In this document: positions 1-48,759 of the stretch, in pieces | How the letters are laid out: each line of letters begins with the position of its first letter | Numbering within the stretch: position 1 is the first letter of the stretch | Assembly: GCA_944367535.1 (NCBI GenBank) | Contig: CALVWQ010000014.1 | Location: 1-48,759 of the forward strand | Origin: an uncultured Clostridia bacterium | GTDB lineage: Bacteria > Bacillota > Clostridia > Christensenellales > Borkfalkiaceae | DNA length: 48,759 nucleotides | Direction: 5' to 3' | Position numbers and translations under genes: made by a program | The notes under the pieces: generated by a model | What the model was told of the DNA's origin: nothing | What the model saw: the letters and a program-made list of their open reading frames with translations, nothing else | The model's database searches: none

Positions 1-100
1 TAAATGTTGATTTTCCCGTTCTTACAGGGCCGACGACGCCGACGAAAATATCTCCGCCCGTACGCTCTGATATATCTCTGTATATATCGAATTTTTCCAT
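1..100 (-). CDS. spoIVA: Stage IV sporulation protein A, N-terminal fragment
   Basis: Reading from 100 downwards gives 33 residues beginning MEKFDIYRDISERTGGDIF and continuing into a Walker A motif (GPVRTGKST). This matches the start of SpoIVA almost residue for residue. SpoIVA is the ATPase that polymerises on the outer forespore membrane as the base layer of the spore coat. The gene runs off the left edge of the window. A strong ribosome site (GGGAGG, about 106-112) lies before the ATG. A sigma-E type promoter is seen 27-55 bases upstream of the start. The plsY stop is only 84 bases away, but the dedicated promoter suggests separate developmental control. The identification is confident despite the short length, because both the N-terminal signature and the P-loop agree with the family. 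Confidence 0.92.
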   Translation of the reverse strand, partial: MEKFDIYRDISERTGGDIFVGVVGPVRTGKSTF

Positions 101-126
101 AAAAAACCTCCCATATTTTACAATGT

Positions 127-155
127 AATATATGAGAGATTTAAATCGAATATGA
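127..155 (-). promoter_or_regulatory. Sigma-E type sporulation promoter for spoIVA
   Basis: On the minus strand TCATATT (155-149) is followed after exactly 14 bases by CATATATT (134-127). The known sigma-E consensus is a KMATATT-like -35 and CATACAHT -10 with 14-15 spacing. The match is 7/7 and 7/8. The predicted start of transcription is about 20 bases before the spoIVA ATG, leaving just enough leader for the ribosome site. spoIVA is a known sigma-E regulon member, so position, spacing and downstream gene agree. Confidence 0.75.
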
Positions 156-184
156 TTAAATTTTGACAAATATATTAATTTATA

Positions 185-958
185 TTATTGAGGATTGTCC
201 GAAACGTCGTCGCTTTTGATTTCATGCTTTTGTGCGAGTTTTTTTGCGCGCGCCTTAACCACCATTCCTTTAATGGATGTCGGATGTTCGTCACCCGCCA
301 ACATTCTTTCGATATTTTTTCTGTGAGCAAACCATGTAAAAAAGCAAATTGCCAAAATGAGCATGTTTGCCACTATTCTGTATGCGGTTGTAGCCGAATC
401 GGTAAAATTCTCATAATCAAGAAATAATCTTATGCTCCCGCTTATGGCGGGCGGAGTAATTGCGATAAAAGAGCCCATCGCACCGAATTCGGTAAGATAT
501 ATGAATACCGCCGCGGCAACAAGAGCCATTATAATCACAGAAGCCCAGCCGATGCCGTGCACCGATTCGCATACTATCATGACGCCTATTGTCGAAGCGA
601 TGCCCTTTCCGCCTTTAAACTTTAAAAATACGGGATAAATATGCCCCATGACGGCACAAAATCCGCAAAGATATATGGCAAAGTCCGATACGAGAAATTC
701 GGAACCTTCGAATTTCATACCCCTGAAAAGGAAAAAAGCGACAAGCGAAGGGATTGCACCTTTTAATATATCAAGGAAAAAGGTAAGAAGGCCGAATTTA
801 AGACCGAAGTTACGACTCATGTTGAGCGTACCGGGATTACCGCTTCCCATATCCCTGATATCCTTATTTTTTCGTTTGGAAATGATTATTGCCCAGTTGA
901 TGTTACCGAGAAAATAACTTAAAACCGCGCAGAGCGACAGATAAAAACTAAGCATCAT
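185..958 (-). CDS. plsY: Glycerol-3-phosphate acyltransferase PlsY
   Basis: Integral membrane enzyme that transfers an acyl group from acyl-phosphate to glycerol-3-phosphate, giving lysophosphatidate for phospholipid synthesis. The three PlsY signature loops are visible: GSGNPG at about residues 38-43, the GHIYPVFLKFKGGKG segment at about 105-119, and HRKNIERMLAGDE at about 212-224. Hydrophobic spans separate them. At 257 aa it is longer than the usual roughly 200 aa. The extra length lies in a hydrophobic insert (about 140-205) and in a polar Lys/Asp-rich tail after residue 225. Two adjacent ATGs (958 and 955) are possible starts. Both overlap the der stop by several bases, so translation is probably coupled to der. 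gpsA, often found between plsY and spoIVA in relatives, is absent here. Confidence 0.92.
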   Translation of the reverse strand: MMLSFYLSLCAVLSYFLGNINWAIIISKRKNKDIRDMGSGNPGTLNMSRNFGLKFGLLTFFLDILKGAIPSLVAFFLFRGMKFEGSEFLVSDFAIYLCGFCAVMGHIYPVFLKFKGGKGIASTIGVMIVCESVHGIGWASVIIMALVAAAVFIYLTEFGAMGSFIAITPPAISGSIRLFLDYENFTDSATTAYRIVANMLILAICFFTWFAHRKNIERMLAGDEHPTSIKGMVVKARAKKLAQKHEIKSDDVSDNPQ

Positions 959-2264
959 CCTCTTTTTCCCTGATAGAAAGTCTTATGGGGGTTCCCCTGA
1001 AATCGTATGCCTTTCTCAGGCAGTTTTCAAGATATCTCTTATAGGAAAAATGCATGAGAGAAGCATCGTTCACAAACAACACAAATTCGGGCGGATTGAC
1101 TCCGACCTGGGTTGCATAAGATATTTTAAGCCTTTTTCCGTTAAACGAAGGCGGCTCGCTTGCTCTAATACAATCGAGTAACAAATCGTTTAACTGCCCC
1201 GTAGGTATTCGCCTCGAAGAATTTTCAAGCGCAGTTCCCGCAAGTTCCAAAACTCTGTCAACTCGCTGTCCCGTCATCGCGGACACATACACGGGAAGAA
1301 TATAATCCATAAATTTCAGATTTTCGTTTAATTCGGCATTGAATTTATTTATGGTATTCGTGTCTTTTTCCACGAGATCCCATTTATTCATTACCAAAAC
1401 CGACGGCTTTACCTGCTCATGAATATACCCGCAAATTTTGACATCTTGCTCGGTAATTCCTATATTAGCATCTATTATCATCACGCAGACGTCGGCTCTC
1501 CTTATCGCCCCCAACGCTCGAAGAACGCTGTAATATTCAAGGTCCTCTTCGACGTTTTTCTTTTTTCTGATTCCTGCCGTGTCGATAAGAGTATATTTTT
1601 TACCGCCGAAAACAAACGGTGTATCAATCGCATCCCTGGTCGTACCAGCTATGTCAGACACAATAGTACGGTCAAATCCCAGCAATTTATTGCACAAACT
1701 CGATTTTCCCGCATTTGGTTTTCCGACCATGGCGATTTTTATCGAATCGTCGTTTTCGGAAGATTTTTCACCGTCAAAATGCGTCACGACCTCGTCCAAC
1801 AGTTCACCTATCCCCGTCCCATGCTCCGCCGAAATACCGAAAGGTTCGCCGAGTCCGAGATTATAAAATTCAAGGAGTTTAAGCGGGTCGTAATTTTCAA
1901 GTTTGTTCACGGCGAGAACGACGGGTTTTCCCGACTTGCGCAATTTAATCGCCACATCTTCGTCAGATGCGTTGAGGCCCGCCTTCCCGTCGGTAAACAA
2001 AATGATTACGTCAGCCGTTTCAATGGCGATTTCCGCTTGTTTCTGAATATGTTTCCACATCTCGTCGGTAGATTTCAGTTCCAATCCGCCGGTATCGACT
2101 AAAACAAAAGACTTGCCGCACCATTCGGCGTCGGCATACAGTCTGTCCCTAGTTACCCCGGGGAAATTATCTACTATTGAAATTTTCTTTCCGACGACTT
2201 TATTGAAAAACGTAGACTTACCCACATTGGGTCTTCCTACAATCGCCACCAAAGGTTTTGCCAA
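948..2264 (-). CDS. der: Ribosome biogenesis GTPase Der (EngA)
   Basis: Tandem-GTPase essential for 50S ribosomal subunit maturation, 438 aa as usual. Domain 1 has GRPNVGKST (10-18), DTGG (57-60) and NKLE (120-123). Domain 2 has GKPNAGKSS (181-189), DTAG (228-231) and NKWD (293-296). A C-terminal KH-like domain follows (about 355-438). The G4 motif of domain 1 has Glu instead of the family's Asp, which is odd because this residue reads the guanine base. The start is a TTG at 2264, with AAAGGGA placed about 7 bases upstream. The next upstream gene ends 18 bases away, and plsY overlaps the 3' end. The gene is part of the minus-strand envelope/ribosome unit. Confidence 0.96.
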   Translation of the reverse strand: MAKPLVAIVGRPNVGKSTFFNKVVGKKISIVDNFPGVTRDRLYADAEWCGKSFVLVDTGGLELKSTDEMWKHIQKQAEIAIETADVIILFTDGKAGLNASDEDVAIKLRKSGKPVVLAVNKLENYDPLKLLEFYNLGLGEPFGISAEHGTGIGELLDEVVTHFDGEKSSENDDSIKIAMVGKPNAGKSSLCNKLLGFDRTIVSDIAGTTRDAIDTPFVFGGKKYTLIDTAGIRKKKNVEEDLEYYSVLRALGAIRRADVCVMIIDANIGITEQDVKICGYIHEQVKPSVLVMNKWDLVEKDTNTINKFNAELNENLKFMDYILPVYVSAMTGQRVDRVLELAGTALENSSRRIPTGQLNDLLLDCIRASEPPSFNGKRLKISYATQVGVNPPEFVLFVNDASLMHFSYKRYLENCLRKAYDFRGTPIRLSIREKEDDA

Positions 2265-2282
2265 ATTTATGTCCCTTTAATA

Positions 2283-2561
2283 TCAGAACCAGAGAAGAAC
2301 AATTCCGACAATAAACAGCGCAATCGCTATCCAGTATATAATTTTCCAAACCTTTTTCTTTCCAACGACAAAATAATATGCCGAAAAACCGATTACGATT
2401 AAAATAAATATCTCTTTTATCGTGCTGAGGACACTGAACAAAGGTCCCGAAACATTGACGCCTATAATAGGCAGAAGGTTATTCACCACTATCAATATCG
2501 CCGCAATGATAAGGACGATAAACGAGAAGAAGTAAAAGAAGCTCTTGTTTTCTGATTTCAT
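2283..2561 (-). CDS. Small membrane protein, three predicted TM helices
   Basis: 92-aa protein with three hydrophobic stretches (about residues 8-27, 44-65 and 72-91) and short basic loops (GKKKVWK). The third helix runs to the C-terminus. No enzyme motif is visible and I do not recognise a named family. The ribosome site AAGGAG lies about 7 bases before ATG 2561. It sits between the rluD-type gene (14-base gap) and der (18-base gap), so it is co-transcribed with them. Location and size suggest an accessory envelope protein, which is inference only. Confidence 0.75.
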   Translation of the reverse strand: MKSENKSFFYFFSFIVLIIAAILIVVNNLLPIIGVNVSGPLFSVLSTIKEIFILIVIGFSAYYFVVGKKKVWKIIYWIAIALFIVGIVLLWF

Positions 2562-2575
2562 AAAATTTCTCCTTT

Positions 2576-3481
2576 TTATATTTCCGTATTTTTAATACTT
2601 TTCAATATTTTGTCAAAATAATCGGGAATCGGTGCATAAAAATTAACCTTTTTCCCCGTCGAAGGATGTATAAATTCAAGCCGTTCGGCATGCAGAAGTT
2701 GCCCGTTTAAATTAAACTTGCAATTCTTATACCCATACTCTTTATCCCCGACAATCGGATGACCGATATGTTTTGCATGAACCCTTATCTGATGAGTTCT
2801 GCCCGTTTCAAGCAAAAACTCACAGAACGTATATTCCTTATATCTTTTTAGAACCTTAAAATTCGTAACCGCCCTCCTGCCCGAAGGCAAAACAGCCATT
2901 TTGGTTCTGTCGGAAGGATTTCTGCCGATAAAAGTTTCTATCCTTCCGGAATCTTCTTTCAAAACGCCGTTTAAAAGGGCGACATAAGTCCTTTTACAGG
3001 TTTTATCCGCAAGTTGCGCCGAGAGCGCAAGATGCGCCTTGTCGTTTTTCGCCACTACAAGAAGTCCGGACGTGTTTTTATCTATTCTGTGCACTATACC
3101 TGGCCTAAGAACGCCGTTTATTCCCGAAAGATTATCCAGTCGATATAAAAGTGCGTTGACAAGCGTGTCGCTTCCCGTCCCGTTCCCGGCATGTACGGTA
3201 AGACCCTGCGGCTTATTTATTACCGCTATATCGTCGTCCTGATAAACGATGTCAATCGGAATATCCATAGGTCTGACGTCATACGGAATGTTTTCAGGAA
3301 CTTCCAACACGATTTCGTCGCCGTCTTTAAGTTTTCGGTTACCCTTCGCACTTTCTCCGTTTACACACAGACGACCTTCATTGCAAAGATTTTTTATATA
3401 CGAACGTGTAAGTTCGGCGGCCGACGCAAGAAAAACGTCTGCTCGCATACCGCCTTTTTCAACCCGAAACTTCTTTTTCAT
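2576..3481 (-). CDS. RluD-type 23S rRNA pseudouridine synthase
   Basis: RluA/RluD-family pseudouridine synthase with an N-terminal S4 RNA-binding domain (about residues 10-60) and the catalytic domain after residue 75. The active-site motif HRIDKNTSGL is at 131-140 with the catalytic Asp at 134. Family members modify 23S rRNA or tRNA, and Firmicutes copies next to lspA are usually called RluD or YlyB. I chose ATG 3481 because the S4 domain starts directly after it. An upstream in-frame ATG at 3508 would add nine residues; neither start has a strong Shine-Dalgarno. With the 3481 start the gene overlaps the lspA 3' end by about 23 bases, which fits translational coupling. The lspA-rluD order is conserved in Firmicutes. 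Confidence 0.9.
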   Translation of the reverse strand: MKKKFRVEKGGMRADVFLASAAELTRSYIKNLCNEGRLCVNGESAKGNRKLKDGDEIVLEVPENIPYDVRPMDIPIDIVYQDDDIAVINKPQGLTVHAGNGTGSDTLVNALLYRLDNLSGINGVLRPGIVHRIDKNTSGLLVVAKNDKAHLALSAQLADKTCKRTYVALLNGVLKEDSGRIETFIGRNPSDRTKMAVLPSGRRAVTNFKVLKRYKEYTFCEFLLETGRTHQIRVHAKHIGHPIVGDKEYGYKNCKFNLNGQLLHAERLEFIHPSTGKKVNFYAPIPDYFDKILKSIKNTEI

Positions 3482-4016
3482 GTTTTGACTTTTTAGAAAA
3501 AATTGCATTATGGTCGAAAAACAGCAAATGCAGAACGGTAAGAACTACACCTGCCGACAGAAATACGTCCGCTAAATTAAATATGCCGAAAATGAGTTTT
3601 CCGCCTATTTCCAAACATATAAAATCGGTAACCGCACCACTTATCGCTCTATCTATATAATTTCCGATTGAACCGCCGATAATAAGCATCAGTGCCACAA
3701 TCAGAAGTTTATGTCCTTTTCTGTATGCATATATATAAAAGAATACAAATATACACACGGCAATCGGCGTTAAAATCAGAAAAAAAGTCATTGCCCAACT
3801 TTTATCCGATAAAAAACCATACGCAGAACCTTCGTTTAGCGTATAAGAAAAATAAAAAAAATTATCTATCACAACGCTTTCCCCGCCGTCTTTCAGCAAA
3901 TTACCGAAATAAAGTTTGGAAAGTTGGTCTGCCGCCACGATGACGGCAAGCAGCAAAACCGACAAAATCAAAAAAATTACTGCTCTGCGTCTTCCAGAAG
4001 CCCGAGCTCCTTGCAT
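3459..4016 (-). CDS. lspA: Lipoprotein signal peptidase (signal peptidase II)
   Basis: Membrane aspartyl protease that cleaves prolipoprotein signal peptides after lipidation. It has four hydrophobic helices. The two catalytic aspartates are present: GNYIDR (Asp122) and FNLADVFLSAG (Asp150). The family motif NEGSAYGF is at about residues 61-68. At 185 aa it is slightly longer than usual because of a basic N-terminal extension and a Lys-rich tail. The gene begins inside the end of the DivIVA-like gene (40-base overlap) and its 3' end overlaps rluD, so all three look translationally coupled. Its substrates include at least the sugar-binding and TIM-barrel lipoproteins encoded further along this window. 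Confidence 0.95.
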   Translation of the reverse strand: MQGARASGRRRAVIFLILSVLLLAVIVAADQLSKLYFGNLLKDGGESVVIDNFFYFSYTLNEGSAYGFLSDKSWAMTFFLILTPIAVCIFVFFYIYAYRKGHKLLIVALMLIIGGSIGNYIDRAISGAVTDFICLEIGGKLIFGIFNLADVFLSAGVVLTVLHLLFFDHNAIFSKKSKHEKEVSG

Positions 4017-4573
4017 AAATCCTCCAATCGAAGAGCACCCGGATTCAGTACTTCTTCGAGATTAAATCCGTTATCGTCTGTAGCGGCAATATATTCTTCG
4101 ATTTTCTTTTTCGGGTCAAAAAAACCGCCGTCATTCTCAGCCGCCTGCAAATCTTTTTCGAGCGTCTCCGCAAGAACTTTATTATTTCCCGTCCTTAAAA
4201 GCTCGTCAAGTTTGTTTTTTAGCGACTCTGCCTGGCTTACAGTAGGATATAACGGATATTTTTCTTTTAAAACGTTAAAATACTCTCTCCATTTTTCAGA
4301 AAATCTTTTTAAAGATTCGGATGTAAGAGCATACTCGATTTCGGCGCGCCTTTTCAGTTCGCGTGCCTTATCCTCCGCATCGGTAAGAGCACGGATTATG
4401 TTTTCTTCTTTATTTTTATAAATCTCGACCGATGCCTGCAATTTCTTGTTTTCTGCGACAAGGTCGGTTATTCGGGCGCGCTGTTCGGCGAGCCTGTTTT
4501 CAAATTCCGCGCAATTTTCGGAAAGCATTGCTTTTACTTCCGCGGCATTATATTTTTTCTTCAATAATTCCAA
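3977..4573 (-). CDS. DivIVA/GpsB-like coiled-coil protein
   Basis: 198-aa soluble protein. The N-terminus (YNAAEVKAMLSENCAEFENRL) resembles the DivIVA/GpsB lipid-binding head, where the usual F/Y-rich pattern precedes a long coiled coil. Heptad-rich helix runs from about residue 18 to 90, and a less regular helical region to about 150. The C-terminal 45 residues are acidic. DivIVA-family proteins mark curved membrane and guide division or envelope synthesis. The start is a TTG at 4573 with GGGGAG 8 bases upstream. It precedes lspA with a 40-base overlap, in line with a cell-envelope operon. The assignment rests on architecture and the head motif and could be a general coiled-coil protein instead. 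Confidence 0.65.
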   Translation of the reverse strand: MELLKKKYNAAEVKAMLSENCAEFENRLAEQRARITDLVAENKKLQASVEIYKNKEENIIRALTDAEDKARELKRRAEIEYALTSESLKRFSEKWREYFNVLKEKYPLYPTVSQAESLKNKLDELLRTGNNKVLAETLEKDLQAAENDGGFFDPKKKIEEYIAATDDNGFNLEEVLNPGALRLEDLCKELGLLEDAEQ

Positions 4574-4597
4574 TACAGACTCTCCCCTAAATATCTT

Positions 4598-6043
4598 TTA
4601 CGCCTTTCCCCTTATCTTTTCAAGCATACAGGTTTTTAAGTCATATAATTCGTCAGACAAATCGACCTTATAGACATGCGGTTTGTCAAGCCTCTTATAT
4701 TCATCCCAGAACGTGGATAGTTCTTGCTCCGTATACTTTTTAATATCTTTCAACGACGGCATGTTATAAACGAGTTTACCGTCGCGGATAATATCACAAT
4801 GCAAAGTTTTTACTCGATAGTCTGTAAACGTAATGGTTTTCCATCTCTCTGTCGGGTGCGTCAGAACCAGAGGCTTTGTTTCGTCTACGGGTTTTTCGCC
4901 TCTTAAAAAAATGACATCCGCCTCCGCTCGTCCCGTCTTTTTATCGTAAACTCTGTAAATATTCTTAAATCCCGGATTTGTAATTTTTTCCGTATTTTCG
5001 GAAAGTTTTATTTTGGGGATAATGTTTCCGTTTTCGTCTATTACGGCCGAAAGTTTATAAACTCCGCCGAGTGCGGGCATATCAGCGCTTGTTATCAGCC
5101 TTGTCCCAACACCCCATGAATCTATCTTTGCGCCTTGATTTTTAAGCGAATTTATGGAATATTCGTCCAAATCACCCGACGCACAGATTTTGGCGTCGGT
5201 ATACCCTGCCGCATCTAACATTTCACGCGCTTTTTTGGATAAATATGCCAAATCGCCCGAATCGAGTCTTATTCCCTTCGGCTTATAGCCTTTTTCTTTA
5301 AGTTCGCCAAAAACCTTTATCGCGTTCGGTATTCCATGCTTTACGGAATCATAGGTATCCACCAGAAGAAGGGCATTGTCGGGATATACATCGGCATAAG
5401 CCTTAAAAGCAGTATATTCGTCTTTGAAGTTCATTACCCAGCTGTGAGCATGTGTGCCCGAAACCGGAATATCGAACATTTTTCCTGCCAAAACGTTGGA
5501 CGTGGAATCGCAACCGCCTATTACTGCGGCACGCGCGCCGTAAATTCCCGCATCGGGAGCCTGAGCGCGACGCAATCCGAATTCCATAAGCAAGTCGTTT
5601 TTCGCCGCATAGCGAATTTTTGCCGCCTTAGTGGCGATTAGCGTCTGGAAATTTACTATATTCAGAAGCGCGGTCTCAACAAGCTGAGCCTGCATAATAG
5701 GAGCTTTAACCGTTATTATCGGCTCGCCCGGGAACACAACCGTACCTTCGGGAACAGCATAAACGTCACCCGTAAACCTGAAGTCTCGTAAATAGTTCAA
5801 AAATTCTTCCGAAAAAATATTCAGACTTTTTAAATATCCAATTTCTTCTTCACCGAAGTTAAGATTGAGTATATACTCGACAGCCTGTTCAAGTCCGCAT
5901 GCTATCGAGTATGTTATCATACCGTTCTGTCTGAAAAAAACGTCGAAAACGGCAATCTCATCCTTTCTTTCTTCTTTGAGATAGCCGTTCATCATAGTCA
6001 GTTGATAAAGGTCGGTCAAAAGCGTCAGATTTCTTTCGGTCAT
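4598..6043 (-). CDS. pncB: Nicotinate phosphoribosyltransferase
   Basis: Converts nicotinate, PRPP and ATP to nicotinate mononucleotide in NAD salvage. The protein is 481 aa, the size of the Gram-positive type. The N-terminal TDLYQLTM motif (10-17) and the segment SGTHAHSW (195-202), which holds the phosphorylated His region, are present. So are later conserved loops such as the LLVDTYDS and RLDSGDL strings. The start ATG 6043 sits 4 bases after the stop of the preceding membrane-protein gene, with GAGTGA as ribosome site. It is the second gene of the unit that starts at the promoter near 6550. Confidence 0.95.
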   Translation of the reverse strand: MTERNLTLLTDLYQLTMMNGYLKEERKDEIAVFDVFFRQNGMITYSIACGLEQAVEYILNLNFGEEEIGYLKSLNIFSEEFLNYLRDFRFTGDVYAVPEGTVVFPGEPIITVKAPIMQAQLVETALLNIVNFQTLIATKAAKIRYAAKNDLLMEFGLRRAQAPDAGIYGARAAVIGGCDSTSNVLAGKMFDIPVSGTHAHSWVMNFKDEYTAFKAYADVYPDNALLLVDTYDSVKHGIPNAIKVFGELKEKGYKPKGIRLDSGDLAYLSKKAREMLDAAGYTDAKICASGDLDEYSINSLKNQGAKIDSWGVGTRLITSADMPALGGVYKLSAVIDENGNIIPKIKLSENTEKITNPGFKNIYRVYDKKTGRAEADVIFLRGEKPVDETKPLVLTHPTERWKTITFTDYRVKTLHCDIIRDGKLVYNMPSLKDIKKYTEQELSTFWDEYKRLDKPHVYKVDLSDELYDLKTCMLEKIRGKA

Positions 6044-6047
6044 TATT

Positions 6048-6518
6048 TCACTCTTTGAAAGATTTTATTTTCGGAAGTTCTTTCGGTTCCTCGTTCTTTT
6101 CGGCAGCCTCTTTCTCTGCCTTTCTTTGCTCGTAGTCTTTATAATCGGGCGATTTGTTGAGCGCTATATCTTCCGTCCGGTTTCCGTTATATACTATGCT
6201 TATTATGCCGAATATAGCCCATATAACAACTAGTATTATAAGACCTATCCACCATTCGAGTTCCATGCTCGCCGCATACAAAAACGCAAGCCCAATCATT
6301 ATTGCGCTTAAAAAGAAAAACCACACCGATTTTCTCGCAAATCCGAGAAAAATGCAAAGTATGCCGAATCCCACGAAAAGACAAAATATAAATGTCAGTA
6401 CGGGGTGTATCCATATATTAAGCGGTATAAAAGCATCGCAGAGCGTTACTGCCAAAGATACAAGCAATATAAAAATAGCCGCAACACCTATAACCAATCT
6501 TGATTTACTTTTTTTCAT
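6048..6518 (-). CDS. Four-TM small membrane protein of unknown function
   Basis: 156-aa protein with four hydrophobic helices (about residues 9-30, 35-57, 62-80 and 84-108 in this numbering). A charged cytoplasmic-looking tail follows, rich in Lys and Glu and containing KDYEQRKAEKEAAEKNEEP. I chose ATG 6518 because GGAGGG lies just upstream; an in-frame ATG at 6548 would fall before that site and near the transcription start. It is the first gene after a good vegetative promoter (6539-6567) and is followed by pncB after 4 bases. No catalytic motif is visible and I do not recognise the family. Confidence 0.8.
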   Translation of the reverse strand: MKKSKSRLVIGVAAIFILLVSLAVTLCDAFIPLNIWIHPVLTFIFCLFVGFGILCIFLGFARKSVWFFFLSAIMIGLAFLYAASMELEWWIGLIILVVIWAIFGIISIVYNGNRTEDIALNKSPDYKDYEQRKAEKEAAEKNEEPKELPKIKSFKE

Positions 6519-6538
6519 ATTTCCCTCCGTTAATTGTA

Positions 6539-6567
6539 AGTATAGCATAAAAAATAAAGTTTGTAAA
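6539..6567 (-). promoter_or_regulatory. Vegetative (sigma-A) promoter of the 6518-to-185 unit
   Basis: On the minus strand TTTACA (6567-6562) is followed after 17 bases by TATACT (6544-6539), a 5/6 match to each consensus hexamer. The expected transcript start is about 6532, giving a leader of about 14 bases that still holds the GGAGGG ribosome site. The promoter lies directly downstream of the glmM terminator, so it separates the two units. Confidence 0.75.
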
Positions 6568-6573
6568 TTAAAA

Positions 6574-6601
6574 AAGCCGTTTGCTTTGAAACAAACGGCT
6601 T
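6574..6601 (-). terminator. Rho-independent terminator after glmM
   Basis: On the minus strand a perfect 10-bp stem (6601-6592 with 6583-6574) with an 8-base loop is followed by a run of T residues. It lies 7 bases beyond the glmM stop and ends the glmU-like/glmM transcript before the next promoter. Confidence 0.85.
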
Positions 6602-6607
6602 AAATAT

Positions 6608-7927
6608 TTAATTTTCGTCATTTATTTTTTCTATCACGGCTGCAATTGCAGACGCTATTGATTGATTGAGTATACTGTCTTTGCTTTCCACCATAATCCT
6701 TATCTTCGGTTCAGTTCCCGAAGCCCTAATCATGAGCCTGCCTTTTCCGTCAAGTTCGGAAGAAAATTTTGCCACGGCACGGCTTAATTCTTCGCTGTTG
6801 ATAACTCTGAATTTATCTCCCACTATTACGTTTTTATTGGTTTGCGGATAAAGTTCTATATCGATCGCTTCCGAAAGGGATTTCCCCTCGGCAATAAGCA
6901 TATTCGTAAGTTCGATTGCCGTGAGTATACCGTCGCCGGTGGTGGCGATATCTTTTAATATTATATGTCCGCTCTGTTCTCCGCCAAGAGAATAGTTGTT
7001 TTCGATAAGTTTTGCGAGCACATATTTATCTCCTATGTCCGTTCGTACCGTTTTTATCCCGTATTTTATGAGTTCGTGTTCAACCGCCATATTGGTATGA
7101 CTGGTGCCAACAACGGTATCGCCGTTAAGCTTTCCGGTCTTTTTAAAATACTTTGCAAGCGCACACAATATCATATCGCCGTCAATTATCCTGCCCGAAG
7201 AATCGACAGCTATAAGACGGTCGGCGTCGCCGTCAAACGCAAACCCCATATCGGCTTTATATCTTAAAACCTTTCTGACTAGATTTTGCGGATAAACCGC
7301 GCCGCAATTACGATTGATATTTAAGCCGTCATCTACACAATTTGCGGCAATGACTTTTGCGCCGAGACGCCTGAAAATTTCCGGAGCGATTCTGTGCGCG
7401 GCGCCGAACGCACAGTCCAGCACTATCGTTCTTCCGCCGAAATCATACTTTCCCGTACCGACAAGAAAATCCCTGTATTTTTTCGGAAGGTTAAAATCCT
7501 GCGAATACCTACCTATTTCCGGGAAGTTATTTGTTTTATCGTGAATAAAACAACGCTCTATCCTTTCTTCATCTTTATCTCCGAGTTTATACCCGTCGGA
7601 ATTAAAAACTTTTATTCCGTTATATTCGCCGCTATTATGCGACGCGCTTATTACGACACCGAAATCCGCGCCGAGATTTTTTGTCAAAAACGCAACGCCG
7701 GCAGTCGGAATAACGCCGACATCGACAACCCTTGCGCCGCCGCTCATTGCGCCGCCCGCAAGACCAAGCGCAAGATAACTGCCCGATATACGAGTATCGC
7801 CGCCTATTAAAACCGTAGGCTTATCTTTAAGAATAGACAAAGCATTTCCGACCTTATATGCGATATCGAAAGACAAATCGACATTAACTTTTCCTCTTAA
7901 TCCGTCGGTTCCGAAAAACACCCCCAT
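6608..7927 (-). CDS. glmM: Phosphoglucosamine mutase
   Basis: Interconverts glucosamine-6-phosphate and glucosamine-1-phosphate for UDP-GlcNAc and peptidoglycan synthesis. The protein is 439 aa. It has the N-terminal FGTDGLRG, the catalytic phosphoserine loop ISASHN (Ser96), the metal-binding DGDADR (232-237), the sugar-binding GEQSGH and the phosphate-binding RASGTEPK near the C-terminus. ATG 7927 has AGGAGG 7 bases upstream. It follows the GlmU-like acetyltransferase gene with a 2-base gap, so both steps around GlcN-1-P are encoded together. A strong terminator follows. Confidence 0.96.
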   Translation of the reverse strand: MGVFFGTDGLRGKVNVDLSFDIAYKVGNALSILKDKPTVLIGGDTRISGSYLALGLAGGAMSGGARVVDVGVIPTAGVAFLTKNLGADFGVVISASHNSGEYNGIKVFNSDGYKLGDKDEERIERCFIHDKTNNFPEIGRYSQDFNLPKKYRDFLVGTGKYDFGGRTIVLDCAFGAAHRIAPEIFRRLGAKVIAANCVDDGLNINRNCGAVYPQNLVRKVLRYKADMGFAFDGDADRLIAVDSSGRIIDGDMILCALAKYFKKTGKLNGDTVVGTSHTNMAVEHELIKYGIKTVRTDIGDKYVLAKLIENNYSLGGEQSGHIILKDIATTGDGILTAIELTNMLIAEGKSLSEAIDIELYPQTNKNVIVGDKFRVINSEELSRAVAKFSSELDGKGRLMIRASGTEPKIRIMVESKDSILNQSIASAIAAVIEKINDEN

Positions 7928-7929
7928 AT

Positions 7930-8577
7930 TTAATCCTCCTTTTTGCTTTTCAGGTATTTATGCGCTCTGTTGGCTTTCGCCTCCTGCCTTACCCTTCCGA
8001 TAACAAAATCGTCGTTACGTACGTCTTCGGTAACCGTAGTACCAGCGCAAATATACGAATTATCCCCGATTCGGACGGGAGCTATTATATTGCAGTTGCT
8101 TCCGATAAAACAGTTGTCACCCACAATCGTTCTGTTTTTAGCCTTTCCGTTATAATTGACGAATATAACTCCGCAGCCTATATTACAATCGGCGCCGAGT
8201 TCGGCGTCCCCCACATATGCCAGGTGACTGACTTTACAGCCTTCGCCGACGACGGCGTTTTTGATTTCAACAAAATTCCCGATTTTAACGTTTCTTTTAA
8301 TATCTGCCGACGGTCTTAATCGAGCAAACGGCCCGACCGAGCAATGCTCTCCTACACGGGCACTTTCCGCGTGCGTGCTCGTAATAGTAGTACCCGCACC
8401 TATAACGCAATCCTTAATATAGCAGCCCGGCATTATAACCACGTCGTCCGCTATCACCGTATTTCCCTCTAATCGGTTGTTTTCATAAATCGTAACATTA
8501 TTGCCTATTTGAACACTTTTGTCTATATACACGCTCTTTTTCCCGTACACTCGAAGATTTTTTCCTCGCAAAGCCAT
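7930..8577 (-). CDS. Stand-alone GlmU-type glucosamine-1-phosphate acetyltransferase domain
   Basis: 215-aa left-handed beta-helix protein built from hexapeptide repeats. It aligns with the C-terminal half of GlmU: VGPFARLRP (81-89), NFVEIKNA, the SHLAYVGD segment with the catalytic His118, NYNGK, and the closing RV.Q motif. It should acetylate GlcN-1-P with acetyl-CoA. The entire N-terminal uridyltransferase domain is missing. There is no sign of an upstream frameshift, because the start ATG 8577 has a perfect AGGAGGG and a promoter sits just before it. An upstream in-frame start at 8604 was rejected for lack of a ribosome site. The partner glmM follows directly. UDP-GlcNAc formation would need a separate pyrophosphorylase elsewhere. 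Confidence 0.88.
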   Translation of the reverse strand: MALRGKNLRVYGKKSVYIDKSVQIGNNVTIYENNRLEGNTVIADDVVIMPGCYIKDCVIGAGTTITSTHAESARVGEHCSVGPFARLRPSADIKRNVKIGNFVEIKNAVVGEGCKVSHLAYVGDAELGADCNIGCGVIFVNYNGKAKNRTIVGDNCFIGSNCNIIAPVRIGDNSYICAGTTVTEDVRNDDFVIGRVRQEAKANRAHKYLKSKKED

Positions 8578-8612
8578 ACTCCCTCCTTTTTCAGCCTTTA
8601 ACACGTTTTTAT

Positions 8613-8641
8613 ATTTTAGGGTAAAAATTTTTGTTTGTCAA
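8613..8641 (-). promoter_or_regulatory. Sigma-A promoter of the GlmU-like/glmM unit
   Basis: On the minus strand TTGACA (8641-8636), a 17-base spacer and TAAAAT (8618-8613) form a near-consensus promoter. The predicted start is near 8606, about 29 bases before the ATG at 8577. A 9-bp inverted repeat (8613-8621 with 8654-8662) spans the promoter. Confidence 0.75.
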
Positions 8642-8662
8642 ATACTTTTTATGCCCTAAAAT
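8613..8662. repeat. Inverted repeat ATTTTAGGG / CCCTAAAAT around the promoter
   Basis: ATTTTAGGG at 8613-8621 is exactly mirrored by CCCTAAAAT at 8654-8662, with 32 bases between. The left arm covers the -10 box and the -35 lies inside the loop region, so it could be an operator of a repressor. It could also be chance in this AT-rich spacer. Confidence 0.45.
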
Positions 8663-8721
8663 CTAAAAATGTGCCCAAAATAAAGGTTTCATACTCAAAT
8701 TTAAACATTTTTATGTAATTC

Positions 8722-8750
8722 ACGTTTTTAAAATTAAAGGGTAAAAACGT
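8722..8750. repeat. Inverted repeat ACGTTTTTA / TAAAAACGT, with further copies nearby
   Basis: ACGTTTTTA (8722-8730) and TAAAAACGT (8742-8750) form a perfect 9-bp inverted repeat with an 11-base spacer. The same 9-mer occurs again at 8603-8611 and, inverted, at 8790-8798, giving four copies within 200 bases of the divergent intergenic region. Such clustering suggests a regulator-binding site serving both divergent units. Confidence 0.5.
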
Positions 8751-8864
8751 CAAAATTTATCCCGATATATCATTTTATACCAGCCAAAATAAAAACGTGA
8801 ATATAAATATAATCAATTAACTCATGTCATAAAAAATTTTTATAAATATTATAAAAAAAAGATT

Positions 8865-8894
8865 TTGACATCCCGCAAGAGACTATGATAAAAT
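8865..8894 (+). promoter_or_regulatory. Sigma-A promoter of the nucleosidase gene
   Basis: TTGACA (8865-8870) is followed after 18 bases by TAAAAT (8889-8894). The expected transcript start is about 8901. This favours the gene start at 8925 over the upstream ATG at 8895, which would lie before the transcript begins. Confidence 0.6.
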
Positions 8895-8924
8895 ATGATA
8901 AATACCACAATGGAGAAAAAAATA

Positions 8925-9581
8925 ATGATATCTTTTATAGCGGCTATGGACCGCGAAGCCCTGCCGCTCGCGGAAAAAATGAAAAAAAAACAAATTATAA
9001 AGGAAAACAAAAAAACCTTTTACCGCGGTGAAATTTTCGGAAAAGAGGCTGTAATTGCAGTATCGGGCATAGGCAAAGTCAACGCTGCCCTTACCGCACA
9101 GATTATTATAAACAAATATTCGCCCGACTATATGATAAATTTCGGAGCAGTGGGAGGACTCGACGGCTCTATAAGCGCGTTGTCATACTACTGCGTGCAC
9201 GAATCATGCCAATACGACTTCGATCTTTCAGACGTGGACGATGTTGAAAGAGGGTATATTCAGGATTATGATAAAGTTTTTTTCCCGTCGGAAATTAAGG
9301 GAGCCGAATTTTTGCAAAAAGTCCGGCTCGCCACCGCCGACAAATTTACTCACAAAACGCGTGACGTCAAAACGGTTTTAAAAATGGGCTGTAAAATCTG
9401 CGACATGGAAGGTGCTGCAATTTCCCAGGTTTGTTTTTCATCCTCTCTTCCTCTATACATCATCAAGGGAGTAAGCGACGTATATGGAAGCGGAATTCAA
9501 TACGAACAATTCCGAAATAATTTAAATTGCGTAGTCAAAGGTTTTCCTGACATAATAGAAAAAATAATTAAGAACAAATAA
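8925..9581 (+). CDS. mtnN: 5'-methylthioadenosine/S-adenosylhomocysteine nucleosidase
   Basis: Hydrolyses the glycosidic bond of MTA and SAH, recycling by-products of polyamine synthesis and SAM-dependent methylation. The 218-aa product has the family hallmarks: Glu11 in the FIAAMDREA start, the nucleoside-binding VSGIGKVNAA, the DMEGAA motif (Glu162), and GVSD with the general acid Asp185. ATG 8925 was chosen over upstream ATGs (8895, 8910) because GGAG at 8912-8915 is spaced 9 bases before it and homologues begin exactly here. The promoter lies just upstream. The downstream gene begins after 6 bases and is probably co-transcribed. Confidence 0.88.
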   Translation: MISFIAAMDREALPLAEKMKKKQIIKENKKTFYRGEIFGKEAVIAVSGIGKVNAALTAQIIINKYSPDYMINFGAVGGLDGSISALSYYCVHESCQYDFDLSDVDDVERGYIQDYDKVFFPSEIKGAEFLQKVRLATADKFTHKTRDVKTVLKMGCKICDMEGAAISQVCFSSSLPLYIIKGVSDVYGSGIQYEQFRNNLNCVVKGFPDIIEKIIKNK

Positions 9582-9587
9582 TTTAAC

Positions 9588-10274
9588 ATGAACAGAATAA
9601 AAGAATTTTTAATAAAGCAAGCACAACCTGAATATAAAAAATTCAACGAAAAAATTGTTCCCGACACCAAATACGAAATGCTTGGCGTCAGGCTTCCGGT
9701 TATTAAAAAACTTGCGAGAGAGATACGCAAAGATAATGTACTTTGTGAAAGTTTTCTTAAAGAAAAACACTTTTACTATGAAGAATATATGCTTCACGGA
9801 TTGCTTATTTCGGAACAATACATAAACATCAATGATTTACTAATGAATTTAGACACTTTTATGCCTGACATAGACAATTGGGCAATATGCGATTCGGTTG
9901 CGGCAAGCCTGAAAATAGATAAAAATGACAAAAAAAATTTCTTTGAAAAAACAAAGATTTTGACTCGCTCTCCTCTTCCCTACACAGTCAGATTCGGAAT
10001 AGTCTGCATGCTCGATCATTTCATGGAAGAAGAATATTTGGATGAAATTATAAATGTTTTATCAAAAACAGAATACGGTCACTATTACGTCGATATGGCT
10101 GCGGCATGGCTTTTAAGTGTTATGTTAGTTAAATTTTATGATTATACAATAAAATTGTTTATAACCCCTCACTTTATTAAATTTGTCCATAACAAGGCGA
10201 TACAGAAAGCCGTCGAAAGCAGAAGAATTAGCGAGAGTGATAAGCTTTATCTAAAAACCCTTAAAATATTATAA
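9588..10274 (+). CDS. AlkD-like DNA alkylation repair protein
   Basis: 228-aa all-helical protein resembling the AlkD/DNA alkylation repair family (HEAT-like repeats). The N-terminal region with YEMLGVRLPVIKKLAREI and the central DNWAICDSVA segment are typical; the latter carries the conserved Trp-Asp region. AlkD enzymes excise bulky or positively charged 3-methyladenine and 7-methylguanine lesions. The C-terminal helix has the usual ESRRIS/KLYLK pattern. The start ATG 9588 has only a weak ribosome site and lies 6 bases from the preceding stop, so it may depend on coupling. Short AlkD-like proteins in Firmicutes vary in activity, so catalysis is inferred. Confidence 0.8.
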   Translation: MNRIKEFLIKQAQPEYKKFNEKIVPDTKYEMLGVRLPVIKKLAREIRKDNVLCESFLKEKHFYYEEYMLHGLLISEQYININDLLMNLDTFMPDIDNWAICDSVAASLKIDKNDKKNFFEKTKILTRSPLPYTVRFGIVCMLDHFMEEEYLDEIINVLSKTEYGHYYVDMAAAWLLSVMLVKFYDYTIKLFITPHFIKFVHNKAIQKAVESRRISESDKLYLKTLKIL

Positions 10275-10546
10275 GTTTTTATCAATTGATTTTTTATCGT
10301 TTTCAATCGTTTTATTTTTTCATGTTGATTATATTTAGGTTTAGATTTTTATTTGTTTTTATTTTAAGCTTTTGATTTTTTGTTATTATTAGAGTCGATA
10401 GATTTATGAATCTTTATTCGCACCGTCCGAGCGCGGAATCATGTCAAGAAATATAAAATGCGCCACGTGGAGATACTTGGAATATAAGCAGCACGTGTCG
10501 AATCGCAGTTTACTTTAATTATTATCTTTACTCCACTGCAATTTTT
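10275..10546. other. AT-rich intergenic region, no gene seen
   Basis: 272 bases between convergent genes. The first half is T-rich (several TTTTTATC-like tracts) and could hold weak terminators. The segment 10420-10530 has higher GC and repeats of CACGTG-like words, but I could not fold it into a known RNA family. No open frame with a ribosome site is visible. Confidence 0.5.
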
Positions 10547-11215
10547 TTATAATTTTTTTGCCTTGAATGCAAAGACGGATATTCCTCTTTCGGCAAATTT
10601 TTTTTCGTATTCGGTCATAATATTTTCATTCGGATTATATTTTATATATTCTGTCATATCCGTTACCGAAAATCCGTGTCGGCGAAATCCATCGATTGAG
10701 TAAAGGAAAAAATCTTTATCGTCCGTTTTTTGCAACACCTCCCCTCCGTCGCGCAAAAATTCCGTATAGTCGCAAATCAAACTATCCTTTGTCAATCTTC
10801 GGTTTTCATATCGCAATCCCGAATACGGCGGAGAAAAATTCAGAAAAATTTTGTTTAACGAACCAGGTGCAATATACCTTGCGAGATAGTCTGCACCGCA
10901 ATTGAAAAATTTTATGTTACTCAATTTTTCAGCTTTTGCACGTTCGGCAGCCATAACTATTATGTTTTCAAGCAATTCGACCGCCAAAAAGTTTTCATCT
11001 GGAAAACGCTTTGCACATTCTGTAATAAACCCGCCTTTCCCACAACCTATTTCAAGATTTACGGGTCGGAAATTTTGAAACATGTTTGAAAAATCAAAAT
11101 ATTTTTTATCCTTGACAGCTTTACGCACATCTTTTATATCCAAATCGGCCGAAATCAAAATATCGCCCAGAGTTTTAAGTCGTTCTTCAAGATGTCTTTT
11201 TCTTCTTATTCTCAT
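10547..11215 (-). CDS. trmB: TrmB-type tRNA (guanine-N7)-methyltransferase, divergent
   Basis: 222-aa SAM-dependent methyltransferase. The SAM loop EIGCGKGGF is at 55-63. The ENIIVMAAERA helix and the C-terminal YEKKFAERGISVFAFKA match TrmB, which makes m7G46 in tRNA. The family signature around residue 130, normally FSDPWPK..H..RRL, reads NFSPPYSGLRYENRRL here: the Asp, Trp and Lys are replaced while the RRL end remains. That Asp is thought to be important for catalysis, so activity may be altered. ATG 11215 was chosen because the protein aligns from MRIRRKRHLEERL. Longer frames run through the tRNA gene and were rejected. The ribosome site is weak. Confidence 0.82.
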   Translation of the reverse strand: MRIRRKRHLEERLKTLGDILISADLDIKDVRKAVKDKKYFDFSNMFQNFRPVNLEIGCGKGGFITECAKRFPDENFLAVELLENIIVMAAERAKAEKLSNIKFFNCGADYLARYIAPGSLNKIFLNFSPPYSGLRYENRRLTKDSLICDYTEFLRDGGEVLQKTDDKDFFLYSIDGFRRHGFSVTDMTEYIKYNPNENIMTEYEKKFAERGISVFAFKAKKL

Positions 11216-11313
11216 ATCTTTAAATTTTCCGTTTATATTTTTTGAAAGAGTGTGATAAAATGCCTTAAATCTGTTGCAAAAAACAAAAACTTGTGTTAAA
11301 ATATAATGGCGTT

Positions 11314-11389
11314 CGGGGTATGGCGCAGTTGGTAGCGCGCTTGTCTGGGGGGCAAGAGGCCGTGAGTTCAAGTCTCGCTACTCCGACCA
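11314..11389 (+). tRNA. tRNA-Pro (anticodon GGG), CCA encoded
   Basis: A complete cloverleaf can be drawn: 7-bp acceptor stem (11314-11320 with 11379-11385), D-arm GCGC/GCGC, anticodon stem CTTGT/GCAAG with loop CTGGGGG, and T-arm GTGAG/CTCGC with TTCAAGT. The anticodon is 11347-11349 (GGG), reading proline CCC/CCU codons. The discriminator A and CCA are encoded (11386-11389). A TATAAT box at 11302-11307 lies upstream, and a strong terminator follows at once. Confidence 0.95.
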
Positions 11390-11420
11390 AAAGGCTTTGA
11401 TTTTTTCAAAGTCTTTTTTA
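11389..11420 (+). terminator. Rho-independent terminator of tRNA-Pro
   Basis: A 12-bp A/G-rich stem pairs across a short T loop (about 11389-11400 with 11406-11417) and runs into a T tract. It begins at the last base of the tRNA. Confidence 0.85.
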
Positions 11421-12342
11421 TTTTAAAAATTCGCAATTGTACCGATATTTTACCGAAGTACCGACAACTACTTTTAACATTTACTGTTGCTGTAAATAAA
11501 GTACAGTATTGTATTATTATTTTCTATCTTCTCCCCCTTGTATGTTTTGAACGGGCTCAGGTTACATTACTTTTTACCGTCAATCGCGGAGAACTTCAAG
11601 GCTCTTACGGTTTTACTGAATATTTACATTGTAATATATTTTCATTTTGATATCTTCTTTTTATCAATCATCTTCCCTTTTATAATCAACAGTACAGATT
11701 ATATGACACTTTTACTGTCTGCGGCAAAGATATTTAAAGGCTTGCGCTTGTTCGGAGTATAAGTATTTTCTGCTATTTTATTTTCATTCTCATACACGTT
11801 TATTTTTACGGTCTCAGGATATATGATTTTTTTACCTTTAACCGTTACGGCTTTACGATTTCTTGCAGTTTTTCGGAGCATCCGCATTGTTTTCTTTTTT
11901 ATTTTCATCTTTTAACATACTGCATGGCAATATTAAAACTTGATCTGCTCGGTAATGTTATGAACTGTATCGCTAATTACGGTAAGTTCATTTTATCACA
12001 ATAACGGCGTTACATTATAATACTTCAAAACCTTTTATTAAATTGATATTTAGCGAGTATAACAGAACGTGGCGGAACACTCCATCACCATGCGTATTTA
12101 TTGTCTTTTCGCGCCTTCAATAAAAGATTTTGCCCGTTTTAATAATGACGCAATCAAGCCGTATGTCCCGCGCGTACTCACGATTCTTTTCCACACGTTC
12201 TGAATCTATATTTCTAATCAAAATTAAAAAGACATATAAAACTAAAATAATAAAAGTAAATCGCAAAGGTTAATATATTTTAGGTAAATACACCGCCAAT
12301 AAATCAATTATCATATAAATTAAAAAACCGCAGCCGGAAGGT
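11421..12342. other. Long AT-rich region with no convincing gene
   Basis: About 920 bases between the tRNA terminator and the 3' end of the U32-family gene. Two short opposing frames overlap here (11538-11762 plus, 11699-11908 minus), neither with a proper ribosome site. I see no inverted terminal repeats, transposase fragments or RNA fold that I can name. It could be a decayed gene, or a spacer left by an element. Confidence 0.5.
11699..11908 (-). CDS. Possible 69-aa basic hypothetical protein
   Basis: Short frame coding a very basic N-terminal half (MKIKKKTMRMLRKTARNRKA) and a tail of beta-like character. Only an AAAAG string precedes the ATG, so translation is doubtful. No family is recognised. 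It might be a remnant of a decayed gene. It is listed because it is the only frame on the minus strand in this gap with biased composition. Confidence 0.2.
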   Translation of the reverse strand: MKIKKKTMRMLRKTARNRKAVTVKGKKIIYPETVKINVYENENKIAENTYTPNKRKPLNIFAADSKSVI

Positions 12343-12361
12343 CTATATTGTTACCCGGCTA
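12322..12361 (-). terminator. Probable terminator after the U32-family gene
   Basis: On the minus strand AGCCGG, inside the last codons, pairs with CCGGCT after a 17-base loop. GCGG and then six T residues follow. The stem overlaps the 3' end of the coding region, which is uncommon but tolerated. Confidence 0.5.
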
Positions 12362-13584
12362 TTATTATAGAATTTTTTTCTTAAAATATCCCCTCGATTT
12401 AATGAGACTTCGGTAAAAATTTTAAGATGTTGTTGAACAATTTTAGCATCGGTAACGTTATTACCTGCATCATCTGTCATACTTTCTACTTTTATGATTT
12501 TATTGAAAGAAGACGACGGCGACAGCACTTCGAGTTGGTCGCCCACCGCAAAACGATTCCTCATTTCAACGACCGCACATTTCTTTTCATTGTCATAAGA
12601 CAATACTTTTGCAATAAATTTATGAGTGCCCTCGCTCTGGCTATCGTCAAAATTTTCCGTCCTTTCGTATTCATCAAGCAAATATGCTGTGGTAAATTCG
12701 CGATGCGCGGTCTTTTCAAGTTCACTTATATAATCATTATTTTTATATTCCGCGCCCGTTTTATAATATGAATCAAGTGCGCGGCGGTAGGCATTAACAA
12801 CGGTCGCAAGATAATACTCGGATTTCATTCGTCCCTCGATTTTAAATGAACTTACCCCCGCTTCCGCTAGTTCGGATATATAATCGCACAAACACAAATC
12901 TTTACTGTTGAGAATATATGTACCGCGTTCGTCTTGTTCCATGTCCATAAAAGCGCCGTTACTGCCCTTTTCTCTTATTTCATAACTCCAACGGCAAGCC
13001 TGCACGCATTCGCCTCGATTGGAAGACCTTCCCGCCCTGTAATCGGACAAAAGACATCTCCCGCTGTATGAAATACACATTGCGCCGTGTATGAACGTTT
13101 CAAGTTCGATATCTGGTACTTTATCGTGAATCTCTTTTATTTCTTTCAGCGAAAGTTCACGCGCAAGAATAACTCGCTTCACACCCGCATTTTTCCAGAA
13201 GTTTACTGCTGCGTAATTTAAAGCGCTTGCTTGTGTGGATAAAAATACAGGCATGTTTTTTAATTTTTCCCCCGCGACAGTCAAAATACCCGCATCAGAC
13301 ACGATAACGCCGTCCGCTCCTATATTTTCAAGAAATACAACATAATCCGCGGCTTTTTCTATATCGTAGTTTCTCGCAAAAATATTGACCGTTACATAAA
13401 TTTTCTTCCCGAGATTATGAGTATATTTTACCGCTTCTTGCAGTTCTTTCTCATCAAACCCGCAAGCATAAGCGCGCAAATTGAGGTCTTTCCCGCCCAC
13501 ATATACTGCGTCGGCCCCAAAATAAAGGGCTGTTTTTAGTTTTTCCGCGTCGCCCGCAGGCGCCAACAATTCGATTTTTTTCAA
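12343..13584 (-). CDS. Peptidase U32 family protein, TrhP-like tRNA uridine hydroxylase
   Basis: 413-aa TIM-barrel protein of the U32 family. Despite the name, Bacillus and E. coli members (TrhP1/2) hydroxylate U34 of tRNA to ho5U. The conserved FIHGAMC motif (164-170) is present, and four cysteines are spaced as expected for an iron-sulfur site (Cys170, 177, 193, 197). The start is a TTG at 13584 overlapping the stop of the preceding gene by four bases (TTGA), with GGAG upstream. The preceding gene is a TrmR-type methyltransferase, the next enzyme of the mo5U34 pathway. This pairing makes the tRNA role more likely than proteolysis. Confidence 0.85.
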   Translation of the reverse strand: MKKIELLAPAGDAEKLKTALYFGADAVYVGGKDLNLRAYACGFDEKELQEAVKYTHNLGKKIYVTVNIFARNYDIEKAADYVVFLENIGADGVIVSDAGILTVAGEKLKNMPVFLSTQASALNYAAVNFWKNAGVKRVILARELSLKEIKEIHDKVPDIELETFIHGAMCISYSGRCLLSDYRAGRSSNRGECVQACRWSYEIREKGSNGAFMDMEQDERGTYILNSKDLCLCDYISELAEAGVSSFKIEGRMKSEYYLATVVNAYRRALDSYYKTGAEYKNNDYISELEKTAHREFTTAYLLDEYERTENFDDSQSEGTHKFIAKVLSYDNEKKCAVVEMRNRFAVGDQLEVLSPSSSFNKIIKVESMTDDAGNNVTDAKIVQQHLKIFTEVSLNRGDILRKKFYNNSRVTI

Positions 13585-14174
13585 TCCAGTTTCTCCGTTA
13601 TGCTTATACCGTCGTCTATATCTATAATTTCCGTCTTTAATTTTCCATCACGTGTTATTGCGTTTAAGAAATTTTCCATTCCGTGTTTTACTGTAGCAAA
13701 CCTGTGCGGAGTTCTGACCTTATTGTTTACATAGCCTCTGAAATACACGTTGTCGGCAAACAATATTCCGCCTTTATTCATCAATCTTAGAATATCGGAA
13801 AGATATCTGTAATAATGCCCCTTCGGTCCGTCAAGAAATATAAAATCATATGTACCCGAAGCAGCGGAAAGTACATCTCCCGCATCCGCACAAAAAATTC
13901 TCGCCCGCTCTGTCAAACCGAAATTATTAAAATTTTTCAGCGCGATTTTCACTTTTTCTTCGTCAATCTCTATTCCCGTCAGTACCGACTTTTCGTTTGC
14001 TTGCAGCATTGCTATTGCAGTCAATCCCTCGTTGGTACCGATTTCCAGTATTTTTGACGGTTTTTTTTCCTTTATCAGTTCCAGAAGTTTAAAAAGCGAC
14101 CGTTCCCGTAAAACCGGCTCGCCACGACTGATTGCGGCGAGCCTTAATTTAAGAAGTCTTTTATCTATATTCAT
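13581..14174 (-). CDS. trmR: O-methyltransferase, TrmR (YrrM)-like
   Basis: 197-aa class I SAM-dependent methyltransferase of the catechol-OMT-like family. The SAM loop LEIGTNEG is at 43-50, an acidic ribose-binding residue sits in LTGIEIDEE, and FIFLDGPKGHYYRY carries the metal-site Asp typical of this family. In B. subtilis yrrM lies next to the U32 genes yrrN and yrrO, and TrmR methylates ho5U34 to mo5U34 in tRNA. Here it overlaps the U32 gene (TTGA) and the RNase J gene (ATGA), so all three are translationally coupled. The symbol is assigned from context plus family, not from an assay. Confidence 0.8.
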   Translation of the reverse strand: MNIDKRLLKLRLAAISRGEPVLRERSLFKLLELIKEKKPSKILEIGTNEGLTAIAMLQANEKSVLTGIEIDEEKVKIALKNFNNFGLTERARIFCADAGDVLSAASGTYDFIFLDGPKGHYYRYLSDILRLMNKGGILFADNVYFRGYVNNKVRTPHRFATVKHGMENFLNAITRDGKLKTEIIDIDDGISITEKLD

Positions 14175-16015
14175 ACCACCATTACGACAGGCAATATCAT
14201 AGGATTCTTTTTAGTTGCCTTCAAGAGATAGTTTTTAAGATTTCGTCTTATGATCCCCGACAGTTCCGACTCGTCCCGCACTTTTCTCAAATCGGTCTGA
14301 TTCAGTGTGTTTGTCAGATTTGCCTTTGCTTCGTTTATAATCGCATCGTTTATTACGAGTCCTTTGCCTATAATTTCAACAGACGAGAGCTTAGCCGAAT
14401 ATTCGTCAACCGCAACCACGGCAACTATAAGTCCGTCTTCCGAAAGATGTATCCTGTCTCGCAGAACAAAACTGTCCGCACCGTCTATACCGACACCGTC
14501 TACAAATCTGGACCCTGCGGTGAATTTCTCACCGAACTTTATCGATTTTCCGTCCGTTTCCACAGTATCGCCGATTTCGGCTATCACTATCGATCCCTCT
14601 CTCATCCCCAGACTTTCCGCGAGTTTCGCATGCTTTTTCAAATGTCTGTATTCACCGTGTACTGGAATGAAAAATTTGGGTTTAAGAAGTGTATGGAGGA
14701 TTCTTAATTCGCCGCGGCACGCATGTCCAGAAACGTGAATGGGTTCCAACGATTCGTATATTACTTCCGCACCGAGCCTATACAGGTTATTGATAACACC
14801 GTATATCATTTTTTCATTCCCCGGAATTACCGACGCACTTATCACTACCGTGTCGTTTCCGCCAATGGTTACTTTATTAAATTCTCCGCTCGCCATACGC
14901 GTTAAAGCGCTCATGGGCTCGCCCTGCGTACCTGTGGAAACGATAACTATCTGTTCGTCTCCGAAATTTTTTATCTTTTCGACATCAATTATGAGTCCCT
15001 CGGGAATTTTAAGTTCGCCGATTTTCGAAGCCGCCTCGGCAATATTTATCATACTGCGTCCCGAAAACGCCACTTTCCTCTTATATTTTACCGCAAGGTC
15101 GAGAATCTGCTGCAATCGATGCACGTTAGATGCAAAAGTCGCTATAATAAGCCGCCTTTTAACGTTATCTCCGAATACATGGTCGAGCGTATCTTTTACG
15201 ACCGACTCACTCATGGTGGAACCTTCTATCTCGATATTGGTCGAATCCGCCATAAAAAGAAGTACGCCTTTTTCGCCTATTTCCGATATGCGTGCCAAAT
15301 CAATCGTTTCACCGTTAACGGGCGTGAAATCGATTTTAAAGTCACCTGAATGAAAAACCACGCCGACAGGAGTCGTTATCGCAAGTCCCACCGCGCCGGC
15401 TATCGAATGGTTTACATTGATAAACTCTACGGTGAAACAACCTAATTTAATTATGCTGCCCGGTTTTATACAATTTAATTTTGCGTCATTTATCCTGTTT
15501 TCACGCAACTTATTTTCTATAAGCGTGAGTGTAAGTTTTGTACCGTAAACCGGCACATTCAGGTCTTTCAGTATATACGGCATGGCTCCGATATGGTCTT
15601 CATGGCCGTGCGTAACGACGATGCCGCGCACCCTATTCTGATTTTGAACCAAATATGTGTCGTCAGGTATGACAAGGTCTACACCGGGCATATTGCCGCC
15701 GGGGAAAGTAAGCCCCGCATCTATTACGATTATATCCTTTCCGAATTCAAGGGCGGTCATGTTCTTACCGATTTCTCCTACTCCGCCCAAGAATCTTATT
15801 TTCAGGGATTTGGAATTGTTTTTCCCCTTATTCTGCTTGTCGCGCACATCATCTTTCCGAGTTTTTTTCTCGTTTGCAACATTCCTGTTTCTCGCTTCAT
15901 TCGCGAGAGTCTTTTTAGAAATTTCACCCGCAGGTATATTTACGGATAAATTTACCGACATTGCTTTATTTTTTGATGACTTAACATTTTTCCCTTGCGC
16001 TTCTTTATTTTTCAA
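14171..16015 (-). CDS. rnj: Ribonuclease J with a basic N-terminal extension
   Basis: Metallo-beta-lactamase/beta-CASP RNase with 5'-exonuclease and endonuclease activity in mRNA decay and rRNA maturation. The zinc motif HGHEDH is at 136-141, and later motifs DSTN, SGHACRGELR and PVHGEYRH are present. At 614 aa it is about 60 residues longer than typical RNase J. The first 70 residues are Lys/Asn-rich and probably disordered. The start is TTG 16015 with AGGAG at good spacing; a later ATG at codon 19 has no ribosome site. The gene starts a three-gene unit with trmR and the U32 gene. Confidence 0.93.
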   Translation of the reverse strand: MKNKEAQGKNVKSSKNKAMSVNLSVNIPAGEISKKTLANEARNRNVANEKKTRKDDVRDKQNKGKNNSKSLKIRFLGGVGEIGKNMTALEFGKDIIVIDAGLTFPGGNMPGVDLVIPDDTYLVQNQNRVRGIVVTHGHEDHIGAMPYILKDLNVPVYGTKLTLTLIENKLRENRINDAKLNCIKPGSIIKLGCFTVEFINVNHSIAGAVGLAITTPVGVVFHSGDFKIDFTPVNGETIDLARISEIGEKGVLLFMADSTNIEIEGSTMSESVVKDTLDHVFGDNVKRRLIIATFASNVHRLQQILDLAVKYKRKVAFSGRSMINIAEAASKIGELKIPEGLIIDVEKIKNFGDEQIVIVSTGTQGEPMSALTRMASGEFNKVTIGGNDTVVISASVIPGNEKMIYGVINNLYRLGAEVIYESLEPIHVSGHACRGELRILHTLLKPKFFIPVHGEYRHLKKHAKLAESLGMREGSIVIAEIGDTVETDGKSIKFGEKFTAGSRFVDGVGIDGADSFVLRDRIHLSEDGLIVAVVAVDEYSAKLSSVEIIGKGLVINDAIINEAKANLTNTLNQTDLRKVRDESELSGIIRRNLKNYLLKATKKNPMILPVVMVV

Positions 16016-16069
16016 ATCTATCTCCTTTTTGTATTTCTACAAACTATTTAAACAAATTTCCTCATGTTA

Positions 16070-16098
16070 ATTATACACTTTTTCCAAAAAATTGTAAA
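16070..16098 (-). promoter_or_regulatory. Sigma-A promoter of the RNase J unit
   Basis: On the minus strand TTTACA (16098-16093), 17 bases, and a perfect TATAAT (16075-16070). The predicted start near 16063 gives a leader of about 48 bases to the TTG at 16015. Confidence 0.8.
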
Positions 16099-16149
16099 CC
16101 GCTTTTACCGCAACATTTGAAATAATTGACCATTTTCGCCTTATTTTAC

Positions 16150-16178
16150 TTGAAAAAAAAGTCGTTTAAGAGTATAAT
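16150..16178 (+). promoter_or_regulatory. Sigma-A promoter of serC-serA
   Basis: TTGAAA (16150-16155), 17 bases, TATAAT (16173-16178). The transcript would start near 16185, leaving a leader of about 100 bases before serC. The leader contains a short reading frame with its own ribosome site. Confidence 0.8.
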
Positions 16179-16199
16179 TATTTTGTTTGGAGCAATTTA

Positions 16200-16226
16200 A
16201 TGCCTATACATGAAATGCTTCCATAA
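16200..16226 (+). CDS. Possible 8-codon leader peptide upstream of serC
   Basis: GGAG at 16189-16192 is spaced 7 bases from ATG 16200, which opens an eight-codon frame (MPIHEMLP) ended by TAA TAA. It lies in the 5' leader of serC-serA, just after the predicted transcript start. It could be an attenuation or translational-control peptide, but it has no run of serine codons, so its role is unclear and it may be accidental. Confidence 0.3.
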   Translation: MPIHEMLP

Positions 16227-16285
16227 TAATTTATATAATTTATAAATTTACTAAATTTTATAACTTATTTGCTAAGGAGATTAAT

Positions 16286-17359
16286 ATGAGAGTTTATAAT
16301 TTTTCCGCAGGTCCTTCAATGCTCCCGCTTCCGGTACTCGAACAAGCTCAAAGAGAGATGCTCGATTACAACGGCTCCGGCATGAGCATTACGGAAATGA
16401 GTCATCGCAGCAAGACTTTTATGGAGGTTAACCAGGAGGCAAACAGCCTTCTGCGCGAACTTATGAATATTCCCGACAATTATTCTGTTCTGTTCGTGCA
16501 AGGCGGTGCGTCGCAGCAATTTGCCGCCGTTCCTCTCAATCTTCTCAAAAACGGCAAAGCCGACTATATACTTACGGGTAATTTCGCTTCCAAAGCATAC
16601 GAAGAAGGATTGAAATACGGCGATATGGCTATTGCCGCATCTTCGAAAGCGGACGGATATACTTATATCCCCGACGTAGATTCAATCAGGTTCCGTGAAA
16701 ATATAGATTACGTACACATCACTTCTAACAATACGATTTTCGGAACACGCTACACAAAGTTTCCGAAAACATCCGCACCGCTCGTCGCAGACATGAGTTC
16801 TAACATTTTGTCCGAACCCGTTGACGTCGGTCAATTCGGCCTTATCTATGCGGGTGCACAGAAAAATATCGCCCCTGCGGGTGTGACGATTGTTATTATC
16901 AGAAAAGATTTGCTTGGTAACGCATCACCTTTATGCCCCACCATGCTTAACTACGCAATACAAGATAAAAATGACAGTTTATACAACACCCCGCCTTGTT
17001 TCTCCATATATGTCGCAATGCTTGTTTTCAGGTGGCTCAAAAGTTTGGGAGGAGTTGACGCGATTTACGAGTTAAACAAGCAAAAAGCGGCAATACTCTA
17101 TGATTTTATTGATAACTCGGATTTTTATTCAAGCAAAGTCAGCAAATCCGACCGTTCTCTTATGAATGTTCCGTTTGTAACCCCATCCCCCGAACTCGAC
17201 GCCGCGTTCGTCGCAGAGGCAAGCAAAAACGGACTTGTATCGCTTAAAGGTCACAGGCTTGTAGGCGGTATGCGCGCATCTATTTACAACGCAATGCCGA
17301 TTGAAGGCGTAAAAAAACTTGTCGAGTTTATGAAAAAATTCGAACTGGAGAATAAATAA
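16286..17359 (+). CDS. serC: Phosphoserine aminotransferase
   Basis: PLP enzyme making 3-phosphoserine from phosphohydroxypyruvate and glutamate in serine synthesis. The 357-aa protein has the N-terminal NFSAGPSMLP, the substrate loop GGASQQF, and YAGAQKN with the PLP lysine at 193. The C-terminal HRLVGGMRASIYNAMP is characteristic. ATG 16286 has AAGGAGA at good spacing. The stop TAA shares its last base with the serA ATG, so the two are coupled. Confidence 0.97.
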   Translation: MRVYNFSAGPSMLPLPVLEQAQREMLDYNGSGMSITEMSHRSKTFMEVNQEANSLLRELMNIPDNYSVLFVQGGASQQFAAVPLNLLKNGKADYILTGNFASKAYEEGLKYGDMAIAASSKADGYTYIPDVDSIRFRENIDYVHITSNNTIFGTRYTKFPKTSAPLVADMSSNILSEPVDVGQFGLIYAGAQKNIAPAGVTIVIIRKDLLGNASPLCPTMLNYAIQDKNDSLYNTPPCFSIYVAMLVFRWLKSLGGVDAIYELNKQKAAILYDFIDNSDFYSSKVSKSDRSLMNVPFVTPSPELDAAFVAEASKNGLVSLKGHRLVGGMRASIYNAMPIEGVKKLVEFMKKFELENK

Positions 17360-18525
17360 TGAAAAATATACTGACATTAAACGCTATCAGCCCCGTAATA
17401 AACGACGTGTTTGACACTTCATACAATGTTGCTCCCGATGCTGAAAAACCAATAGGCATTATTCTCAGGAGTTTTAAAATGCACGATTATGCGCTCGACG
17501 ACAATACAATCGCCGTCGCGAGAGCCGGAGCCGGCGTCAACAATATTCCCGTTGAAGATTATGCTTCGCGCGGCGTTGTCGTTTTCAATACTCCCGGCGC
17601 AAATGCAAATGCAGTTAAGGAGCTCGTTATTGCTGCCCTGCTCCTCGGGTCCAGACGCATAACGGAAGCCATAAAATGGGTAGACACGTTAAAAGGCAAA
17701 GGCGACGAAATAGGTAAACTCGTCGAAAAAGGCAAGGCGAATTTTGCCGGCAGCGAAATATACGGTAAAACTATCGGTGTAATAGGACTCGGAGCCGTCG
17801 GCGCACAGGTGGCAAATGCCGCAATAGTACTCGGAATGGAAGTTTTGGGTTATGATCCGTTCCTATCCGTCAATTCCGCACTTAAACTTTCAAGAGCCGT
17901 AAAAGTTGTCAAGGATATAGAAGAAATCTATAAAAATTGCGATTATATAACTATTCATATCCCATACATCGCAAGCCAGAATAAAGATATGATAAACGCG
18001 GGCGTTATAAGAAAGATGAAAGACGGCGCGGTACTCATAAATCTTGCGCGCGGAGAAATTGTCAATAACGCGGATATTATAAAGGCTGCCGAAAACGGTA
18101 AAATCACAAGATATATCACCGATTTCCCCTCAGAAGAACTTATCGGAGTGTCAAATATTATCTGTATTCCTCACCTCGGCGCGTCCACAAACGAAGCGGA
18201 AGAAAACTGTGCGGTAATGGCGGCTAAACAGCTTATAGATTACATAGAAAACGGCAATATAGTAAATTCAGTAAATTATCCTAATTGCTCTATGCCCCGT
18301 TCTTCCGAGTACCGCCTCGTCATATTACACAAGAACGTCAATAACATCCTTGCACAGATTACTACGACGGTTGCAAACGAAGGAATAAATATCGCTAATC
18401 TTACAAATCAATCAAAAGGCGGTTATGCTGCGACGATACTCGACGTAGATTCCGAAATTCCCGAAAAGGCCGTGGCTCATATTTCCAAAATACCCGACAT
18501 TATAAAGGTCAGGGTTATAAAATAG
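17359..18525 (+). CDS. serA: D-3-phosphoglycerate dehydrogenase with C-terminal ACT domain
   Basis: NAD-dependent 2-hydroxyacid dehydrogenase starting the serine pathway. The nucleotide fold has GLGAVG (143-148). The Arg/Glu/His catalytic set is visible in NLARGEIV (Arg), the later Glu, and IPHLGAST (His). A short ACT domain covers about residues 318-388 and may mediate serine feedback. At 388 aa it is the short form without the intervening ASB domain. The start overlaps the serC stop by one base. No serB phosphatase lies nearby. Confidence 0.93.
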   Translation: MKNILTLNAISPVINDVFDTSYNVAPDAEKPIGIILRSFKMHDYALDDNTIAVARAGAGVNNIPVEDYASRGVVVFNTPGANANAVKELVIAALLLGSRRITEAIKWVDTLKGKGDEIGKLVEKGKANFAGSEIYGKTIGVIGLGAVGAQVANAAIVLGMEVLGYDPFLSVNSALKLSRAVKVVKDIEEIYKNCDYITIHIPYIASQNKDMINAGVIRKMKDGAVLINLARGEIVNNADIIKAAENGKITRYITDFPSEELIGVSNIICIPHLGASTNEAEENCAVMAAKQLIDYIENGNIVNSVNYPNCSMPRSSEYRLVILHKNVNNILAQITTTVANEGINIANLTNQSKGGYAATILDVDSEIPEKAVAHISKIPDIIKVRVIK

Positions 18526-18548
18526 TCTTAATCTTAACAAACAAATAA

Positions 18549-18586
18549 AAAACAGGCTTTGATGAATTTTCACCAAAGCCTGTTTT
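18549..18586. terminator. Bidirectional terminator between serA and the esterase gene
   Basis: A 13-bp perfect stem (18549-18561 with 18574-18586) with A tract on one side and T tract on the other. It lies between the convergent serA and CE6-like genes and should stop transcription from both sides. Confidence 0.88.
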
Positions 18587-18591
18587 CATAA

Positions 18592-19335
18592 CTAAATATT
18601 ATTACCAACTGCTAAAAACGCACATTCCGCCATACGTTTGCCGAGCTCCAACTCATTTTCTGCGCTATAATGATAATTATCTATAAGTTTATTTAAGTCA
18701 TCGGTTTTGACGTATTTTACCGCACGAAACCTTTCGGACACATGAATTTTGGCTTCATTTACCTTGTCGGCAAATGGTAAACACGGATTAGAAGGATTAG
18801 TTTGTCCCAAGACAATTACGATTTCTTCGCCATAAAGTAATCTTATTTTTTTTATAAATTCTTCCAGGTTCCTTTCATAACTTTGTGCCTGCTCCGTGTA
18901 TATCGCATCATTTTCTCCCTGCATCCATAAAAAACTTTTTATTCTCGGTTCAAAACCCAACTTAATATAATTTAATAAGCCAGCACTTATAGTATCGTTT
19001 AAGTTTTGAAAATCCTCTCCGCCGTCACCGAAAGCATTCCACCGATCAAAAAGAGACGTTCCGTCCGTTGCATATTTAATCAACCCGAATTTACCCTTGA
19101 CGGAGGCAAAAAACGATGCCGCACCAATTTCCAATCCGAACTTTGTTTTATCGATTCCAAGCCCGTATCTGACCTTTAAAACAGAATCCGCCACATCCGT
19201 ATTAATATTATATCTTTGGTAAATAAGTGTTTTTGACAAAGTTTTATTGTTCTTTTCCGCATCATGCGGCACAGGGCTTATTCCCAACGCGTTTGATTGT
19301 CCGGCGATAACGTAAATATCAATTTTTTTTATCAT
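18592..19335 (-). CDS. CE6/sialate O-acetylesterase-like SGNH esterase
   Basis: 247-aa protein of the sialic-acid esterase/CE6 type (SGNH-like fold). The block I motif AGQSN (nucleophile Ser14), the WMQGEND block and the DNYHYS block with the catalytic His are all present. Such enzymes remove acetyl groups from xylan, pectin or sialic acid. No signal peptide is seen, so it acts on imported oligosaccharides. ATG 19335 has no good ribosome site, so translation may be weak or coupled to the preceding gene 33 bases upstream. It is the last gene of the glycan locus and ends at the bidirectional terminator. Confidence 0.8.
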   Translation of the reverse strand: MIKKIDIYVIAGQSNALGISPVPHDAEKNNKTLSKTLIYQRYNINTDVADSVLKVRYGLGIDKTKFGLEIGAASFFASVKGKFGLIKYATDGTSLFDRWNAFGDGGEDFQNLNDTISAGLLNYIKLGFEPRIKSFLWMQGENDAIYTEQAQSYERNLEEFIKKIRLLYGEEIVIVLGQTNPSNPCLPFADKVNEAKIHVSERFRAVKYVKTDDLNKLIDNYHYSAENELELGKRMAECAFLAVGNNI

Positions 19336-19368
19336 GATTTTACAAAAAAATTAGAAATAAATAAATAA

Positions 19369-21417
19369 TCAAATACCTAATAATCTGTTAAACACATATA
19401 TAGGAACCGCGCTCCATCCGTGACTAAGAGAACCGGCTCTGTTAAAAGCCTCCTCACCTTTTTCATCCTCATAAAAAGACGTAGCGCCCCTTTTAAGCAT
19501 TGCATTCCATCTTGCCCGAACTTCTTGTAAAACAGCCGCCTTGACATCTTCTCCGCCGTTCTCTATCATTGCTTCGTATTTGAATATACTATGACTGAGT
19601 GTAATAGGTAAAAGGAAAGAATTATTCTTAAAAAGTTCAACAATGTGAGAATGTCTTTCGTTTTTACCGATTGCAGAAATAATTAAACTGTTTGTAAGTT
19701 CGCTAAAATGATATTTTTTTCTTGTTTCTGCGTCTATATAAGTTACATAAACCCCTTTTTCATTGTCGTAAAAATTTTCTAATCCGGAAATTATTCTGTT
19801 TCTTATATCCGAATAATCATCGCCTGTACCGTATAATTTTTCGTTTAAATATACATAGGCGTCCAAAGCCATGATTAAAAAGGCAGATAACGGTGCGCTG
19901 TATCTGTTTTTGGCAGGAGTTAAAAAATTCCCGTCCAAATCATCGTTCCATTCATAGAAGTTCCAATTATATATTCCGTCCAACTCCCTTATTAATCCGC
20001 CATCTTCCACAAGATTTAAAAATTTTTCCAGTACTCTTTTATAATTATCCCTGTACTCTCCGAACAATGAAATATCGTTTGAATTTTCAAAATACTCTTT
20101 CATCGCCCTGAACTGAATAAGAGAAAAACACGGAATAGTAATGGAATCAATATTTGTAGCCTTTGGAGAAGTTAAAGTAAATAAATTATCTTCTCTTATA
20201 TTTTCTGATAAGAGTTTTAATGACGCCCTCGCAAATTCAGTTTCCTTAAAAGCAATATATCCGAACAGCATCTGATTCCTGCTGTCCATCGCATACAAAG
20301 CCTGCTCTCTCCAAGGAGTATCCTCATAATGCTCATGCATACATATTTTTAATGTATTGACTGCAACGTCGTATATTTTTTTATCATTGCAATCTGCAAA
20401 CTCTTTTTTTATTTCATTTAACGGATAGTCTGTACTAAGTACGGTAAAATCGTAAATTTTCAGCCTATCTGTAAAAGCAAATAAAGCAAGATACCTCCCG
20501 CCAAGTCTGCGAAAATGCCCTTTGAAAACATTTCTGCCTTTTTTAAGTTTAAACTTAAAAACAAAATTCCTTCCGTTTATATAAGTTCTGACTCTGCCGT
20601 CGGCGATATGTTCTCCATACCCTACCAACATATCACAATCTTCAAAACTTTCTATATCAAAGCATAAAACACCTGCACATTCTTTGCCCAAATCTGCAAG
20701 TAAATAAGGATTTTGTTCTTTTATATCCAGCCCATTTTCATAAGGCATCAAAATATCTGCAGCTACACTTTTTATATCTGCCCTTTGCATCAAGTCAGCA
20801 GAATTATTATATTCTCCGTTTGCGCAAAAACTACCGGTTTCGATTACTTTTGCATAATTTTTATTTTCCGTAAGTTTTTTTATAGGACGCGGATATAATT
20901 TAACTTTTTTTTCAATAACTTCCGAAGAGCTAAAAGGATATTTATTTACTATATTTTTTTTAGTAAAATCATAATTATAGGAATATCCTATTTGCCCCGT
21001 TATCATTAAAACATCGGGGCCGCTCTCATAACATGGATTGATTCGCGATTGTATTGATTTATCTGAACAAAGAACAGGTCTACCGGCACATCTTATCTCA
21101 AATATAATACCGAGCCCTTTGTTCGTATTTCGTGCCGTTTCCGTATACTCGAAAAAAGCATTGATATCCAGTTTATTTTGTCCAATTTGAACAAGCGAAG
21201 TTATATCAATTGTATCATAAACTTTATAACTTAAAAGGTCTCCGAATTGCCCGTATCCTGCCTCGACTCCGTTTATATAAGCACAATAATCTGTTTCACT
21301 GCTTATATAAAGCGTTACATCTCGCAACTCTTTTATTTCAAAAAAAGCGGTATAATCAGAATACTCATTTGCCAAAGGACTGGTGGCGGGTCTTATCCAA
21401 AAAGAATTTTCAAACAT
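19369..21417 (-). CDS. GH78-like alpha-L-rhamnosidase
   Basis: Large cytoplasmic glycoside hydrolase resembling GH78. It has an N-terminal beta-sandwich region (about 1-300) and an (alpha/alpha)6 catalytic domain. The central segment EDTPWREQALYAMDSRNQ corresponds to the GH78 acid/metal-ligand region, and GSLSHGWSA near the C-terminus matches the family's closing HGW motif. Family members release terminal L-rhamnose. I prefer ATG 21417; an upstream TTG frame to 21465 would overlap the preceding gene and lacks support. No signal peptide is seen. It follows the ASRT-like gene by 11 bases. Confidence 0.75.
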   Translation of the reverse strand: MFENSFWIRPATSPLANEYSDYTAFFEIKELRDVTLYISSETDYCAYINGVEAGYGQFGDLLSYKVYDTIDITSLVQIGQNKLDINAFFEYTETARNTNKGLGIIFEIRCAGRPVLCSDKSIQSRINPCYESGPDVLMITGQIGYSYNYDFTKKNIVNKYPFSSSEVIEKKVKLYPRPIKKLTENKNYAKVIETGSFCANGEYNNSADLMQRADIKSVAADILMPYENGLDIKEQNPYLLADLGKECAGVLCFDIESFEDCDMLVGYGEHIADGRVRTYINGRNFVFKFKLKKGRNVFKGHFRRLGGRYLALFAFTDRLKIYDFTVLSTDYPLNEIKKEFADCNDKKIYDVAVNTLKICMHEHYEDTPWREQALYAMDSRNQMLFGYIAFKETEFARASLKLLSENIREDNLFTLTSPKATNIDSITIPCFSLIQFRAMKEYFENSNDISLFGEYRDNYKRVLEKFLNLVEDGGLIRELDGIYNWNFYEWNDDLDGNFLTPAKNRYSAPLSAFLIMALDAYVYLNEKLYGTGDDYSDIRNRIISGLENFYDNEKGVYVTYIDAETRKKYHFSELTNSLIISAIGKNERHSHIVELFKNNSFLLPITLSHSIFKYEAMIENGGEDVKAAVLQEVRARWNAMLKRGATSFYEDEKGEEAFNRAGSLSHGWSAVPIYVFNRLLGI

Positions 21418-21428
21418 GTTAAACTGCT

Positions 21429-21800
21429 TTATTCGCTGTAACCCATCAGACCTATATATGAACAATTTGGCTGAGTGACATCCATTCTCCCAAACTGAAC
21501 CACAACTTCTATATCACTTTTAACTCTTAAAGAGTATTGATACAGTCTTCCAAGCACAACACCTCCTATTTCCTCAGGTTTATCCATTCTGAAACATTTT
21601 ACACGTTTTGCCGGAATAACAAAATTTATATTTTCAATCGGATCTTTGTCTTCAAAATAAAAATCTATATAAACATTTGCGTCTTTATCGTTACAATTCA
21701 GAATTATCAGAGCCTCATGTCCCTCATAACCACTCTCATTGAGGTTCCCTTTTACGGGTATCCAACCGTCTACTATATACCATCTTTTTTTACCGTCCAT
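21429..21800 (-). CDS. ASRT-like (sensory rhodopsin transducer family) protein
   Basis: 123-aa beta-rich protein matching the Anabaena sensory rhodopsin transducer family. Conserved features include the aromatic W.I.DGWIP start, ESGYEGHEALIILNCNDKDA, YFEDKDP, IPAKRVKCFRMD, and a C-terminal VVVQFGRMD region. The family forms tetramers. Homologues occur in many bacteria without rhodopsin, commonly near sugar-use genes, and a carbohydrate-binding role has been proposed. The start ATG 21800 has AGGAGG inside the 3' end of the GH20 gene (11-base overlap), so it is coupled to it. Its place among GH36, GH20 and GH78 genes supports a glycan-related role here. Confidence 0.85.
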   Translation of the reverse strand: MDGKKRWYIVDGWIPVKGNLNESGYEGHEALIILNCNDKDANVYIDFYFEDKDPIENINFVIPAKRVKCFRMDKPEEIGGVVLGRLYQYSLRVKSDIEVVVQFGRMDVTQPNCSYIGLMGYSE

Positions 21801-23436
21801 TTTCTATATCCTCCTTTTTCTGAACAGTTAAAGAATATTTTAATTCTTCAAGACAATTGATTATAGGTTTCAGTATAAGAGCGTCATAACGCCCTTCGGC
21901 AAGTTTTCGCGTCGTTTTTTCAATTGCTTCATTTACTTTATCGAGATTCTGTTCCGCATCTTCACAAAATTTCTTTTCGGCGGAAAGCGGTATAAGACAA
22001 CCGCCTAATATCTCAAAGATATTTAAATAATCAATATCCGAGCACAGTAACTGCCTGCTCAAAGCTGCACGGCTTTCGATGAGGTCAGTAGGTTTATGAT
22101 TGTAAACCCTGTTTGCAAACAAAAACAAATTTGACGGAAGCGTATAATCAAAATGATTTCTTATCCCCCACGCACAGATTTCGCCTCCCAAAACTTTTCC
22201 GCTGTACTTTAAATCAATTTCGGGACTGCTTATCGGCGTCCATTTTGCAAGCCGAGATTCTGAGATGTAATCATCGGCATATGTCTCTTCGTAAAAAGAA
22301 TTGACAACATTGAATCCTTCTTCGAGGAACCTTTGCATACTGCAGCCATCGTGAGGACCTCGGGTTTCTACCGCAACACGCCAAAAATGAATCAATATAT
22401 CCCTGGGTAAGTCAGGCGACTTCGAAATATCCACGGAGTCGTTCCATATCATTAACTTCTTCCCGTGAGATTTTACTATATCATAAACTTTTCTGACAAA
22501 ATGACAATAATAATCGGATGCGGTGTTATAACCGTTTTTTTCAGCCAGTTTCCGGCACCTGTCGCACTCATACCATGCCGGCCAATAACCGCTGTCTTTC
22601 ATGTCGTAAAAACTCAACTCGTCGCCGCCCATATGAATATAATCGCAATCGAATATAGTTGTCAATTCCTCTACAAGCAGGTCTATTATTTCGTAAGTTT
22701 TTCTGTTTGACACGCAGACATCCCATATGCCGACAGGCTTTCCCTCTTGCACGCATTTTAGTTCTGGGAGAGCTTCGAGAACATAAAGCCCGTGCCCCGG
22801 CAAATCAATTTCAGGCAGTAATGTAATGCCGAAACTTTTCGCATAAGCCACAAGTTCTTTCATTTCATCCTTCGTATACTGTCTGAAAATAGGATTAATG
22901 TTTAAAGCAGGTACAGCCTCGCTTTTTATCGCGTAACGCTCCGTATCGAACAAATGAATATGCATTACGGTATATTTTGCTTTGGCAAGCAAAACAATTC
23001 TTTCCTTTATAAGTTCGATATCTATATACTGCCTTGCCACATCAAGCATAAACCCGCGATAGGGATAATCCGCATAGTCCTCAATCTCACAACATGGAAC
23101 CGAAAAGATCCCTTTTTCAGACGTCATAAGTGCAATAATTGTGGATATCGCATTTCTGAACGACAATGAATCGGTACATAAAATTTTAATTCTTTTATCA
23201 GAAATATCTATTTTATAATACTCTTTTTTTTCAGAATCCGAAATATGCAAAACATCAGCATTTAAACACGGCTTGACTGATTTTATAATTTCAAACCCGA
23301 ACGGATTCAGATGATGTTTCAGTAAATTTAAGCCCTGCGAATATATACCATCAGATATACCCACCGTAACTTTTGAGTTAAATATAAACTTTCCTTCTTT
23401 TGAATTATACTTTTTTACTTCCGGCAATATATACAT
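21790..23436 (-). CDS. GH20 beta-N-acetylhexosaminidase
   Basis: 548-aa cytoplasmic enzyme with an N-terminal alpha/beta domain (about 1-120) and a TIM-barrel catalytic domain. The HMGGDE motif carries the catalytic Asp272/Glu273 pair of substrate-assisted hexosaminidases. Upstream motifs GFMLDVARQY, MHIHLFD and PEIDLPGHG are also typical. It should remove terminal GlcNAc or GalNAc. ATG 23436 was chosen because GGAAGG lies just upstream and the domain starts there; an upstream ATG at 23466 overlaps the GH36 end. No signal peptide is seen. Confidence 0.9.
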   Translation of the reverse strand: MYILPEVKKYNSKEGKFIFNSKVTVGISDGIYSQGLNLLKHHLNPFGFEIIKSVKPCLNADVLHISDSEKKEYYKIDISDKRIKILCTDSLSFRNAISTIIALMTSEKGIFSVPCCEIEDYADYPYRGFMLDVARQYIDIELIKERIVLLAKAKYTVMHIHLFDTERYAIKSEAVPALNINPIFRQYTKDEMKELVAYAKSFGITLLPEIDLPGHGLYVLEALPELKCVQEGKPVGIWDVCVSNRKTYEIIDLLVEELTTIFDCDYIHMGGDELSFYDMKDSGYWPAWYECDRCRKLAEKNGYNTASDYYCHFVRKVYDIVKSHGKKLMIWNDSVDISKSPDLPRDILIHFWRVAVETRGPHDGCSMQRFLEEGFNVVNSFYEETYADDYISESRLAKWTPISSPEIDLKYSGKVLGGEICAWGIRNHFDYTLPSNLFLFANRVYNHKPTDLIESRAALSRQLLCSDIDYLNIFEILGGCLIPLSAEKKFCEDAEQNLDKVNEAIEKTTRKLAEGRYDALILKPIINCLEELKYSLTVQKKEDIENGR

Positions 23437-23458
23437 TTTCTTTCCTTCCCAAAAAAAC

Positions 23459-25543
23459 TTAAACAATCATCACATCAAGAATACATGCCTGATATGGCTC
23501 ATCAAAACAAAACATTATTTTATTACCCGCGATTTTATATTTTACATCGCTCTTTTTCGGATAAATAATGTTTGCAGACACAATGGTGTCGTCAAGAACG
23601 ATTTCTCTGCTTCCCTGACCCGATAAATTCCATACAGACAGCAAAATTCTTTTCTGAGATTTCAATCCGCAAGACACGAATTCCGAATGAAAATCGGCAA
23701 AACCCGTCGGGAATATCGGTATTGAATTTTTCTTGAATTCCTTTATGGAGTTATAACATTCTATGCCCTCTTTAATAAGAGCACGCTTGTTTTCGTTTAA
23801 AAGTTCTATATGGCTTGCAAGGTGCATTCTCCCAAGTATCGAGTTGACCATATTCATTATAACCTGCCGGTCGTCCACATTTTCGTTTACCCAATCATAT
23901 TCCGCCCTGAAAGGATTATTTTCCGGATAAACGGTAGTGCCGACGGGATAACTCCAAACGGCAGCCTGTTCGGGCAATACAGCCGAGAAAATATTAGCGG
24001 CAATATACGGATAAAGTCGGTAATCGGTCTGATCGGATGTAGAAGCAATAGAGAAATGCGACATGGTTTTATAATCTATACGCATGCCTCCCGAAGAACA
24101 ATTTTCGAAAAGAACTTCCGGAAACTGTTCGCGCATACTGTCTACCCAAGCCAGATAAGCCGCTGCTGCCTCCTCAAGCCCCTCTCCTGCGCTGTCGGCA
24201 TTATAATCGGTACCTACACCGCAATCCTGATTATAATCAAGTTTAATATAATCAGCCCCATACTCTTTTACCATGCGGCAAATGGTTTCCGAAAGATATT
24301 TAACTACTTTATCACTCCGAAAATCCAACAAATACCTGTTCATGATAGAAAGACGTTTGCCGTTTTTCTGAATAAAACAGTCATCGGTATAATAATTCAG
24401 CATCGCATCACATTTGATTCCGATTATTTCGGGCTCAATCCATAATCCGAACTTCATTCCAAGTGAATGGACATAATCGCTTACTGCCTTTACGCCTTCA
24501 GGAAATCTTGTACGGCTTTCTTTCCATTCGCCCATGTAAAGATATATAACGCTGCCGTCTACTTCATCATGCCATCCGCAGTCGACAACATAATATTCGG
24601 CACCTATTTCTTTTGCACTCAATGCGCAACGTTTTGTGGTTTCGCTGTTCGGGGAATTCCATGCAAGATGCATATACTCGTTAAAAATAACAGGCAGATT
24701 TTCATCCGGCGTACTTTTCCCCGCGATATGACGCCTGTACTTTGTCATTTCGCTGATTACGCCGTCAACCGATTCGCCGAACGCATAAGAAACCGTTACC
24801 GTCTTATAACTTTCATTTTTATTGAGTCTTTTTATCCATCCGCCGAGATTTGCGTTTGCGCCTCCAGTATAAAGATAAATTCTATCGACATAATCGCTTA
24901 TTTCATAATACCAAGAATTATTGCTTTCTATCTGAAACATTAAAAAGGTATTTGTCAATTTGTTTTCTATTATGCCCTGTGGCAACTCTTCCTTCGTAGA
25001 CCAACTTCCGATATTGCAACAACCTATACGTTTTTGACTGATTGGAGTGGCCTTAAAAAGCCCCGCGTCATATAATGAAAAAATACGAGGCTGACATTCG
25101 GCATGATGGGATTGCGTGAAACGATAATAGTAAATTTTATCGGAATCCGCAAGCATGGCTATGTGTCCCAGAACAAAAGACGATACTTCTTCCAAAATAA
25201 TTTCATGTTCCGAAATATTCGTTACAGAGGTGTTGACACTGAAACAATCGGTATCGTCAAAAAAACAAAACTCCGTAACCACTCTTATATTGTCATTTTT
25301 TTGAACAACAAAAAATTTATTGTCTTTTTGGTAATGGCTTTCATAAATAAGAGTAGCGCCCTCTGACGAACATATCATTTTATTGCCATAGTGAGTATCT
25401 TTATTCTCACCTGCAATCTGCACTTCAATAAAACGCCCGAGTTCATAACTCTCCTCGGGGATTATTAAGTTACCGCAGACGGCAAGGTAAACCTTGCCGT
25501 CCCGTATGCGAAAACGAATATTTCTAAATCCGAATTCTTCCAT
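23459..25543 (-). CDS. GH36 alpha-galactosidase
   Basis: 694-aa cytoplasmic enzyme with the full GH36 layout: N-terminal beta-supersandwich (about 1-280), TIM barrel and C-terminal beta domain. The nucleophile Asp436 lies in YIKLDYN and the acid/base Asp504 in STSDQTD, preceded by NCSSGGMRID. WIEPEI and VDCGWHDE are further family motifs. It removes terminal alpha-galactose. ATG 25543 is preferred over GTG 25552, because GGAG is spaced 8 bases before it and overlaps the GTG. Downstream genes encode GH20 and GH78-type enzymes, so a mixed glycan is likely. Confidence 0.92.
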   Translation of the reverse strand: MEEFGFRNIRFRIRDGKVYLAVCGNLIIPEESYELGRFIEVQIAGENKDTHYGNKMICSSEGATLIYESHYQKDNKFFVVQKNDNIRVVTEFCFFDDTDCFSVNTSVTNISEHEIILEEVSSFVLGHIAMLADSDKIYYYRFTQSHHAECQPRIFSLYDAGLFKATPISQKRIGCCNIGSWSTKEELPQGIIENKLTNTFLMFQIESNNSWYYEISDYVDRIYLYTGGANANLGGWIKRLNKNESYKTVTVSYAFGESVDGVISEMTKYRRHIAGKSTPDENLPVIFNEYMHLAWNSPNSETTKRCALSAKEIGAEYYVVDCGWHDEVDGSVIYLYMGEWKESRTRFPEGVKAVSDYVHSLGMKFGLWIEPEIIGIKCDAMLNYYTDDCFIQKNGKRLSIMNRYLLDFRSDKVVKYLSETICRMVKEYGADYIKLDYNQDCGVGTDYNADSAGEGLEEAAAAYLAWVDSMREQFPEVLFENCSSGGMRIDYKTMSHFSIASTSDQTDYRLYPYIAANIFSAVLPEQAAVWSYPVGTTVYPENNPFRAEYDWVNENVDDRQVIMNMVNSILGRMHLASHIELLNENKRALIKEGIECYNSIKEFKKNSIPIFPTGFADFHSEFVSCGLKSQKRILLSVWNLSGQGSREIVLDDTIVSANIIYPKKSDVKYKIAGNKIMFCFDEPYQACILDVMIV

Positions 25544-25565
25544 TATATTCACTCCAAAGTCAATT

Positions 25566-28487
25566 TTAGTGTGCCCTTTTCTTTTTTAACAAAACCAGAA
25601 CGCCGCACAATAAAAGAGGTATTACGAAAGATGATGCATTTAATGCCCCCGAGCAACCTTTTTTATCCGCCACGCCTTCATCGTTAATAACAGGATTGTG
25701 TTCTCCGTCGTTAACCTGTGCCACATCAAATTCTATCGTCTTGGAAAAATCGCCATAAACAGTGGAAACCTTCAATACAACATGTCCTGCTCCTGTTATT
25801 CTTAACTGATCGGCAACGACTACCGCATTTCCGCTTTCTACTTCCCAGACAAGTTCCTGATATTTATTTGCGAGCATATTACTTTCGACCCGGGCACTCA
25901 ACTGGACCGGCTGACTGTCGGAATTTAACCCCGAAAACAAGTCTTCCGCCCAAATTATGTCTGTTATAACAAGATTTGTAGCCTCAAAACTGTATTCTGT
26001 AAATACCGTATTATCCAACACGCTTGTGGCTTTAATCTTTATTTCGCCCTCTCCTGTAATCGTGAGTTTATTTCCGTCCAATGTTGCGGGACCCGAAACC
26101 ACTTCGAGAGTATATCCGCCATAAGCGTTAAGATTAGGAATACAATTGACCTTTACGCTTACTTCAATGGGTATCTCGGAGACAATGGCGTCCTTAAATA
26201 CGCTTGAATCAATTACAACGTTTTTCACTTCATAGTAGTTGTCGATGGAAACATTGCCTTCGAGCGTAACATCCATAAATCTTATCTGATAATCTTCATT
26301 ATCGTTACCGCTTGAAGTCGATTGCGTGGTCAATGCGACATATCCGTTAAAATCAAAGCCCGAATAAGTGGCAAATAAAGTGTTTATATCCTCATAAACG
26401 CTGTAACCCCTGTATAGTTCAAGAACACCGTCCTTTCTGCCGACAACGCGCAAAGTAATATCATAAGGCGATTCAAAAAATACATCGCCGGCATTACTTT
26501 TACGTTCCGACATGTATGTGGGGGTAACTTCGTTACCGCCTAAGAATATAAAGGTATGGTTATAATCGACTTTGACATATCCGACACCGTCATCCCCGGC
26601 TTTGGCCGATTGAGATTTCATTCCGAAGATAAGCCCCCAGGAATATGACGGGTCTCTGAATGTTCCCGAACTTAAAAGACCGGACGTAAACGTTATGTCA
26701 AATACAGTGTCATTTTCGGGATCTGCCATAAAATATACATTTGACACAACCTTTGCGCTTCCGCCCGCCTCGTTTACGTTGTCGCCTTTTATATATGCCC
26801 CTTCGTCAACAGTTATATTTCCGTCCTCATCTATTACATTCCAATCCGCAGAATTGAGTTCGGAAAATTCTTCCTGTAAATAATATCTTTCAAATTCCAG
26901 AGACCTGGCAATAAAAGTGTACTCGTCATAGACCGAAGAATCATCTTTCGACGTCGCCCTTACGGTTATGCTTCCGGAACCTTTTATAGATAAAATATTG
27001 TCTTTTAAGGTACAGAGGTCATATCCTTCTATAACAGAATATACAACGCCGCTATCGATATCGGGATAAGCAATTACGGTACTCATAAGCGTAATATCAT
27101 TGCCTATAACAGCCGCATCAAAAACACCCTTGTTTAATGAAACGCTTTCTACGACAAATTCAACATTACCCTGAATGGAAATATCGTTGAATTTTACCGT
27201 GTCGGTCGCGGCGCTGTCCGCGCCTGCCAATGAATAAAAAGCAATATATCCGTTAAAATCAAGTCCGGAATAAGTTGTGTAAAGGTCTGTTATAACATTT
27301 CCGGCCGCGCCGATACCGCGATATTCTTCTAATATACCGCCTTTTTTCCCGACAAGCCTTATCGTAACGTCTCCGCCGGTATTATATATTCCGGTAGCAT
27401 AACTTGCCCCGTTACCGTTTGTCTGCGCTTCCGCTCCCTTATAAACCTGACCGCTCAGAACACTTAATTCATATCTGTCGGTTGAATCAATCGACATGTT
27501 TGCGCTTTCCATACCGAAAGCAAGTCCCCAGGTAGGCGATGTCGCGCCATGAAGCCTCGAACTTCTGAATGTTATGTCAAATACCGTATCGCCGTCATTT
27601 AAACCTGTATCCGTAAAGGCAAATTTACTCGCAACGGTACTCTCGTTTTTATCAATAAACGCAAAATCCGCAGCAATTACAGCCTTTTCCGCATTTCCCA
27701 CGATATTCCATTTATCGGCATCAATCTCAGTGAAAACAGTCTTATTGCCGTTCTCGCTCACATACTGCAACGTACGCACTTTACCGTTATCTATCGATTC
27801 AACTCTCGGAGCAAAAACGAAATATCCCGATTTTGTAATTTCAAGGTCTCCGCCGTCTTCGGGCTTTATTACATTTCTCAATGTCGTAAGCGCATCGGGA
27901 GTATCTGCAAAATCGAAATATACATTTACATGTCCGTTTTCAAGAACTTCGAATTTATAGAGAAACTCCTTATTTATAGCCCAATCTCCGACCACACCCG
28001 GGATAAAATTACCCGTAACCTCGGTAGTTCCGTCGGCGCTGTACAGTTTCGTGCCCTGCCACGGGACAAGCGAACCCGCGGAACGGTCAATGTATAAACC
28101 ACCGCCCGTTTCAATGGAATTTCCTCCCACGGTATAATCGTCATGCCCGATTACAAAAGCACCGTCAGGATATCCGTCCGTATTTGAATACATCGACAAC
28201 TCGATTGTATACGGCGCCGTTAGTTTTGTTTTACTGATAAGCATCACTTCTCTGCTCGAAGTAATATTCACAAAAGATAATTGCACTTTCGCAAGAGTAG
28301 TGTCGTCAGTAGTGTCGAGGTCTCTATCTATTATGGTAAAATTTTCGTCGACATAATCAGGACTCAAGATTATTGAGCCATTTGACGCGTCAACCTTTAC
28401 CGCATATATCGCCCCGCAAACAAAACTGAACAAACAGCAAAGCGAAAGAAGACATATCGCTATTTTTTTAGTTAATTTATTCTGCAT
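25566..28487 (-). CDS. Secreted multi-module surface protein with C-terminal anchor
   Basis: 973 aa. It starts with a signal peptide (basic residues, then a hydrophobic core to about residue 30). An N-terminal concanavalin/LamG-like region and a second similar domain follow. Then come two rounds of a related beta domain, each followed by a bacterial Ig-like segment, and a third Ig-like segment. The last 33 residues have KKGCSG, a hydrophobic span and a basic KKKRAH tail, which looks like a surface-anchoring signal. The first 400 or so residues are closely similar to the 633-aa protein encoded next door. ATG 28487 has GGGAG upstream. No catalytic residues are seen; carbohydrate binding is likely. 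Confidence 0.75.
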   Translation of the reverse strand: MQNKLTKKIAICLLSLCCLFSFVCGAIYAVKVDASNGSIILSPDYVDENFTIIDRDLDTTDDTTLAKVQLSFVNITSSREVMLISKTKLTAPYTIELSMYSNTDGYPDGAFVIGHDDYTVGGNSIETGGGLYIDRSAGSLVPWQGTKLYSADGTTEVTGNFIPGVVGDWAINKEFLYKFEVLENGHVNVYFDFADTPDALTTLRNVIKPEDGGDLEITKSGYFVFAPRVESIDNGKVRTLQYVSENGNKTVFTEIDADKWNIVGNAEKAVIAADFAFIDKNESTVASKFAFTDTGLNDGDTVFDITFRSSRLHGATSPTWGLAFGMESANMSIDSTDRYELSVLSGQVYKGAEAQTNGNGASYATGIYNTGGDVTIRLVGKKGGILEEYRGIGAAGNVITDLYTTYSGLDFNGYIAFYSLAGADSAATDTVKFNDISIQGNVEFVVESVSLNKGVFDAAVIGNDITLMSTVIAYPDIDSGVVYSVIEGYDLCTLKDNILSIKGSGSITVRATSKDDSSVYDEYTFIARSLEFERYYLQEEFSELNSADWNVIDEDGNITVDEGAYIKGDNVNEAGGSAKVVSNVYFMADPENDTVFDITFTSGLLSSGTFRDPSYSWGLIFGMKSQSAKAGDDGVGYVKVDYNHTFIFLGGNEVTPTYMSERKSNAGDVFFESPYDITLRVVGRKDGVLELYRGYSVYEDINTLFATYSGFDFNGYVALTTQSTSSGNDNEDYQIRFMDVTLEGNVSIDNYYEVKNVVIDSSVFKDAIVSEIPIEVSVKVNCIPNLNAYGGYTLEVVSGPATLDGNKLTITGEGEIKIKATSVLDNTVFTEYSFEATNLVITDIIWAEDLFSGLNSDSQPVQLSARVESNMLANKYQELVWEVESGNAVVVADQLRITGAGHVVLKVSTVYGDFSKTIEFDVAQVNDGEHNPVINDEGVADKKGCSGALNASSFVIPLLLCGVLVLLKKKRAH
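27170..28380 (-). repeat. Long direct repeat, copy A (secreted paralogue pair)
   Basis: About 1.2 kb that encodes the shared N-terminal region of the 973-aa protein. It is largely the same as 29260-30440 in the same orientation. Several stretches of tens of bases are identical, including the block around 27670-27720. Boundaries are estimates from the protein alignment. Confidence 0.65.
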
Positions 28488-28532
28488 GTTTTATTCTCCC
28501 GTTTTAAACAATCACTAATTGAATGAAAAAAA

Positions 28533-28646
28533 TTACGGTTGATGTGGCGCAAAATCATCGTACTCATACTCGTCCCCCTTGGAAGCAAGTATAATATCGA
28601 CTGCTTTATAATTTTTAAACTCAGGTGTAGAATAATTTTTTTTCAT
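28533..28646 (-). CDS. 37-aa small peptide between the secreted paralogues
   Basis: ATG 28646 follows GGAG with good spacing (GGAGATAAAAA then ATG) and opens a 37-codon frame ended by TAA at 28533. The product starts MKKNYSTPEFKNYKAVD, continues to IILASKGDEYEYDDF and ends APHQP. The Lys/aromatic start with a .TPEF pattern, a hydrophobic VDIILAS centre and an acidic end resemble short peptides seen in other Clostridia next to secreted proteins, though I cannot name a family. The acidic tail follows an ASKG sequence that could be a cleavage point. It sits 11 bases after the stop of one secreted gene and 45 bases before the start of the other, in the same orientation. It could be a signalling or ribosomally made precursor peptide, or a translational coupler. 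Confidence 0.6.
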   Translation of the reverse strand: MKKNYSTPEFKNYKAVDIILASKGDEYEYDDFAPHQP

Positions 28647-28657
28647 TTTTTATCTCC

Positions 28658-30559
28658 TTATTCGACTATAAATCCACTAATAAGTTCAAGTATTTCAGGA
28701 CTGTAAGGGCTGTAATTTCCTTCGCCCGAAACTTCATAACAATACTTTTCGGTCTGTACGGAGCTTCTGTCATTATAAGCAAGAAGGGCAATTTCAGAAA
28801 TATTTCTGCTGTGTGCCGAAATCGAATTTCCTCCGTAAATCATTATAGTGTTATCACCGCTTGTAATGCTTACATATCCTACTCCGACAAAATCTCTGGT
28901 GAGGTTTTCAGTCTGAATTTCGACTAAAGAACCGTAATACAGATAATATCCGTCGGCAGAAGCCGTATCTTCATTATAGAATCCGAGTTGGTTTTTTATG
29001 TTCTTATAGTCGGTTCCTTCAGTGCTTGCAAGGATATATGCATTGAGGTCAAATTTATCGCCTGTAAGATAAGTTTCAGACAAATAATCTGCGGGAAGAA
29101 TTATTGTACCGGTTTTTACGTTTTCTGCACCGTAAGTCGCAACCAAAGCGTCATAATCGGCCTTATCTATTCTTGTTTCAAAACGCAATCCGTTGGGCGC
29201 GTTAAGTCTTATGGAAGCCCCTTCTGCGGTTTTAATCTGAACTTTTACCGCATTACCGCTTATCGCAATATCTTTATACGAAACAGAATCGGTTTCGACA
29301 CTGTCAGCACCTGCCCTCGAATAGAATGCAATATATCCGTTAAAATCGAATCCGGAATAAGTAGTATATAAATCTGTTATAACATTTCCGGCCGCGCCGA
29401 TGCCGCGATACTCTTCCAGCGTTCCGTCTTTTCTGCCCACAAGCCTTATTGTAACATCTCCGCCGATGTTATAAATATTCGTTGCATACGGTTTACCGTT
29501 ATTATTTGTCTGCGCTTCGGAACCTTTATAAGCCTGCCCGTTGAGACGGCTTAACTCATATCTGTCTGCTGACGCAATCGGCATATCTTTATCTTTCATA
29601 CCGAAAGCAATACCCCAGGTAGGCGATGTCGCGCCATGAAGCCTAGAACTTCTGAATGTTATGTCAAACACCGTATCGCCGTCGTTCAATCCCTCATCTG
29701 TAAAGATAAATTTACTTGCAACGGTAGTCTCGTTTTTATCAATAAAAGAAAAATCCGCAGCAATTACAGCCTTTTCCGCATTTCCCACGATATTCCATTT
29801 GTTCTCGTCAAGAGTATTAAATATAGATTTATTGCCGTTTTCGGAAATGTACTTTAATGTACGCGTCTTTCCGTTATCGTTGGATTGAACAAGCGGAACA
29901 AAAACAAAATAACCCGATTTTGTAATTTCAAGGTCACTGCCGTCTGCGGGCTTGATGATTTTTCTCAAAGTCGTAAGCGCGTCGGGAGTATCGGCAAAAT
30001 CATAATATACATTTACATGTCCGTTTTCGAGCACTTCGAATTTATACAGAAAATCTCTGTTAATAGCCCATCCTATTTCCGAATTTATAAAATTACCCGT
30101 CGCTTCCGTTACTCCGTCGGGTTGATAAATCTTAGTGCCCTGCCACGGAACAAGCGAACCGGCGGAACGGTCAATGTATAAGCCGCCGCCCGTCTCTATC
30201 TGGTCGCCACCGACATTATAATCATCATGCCCTATTACAAATACACCGTCAGGATATCCGTCAGTATTTGAAAACATCGAAAACTCGATTGTATAAGGCG
30301 CAGTGAGTTCTGTTTTGCTTATAAGCATAACCTCTCTGCTTGCGTCGATATCGACAAAGGATAAGACACCTTCGCGCATTACCGTGCTGCTACCGCCATT
30401 ATCTATTATTTCGTAATCTTCGTCAATCGCAGACGGTGAAGAAGAAAACGGAAATGCCCCCTCCGCATTAACTTTTACCATACTGCCGAAACACAAAAAT
30501 ACCGACAGCATCATGGCAACGCTTAAAACTATTGTCAAGCCTTTCTTTGCCAAGTTCAT
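28658..30559 (-). CDS. Secreted protein, paralogue of the 973-aa surface protein
   Basis: 633-aa protein with a clear signal peptide (MNLAKKGLTIVLSV... ending near NAEG, about residue 34). Residues about 40-430 are closely similar to the start of the neighbouring 973-aa protein, with long identical runs such as ETGGGLYIDRSAGSLVPWQG. The C-terminal module (from about 440) contains GLRFETRIDKADYDAL and GTIILPADYL. This type of module recurs in secreted proteins of gut Clostridia. There is no C-terminal hydrophobic anchor, so this copy is probably released or retained through other contacts. ATG 30559 has AGGAGG. It stands directly behind the ABC permease gene. Confidence 0.8.
   Translation of the reverse strand: MNLAKKGLTIVLSVAMMLSVFLCFGSMVKVNAEGAFPFSSSPSAIDEDYEIIDNGGSSTVMREGVLSFVDIDASREVMLISKTELTAPYTIEFSMFSNTDGYPDGVFVIGHDDYNVGGDQIETGGGLYIDRSAGSLVPWQGTKIYQPDGVTEATGNFINSEIGWAINRDFLYKFEVLENGHVNVYYDFADTPDALTTLRKIIKPADGSDLEITKSGYFVFVPLVQSNDNGKTRTLKYISENGNKSIFNTLDENKWNIVGNAEKAVIAADFSFIDKNETTVASKFIFTDEGLNDGDTVFDITFRSSRLHGATSPTWGIAFGMKDKDMPIASADRYELSRLNGQAYKGSEAQTNNNGKPYATNIYNIGGDVTIRLVGRKDGTLEEYRGIGAAGNVITDLYTTYSGFDFNGYIAFYSRAGADSVETDSVSYKDIAISGNAVKVQIKTAEGASIRLNAPNGLRFETRIDKADYDALVATYGAENVKTGTIILPADYLSETYLTGDKFDLNAYILASTEGTDYKNIKNQLGFYNEDTASADGYYLYYGSLVEIQTENLTRDFVGVGYVSITSGDNTIMIYGGNSISAHSRNISEIALLAYNDRSSVQTEKYCYEVSGEGNYSPYSPEILELISGFIVE
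29260..30440 (-). repeat. Long direct repeat, copy B (secreted paralogue pair)
   Basis: About 1.2 kb corresponding to copy A at 27170-28380. It codes for the shared N-terminal region in the 633-aa protein. The two copies are separated by about 0.9 kb and the small peptide gene. Boundaries are estimates. Confidence 0.65.
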
Positions 30560-30598
30560 AACAAATTCCTCCTTTTATATTTTAATAAATTTATATTT

Positions 30599-31546
30599 TC
30601 AGGTTTCAACCGTATCATATATCTTCCCTGTAAGCCACTTTGTAAATTCTATCATGGGAAGAGCTATAACTATCAGCATTATACCGAGTGCGGCACTGTA
30701 ATAAAGGCGCCCCTGATTTACTTTCGATATTATCAGATATGCGATAGTATAAGTTTTTCCGTTTCCCGAAGTGAGAACCATGGGGTGAATATACTGAGTA
30801 AATATCGTGGTAACGCCGAAGATTATCATCGTGCTTACCGTAGGCCAAATTATGGGGACGAAAATCTGAAACATCTCGCGGAATATTCCCACTCCGTCCA
30901 ACCTTCCCGACTCTATAACCTCCGTAGGGACTCTCGTCATCGCACCGAATAGCAGAACCACATTATATCCTATCCCCGCCCATATAGCATACAGATATAA
31001 TATCCACATCGCGTACTTTTCGTCGACCAACCAATTGGGTATGTCGTCTTTCGACATCTTGAAAATATTTTCAAGTATCCAATTTATAGGACCAATCGAT
31101 GCGTCAAACATGTTTCTGAACACTATTGCAAGGACAACGATGGATATAATACTCGGCAGGAAAAACAATATTTTGTATAAACCCGAAAGCGGGATTTTTC
31201 TGTAAAGGAAATAACCCGCGAAAATCGAGAGCGGAAGCATGACGCAGACCGTTACGGGCAAATAACCGAAAGAATTTATTACCGCGCGCATCCAAAGGTC
31301 ATTTTCGCCCCATTCGGTGAAAAACTTCTTAAAATTGTCTAACCCCACCCATTTTAAGGTATTTACCTCTGCAGTATAATCAACATCCTGAAACGCCATT
31401 ATGAATGAATCAAAATTGACATATAAGGTAAAAAGCGCAAAATGAAGCATGGGAATTGCAATCATAAGTACTATAAATATTTTATCGCCTTTCCAAAGTT
31501 TATCGCCCGACGGTGTTGAAAGGGTGTGTTTTACTTTTTCTTTCAT
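30599..31546 (-). CDS. Sugar ABC transporter permease (MalF/UgpA-like)
   Basis: 315-aa inner-membrane protein with about six hydrophobic helices. The EAA-type loop that contacts the ATPase is visible as VIESGRLDGVGIFREMFQIFVPII. It belongs to the CUT1 carbohydrate importer family (oligosaccharides). ATG 31546 lies 1 base after the stop of the solute-binding lipoprotein gene, with AGGAAAA as ribosome site, so the two are coupled. Its MalG-like partner is 2.8 kb upstream, separated by two lipoprotein genes, which is unusual. No ATPase gene is present in the window. Confidence 0.9.
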   Translation of the reverse strand: MKEKVKHTLSTPSGDKLWKGDKIFIVLMIAIPMLHFALFTLYVNFDSFIMAFQDVDYTAEVNTLKWVGLDNFKKFFTEWGENDLWMRAVINSFGYLPVTVCVMLPLSIFAGYFLYRKIPLSGLYKILFFLPSIISIVVLAIVFRNMFDASIGPINWILENIFKMSKDDIPNWLVDEKYAMWILYLYAIWAGIGYNVVLLFGAMTRVPTEVIESGRLDGVGIFREMFQIFVPIIWPTVSTMIIFGVTTIFTQYIHPMVLTSGNGKTYTIAYLIISKVNQGRLYYSAALGIMLIVIALPMIEFTKWLTGKIYDTVET

Positions 31547-31547
31547 T

Positions 31548-32912
31548 TTATTTTCCTAATTTATCAAGAGCAAGTTCGTAATCTTTATTAACAAGAAGAG
31601 ATGCTCTTGAAATGCCTTCTGTAAGTGATGACGAATTTTGTAAATAAGTTACACATTGTCCCGCCTCAGCCAACCAGAAGCCTATATCTCCCGACAAATA
31701 AAGAGGATTATTACTATACGGGAAGATATTATACGCAGAATTCCATATTTCCATTACGCTTTCGCCGAAAGCCGACAGATTAGACCAATCGGTTTTTTCA
31801 TATACATAAGGTCTGGGATTGCCGCCCGTTTTTTCCACATACAAATTAAGCATTTCCTGAGTGCTCATGAACAGAAGGAATTCCTTTGCAAGCTCTTTAT
31901 TTGCGGCTTTTGACGGAATTGCGAGGATATCTCCGTTTCCTACGCTGACTGTAAGATCGTTTCCGTTCTTATCTTTACCGTCATCATTTATAGCGGGAGC
32001 GGCAAACATAGCCATCTCAAAATTCGGGAACCCTTCCAAAAATTCCGACATTTCAGTCTGTAACCATGAACCAGTAGGAATCATTGCGGCATTGCCCTGA
32101 ATAAACTCTCTCTGAGCAGCAAGATGGTCGAAACCCTTTGAACCGGAAAGCACTATGTCTTTATTGCAAACTATTTTCGCCACTTGTTCATAGGCAAGTT
32201 TACGACCTTCTTTTTTGAACACATCCGCGCTTTCGAGAGCAAAAAATTCTTCTCCGCTTTCTATCCCCTCATACTGGAACATCCACGACAGCATTATATT
32301 CTGAAAGTATCCTTCGGCGATTCCTCCGCAATATACGATCGGCGCTATACCTTCTGATTTGATTTCGTCGCAAAGCTCGAAAAATTCTTTCATGGTTGTA
32401 GGCACTTCCCAACCGTATTGTTCAAACATCTTTTTATTATAAGCAAAGCCAGTTACCGCACCTTCCCAAGGTATTCCGTAATATTTATCGTTGACCTTTA
32501 CATAATCGGTAAATTGAGGCAGAACGACATCGATAAATTTCTTGCCGTTTTCCACCTCCATTTCGTAGAGGTCGCTTATATCCTCAAGATAACCCTTTCT
32601 GATATAATCATGATAAAATGTCATATTAGTAATAGAAACAATGTCGGCGATTTTATCTGCATTGCCTGCTTCCAGCCTGTTTTTGACCAACTGTTCCATA
32701 TTGGCATGTCCTTCAAGAACGACTTTCACGTCGGGATGAGAGTCCTCAAATGCTTCAGCCGTTTTCACAAGCCATTCATCGCCGAAACCGGCTTTGAAAA
32801 ATGATATTTTTAACTTGATTTTGCCGTCGTCCTCTCTATTACCGCACGCGCCTAATGAAAACATCATTAAAAAAGCCAGAGCCAAACATAAAATTTTTAC
32901 AAATTTTTTCAT
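31548..32912 (-). CDS. Carbohydrate ABC transporter substrate-binding lipoprotein
   Basis: 454-aa cluster-1 solute-binding protein (MalE-like). The signal peptide ends in a lipobox LGAC (Cys23). The fold-typical regions include KISFFKAGFGDEW near the N-terminus, the hinge-region WEGAVTGFAYNKKMFEQYGWEVPTT, and GNAAMIPTGSW. It captures oligosaccharides outside the membrane for the two permeases on either side. ATG 32912 has a perfect AAGGAGGT. The preceding TIM-barrel lipoprotein gene ends 11 bases upstream. Confidence 0.93.
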   Translation of the reverse strand: MKKFVKILCLALAFLMMFSLGACGNREDDGKIKLKISFFKAGFGDEWLVKTAEAFEDSHPDVKVVLEGHANMEQLVKNRLEAGNADKIADIVSITNMTFYHDYIRKGYLEDISDLYEMEVENGKKFIDVVLPQFTDYVKVNDKYYGIPWEGAVTGFAYNKKMFEQYGWEVPTTMKEFFELCDEIKSEGIAPIVYCGGIAEGYFQNIMLSWMFQYEGIESGEEFFALESADVFKKEGRKLAYEQVAKIVCNKDIVLSGSKGFDHLAAQREFIQGNAAMIPTGSWLQTEMSEFLEGFPNFEMAMFAAPAINDDGKDKNGNDLTVSVGNGDILAIPSKAANKELAKEFLLFMSTQEMLNLYVEKTGGNPRPYVYEKTDWSNLSAFGESVMEIWNSAYNIFPYSNNPLYLSGDIGFWLAEAGQCVTYLQNSSSLTEGISRASLLVNKDYELALDKLGK

Positions 32913-32923
32913 ATATTACCTCC

Positions 32924-34312
32924 TTATAACGGAATTATAAATTGTCCCTCGCCTGAACCGAGTTTTGTGGTCAATACGCCCTTATTTAAAGCATATCTGA
33001 CCATTCTGCCCTTTTTATAAACAATGACTTCTTTTGCGTCATTGAATTTTAACTCTATTGTTATGGTTTCGTCATCCGCGGGATCTGCCATATTTGTCAG
33101 CATATACCCTTTATATCCGTCGGCATTTGTAAAATACCCGAGCAACGCATCCCCGTCGCCCTTAATCGAACTGATTCCGTCTATAGGATTTTCTGCGTTA
33201 TCGTAAGCGAGTACGGAAGAGTTTAATCCTTCAAACTGGTAATTCTGATAATCGCTGTCCGCCGTATAACAAACGGTATTCTGCCAATCGAAATCCATAT
33301 AGACGCTTTCGAACGCTTTTATTTCAGAGATTAACTGCTGCATCGAATACCATGTCTGAGTCCTGTTGCCGTACCAATCTATAAGACCGTATGTTATATT
33401 TTCTCCCGTTCCCATGGTCGTCCAATAGGTAAATGTTTCTATTCCTTTTGCGCCGTATGCCATTGAATTGTAAACCTGCCATGCAAGGTCATCATAATTT
33501 TTGGGAGTCCTGTAATTCCAGTGTCCCATAGTCAATATAAACATGTAGAAAGGAATATTATATTCTTTCGCTTTTACCGCGGCTTTTTCAAAATTCGCAA
33601 TGTACCCTATGCCGAGGTCGGGATTTCCCGAAGTGTCATATGTCAGAGGATATCTGTCATAACTCAACATTTCAGGCTGAACTTTCTGCAAAAACTGTTC
33701 GAGATAATCATTATAGGTTTCAGCGCCCAACTGCCCTGCCGACGTATCCGGCAAAAGGTTTACAAAATACTCTTTATCAGGCAAATACTCCTCATAAAAT
33801 TCCTTGACTTTTGCTATATTATCAAAAAGCGCCGCGCTCGGTTCGTCGTAAATAATATGACCTGCAAAAGCGGGATGGTCTTTATACAAATCGACTCTTG
33901 CCTTAATTTCCGACTTCTGTTCATCGGTTATATTTTCAATGTTTGTGCCAGAAGCTATAAGACTGCCGAACGACGCCCCTTTGCCATTATCTCGCGCCAT
34001 ATATTTTATGCCATACTTCTCACACAAGTCGAGGACGGTAATAATATCCTCTATTTCAAATTCATAAACGGCATAAGCATAGTTAAATCCGCACTCCGCT
34101 ATCCATTTATATTGCTCATCCGTTATATAATTAGGATTATTTTTTAAAATGTCGCTCCCAACATTCGCCTGCGGCGGAGTCATATAAGCAGCAAACCTGA
34201 ATTCATCTTCCGACCCGATTTGAGGCAGTTCCGAAGATGTTTTATATTTTGTACATCCGCTTACTGAAAACGCAATTACCGCAACAAGCAATATCGACAA
34301 TAATTTTCTCAT
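32924..34312 (-). CDS. TIM-barrel glycoside-hydrolase-like lipoprotein, unassigned family
   Basis: 462-aa lipoprotein with lipobox SVSGC (Cys20). The mature part looks like an (alpha/beta)8 barrel: GFNYAYAVYEFE, HPAFAGHIIYDEPSA with a probable catalytic Glu, LSYDRYPL, and a later ETFTYWTT strand with Glu. A C-terminal beta-sandwich-like region follows from about residue 370. This resembles clan-A glycoside hydrolases, but I cannot assign a CAZy family. It lies between the two permease genes and before the solute-binding protein. Its job is probably to bind or trim glycan at the cell surface before uptake. ATG 34312 has AAGGAG. Confidence 0.65.
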   Translation of the reverse strand: MRKLLSILLVAVIAFSVSGCTKYKTSSELPQIGSEDEFRFAAYMTPPQANVGSDILKNNPNYITDEQYKWIAECGFNYAYAVYEFEIEDIITVLDLCEKYGIKYMARDNGKGASFGSLIASGTNIENITDEQKSEIKARVDLYKDHPAFAGHIIYDEPSAALFDNIAKVKEFYEEYLPDKEYFVNLLPDTSAGQLGAETYNDYLEQFLQKVQPEMLSYDRYPLTYDTSGNPDLGIGYIANFEKAAVKAKEYNIPFYMFILTMGHWNYRTPKNYDDLAWQVYNSMAYGAKGIETFTYWTTMGTGENITYGLIDWYGNRTQTWYSMQQLISEIKAFESVYMDFDWQNTVCYTADSDYQNYQFEGLNSSVLAYDNAENPIDGISSIKGDGDALLGYFTNADGYKGYMLTNMADPADDETITIELKFNDAKEVIVYKKGRMVRYALNKGVLTTKLGSGEGQFIIPL

Positions 34313-34359
34313 ATTTTACTCCTTATTACAATTTTTAATTAGTTATACGTTTTTATTTC

Positions 34360-35193
34360 TTATCCTTTTAATCCTCCGGCAACGGTATTTTCCATTATCG
34401 TTTTCTGAAAACATGCGAATAAGACTAAAAGAGGTATAATGGATATAACCATCGCTGCAAACATCTGCGTATATGCACCGGTGGTTGTAGCTTGAGTAGA
34501 CAAATCCTGCAAACCGGTTGCTAAAGTATACATTGACGGCAAATACAAAAACGGTGTATAATAATCGTTCCAAACTCCAATCATAACCATAAATCCGACA
34601 GCACCAATACCGGCTCTCGCCTGCGGCAACATGATTCGGAAAAATACCGTGAAATTACCTGCCCCGTCAATCTTCGCAGCCTCGGCATAACTCCAGGAAA
34701 TACCTTTGAAAAATGAATACAATAATAAAAATGTAGAACCGAAAGGTCCCATATACAACACAAGAAGACCGGGAAGGCTGTCAACCAATCCGAGATTGTT
34801 CATAAGTTTATATGTCGCCGCAATATTTCCGAGATTGGGAATAACCATAAAGATTATCGCCATTGTATAAATCAGGCTGCTTCCCCAAAACTTATACTTA
34901 CTCAACACATAAGCCATGATAGATGCAGACATGATTGAAAGAAATGTGCCGCATGCTGTCAGAAATATCGTGTTGAAAAACATATTAAGCAAATTATTTT
35001 CTTCAAACGCCTCTATATAATTATCGAAATTGAATTTTTTAGGCAATGACCACACATCGCTTATGAATTCGGCATTTGTTTTAAAAGAATTATTCAGTGT
35101 ATACAAAAACGGGAAAACCAGAGTAATCGCATAAATACCGAATAAAACCGAAACAATGATAAATAATGTTTTGGTCCCTTTACTCAACCGCAT
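34360..35193 (-). CDS. Sugar ABC transporter permease (MalG/UgpE-like)
   Basis: 277-aa permease with six hydrophobic helices. The EAA loop is YAEAAKIDGAGNFTVFFRIMLPQARAG. It pairs with the MalF-like permease at 30599-31546. ATG 35193 is chosen because GGAGGAGG lies 9 bases upstream and homologues begin here; a longer frame to 35262 runs through the preceding gene. The gene overlaps that preceding gene by 14 bases. It ends in GGLKG, a typical C-terminus for CUT1 permeases. Confidence 0.92.
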   Translation of the reverse strand: MRLSKGTKTLFIIVSVLFGIYAITLVFPFLYTLNNSFKTNAEFISDVWSLPKKFNFDNYIEAFEENNLLNMFFNTIFLTACGTFLSIMSASIMAYVLSKYKFWGSSLIYTMAIIFMVIPNLGNIAATYKLMNNLGLVDSLPGLLVLYMGPFGSTFLLLYSFFKGISWSYAEAAKIDGAGNFTVFFRIMLPQARAGIGAVGFMVMIGVWNDYYTPFLYLPSMYTLATGLQDLSTQATTTGAYTQMFAAMVISIIPLLVLFACFQKTIMENTVAGGLKG

Positions 35194-37177
35194 TATTACA
35201 AACCTCCTCCACCTCGTCGACACATACTCCTCTCGGCGGCACCCTGTCCGTAAATTTTTCATCGTTTACGGGAACTTTATATCCGTGATATTTCAATTTC
35301 GATACAGTATTTTTTATTTTTTTATTATGAGTTACGGTTACCAAATTATATTTATAAGCATCATTACTTATAATATATCTGTATTTACCGTTTGAAAGCC
35401 TGAATGCGCTTAAATGTGCATTGTCGGAACACTCTGCGAGATTTGCCGCTTTTGAAATTATTTTTGCGGCACACCTGAAATATTCTTCGGGAAGAGTGTT
35501 ATATTTTAGCGGGCAGGTCCATATACCGCCCATATCGTCCTCCACACCCTTTGCCATCTTAACCTTTGCAAAGGACAAGAGTTTTTCGGCATCTTCTTCG
35601 ATACCCTCATAGGGTTTTACGTTAACAAGTACAAAATCGTAAACCGCACTTATTCTGTAACCGTCGACGTCCTGCGTCTTTTTCCCTACGACTACGAGCG
35701 GCGCCTTTATTTTTTTAACAATGTTTTTCTCTTGTTCGGAAAGGAAATCGTAATCGGTGACGAGAACGGGAGTTGAAATATTAAGAACATTTTCGAAATC
35801 AGTCATGCTCCCTATATCAAGCCCGCCCATTAAAAGCCTAAGATTAAGTTCCGAAGACGAATAATCTTTTGTAAGAACATAATTCTTTATTTCTTCTTTC
35901 AAAGACGACCGAGAATAAAGCACCGTATATCCGAGAGCCTTTTCAACATCTCCCGTATCCGTTCCATCCACGTTACTGTTCAGCCAATCCCAATCGTTTT
36001 TCGGAACCGCGGAACTAAGACAGAAAAACGGCGCGCTTATACATTTTTTCAGCCCGTTCCTGTATATAAACGCGTGGTTTCTTCTTACGAGCGCGCGTTG
36101 AAGTTCCATCGGACTGTGCCTTATAATATCCCATTGCTCGGCAGTATCCCTGACAGGTGTCAGTGCAACTAATTTTGTATCCGGTGAATTTATTTTATTG
36201 CTCAACTGCATGAGGTAATGTTTGTAATGATACATCGCGCAGTCTTTTTCAGTACTGTCATAGCCTGCATTATCTTCTTTCGAGAGTATAGGACGAGTAG
36301 GAGAAACTTCTTCTACCATCATCGCATAAGCTTTTTCACTCTTAACGGCGTTATAATCGAAACCGTATCTGTAATATGATTCGAAGGGGTCGCATGTCCA
36401 AGCGTTATTGAAAATTATAATGCCGTTTATCACCTCGAAAGCGCGCCTGTAATATTCCGCCCATCTACCTGTAAGGTAATCGAGATACTCTGCATAATAT
36501 TTTTCAATGATGATTTTTCGGCGAGCCGCGTAATCCCGTTTTCCGTGAGTTACCGCCTTTAATTCTTTTATTCCCTTTTCGGTTACGAAACGTCCTGCCA
36601 AATCGTCAGAAAAATCCCCGTTCATGACGCTGAGTCTTGCGGTAGATATACCGTCTGCAAGATGCACGCCGTCAAAACCGTAGTCTTTAATTACTTCGTT
36701 TATTTTTGCAAAAAGATATTCGCTGTAAGGCGTGCCGTCGCTTAAATTCTTTAAGACATTGACTCCGTAAACTTCCTCACCGTTACGATATCTGTCCCAT
36801 ATTTCATGATGATTATTGCAAAACTCACCTATCATGAATTTGCCGTCGTCAGATTGATAAGTGAATGTATTAAAAAATGAAAATAAAACTTTGACGCCGT
36901 GTCTTTTCAATTCCTCGGTCAAGCCTTTGAGTTCGGTATCTTTCCAAGGTTGACGCGGACGTTCCTCGCCGTAAGGCAATCCGCCGTATGAACATACGGA
37001 CGGCGAAAGCGTCTTGCCCGTTATCCCATCATGCAGATTTACAAAATCAAGGTCGGCAAAAAGGAAACTGACTCCTTCCGCCTTACCGCTTGTCCTTGAC
37101 ATAAAATCTCCGACTCCATAGTCTTCTGCCGTCCTGTCAAAACCCGTAAGTTCAATCCAATACCAATATCCTTCCAT
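35180..37177 (-). CDS. Putative TIM-barrel carbohydrate-active protein, family not recognised
   Basis: 665-aa cytoplasmic protein without signal peptide. The N-terminal 300 residues read like a barrel: FLFADLDFVNLHDG, HGVKVLFSFFNTFTYQ, DYGFDGVHLADGIS, and FNNAWTCDP strand ends. After about residue 430 there is an alpha/beta part, and a beta-sandwich-like C-terminus with LSNGKYRYIISND. I cannot name the family, so glycosidase function is inferred from architecture and context. ATG 37177 has AAGGAT upstream. It overlaps the permease gene and follows the M24 gene by a 158-base spacer with palindromes. Confidence 0.55.
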   Translation of the reverse strand: MEGYWYWIELTGFDRTAEDYGVGDFMSRTSGKAEGVSFLFADLDFVNLHDGITGKTLSPSVCSYGGLPYGEERPRQPWKDTELKGLTEELKRHGVKVLFSFFNTFTYQSDDGKFMIGEFCNNHHEIWDRYRNGEEVYGVNVLKNLSDGTPYSEYLFAKINEVIKDYGFDGVHLADGISTARLSVMNGDFSDDLAGRFVTEKGIKELKAVTHGKRDYAARRKIIIEKYYAEYLDYLTGRWAEYYRRAFEVINGIIIFNNAWTCDPFESYYRYGFDYNAVKSEKAYAMMVEEVSPTRPILSKEDNAGYDSTEKDCAMYHYKHYLMQLSNKINSPDTKLVALTPVRDTAEQWDIIRHSPMELQRALVRRNHAFIYRNGLKKCISAPFFCLSSAVPKNDWDWLNSNVDGTDTGDVEKALGYTVLYSRSSLKEEIKNYVLTKDYSSSELNLRLLMGGLDIGSMTDFENVLNISTPVLVTDYDFLSEQEKNIVKKIKAPLVVVGKKTQDVDGYRISAVYDFVLVNVKPYEGIEEDAEKLLSFAKVKMAKGVEDDMGGIWTCPLKYNTLPEEYFRCAAKIISKAANLAECSDNAHLSAFRLSNGKYRYIISNDAYKYNLVTVTHNKKIKNTVSKLKYHGYKVPVNDEKFTDRVPPRGVCVDEVEEVCNNAVE

Positions 37178-37212
37178 TTGTATATCCTTATAAACTGCTG
37201 TTAAAGCGTATT

Positions 37213-37254
37213 CCGTTACCCATTCATGGGTAACGGATAAGGGCGCGCCCTTAT
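37213..37254. repeat. Two adjacent perfect palindromes in an operon spacer
   Basis: A 10-bp stem with a 4-base loop (37213-37222 with 37227-37236) is followed by an 18-base perfect palindrome at 37237-37254 (ATAAGGGCGCGCCCTTAT). No T tract follows on either strand, so these are not simple terminators. A third short palindrome, ACCGAT.ATCGGT, lies at 37302-37314. They sit in the only sizeable gap of the upstream half of the locus and could set differential expression by RNA processing or stabilisation, or be protein-binding sites. Confidence 0.7.
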
Positions 37255-37335
37255 AAACTATAAAATCAAATTTACTTACACGATGCGGTATAAATTTAGT
37301 ACCGATTATCGGTTGATTTTAAGGCATTGCTCCTA

Positions 37336-38526
37336 TTAGCGAAATATTTCGGGTATCGCCTTATCGTTATATGTCGTCATTCTTTCCGCACCCTGCGGTT
37401 TTATGAGATAGCAATCTTCGATACGAAAACTACCCCATTCCATTCCCTTAAAGTAAGCGTCGATGCAAATTGCCATATTTTCCTTAATTATTCTCTTATT
37501 TTCGGTAGAAAATACCGGCGCTTCGCATTCAAGCATTCCAGTGCTGTGCAGACTGCCGTACGGACAATAATCAATATAACCGTATTTCGTTAAATAATCG
37601 GTGTATGCGTTAAGGACAATATCGCAAGGCGTACCGGGTTTCATCTTTGCCGATGCAAAATTGAGTGCATCGTAAGCACACATTACGGCGTCCTTAATTT
37701 TCTGAGGAATCTCGCCTAAAACATAAGGCGTACACGTAATTCCGTTATATCCCTCATAGCATACGCCTGCCGCAAGGTTGAGTATTTCACTCTTTTTAAT
37801 TTTCCGCATAGTATTTCTATACATGCTTATAAAAGAATTTTTCTCACCGGTCGCCACCATTGGAGCAAAAGCCTGCACATAACTTTCCGCACCGAGAGAA
37901 AGCATCTTATACTCAAACATGGCCTGAATCTGCAATTCTGTCATTCCCTCTTCTATTCTCGGAACAACGTCTTTGAACAATTCTGAAACCATTTCCCAGT
38001 TCGTCTTTAAACATTCAATTTCGGCAGGACTCTTTATAATTCTCTGCTCATAATGCAACAGGTCAAAATCTATAATTTCCGCACCGTCAAATGCCGCTTT
38101 GATTTTATTGTATATTACCGCGGGGAAAATAAGTTTTCCGATAAGTCCGACCTTTTTTATGGTATATTTATTTTTAAGTTCGTTAAAGCAGTCCAGAAAA
38201 TCCATTTGTCCCGCCATATCGTACTCAAACCCGCTGACCTCTCCTATTTCTGGAAATACCATTATTTTCGCCGATGAAAGTTTATTCTTAACCTGCGCAT
38301 AGTCATAAGAAGCCTGTCCGCTGCACAGTATGCTCTCACCGTCCCTGACCTTAATAAATGCCGCACTTTCGTTTACTGCCGCAAAATCGGTATAATACCT
38401 TACCGACGAAGGGTCGAGAAGATTTGAGAACGCTACGACAAGGTCAACGCCGTTTTCTGACATCACGGAATTTAAAGTTTTTACTCTTTCTTCAAATTCG
38501 TTGGCTGATATTGTGGGATAATTCAT
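37336..38526 (-). CDS. Creatinase-like M24 family protein without the metal-binding Asp pair
   Basis: 396-aa protein with an N-terminal creatinase-type domain (about 1-150) and a pita-bread catalytic domain. In metallo-aminopeptidases the domain has DLG and SDITRT, each with a metal Asp. Here the same places read NLA and NGITCT, so both Asp are lost. The His usually at HE.P is Cys (ECEAP). The first His (GSLHSTG) and the Glu of RIEDCYLI remain. This resembles metal-independent creatinase, which cleaves a C-N bond, rather than an aminopeptidase. ATG 38526 has AGGAGG. It follows the isomerase-family gene by 9 bases. Confidence 0.85.
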   Translation of the reverse strand: MNYPTISANEFEERVKTLNSVMSENGVDLVVAFSNLLDPSSVRYYTDFAAVNESAAFIKVRDGESILCSGQASYDYAQVKNKLSSAKIMVFPEIGEVSGFEYDMAGQMDFLDCFNELKNKYTIKKVGLIGKLIFPAVIYNKIKAAFDGAEIIDFDLLHYEQRIIKSPAEIECLKTNWEMVSELFKDVVPRIEEGMTELQIQAMFEYKMLSLGAESYVQAFAPMVATGEKNSFISMYRNTMRKIKKSEILNLAAGVCYEGYNGITCTPYVLGEIPQKIKDAVMCAYDALNFASAKMKPGTPCDIVLNAYTDYLTKYGYIDYCPYGSLHSTGMLECEAPVFSTENKRIIKENMAICIDAYFKGMEWGSFRIEDCYLIKPQGAERMTTYNDKAIPEIFR

Positions 38527-38535
38527 AATTTCCTC

Positions 38536-40002
38536 CTATTTGACAAATAAACTTTTTACTTTAAGATATTCTGCTACGAGTCTTATTTCTTCGCTCACGT
38601 CCCCGAAGCCCATCATGACGTGATGCGAAACTCCCGCATTTAAGAGTTCCTCTAAATATTCTTTGACGGGTTTATCAACTTTTACAAGCGCATGTATTTC
38701 ATCAAAGTTCAGTCTCGGGAAATCTATACTGTACACCGGCGAAGATAAAATTCTGTATCCTTCCGCTGTCTCAAAAATATGCGACAGCGTGCAATTCCCT
38801 TCCCTGCATACAAATTCATAATTTAGTCCGTTTCCGTCAAAACCCCATTCCTCGGGAGTACGCGCAAGAAGAACTTCTTTTTCGCTCTTTGACATATCGG
38901 GAGTGCCGATGCCGTGTCCTATTAACAGAACACTGTTAGTCTGCTCGTCGTATTCTCCCCATTCTGCCATGAGAGGATTTTTGCCCGTCAGAGATTTTAA
39001 CAGCATCTCTGCTACAAGTCCTCCGAAATCCCCCTCGCAGTTCACGCACATATCCGTGTTTTCCATAAGAAGAGACGCCCCTATTCTTGCAGACGCTTTT
39101 ACCTGTCTTTGCACGAAGTGCTGGTCTAAAAAGCACATGGCGTCCAGATTGAATTTCTCGGATATTCGCTCCATCGCTATTGCAAGTTTAAGAGCATTAA
39201 AGACGTCTGTTTCGGTAACGTTTTTAATCTTAAAACGGGAAAGCAGTTTCTTTTTCTTCTCGTTAACGGCATCATCCGTAATTTTTTCCCATTCTTCCAA
39301 AAGATGCGCGCTCTGTATCATGATTATATTGACGCCGAACGCGGATTTTAAAAAGGTTTTTGAAAGTTCTATATCGTACATGCCCCTAAACACATGGCCT
39401 ATAACACCGATATTGGCTTCCCTTATGTCCTCAATTGCCTGCAATGCCTTAAAATGCGAGGCTATTTTTTTATATGCCCTTTCATCTTCCACACTGCCCA
39501 CAATTACGTTGTAATCGCGTTTCATTTTTCTCAACGTACCGGTTATCTGAGCTATACCGATAATCGCACTGTTGCGAAGACTGCCTTCATAGTCTCCGTT
39601 TCTGTCTACGTCTTTATGCGGCTGAGTAGAAAAAATCAAGAGAGGTTTATCCCTTACGCAGTCCAGAGCAGTAAGTGTTATGAAATCCGCAGTATATGTC
39701 CCGTAAACGAGCAAAACCACGTCAACGTTTTCGTTTTTAAGCATTTTACCTGCCGCCATTGCCGAATCGAGAGTGTCAACCATCCCCGTAAAAACAATAT
39801 TTTCGTACTCGGCAGAGAGTCTGTCCGTAACTACTTTAAGGTCTGAATCCACCTTGTCTTTAAGCGTCGGATACATTCTCCAATACTCGAAATACCCGCA
39901 GGTGAGCACGCCTATTTTTATTTTCTTCTTTACTTTCCCTCCGGTGAGTATATCACCGCAGACTTTGGCTCCTTCTTCAAACGATTTTATTGTCGGCGTC
40001 AT
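38536..40002 (-). CDS. L-fucose/L-arabinose isomerase family protein
   Basis: 488-aa protein of the fucose/arabinose isomerase superfamily. N-terminal parts (IGVLTCGYFEYWRMYPTL, VVLLVYGTYTAD) form the substrate-binding domains. The C-terminal metal region has CEGD (322-325), Glu in AEWGEYDE, and the His of LIGHGIGTP (His363), matching isomerase metal ligands. It is neither a canonical AraA nor FucI, so the sugar is unknown. ATG 40002 is preferred to a TTG at 40014, because the latter lies directly on the AAAGGAG ribosome site. The gene lies 1 base after the amidohydrolase stop. It is the probable aldose-ketose step of the five-gene module. Confidence 0.85.
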   Translation of the reverse strand: MTPTIKSFEEGAKVCGDILTGGKVKKKIKIGVLTCGYFEYWRMYPTLKDKVDSDLKVVTDRLSAEYENIVFTGMVDTLDSAMAAGKMLKNENVDVVLLVYGTYTADFITLTALDCVRDKPLLIFSTQPHKDVDRNGDYEGSLRNSAIIGIAQITGTLRKMKRDYNVIVGSVEDERAYKKIASHFKALQAIEDIREANIGVIGHVFRGMYDIELSKTFLKSAFGVNIIMIQSAHLLEEWEKITDDAVNEKKKKLLSRFKIKNVTETDVFNALKLAIAMERISEKFNLDAMCFLDQHFVQRQVKASARIGASLLMENTDMCVNCEGDFGGLVAEMLLKSLTGKNPLMAEWGEYDEQTNSVLLIGHGIGTPDMSKSEKEVLLARTPEEWGFDGNGLNYEFVCREGNCTLSHIFETAEGYRILSSPVYSIDFPRLNFDEIHALVKVDKPVKEYLEELLNAGVSHHVMMGFGDVSEEIRLVAEYLKVKSLFVK

Positions 40003-40003
40003 T

Positions 40004-40831
40004 TTATAAGTCAACTCCTTTTGCCTTTTTTATATTTTTAAAGATTCTTTCGGCGTTACCGCGGAAAATCAGTTCTTTTTTATCGTCCGATATATGCGCG
40101 CAAAGCACGCTACCGATACAGTAATTGAATTCGTACCACGGGAAATCGGTTCCGAACAATACTTTTTCCGCGCCTACATTTTCACACATCTTATCGACTA
40201 TTCCGCTATGACGGTGTATGTCGCAGAGGTCAAGATATGCATTATCGTGTTTTTTTACCAGTTCAATCGCATCATCTAACTGATTGGGAGAAGAATGTCC
40301 CAATATAAATTGCAAATTTTTATATTTTTTTAATAGTTCCGCGACCTCGGCGGGCGAACATGCTGTCCCGCCCCAAGTATGCGAGAGCACCACGAGATTT
40401 CTTTTTTCGGCAAAATCCAAAGCATATTTGTATCTGTCGTCGGCAAGCGAAACATTATGATAAACCGGTAAGAATTTAAACCCTATATAGTTGTCGATTT
40501 CGTCAACCCGCTCTATTCTTTTAATATACCTTTCGCAATAATTGGGATTAAACGAAAAATATCCTTTTACTCTTTCAGGGTATTTCGCCATATACTCTTC
40601 TATATAGCGGTTAGGTTCATCCACATCAAAAAGGTCATAGTGTGGTGCACACCAGATGCTATCTATGTTTCTCTCATCCATAACCCCTACGCATTCGTCT
40701 ATTTCAAACACAGGCGTCGAAGCGTCATTTATATCACCCATGTGCGTATGAACGTCTATAACACTTACCTTTTCAAGTCTTCCCGCTTCGGTAAAATTTT
40801 TCCACAATGCGGAATCGTTAGTATATTTCAT
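40004..40831 (-). CDS. Amidohydrolase-2 family metal-dependent hydrolase (intact ligands)
   Basis: 275-aa TIM-barrel hydrolase of the amidohydrolase-related (PF04909-type) family. The metal residues are all there: DVHTH (HxH) near residue 27, a Lys/His region at GFKFLPVYHN, His in LSHTWGG, His in LGHSSP, and Asp in FGTDFPW. The family includes lactonases and decarboxylases for sugar or aromatic acids. The gene overlaps the stop of the preceding amidohydrolase gene (ATGA), so the two are coupled and may form a heteromeric enzyme with it. The stop is followed at once by the isomerase gene. Confidence 0.85.
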   Translation of the reverse strand: MKYTNDSALWKNFTEAGRLEKVSVIDVHTHMGDINDASTPVFEIDECVGVMDERNIDSIWCAPHYDLFDVDEPNRYIEEYMAKYPERVKGYFSFNPNYCERYIKRIERVDEIDNYIGFKFLPVYHNVSLADDRYKYALDFAEKRNLVVLSHTWGGTACSPAEVAELLKKYKNLQFILGHSSPNQLDDAIELVKKHDNAYLDLCDIHRHSGIVDKMCENVGAEKVLFGTDFPWYEFNYCIGSVLCAHISDDKKELIFRGNAERIFKNIKKAKGVDL

Positions 40832-41616
40832 TTAAGTAACCTGCCTTCAAATAGCCTTTCAATATTACCATGCGCGATATTTTCCTTATCCCTTAACGGA
40901 ATTTTACTTCCGATAAGAGTTGCCAGCGGCCCTCCCATGTTATCCATGGGATAGTTGGTACCGAAAAGCATCTTTTCGCTTCCGAATCTGTTTACAAAAG
41001 CCTCTATTCCCGTTACTTCCTGAAAGTCGCTTGTATCTATATAGAGATTTTTATATGCTTTAACAAGCGGATATACATATCCGTCCGAGCCCCATAAACC
41101 GTAGTTGGTGATTATGGCGGTCAATGAAGGAAACTCTTTCATGATAGCGTAAACATATTCCCAGCCGTCAGACGGAGAAATATATATCGGTATATTCTTC
41201 TCGCACAGCATATCCGCCACGTCGCCCATCGTTATTCTGTCAAACATATAACGGTTGGCTTTCGGATTTGCCCTAACGCCGAAAAGGTTATATCTGCATA
41301 TCATATCGTAAATATTTTCAGGCAGAAAACTTTCATGCAGAAACGATGGCGCTACCGCTATCGTCCCATGAAGTCTGCCGGTGTAATTTACAGGGTCGGA
41401 TACAAGTCTATTATTGCCGTGCACAAGTCCCGAATTAACAATGGTAGCATTATAAACAACCGCTTCGTCTATACCGTTATAGTCCATTTCGGCGAGAAGT
41501 TCCGCCGCATCTTTGGGCTGCTTCACCTTTTCGTATACGGGATAATTTTCGTGATTTATTATAAGTCTGTTCACGGGTGCCTCGCCTATACAGGCACTGC
41601 AATCTATAAACTTCAT
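40828..41616 (-). CDS. Amidohydrolase-2 family protein with degenerate metal site
   Basis: 262-aa protein clearly related to the neighbouring amidohydrolase by overall layout (GIDEAVVYNATI, LFGVRANPK, KMLFGTNYPMDN). The HxH motif is replaced by the string DCSA, the mid-barrel His residues are missing, and the final Asp has become Asn (FGTNYP). It probably lacks metal-dependent activity and may be a structural or regulatory partner of its neighbour. ATG 41616 has AAGGAG. Its stop overlaps the next start. Confidence 0.8.
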   Translation of the reverse strand: MKFIDCSACIGEAPVNRLIINHENYPVYEKVKQPKDAAELLAEMDYNGIDEAVVYNATIVNSGLVHGNNRLVSDPVNYTGRLHGTIAVAPSFLHESFLPENIYDMICRYNLFGVRANPKANRYMFDRITMGDVADMLCEKNIPIYISPSDGWEYVYAIMKEFPSLTAIITNYGLWGSDGYVYPLVKAYKNLYIDTSDFQEVTGIEAFVNRFGSEKMLFGTNYPMDNMGGPLATLIGSKIPLRDKENIAHGNIERLFEGRLLK

Positions 41617-41636
41617 GTATTCTCCTTTTAAGAAAT

Positions 41637-42656
41637 TTATCTGTCGAAAAATTCTGCGGGATTACCCTCAGTGAGTCTAATGACCTGCTCATCGCTTAAA
41701 CCGACGTCTTTTAACATTACCGTTATATTTTGCGGAACATGCGCAAATCCGTTTCCGCCGTAATTATAAAGCATGCTTTTAAGACATATATCGGTGGTTA
41801 CGAATATCCTGTTTATATAACCCGCATCTGCGAAATTTTTAATTGATAAACATCTTTCGTAATCGTACGCAAACCTGCCGCGTAAAACACCCGTATCGCG
41901 TTTGGGAATAAAAAATTCCTTACCGAAATTATCGTACTCGACATAAACACCTTTATCGAGAAGACGCTTTATATAATCGGGTCTTATACAAACGTCTATA
42001 TGGTCTATACATATTTTTTCGGGTTTAACCCCCATCTCTATCAGTTTATCAGTTATAGCTATCCCGTTTTCTTCCCATAACGCCGTATGAAAATGAATGG
42101 CAGCTCCCGTCTTTAATGAGGCAAGCCCTGACGCAATAACATTCTTCCATTCACACTCGGTTATTACGGCACTCGTTCCTATCTCTCCTATAAACCCTGC
42201 TTTTATGCCGCTGTCCCCAAAACCCTCGGTCAGTTCTTTGACCATTTTATCGGCTATTTCTTCCGCCGAAGCATCCCTGTTCCATTTATCAAGAAATGCG
42301 TCAACATAATATCCGCAACCGAGTACTATATTAACTCCTGATTTTTCACTGATGCGTTTCAAGGCGGCAGGATCGGCAAAAAACGTTGTACAGTCAAAAA
42401 TGGTATTCCCTCCCGCTTCTTTATAAAATTCAAGTTCTTTAACCGCTATTACTTCATCGTTATAAAAAGCGTTGTCCTCTATTGTATAGGGATCGGAATA
42501 AATGGCATGACGGTTTTCAAGTTTCAGTTTTTCATGAAAGTATTTCCCCACACCGTTCTCGGCAAGCATGGGACGAAGATCGCAAAGAATATGTTCGTGC
42601 GGAAGCGCAAAACCGACGTCTTTTTTTTCTATTTTTCTCGTTACAGTTTCAATCAT
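41637..42656 (-). CDS. Phosphotriesterase-family (PTE) hydrolase
   Basis: 339-aa TIM-barrel metal hydrolase of the PTE family. HEH (His20 and His22) is near the N-terminus, and a Glu in GFIGEIGTS takes the place of the carboxylysine, as in the E. coli PHP subgroup. Further ligands are the His in IHFHTA, the His in CIDHID and the Asp in FVTTDIC. Related enzymes hydrolyse lactones or phospho-sugar lactones. ATG 42656 is chosen because GGTGA lies 8 bases before it; a GTG at 42665 is too close to that site. It is the first gene of the module, behind the regulated promoter in the intergenic region. Confidence 0.85.
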   Translation of the reverse strand: MIETVTRKIEKKDVGFALPHEHILCDLRPMLAENGVGKYFHEKLKLENRHAIYSDPYTIEDNAFYNDEVIAVKELEFYKEAGGNTIFDCTTFFADPAALKRISEKSGVNIVLGCGYYVDAFLDKWNRDASAEEIADKMVKELTEGFGDSGIKAGFIGEIGTSAVITECEWKNVIASGLASLKTGAAIHFHTALWEENGIAITDKLIEMGVKPEKICIDHIDVCIRPDYIKRLLDKGVYVEYDNFGKEFFIPKRDTGVLRGRFAYDYERCLSIKNFADAGYINRIFVTTDICLKSMLYNYGGNGFAHVPQNITVMLKDVGLSDEQVIRLTEGNPAEFFDR

Positions 42657-42688
42657 CTTTTTCACCGATATATTTTTTTATTTATTTT

Positions 42689-42717
42689 ATCACACCGATA
42701 TTGTGCCCGCAAGACAA
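42689..42717 (-). promoter_or_regulatory. Probable promoter of the catabolic module
   Basis: On the minus strand TTGTCT (42717-42712), 17 bases, TGTGAT (42694-42689), matching the consensus in 4/6 at each hexamer. It lies about 35 bases before the PTE-family gene and overlaps an inverted repeat (42698-42720), as expected of a regulated promoter. Confidence 0.45.
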
Positions 42718-42720
42718 TAT
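42698..42720. promoter_or_regulatory. Inverted repeat, candidate operator (ATATTGT-N9-ACAATAT)
   Basis: ATATTGT (42698-42704) and ACAATAT (42714-42720) form a perfect 7-bp inverted repeat with 9 bases between. It lies in the divergent spacer between the AraC regulator gene and the catabolic module, overlapping the module's promoter. AraC-type regulators usually bind direct repeats, so it may also serve another factor. Confidence 0.5.
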
Positions 42721-42763
42721 TATGTTTTATTGAGTAATAAATTATGCTTTTTCTTTTTTTACT

Positions 42764-42791
42764 TGACAAAAAAGCACATAGCTGATATGAT
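42764..42791 (+). promoter_or_regulatory. Sigma-A promoter of the AraC gene
   Basis: TTGACA (42764-42769), 16 bases, TATGAT (42786-42791). The expected transcript start (about 42797-42799) falls on the ATG itself, so the mRNA would be leaderless. Confidence 0.65.
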
Positions 42792-42797
42792 ATTGAT

Positions 42798-43682
42798 ATG
42801 AGAAAGTATATAAAACATTCCATTAAGGATACCGTTTTAATTAGGAAAATTCTGGCAATTGATTTGTTCGAATGGGAGTCTGATTACGTTTCAAAGGAAG
42901 AGAATCATGATTTCTGGGAGTTTATTTTCGTCGAGAAGGGCGAATTATGTTACGAGATAGAAAACAAAAAACCCGTTTTGTTAAAAAAAGGCGATATTTT
43001 CTTTCTCTCTCCCAAACAAAATCATGTCATAAGGGCATCTAAAAAAAATCAATCGTCAAAAACTTTTTTCGTCTGCTTTGAATGTAAGTCTTTTATAATT
43101 AACGTTCTCGCCGAGTTTTCCAAACACACAGACGAAAACGACAAGAGATTTCTCTCTTTCCTCATAGATGAGGCGCTTAATACATTTAAGACTTCCTCTT
43201 TTGAAAAACTGACGCCGCTTGAACATCCGAGGCTGGGCGGCGAACAATGTGTTCAGCTATACCTCGAACTGCTTATCATAAATCTTTTGCGAGAACAATC
43301 CGAAAATTCTAATCCTACGATTTTTTTCAAATCCGACGACAACATTCGGGTTATATGCGAAAGAATTTATTTCATGCTTAAAAAAAATATATACAGCTCC
43401 CTCACCATTGACGATATATGCAAGACTTTCAATTACAGCCGCTCCTATATCAGTCATTCATTTAAAACATATTATAATAAATCCATAATAACATGTTTTA
43501 ATGAGTTGAAAATCGAAGAGGCGAAAAAACTGCTGATACGTAACGATATAAGTATTGCCAAAATTTCTGATAAACTTAACTTTTCAGATTTTCATCTTTT
43601 CAACTATACATTTAGAAAATATACCGGAATGTCCCCCTCGGAATACCGAAGTTCTTTTTTCTCTCAATTAAACGAAGAATAA
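42798..43682 (+). CDS. AraC-family transcriptional regulator
   Basis: 294-aa regulator with an N-terminal cupin-like sensing domain (NHDFWEFIFVEKGELCYEI, then LLKKGDIFFLSPKQNH) and a C-terminal pair of helix-turn-helix motifs (about residues 190-290). The latter includes LTIDDICKTFNYSRSYISHSFK and the closing YTGMSPSEYR. Such regulators sense a sugar and activate catabolic genes. It is divergent to the module starting at 42656 and shares its intergenic region. ATG 42798 has no Shine-Dalgarno and lies 7 bases after the -10 box. The 3' end is followed by a stem-loop shared with the convergent DUF4838 gene. Confidence 0.92.
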   Translation: MRKYIKHSIKDTVLIRKILAIDLFEWESDYVSKEENHDFWEFIFVEKGELCYEIENKKPVLLKKGDIFFLSPKQNHVIRASKKNQSSKTFFVCFECKSFIINVLAEFSKHTDENDKRFLSFLIDEALNTFKTSSFEKLTPLEHPRLGGEQCVQLYLELLIINLLREQSENSNPTIFFKSDDNIRVICERIYFMLKKNIYSSLTIDDICKTFNYSRSYISHSFKTYYNKSIITCFNELKIEEAKKLLIRNDISIAKISDKLNFSDFHLFNYTFRKYTGMSPSEYRSSFFSQLNEE

Positions 43683-43690
43683 ATTTAAAC

Positions 43691-43734
43691 CTTATGAGCC
43701 CTCCGCATTATATTAAGCGTAGAGCTCATAAGGT
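43691..43734. terminator. Convergent stem-loop between araC-type and DUF4838 genes
   Basis: A 10-bp stem (43691-43700 with 43725-43734) with a 24-base loop stands between two converging stop codons, flanked by T-rich sequence on the plus side (GGTTTTAG) and a weaker one on the minus side. It is a probable bidirectional terminator of moderate strength. Confidence 0.65.
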
Positions 43735-43764
43735 TTTAGAAAATAAATTCAGTCGACTTTTAAA

Positions 43765-45696
43765 TTAGTTACTTATATTATATTTTTCTTTAATATAATC
43801 TTCGATTTTTATTGATTCTTCTTTCAGCACTCTTCCTATGCGTGCTCTCAGTTTTAAAATTTCGAGTGCAAATTTTTTTTCATCGTCCTCCGATACACCG
43901 GGATAAAAGTCTTTATAAAATTTAAATTTCATCCATATCGGAGTAAACTTCACGCGCTCAAGTCTTAATAAAAGAATATTTCTTTCATCAGCCGAAATGT
44001 TTTTATCGGAAGATATTTCCCTTTCTCCCTCTTCGATTGCCTCGATTGCACGCTCCAAAAGTTTTCCGTCTATATTTTTGGGAACACCTATTTCGTGATA
44101 ACAATTGTATTCGTCATGCCCGACTTCCAAAGACGCGACAACCTCGTCATATCTTTTATCAAGAATTGCAATCATTTTTTTTACGTATTTTGCTGCCGAC
44201 CTGTAATATCCGTTAAGATATTCGTCGGCAAGTTCATTTACGTTAAGATTTTCGTTCCATAAAAGTTTCATCCATACATACTGTTTCATGTCGGATTGCC
44301 AGTCATGCGGCTCATTATACGCGGCGAGCATTATAAAATACTCGACCCCTAATTTTTTCATCAGTTTAACCGTACCGCTTATCTGACCCATTGTTGGATT
44401 GTAAACTATATAGTCGTTAAATATCGCATCGTATCCCCAGAACCAGAAATGTTTACAGATTGACGCCCATGAATTTGTCATTTCAAGCACTTCCGCCGGC
44501 TGTCGATAATCGCCGTAAGGATAATAGTGGAACGACATATATGCAAGCCTTATATAAAGATTATCTACGGGGACGACAGTGGGATCAAGCGGCACATATT
44601 CCCCTTTTTCGTTCTTTTTCACGGGCGCGTGCATGGTCTGCTGATATGCGAAAGTAACGAGTTTAATTTTTCTTCCGCCCAGTTCTCTGTCTGCCCATTT
44701 CTGCAACTCAGTAGCAACTACGTTACAAAATCTTATCACGACTCCCGATGCTTTGTATTTTTCAAGCAAGGATTTATCAGTTACCGGGTCTACACAGTCT
44801 TCCTGGTCTATCTGGAAAAATTCGGCGTCGGGATTTGCGAGAATGTCTTTTTTCATTTCTTCGATGACAATTTTTGCCACGCTTACATCCATGCTTTCAT
44901 CGAGTTTTCCGTCCTCGGTTATGCCGTTAGCCCAATCAATCGTAGGACCGTAGCCTCCGTTTGACCAGACAGGTTCGTGCCCTTCCGCCATGTGATAAAA
45001 TTCGGGATGCGGGTCATAACCCTCTTCAGGAGTGAGAAATTTTCCTTCATAACCCGTTGATTCTTTCGTTCCGTACTTTTCGGCAGGAACAAAATATCTT
45101 GAATTATGAGTACCCTGAACACGCGAAAACAGCGGCGGAGAACCACCGTATTTTTCGTCGAACGAGTGCCAGTTATGCAAGGTGCGCGTATGCGCCGCGA
45201 ATTGCTCATTCCATCCGTCGGGATATGTAGGATAATTCAGATAAGTCCGCAATCTGAACGCAGGCACCGAAGTAATATCCATAACGGGAAATATTATGTC
45301 TTTTTGCTCGGGAACATACGTTTCGTCCACGGAAAAAAATCTTACACCTATAACCTTTTCGATTATCTCATATGCCGCATAAAGAAAACCCCTGTCGGTC
45401 AAAGCATCGGTAAGAATATTTTCCCCGACGGTCTTTATCATGAACCCGTCGCCGTTAAGTTTTTCATAATCCGCGCGTACTCCCGATTTTTCCAAAAGCG
45501 CTGTTTTGCCGATAGATATGTATTTGCCCGTATCAGAATAACTTCCGCAGACGATTTTCAGTTTTGCGCCGCAGCTCTTTTCGGTATAGTAAGCAAGTTC
45601 TTCCGCCGCCTGTTCGTTTGCCGCGGTCGGGACGGCGGGAAGCAGAATATCATATTCTGCCTTTCCCGCTTTTACAAAATAAGTTTTTGTATTCAT
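43765..45696 (-). CDS. DUF4838 family protein, cytoplasmic form
   Basis: 643-aa protein with an N-terminal alpha-glucuronidase-like beta domain (about 1-140) and a TIM-barrel-like DUF4838 part. Typical strings are AYEIIEKVIGVRFFS, the acidic FFQIDQED, RFCNVVATELQKWAD and SICKHFWFWGYDA. No signal peptide is seen, unlike its neighbour. The conserved acidic residues in DQED may be catalytic, but no reaction is proven for the family. The start at 45696 has only AAGAAA upstream. It lies 20 bases after the stop of its paralogue and looks co-transcribed with it. Confidence 0.82.
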   Translation of the reverse strand: MNTKTYFVKAGKAEYDILLPAVPTAANEQAAEELAYYTEKSCGAKLKIVCGSYSDTGKYISIGKTALLEKSGVRADYEKLNGDGFMIKTVGENILTDALTDRGFLYAAYEIIEKVIGVRFFSVDETYVPEQKDIIFPVMDITSVPAFRLRTYLNYPTYPDGWNEQFAAHTRTLHNWHSFDEKYGGSPPLFSRVQGTHNSRYFVPAEKYGTKESTGYEGKFLTPEEGYDPHPEFYHMAEGHEPVWSNGGYGPTIDWANGITEDGKLDESMDVSVAKIVIEEMKKDILANPDAEFFQIDQEDCVDPVTDKSLLEKYKASGVVIRFCNVVATELQKWADRELGGRKIKLVTFAYQQTMHAPVKKNEKGEYVPLDPTVVPVDNLYIRLAYMSFHYYPYGDYRQPAEVLEMTNSWASICKHFWFWGYDAIFNDYIVYNPTMGQISGTVKLMKKLGVEYFIMLAAYNEPHDWQSDMKQYVWMKLLWNENLNVNELADEYLNGYYRSAAKYVKKMIAILDKRYDEVVASLEVGHDEYNCYHEIGVPKNIDGKLLERAIEAIEEGEREISSDKNISADERNILLLRLERVKFTPIWMKFKFYKDFYPGVSEDDEKKFALEILKLRARIGRVLKEESIKIEDYIKEKYNISN

Positions 45697-45716
45697 AAAA
45701 TTTTTCTTATTTATTA

Positions 45717-47780
45717 TTAAATTCCGTAATTAAGTGCGAGATATCCCGCAAGTCCCGTACCTTCATTGAGCATTTTTATGTCGCCATAAACGCTGAGACT
45801 CAAAACTTTCTGAGCAAGGTCAAGTTTAGCCCTTGAATCTTCCAAAGGATACAAAGTAGAGAAATAAAATAATTGCATCCATTTTGGAGTTAATTTTACT
45901 CGCGCTATACGCTCTGAAAGTTTTTCTTTCATCCCCTCGCTTAACGTTTGGTCTTCTTCTATGACCTTTTCCGCCTTCTCCATTATCTCCACCGCCTTAT
46001 CCAACAACCTCGGAGTCAGCGTATCCTCGTTCCCTATCGTTCCGTATGCCCAAAACCATATATCAGGCTCTTCTTTTACCATATAATTTGCAAAATGTGC
46101 ATCGAAAAGATTCATCATTTCTCTCACATACGGCGCTACTATACCGTAATAGCCTTCAAGAAATTCATTGACTAGCGCCGAAACTTCCCGATCGGGATTC
46201 CACATGAGCTTAGACCAAACATAACTCTTTATGTTTGCCTGCCAATCGTTAGGAGAATTTTGAGTGGACTGCATCAACATATACTGCACACCGAGCTCCC
46301 GCATAAGTTGAACCGTGCCGTAAGCCTGCCCGAGTGTCGGCGAATATGAAATATAATCGGTATATACCGCGTCGTATCCCCAGAACCAAAAATGCTTGCA
46401 GATTGACGCCCATTTGACTATTGTATATTTCACTTCATCAGGCTGGCGTTCGTCATCGTAAGGATAATACATGGCGGAAGTATAGGCCAGACGTATATAT
46501 AGATTTTCGACGGGCACGACAGTTTCGTCAATCGGAACATATCCGCCCTTACCGTCGTCCACTACCGGCGCAGACTGCGTCTGCTGATAGGCAAAAGTAA
46601 CGAGATTTATCTTCCTGCCGTCGAGTTCTTCGTCCGCCCATTTCTGCAATTCCGTCGCGACGACGTTACAGAACCTTACAAGCACTCCCGCGGGCGTATA
46701 CTTTTTGACAGTCGGGTCGTCTGCGTCCATAATTACGCCTATGTCCTCCTGGTCGATTACGAAAAATTCGGCGTCGGGATTGGCAAGAGCGTCTTTCTTC
46801 ATCTCTTCTATGACTACTTTGGCAGTACTTATCTCCATGCTTTCGTCAAGTTTTCCGTCTTCCGTAATACCGTTGAGCCAGTTAAGCGTTATACCGCTGC
46901 CCTCACCGCCCGGCTCGTACATCGGAGCCGTACTGCCCGGTTTTATCCACCACAGTTCGGGATGCGGCTCGTATCCTTCCTCTTCGGTCAGAAATTCACC
47001 GCTGTAAAAATCTCTCGTGCCGTATTTTTCGGCGGGCACATAAAACCTCGCGTTATGCGTATTGTTGCCGCGCCTCGAAACATGAGCGCTGCCGCCATAG
47101 TTTTCGGGGATATCGAGCCAGTCGTACATGGTGCGCGTATGCGCTATATATTCCATGTCGGTATTCATAAGAAAAGTAGGAGAATTAAGATATACGCGCA
47201 TTTTAAAAGCCGGAACAGACGTAATATCCATTTCGTTGAACATAACCTTCGTCGCGTTAGGAATATATGTTTCTTCCTCGGTCAGAAATCTTACTCCCAA
47301 AACTTTTTCTATTATTTCATAGGTGCCGTACAAAAACCCTCTGTCCGTTCCAGCGTCTATTATGACGTTTTTCCCGACTGTCTTTATTACAAAACCGTCT
47401 CCGTTGAGAGTATTGTAATCCGTACCGAATGCCGCTTTTTCCAAAAGATCGGTGCGACCTATCGAAATATACGAAACACTGTCAGAATAGTTCGAATCGG
47501 TTACAATCGAAAGTTTTACGCCCGTACTCATACGCGTAAAGTCCACCAACTCGTTTGCCGCCTGTTTCTCCGTTTCGGTGGCTTCCGCAGGAATCATTAC
47601 AGTATATTCGGTCGTACCGTTATTCGCAAGATAGCCTATTTCTTTTTCGGTGTTTATTCCTTCGTAATAATCGCCATATTTATATTCCGCATTTTCTTTA
47701 CTGTTATTACATGCAAATGCAGAACCCGCAACAATTATCAACGACAACATCAAAACCGTAATTTTTATCGCAGTTTTCAT
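45717..47780 (-). CDS. DUF4838 family protein, exported form
   Basis: 687-aa paralogue of the preceding entry, with long shared runs such as SICKHFWFWGYDA and RFCNVVATELQKWAD. It differs by a signal peptide whose hydrophobic core ends at AFAC (Cys24), so it is probably a lipoprotein or is cleaved there. A linker with YKYGDYYEG follows before the common domains. ATG 47780 has AGGAGG; a longer frame to 47819 overlaps the next gene upstream. The acidic VIDQED motif is kept. Role: likely a surface glycan-active or glycan-binding protein. Confidence 0.83.
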   Translation of the reverse strand: MKTAIKITVLMLSLIIVAGSAFACNNSKENAEYKYGDYYEGINTEKEIGYLANNGTTEYTVMIPAEATETEKQAANELVDFTRMSTGVKLSIVTDSNYSDSVSYISIGRTDLLEKAAFGTDYNTLNGDGFVIKTVGKNVIIDAGTDRGFLYGTYEIIEKVLGVRFLTEEETYIPNATKVMFNEMDITSVPAFKMRVYLNSPTFLMNTDMEYIAHTRTMYDWLDIPENYGGSAHVSRRGNNTHNARFYVPAEKYGTRDFYSGEFLTEEEGYEPHPELWWIKPGSTAPMYEPGGEGSGITLNWLNGITEDGKLDESMEISTAKVVIEEMKKDALANPDAEFFVIDQEDIGVIMDADDPTVKKYTPAGVLVRFCNVVATELQKWADEELDGRKINLVTFAYQQTQSAPVVDDGKGGYVPIDETVVPVENLYIRLAYTSAMYYPYDDERQPDEVKYTIVKWASICKHFWFWGYDAVYTDYISYSPTLGQAYGTVQLMRELGVQYMLMQSTQNSPNDWQANIKSYVWSKLMWNPDREVSALVNEFLEGYYGIVAPYVREMMNLFDAHFANYMVKEEPDIWFWAYGTIGNEDTLTPRLLDKAVEIMEKAEKVIEEDQTLSEGMKEKLSERIARVKLTPKWMQLFYFSTLYPLEDSRAKLDLAQKVLSLSVYGDIKMLNEGTGLAGYLALNYGI

Positions 47781-47793
47781 ATTTTTCCTCCTT

Positions 47794-48759
47794 TCAGCGC
47801 ACGTTGAACGTAAATTCAATCACGTTATAATTCCCCGAAGAGTCAAATGCACAATATAATATTCTGTAATAACCTTCTCTGTCAAATTTATAAACATCTC
47901 CTCCGGAGAATTTTTCGTAGGTATAATCGGGATTACAAATAAGAATATATGAATTTATTGCTTCTACGGAATCGATATTGTCAGTTACACTCATTCCAGC
48001 GAGCGTGATTTCCGAACCAAACGCATATTCCTCATCATATTCCCCGTCAACAGTTATTTCGGGTGCGATATTATCTATAACCGTAATATAATACTGTATT
48101 TTGTTTGTTACACCGTTTAAATCCTCGACGTTGAACGCAAGCAAATATGTCCCGAGTTTATCAAGTTTGAAAATCCTGCTTTCATTGCAGTCGGCTTCGG
48201 AAAGCAATACGGTCTTGTCGGGCGCAGTAAACGAAACGCTTATAGTTGAAATTCCGCAGATAATATCCGTCGCAAAAGCCGAAGGAACGATAAAATCGGA
48301 ATAAACTACGATATTTTCGGACTCAATATTGCTTATCGGTGCAAGTTGCGGCGCAATGAGATCCCCGTATGAAATCGCGTTCACGTCAAGAGGTTGGTTG
48401 CCGAGTTTAAGAAGAGTTATGTCCGAACGCTCCTTCACATTGCAAAATCTGAATGAAACGTTCATTACTCCGCGCGTAAATCCCGTAAATATCGAGCCGT
48501 CCGTACAATATTCGAGTTCCGCTATTTTGACAAGGTTTAAATTATATATACTATGGTCGGAATTATCGTAATAAAAATGTTTCCTCTCTGCAGCGGCGAC
48601 AGAACTCGACAAACCGTATTTAAGAGTATCGAATGTGCCGTTTTTATCCTGTACACGGAAGTTTTCGGTGAGTGTGGCGTTATTGTAAACACGGAACACG
48701 ACACTGTTTGCGGCATCGAAACTGTCGGTAAGGGTAACTTCCAGATATTCGTATTTAAC
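47794..48759 (-). CDS. Large secreted Ig-domain protein, C-terminal part (cut by window end)
   Basis: The reading frame is open to the right edge of the window (322 codons seen). The C-terminal 110 residues form a bacterial Ig-like domain of the DUF5011/HYR type, with DNIAPEITVDGEYDEEY and AGMSVTDNI. The remaining part has beta-rich, secreted-protein character. The gene ends 13 bases before the exported DUF4838 gene, so both are probably in one transcript. No C-terminal sorting signal is seen. The true start lies outside the window; the in-frame GTG at 48699 is internal. Confidence 0.75.
   Translation of the reverse strand, partial: VKYEYLEVTLTDSFDAANSVVFRVYNNATLTENFRVQDKNGTFDTLKYGLSSSVAAAERKHFYYDNSDHSIYNLNLVKIAELEYCTDGSIFTGFTRGVMNVSFRFCNVKERSDITLLKLGNQPLDVNAISYGDLIAPQLAPISNIESENIVVYSDFIVPSAFATDIICGISTISVSFTAPDKTVLLSEADCNESRIFKLDKLGTYLLAFNVEDLNGVTNKIQYYITVIDNIAPEITVDGEYDEEYAFGSEITLAGMSVTDNIDSVEAINSYILICNPDYTYEKFSGGDVYKFDREGYYRILYCAFDSSGNYNVIEFTFNVR

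Follow-up and report, generated by a model that had tools for sequence, protein, structure and literature searches.

The window, meaning the whole 48,759-nucleotide stretch of DNA that was analysed, carries on its minus strand a run of five genes, referred to below as PTE, AH2a, AH2b, ISO and M24, within the following set of features:

18592..19335, minus strand: SASA-family carbohydrate O-acetylesterase (PF03629, 101.1 bits)
21429..21800, minus strand: ASRT-family protein (PF07100, 113.2 bits, above the cut-off of 25)
30599..31546, minus strand: ABC permease (PF00528; 55% identical relative in locus L005)
31548..32912, minus strand: sugar-type solute-binding lipoprotein (PF01547, 109.9 bits; 56% identical relative in L005)
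32924..34312, minus strand: lipoprotein (signal and lipobox by eye; no Pfam match)
34360..35262, minus strand: ABC permease (PF00528)
35180..37177, minus strand: GHL, GH-like protein (Pfam, fold comparison)
37336..38526, minus strand: M24, creatinase/prolidase-fold protein (Peptidase_M24 106.1 bits, Creatinase_N 29.9 bits)
38536..40014, minus strand: ISO, AraA/FucI-superfamily isomerase (AraA alignment; NCBIfam SftI, 97.5 bits)
40004..40831, minus strand: AH2b, amidohydrolase-2 (PF04909, 75.7 bits, cut-off 26.4)
40828..41616, minus strand: AH2a, amidohydrolase-2 homologue (PF04909, 34.5 bits, cut-off 26.4)
41637..42665, minus strand: PTE-family hydrolase, first gene of the unit (PF02126, 164.6 bits)
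42666..42797, no strand: PTE-AraC intergenic region (promoter and repeat search)
42798..43682, plus strand: AraC-type regulator, divergent (NCBIfam, Pfam)

The tight packing of the five genes, which had been noted in a sequence-only reading of the window, was confirmed, with ORF coordinates giving a 20 bp gap between PTE and AH2a, a 4 bp overlap of AH2a with AH2b and a 9 bp gap between ISO and M24. AH2b and ISO either overlap by 11 bp or, with a later ISO start, are separated by 1 bp; the ISO start is probably four codons later than the ORF call, the database copy (P0001) being 488 aa long. The interval 38526-42720 that had been assigned to all five genes holds four of them, with M24 running from 38526 down to 37336. 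The earlier family assignments were upheld for PTE, both Amidohydro_2 proteins and Peptidase_M24, all above Pfam cut-offs, and in part for ISO, for which the family profile matched an L-arabinose isomerase structure (E 3.4e-9) but Fucose_iso_C scored below its cut-off (18.5 against 29.3 bits). None of the five proteins reached the cut-off of an NCBIfam named family, and in this respect no match to a well-characterised unrelated pathway emerged; database names of such proteins are of the type L-arabinose isomerase, Xaa-Pro aminopeptidase or hypothetical protein. The divergent AraC gene was likewise where it had been described, but the candidate operator in front of the unit was not borne out, the repeat search between PTE and AraC yielding a single direct repeat of 9 nt (CACCGATAT, copies at 42663 and 42693). 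Promoter-like sites in this intergenic region at 42763-42791 on the plus strand (11/12) and 42769-42741 on the minus strand (10/12) were among the better ones, and over 28.4-45.9 kb such sites were no more frequent than in shuffled sequence (50 found, 48.3 +/- 7.5 expected).

Co-occurrence of the five families in other genomes, the check put forward in the sequence-only reading itself, was assessed across 68 ISO loci, after two (L071 and L072) without an ISO ORF had been dropped from an initial 70. The complete order PTE-AH2a-AH2b-ISO-M24 was found in 21 of these, four Clostridia-type and 17 from Paenibacillaceae, or in 19/46 when only ISO loci with enough flank were counted, and the first four genes share approximately 36-46% protein identity with the Paenibacillaceae copies. 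Because the gene order is conserved elsewhere, the packing is not due to chance, and the five genes constitute a real conserved unit. That they are accidental neighbours with unrelated roles is extremely improbable: the families involved are large and promiscuous, and AH2a/AH2b-like pairs are also encountered without the other members of the unit as neighbours, but a single order and strand recurs in those 21 loci across two distant Bacillota groups. The unit is also wider than the five genes originally delimited, as GHL (in 28/68 ISO loci) and ASRT often travel with it, ASRT homologues lying directly behind M24 in many relatives; ABC permeases accompany it in Paenibacillaceae and L005. Of 1097 M24 homologues, the 120 listed (358-423 aa long) showed no fusion. 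No paper in the literature search combined four of five, or five of six, of the family names, and no title listed for the single families or for rhamnose describes the unit. Horizontal transfer, as judged by GC content, was not indicated by any clear step, and linkage to NagA/NagB-type genes was rejected as a general feature, NagB-type matches being confined to L005, L062 and L017 (approximately 8 kb away in L017).

A second type of locus was apparent in Lentisphaerota and relatives, in which ISO, M24, ASRT and GHL are accompanied by NodB (PF01522/PF10096) and PIG-L (PF02585) deacetylases instead of PTE/AH2, as determined by a family scan of representatives. PTE/AH2 were present in 30/68 ISO loci and NodB/PIG-L in 22/68, with both in only two, while M24, ASRT and GHL were common to the two types. 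This exclusion gives a Fisher p of 5.6e-5, which overstates independence since the split tracks the ISO tree with three changes. The replacement of PTE/AH2 by NodB/PIG-L in other phyla points to acyl removal rather than to lactones.

Active-site residues were counted across the loci, excluding loci with a broken gene, coverage of the window protein below approximately 80%, a gene on the opposite strand or a distance to ISO exceeding 7 kb (PTE: L063, L070; AH2a: L067, L015, L070; AH2b: L015, L020, L070; ISO: L015, L070; M24: L016, L061, L015, L070). The metal sites of PTE (dinuclear; H23, H25, E161, H193, H222 and D292, 25/25 rows) and AH2b (H28, H30, H151, H179 and D229, 26/26 rows) are complete. 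The HxH, H, H, D site of Amidohydrolase-2 is not retained in AH2a, where His is absent at the four counted metal positions in 25/25 rows (the third, 148/149, being placed by eye) and the fifth, Asp in the family, is N in 13, D in 9 and E in 3 rows; from these residues, AH2a is likely a partner of AH2b that has either no catalytic function or a new one. M24 similarly departs from the D, D, H, E, E ligands of M24 metallopeptidases, with both Asp ligands missing in 41/41 rows (A252 and I263 in the window protein). H327, E335, D356 and E370 are invariant, of which H327 and E370 are retained metal ligands and D356 occupies the other Glu ligand position. The predicted model (pLDDT 90.6) has a creatinase fold by fold comparison, but identity to creatinase and the ectoine hydrolase EutD/DoeA is only 17-20%. 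Given these lost ligands, AH2a and M24 are probably not ordinary hydrolases.

The closest solved sequence to PTE was 9efa, a phosphotriesterase-related protein (E 8.1e-44), which we take to be PTER. PMC11374699 describes PTER as an N-acetyltaurine amidase with R204 and R233 as substrate contacts. The metal ligands of the two proteins are alike, including the bridging Glu, but R204 and R233 (R211 and R240 in the numbering of the chain, equated through a shift of 7 anchored at E169) are replaced in the PTE of the window, itself in a bacterial operon context, by L196 and V225. In ISO, the residues aligned to the metal ligands of AraA are almost invariant (E327 67/67, E351 66/67, H367 67/67, H465 66/67), and its score against the AraA family NF002795 is 42.7 bits (cut-off 622). 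Its top NCBIfam match was SftI (NF048012), at the score listed above and a cut-off of 700, with a Paenibacillus copy scoring 128.3 bits. A second, distant protein of the ISO superfamily is encoded in the same genome.

The full-length fold of GHL is GH42-like, nearly tied with other barrels so that GHL was placed in no particular family, and its barrel is nearest to Cwp19 and to the C-terminal part of PgaB (PgaB-C). PgaB combines a NodB-type deacetylase with a GH153 domain, and NodB and GHL genes likewise share loci in Lentisphaerota; however, identity of GHL to PgaB and Cwp19 is approximately 9-13%, its full-length build is GH42-like and it has no signal peptide by eye. The lipoprotein at 32924..34312 is 22-29% identical, over partial alignments, to a GH42-like protein that some of the Paenibacillus loci carry (L041, L047). 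The linkage of GHL and ABC permeases is in line with an imported sugar derivative released by glycosidases, so that this part of the sequence-only reading stood, with acyl removal now favoured over its lactones. Acyl-ester hydrolases recur around ISO loci, in support of an acylated substrate: SASA genes occur also in L003 and L007, P0023 is a fusion of ISO with a SASA domain, and SGNH/GDSL proteins form two clusters, in 9 and 5 loci, with single genes in L042 and L044. ASRT genes elsewhere adjoin sugar isomerase, aldolase and kinase genes (PMC2739507), and ASRT is a probable sugar-responsive regulator.

Taken together, the unit likely encodes an undescribed pathway converting an unusual sugar to a form usable by ordinary metabolism. 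Going by homology and gene neighbourhood, we tentatively propose that the unit serves to break down an acylated sugar, probably a 6-deoxyhexose of the rhamnose type, from which PTE and the AH2 pair would strip the acyl group before ISO acts; we infer the rhamnose type as the first choice of substrate, with N-acyl amino sugars as the main rival. A small acylated glycoside would be taken up through the ABC system and cut by GHL, PTE and the AH2 pair would remove acyl or similar substituents, with AH2a as partner or substrate-holding subunit of AH2b, and ISO would convert the freed aldose to a ketose, standing in for a missing RhaA or RhaI. Any C-N or similar bond left over may be cut by M24, which would work without the customary two metals, and ASRT may sense the sugar. 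The ketose could then enter metabolism through the genome's rhamnulokinase-like kinase (517.5 bits, cut-off 527.95) and class II aldolase-domain protein, which has a low RhaD score (73.5 bits, cut-off 170); the earlier observation that kinase and aldolase are absent holds inside the unit, but such a kinase is present elsewhere in the genome.

The rhamnose-type assignment draws on Bacteroidota, where a RhaT cluster occurs in 4/4 ISO loci, a GH78 cluster in three (and in L055) and GH106 in the fourth; a GH78-like gene is also present in the window. No match to RhaA (PF06134) or RhaI (TIGR02635) was found in the window's own genome, which is 94% complete, such that RhaA may be absent by chance. 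L-rhamnose catabolism proceeds by RhaA/RhaI-RhaB-RhaD/RhaE (PMC3870299). The proposed module resembles it in an aldose-ketose isomerase feeding a rhamnulokinase and in the Bacteroidota loci, where RhaT and rhamnosidase genes lie close to ISO, but differs in that ISO belongs to the AraA/FucI superfamily, kinase and aldolase lie outside the unit, and there are extra hydrolases, with two metal-site-less members. Against a rhamnose substrate, PTE, AH2 and M24 were not found in the Bacteroidota ISO loci with RhaT, which may therefore act on a different sugar from the complete unit. Further, rhamnulokinase is common in the genus (30/41 genomes) and ISO was found in 1/37 members searched, with three genomes (G402, G414 and G415) having rhamnulokinase without RhaA or ISO. 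The low RhaD score of the aldolase, the second ISO-superfamily protein and the loss of the PTER Arg residues in PTE likewise count against the proposed module.

A module for N-acyl amino sugars, with PTE/AH2 or NodB/PIG-L as N-deacylases, GHL cleaving the deacetylated glycoside, ISO isomerising and M24 cleaving the C-N bond, is possible if somewhat doubtful, and NodB, PIG-L, GH20 and the GHL fold fit it equally well. A narrower form, in which surface glycans of bacteria would supply N-acylated 3- or 4-amino-6-deoxysugars to a pathway not yet described, is decidedly unlikely. Here, a two-part amidohydrolase (metal-free AH2a, active AH2b) and a PTER-like amidase would free the sugar, the AraA-fold ISO would be a third kind of 6-deoxyhexose isomerase, the metal-site-less M24 would remove the amine, and Lentisphaerota and relatives would combine this core with deacetylases of the NodB and PIG-L kinds.

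A lactone route as initially suggested, with PTE and AH2b as lactonases in oxidative sugar-acid breakdown, now appears unlikely; in that case ISO would act on a neighbouring sugar of the same glycan. In its favour, lactonases of phospho-furanoses belong to the PTE family (55.3 bits to NCBIfam PhFuoseLconase, cut-off 630), and sugar lactonases are found among AH2 proteins. Rhamnose can also be degraded without phosphorylation through a lactonase step (PMC3870299). However, no sugar dehydrogenase was found among the conserved neighbour clusters scanned (clusters 11, 12, 13, 16, 19, 21, 23 and 25 lay outside the scan), and two Gfo/Idh queries, a sparse test, matched ORFs in 8/70 loci. In addition, NodB and PIG-L, which have no known lactone role, occupy the same place. 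A sulfo-sugar pathway of the sulfoquinovose kind was rejected and is very improbable. SftI of the sulfo-TAL pathway is the nearest named family of ISO and isomerises an unphosphorylated sugar, but the SftI scores of ISO and its Paenibacillus copy fall far below the cut-off, and PTE lacks the Arg residues of PTER. The transaldolase that acts after SftI (PMC11659671) had no match (SftT, PF00923) in the window's genome, with the control search positive in 10/14 genomes.

The conserved order in distant bacteria indicates that differently named proteins form one pathway. If the proposed acylated-sugar module is correct, these bacteria would use a class of sugar for which there is no described route, deoxyhexose catabolism would gain an extra type of isomerase, and both a metal-less amidohydrolase partner and an M24 enzyme without its metal site would acquire a role. 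Carriers in Paenibacillus and Cohnella make this reading testable.

The module lies on one strand, its genes separated by gaps of 20 and 9 bases or overlapping by 4 and up to 11 bases.

42665-41637, minus strand: PTE-family hydrolase (PTE)
41616-40828, minus strand: amidohydrolase-2 protein (AH2a)
40831-40004, minus strand: amidohydrolase-2 protein (AH2b)
40014-38536, minus strand: AraA/FucI-superfamily isomerase (ISO)
38526-37336, minus strand: creatinase/prolidase-fold protein (M24)
37177-35180, minus strand, after M24: GH-like protein (GHL)
after GHL, down to 30.6 kb, minus strand: two ABC permeases, a solute-binding protein and a lipoprotein
42798-43682, divergent from the module: AraC gene

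The sequence-only reading named these five genes correctly, but its interval of 38526..42720 omits M24 (38526-37336). From ~18.6 to 47.8 kb the window holds mostly glycan-use genes (SASA esterase, GH78-like, GH20, melibiase-type and two DUF4838), and below 18.5 kb all ten of the scanned genes have general functions (EngA-type GTPase, glycerol-3-phosphate acyltransferase, RNase J etc.). Two adjoining DUF4838/GH67-N-like proteins (43765-47819) are encoded upstream of the AraC gene, and the glycan-use region also encodes large proteins of 973 and 633 aa (25566-28487 and 28658-30559) with no Pfam match, the former having a relative at the Spirochaetaceae locus L005 (35% identity).

An ISO profile built from 17 homologues recovered 70 loci in genome contigs, of which two lacked an ISO ORF and were left out of the counts below. 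Co-occurrence of the five families elsewhere, the check proposed by the sequence-only reading, was found at 21 of the remaining 68 loci, where PTE-AH2a-AH2b-ISO-M24 was complete, with gene order kept, over a 5.3-6.0 kb stretch of a single strand; where flanks reached 5 kb or more upstream and 2.5 kb or more downstream, the proportion was 19/46. Four complete loci are labelled Clostridia, Clostridiales or Firmicutes (L003, L004, L006, L007) and 17 are Paenibacillaceae, with identities to the window of ~41-45% (PTE), 38-45% (AH2a), 41-46% (AH2b) and 36-41% (ISO, best segment) in the latter family; M24 identity is just 22-26% in Paenibacillaceae and 64-66% in the other four. As a catabolic unit the module is real and conserved; its mechanism and substrate are inferred. 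It is rare and scattered, with AH2a in 5/398 genomes of the phylum (the window's own included) and ISO, among 61 relatives searched (37 of the genus), only in the window's own genome. Unit, family and rhamnose searches of open-licence papers returned no published description. A second, distant ISO-superfamily protein is present in the window's genome (L002, contig C24, 1111-2544; 22% identity across ISO residues 153-358). Outside the module, tandem amidohydrolase-2 pairs, one member without an intact HxH motif and one intact, occur at L080 (9145-10685), L081 (8146-9706) and L082 (8307-9943), adjoining a DegT-family aminotransferase at L080 and Glucosamine_iso, Amidohydro_1 and two SIS proteins at L081.

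The unit extends past five genes: clustering of neighbouring ORFs showed that GHL and the PF07100 family protein ASRT travel with the module, accompanied in Paenibacillaceae loci by ABC permeases, a usual Paenibacillus order being PTE-AH2a-AH2b-ISO-M24-ASRT-ABC-ABC-GHL. The window's ASRT gene is set apart (21.4-21.8 kb), adjoining GH20. At L005, the window's solute-binding protein (56%) and one of its permeases (55%) have close relatives, and no ABC match was found in the available DNA of L003, L004, L006 and L007. ASRT proteins have been proposed as sugar sensors neighbouring sugar isomerase, aldolase and kinase genes (PMC2739507).

Counted anywhere in the locus, one or more of PTE, AH2a and AH2b occurred at 30/68 loci and a NodB (polysaccharide deacetylase/DUF2334 by Pfam of representatives) or PIG-L deacetylase at 22/68, with both head types at only two (L020, L034). 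M24, ASRT and GHL accompanied PTE/AH2 at 25, 14 and 19 of 30 loci, NodB/PIG-L alone at 15, 9 and 8 of 20, and neither head at 4, 1 and 1 of 18. The Fisher p of 5.6e-5 for the split assumes independent loci; both types track the ISO tree (midpoint root; three changes each), and the loci are therefore not independent. Across 19 NodB rows, D12/D13 and H78/H82 are conserved in 90% or more, and PIG-L retains H11, D13, D14 and H117 in 17/17. The two heads may be alternative routes to one task, acyl-group removal.

The first candidate substrate is a 6-deoxyhexose. All four Bacteroidota ISO loci (L057, L058, L059, L069) fall within the RhaT cluster (representative L058, 451.5 bits; cut-off 468), three of them together with L055 have the GH78 cluster (representative L058), and L059 has GH106; the rest of the module is absent from these four, each of which carries a pair of ISO paralogues, at 24-25% and 33-35% identity with the window ISO. 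The window's genome encodes a rhamnulokinase-like kinase (RhaB; 517.5 bits, cut-off 527.95) and a class II aldolase-domain protein that scores below every named cut-off; this genome, 94% complete, gave no match to the rhamnose isomerases RhaA (control positive in 3/14 genomes) or RhaI (5/14). RhaB and RhaA occur together in 26/41 genus genomes and RhaB without RhaA in four, the window's own among them, a pattern that offers modest evidence for a 6-deoxyhexose, given that ISO is absent from the other three and that the window's genome is 94% complete. At G000 C33:6411-7772, in a genome without a RhaA/RhaI match, a rhamnulokinase adjoins what is, by eye, likely a tyrosyl-tRNA synthetase gene.

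Alternatively, the substrate may be an amino sugar, to which NodB and PIG-L, the GHL fold and the window's GH20 would point, as would GH20C, Glucosamine_iso and an Amidohydro_1 protein at L005 and an AH2 pair adjoining Glucosamine_iso, Amidohydro_1 and SIS genes in genome G341; however, Glucosamine_iso had no match in the window's genome (control positive in 9/14 genomes). Also counted here is the nearest solved relative of PTE, the phosphotriesterase-related protein 9efa, which we take to be the N-acetyltaurine amidase PTER. R204 and R233 are PTER contacts (PMC11374699), whereas the window PTE has L196 and V225 there (assigned by offset), a replacement that would make N-acetyltaurine itself an unlikely substrate.

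SASA- and SGNH/GDSL-type esterases recur at ISO loci. A creatininase-family gene lies between ASRT and ISO at one locus, L064 (Clostridia; M24-ASRT-creatininase-family gene-ISO, 7492-11425), with a GH106-like gene behind. In the 728-aa database protein P0023, an ISO homologue ~67% identical to the window ISO carries a SASA-type acetylesterase domain (precomputed Pfam) at its N-terminus, a fusion that ties O-deacetylation directly to isomerisation.
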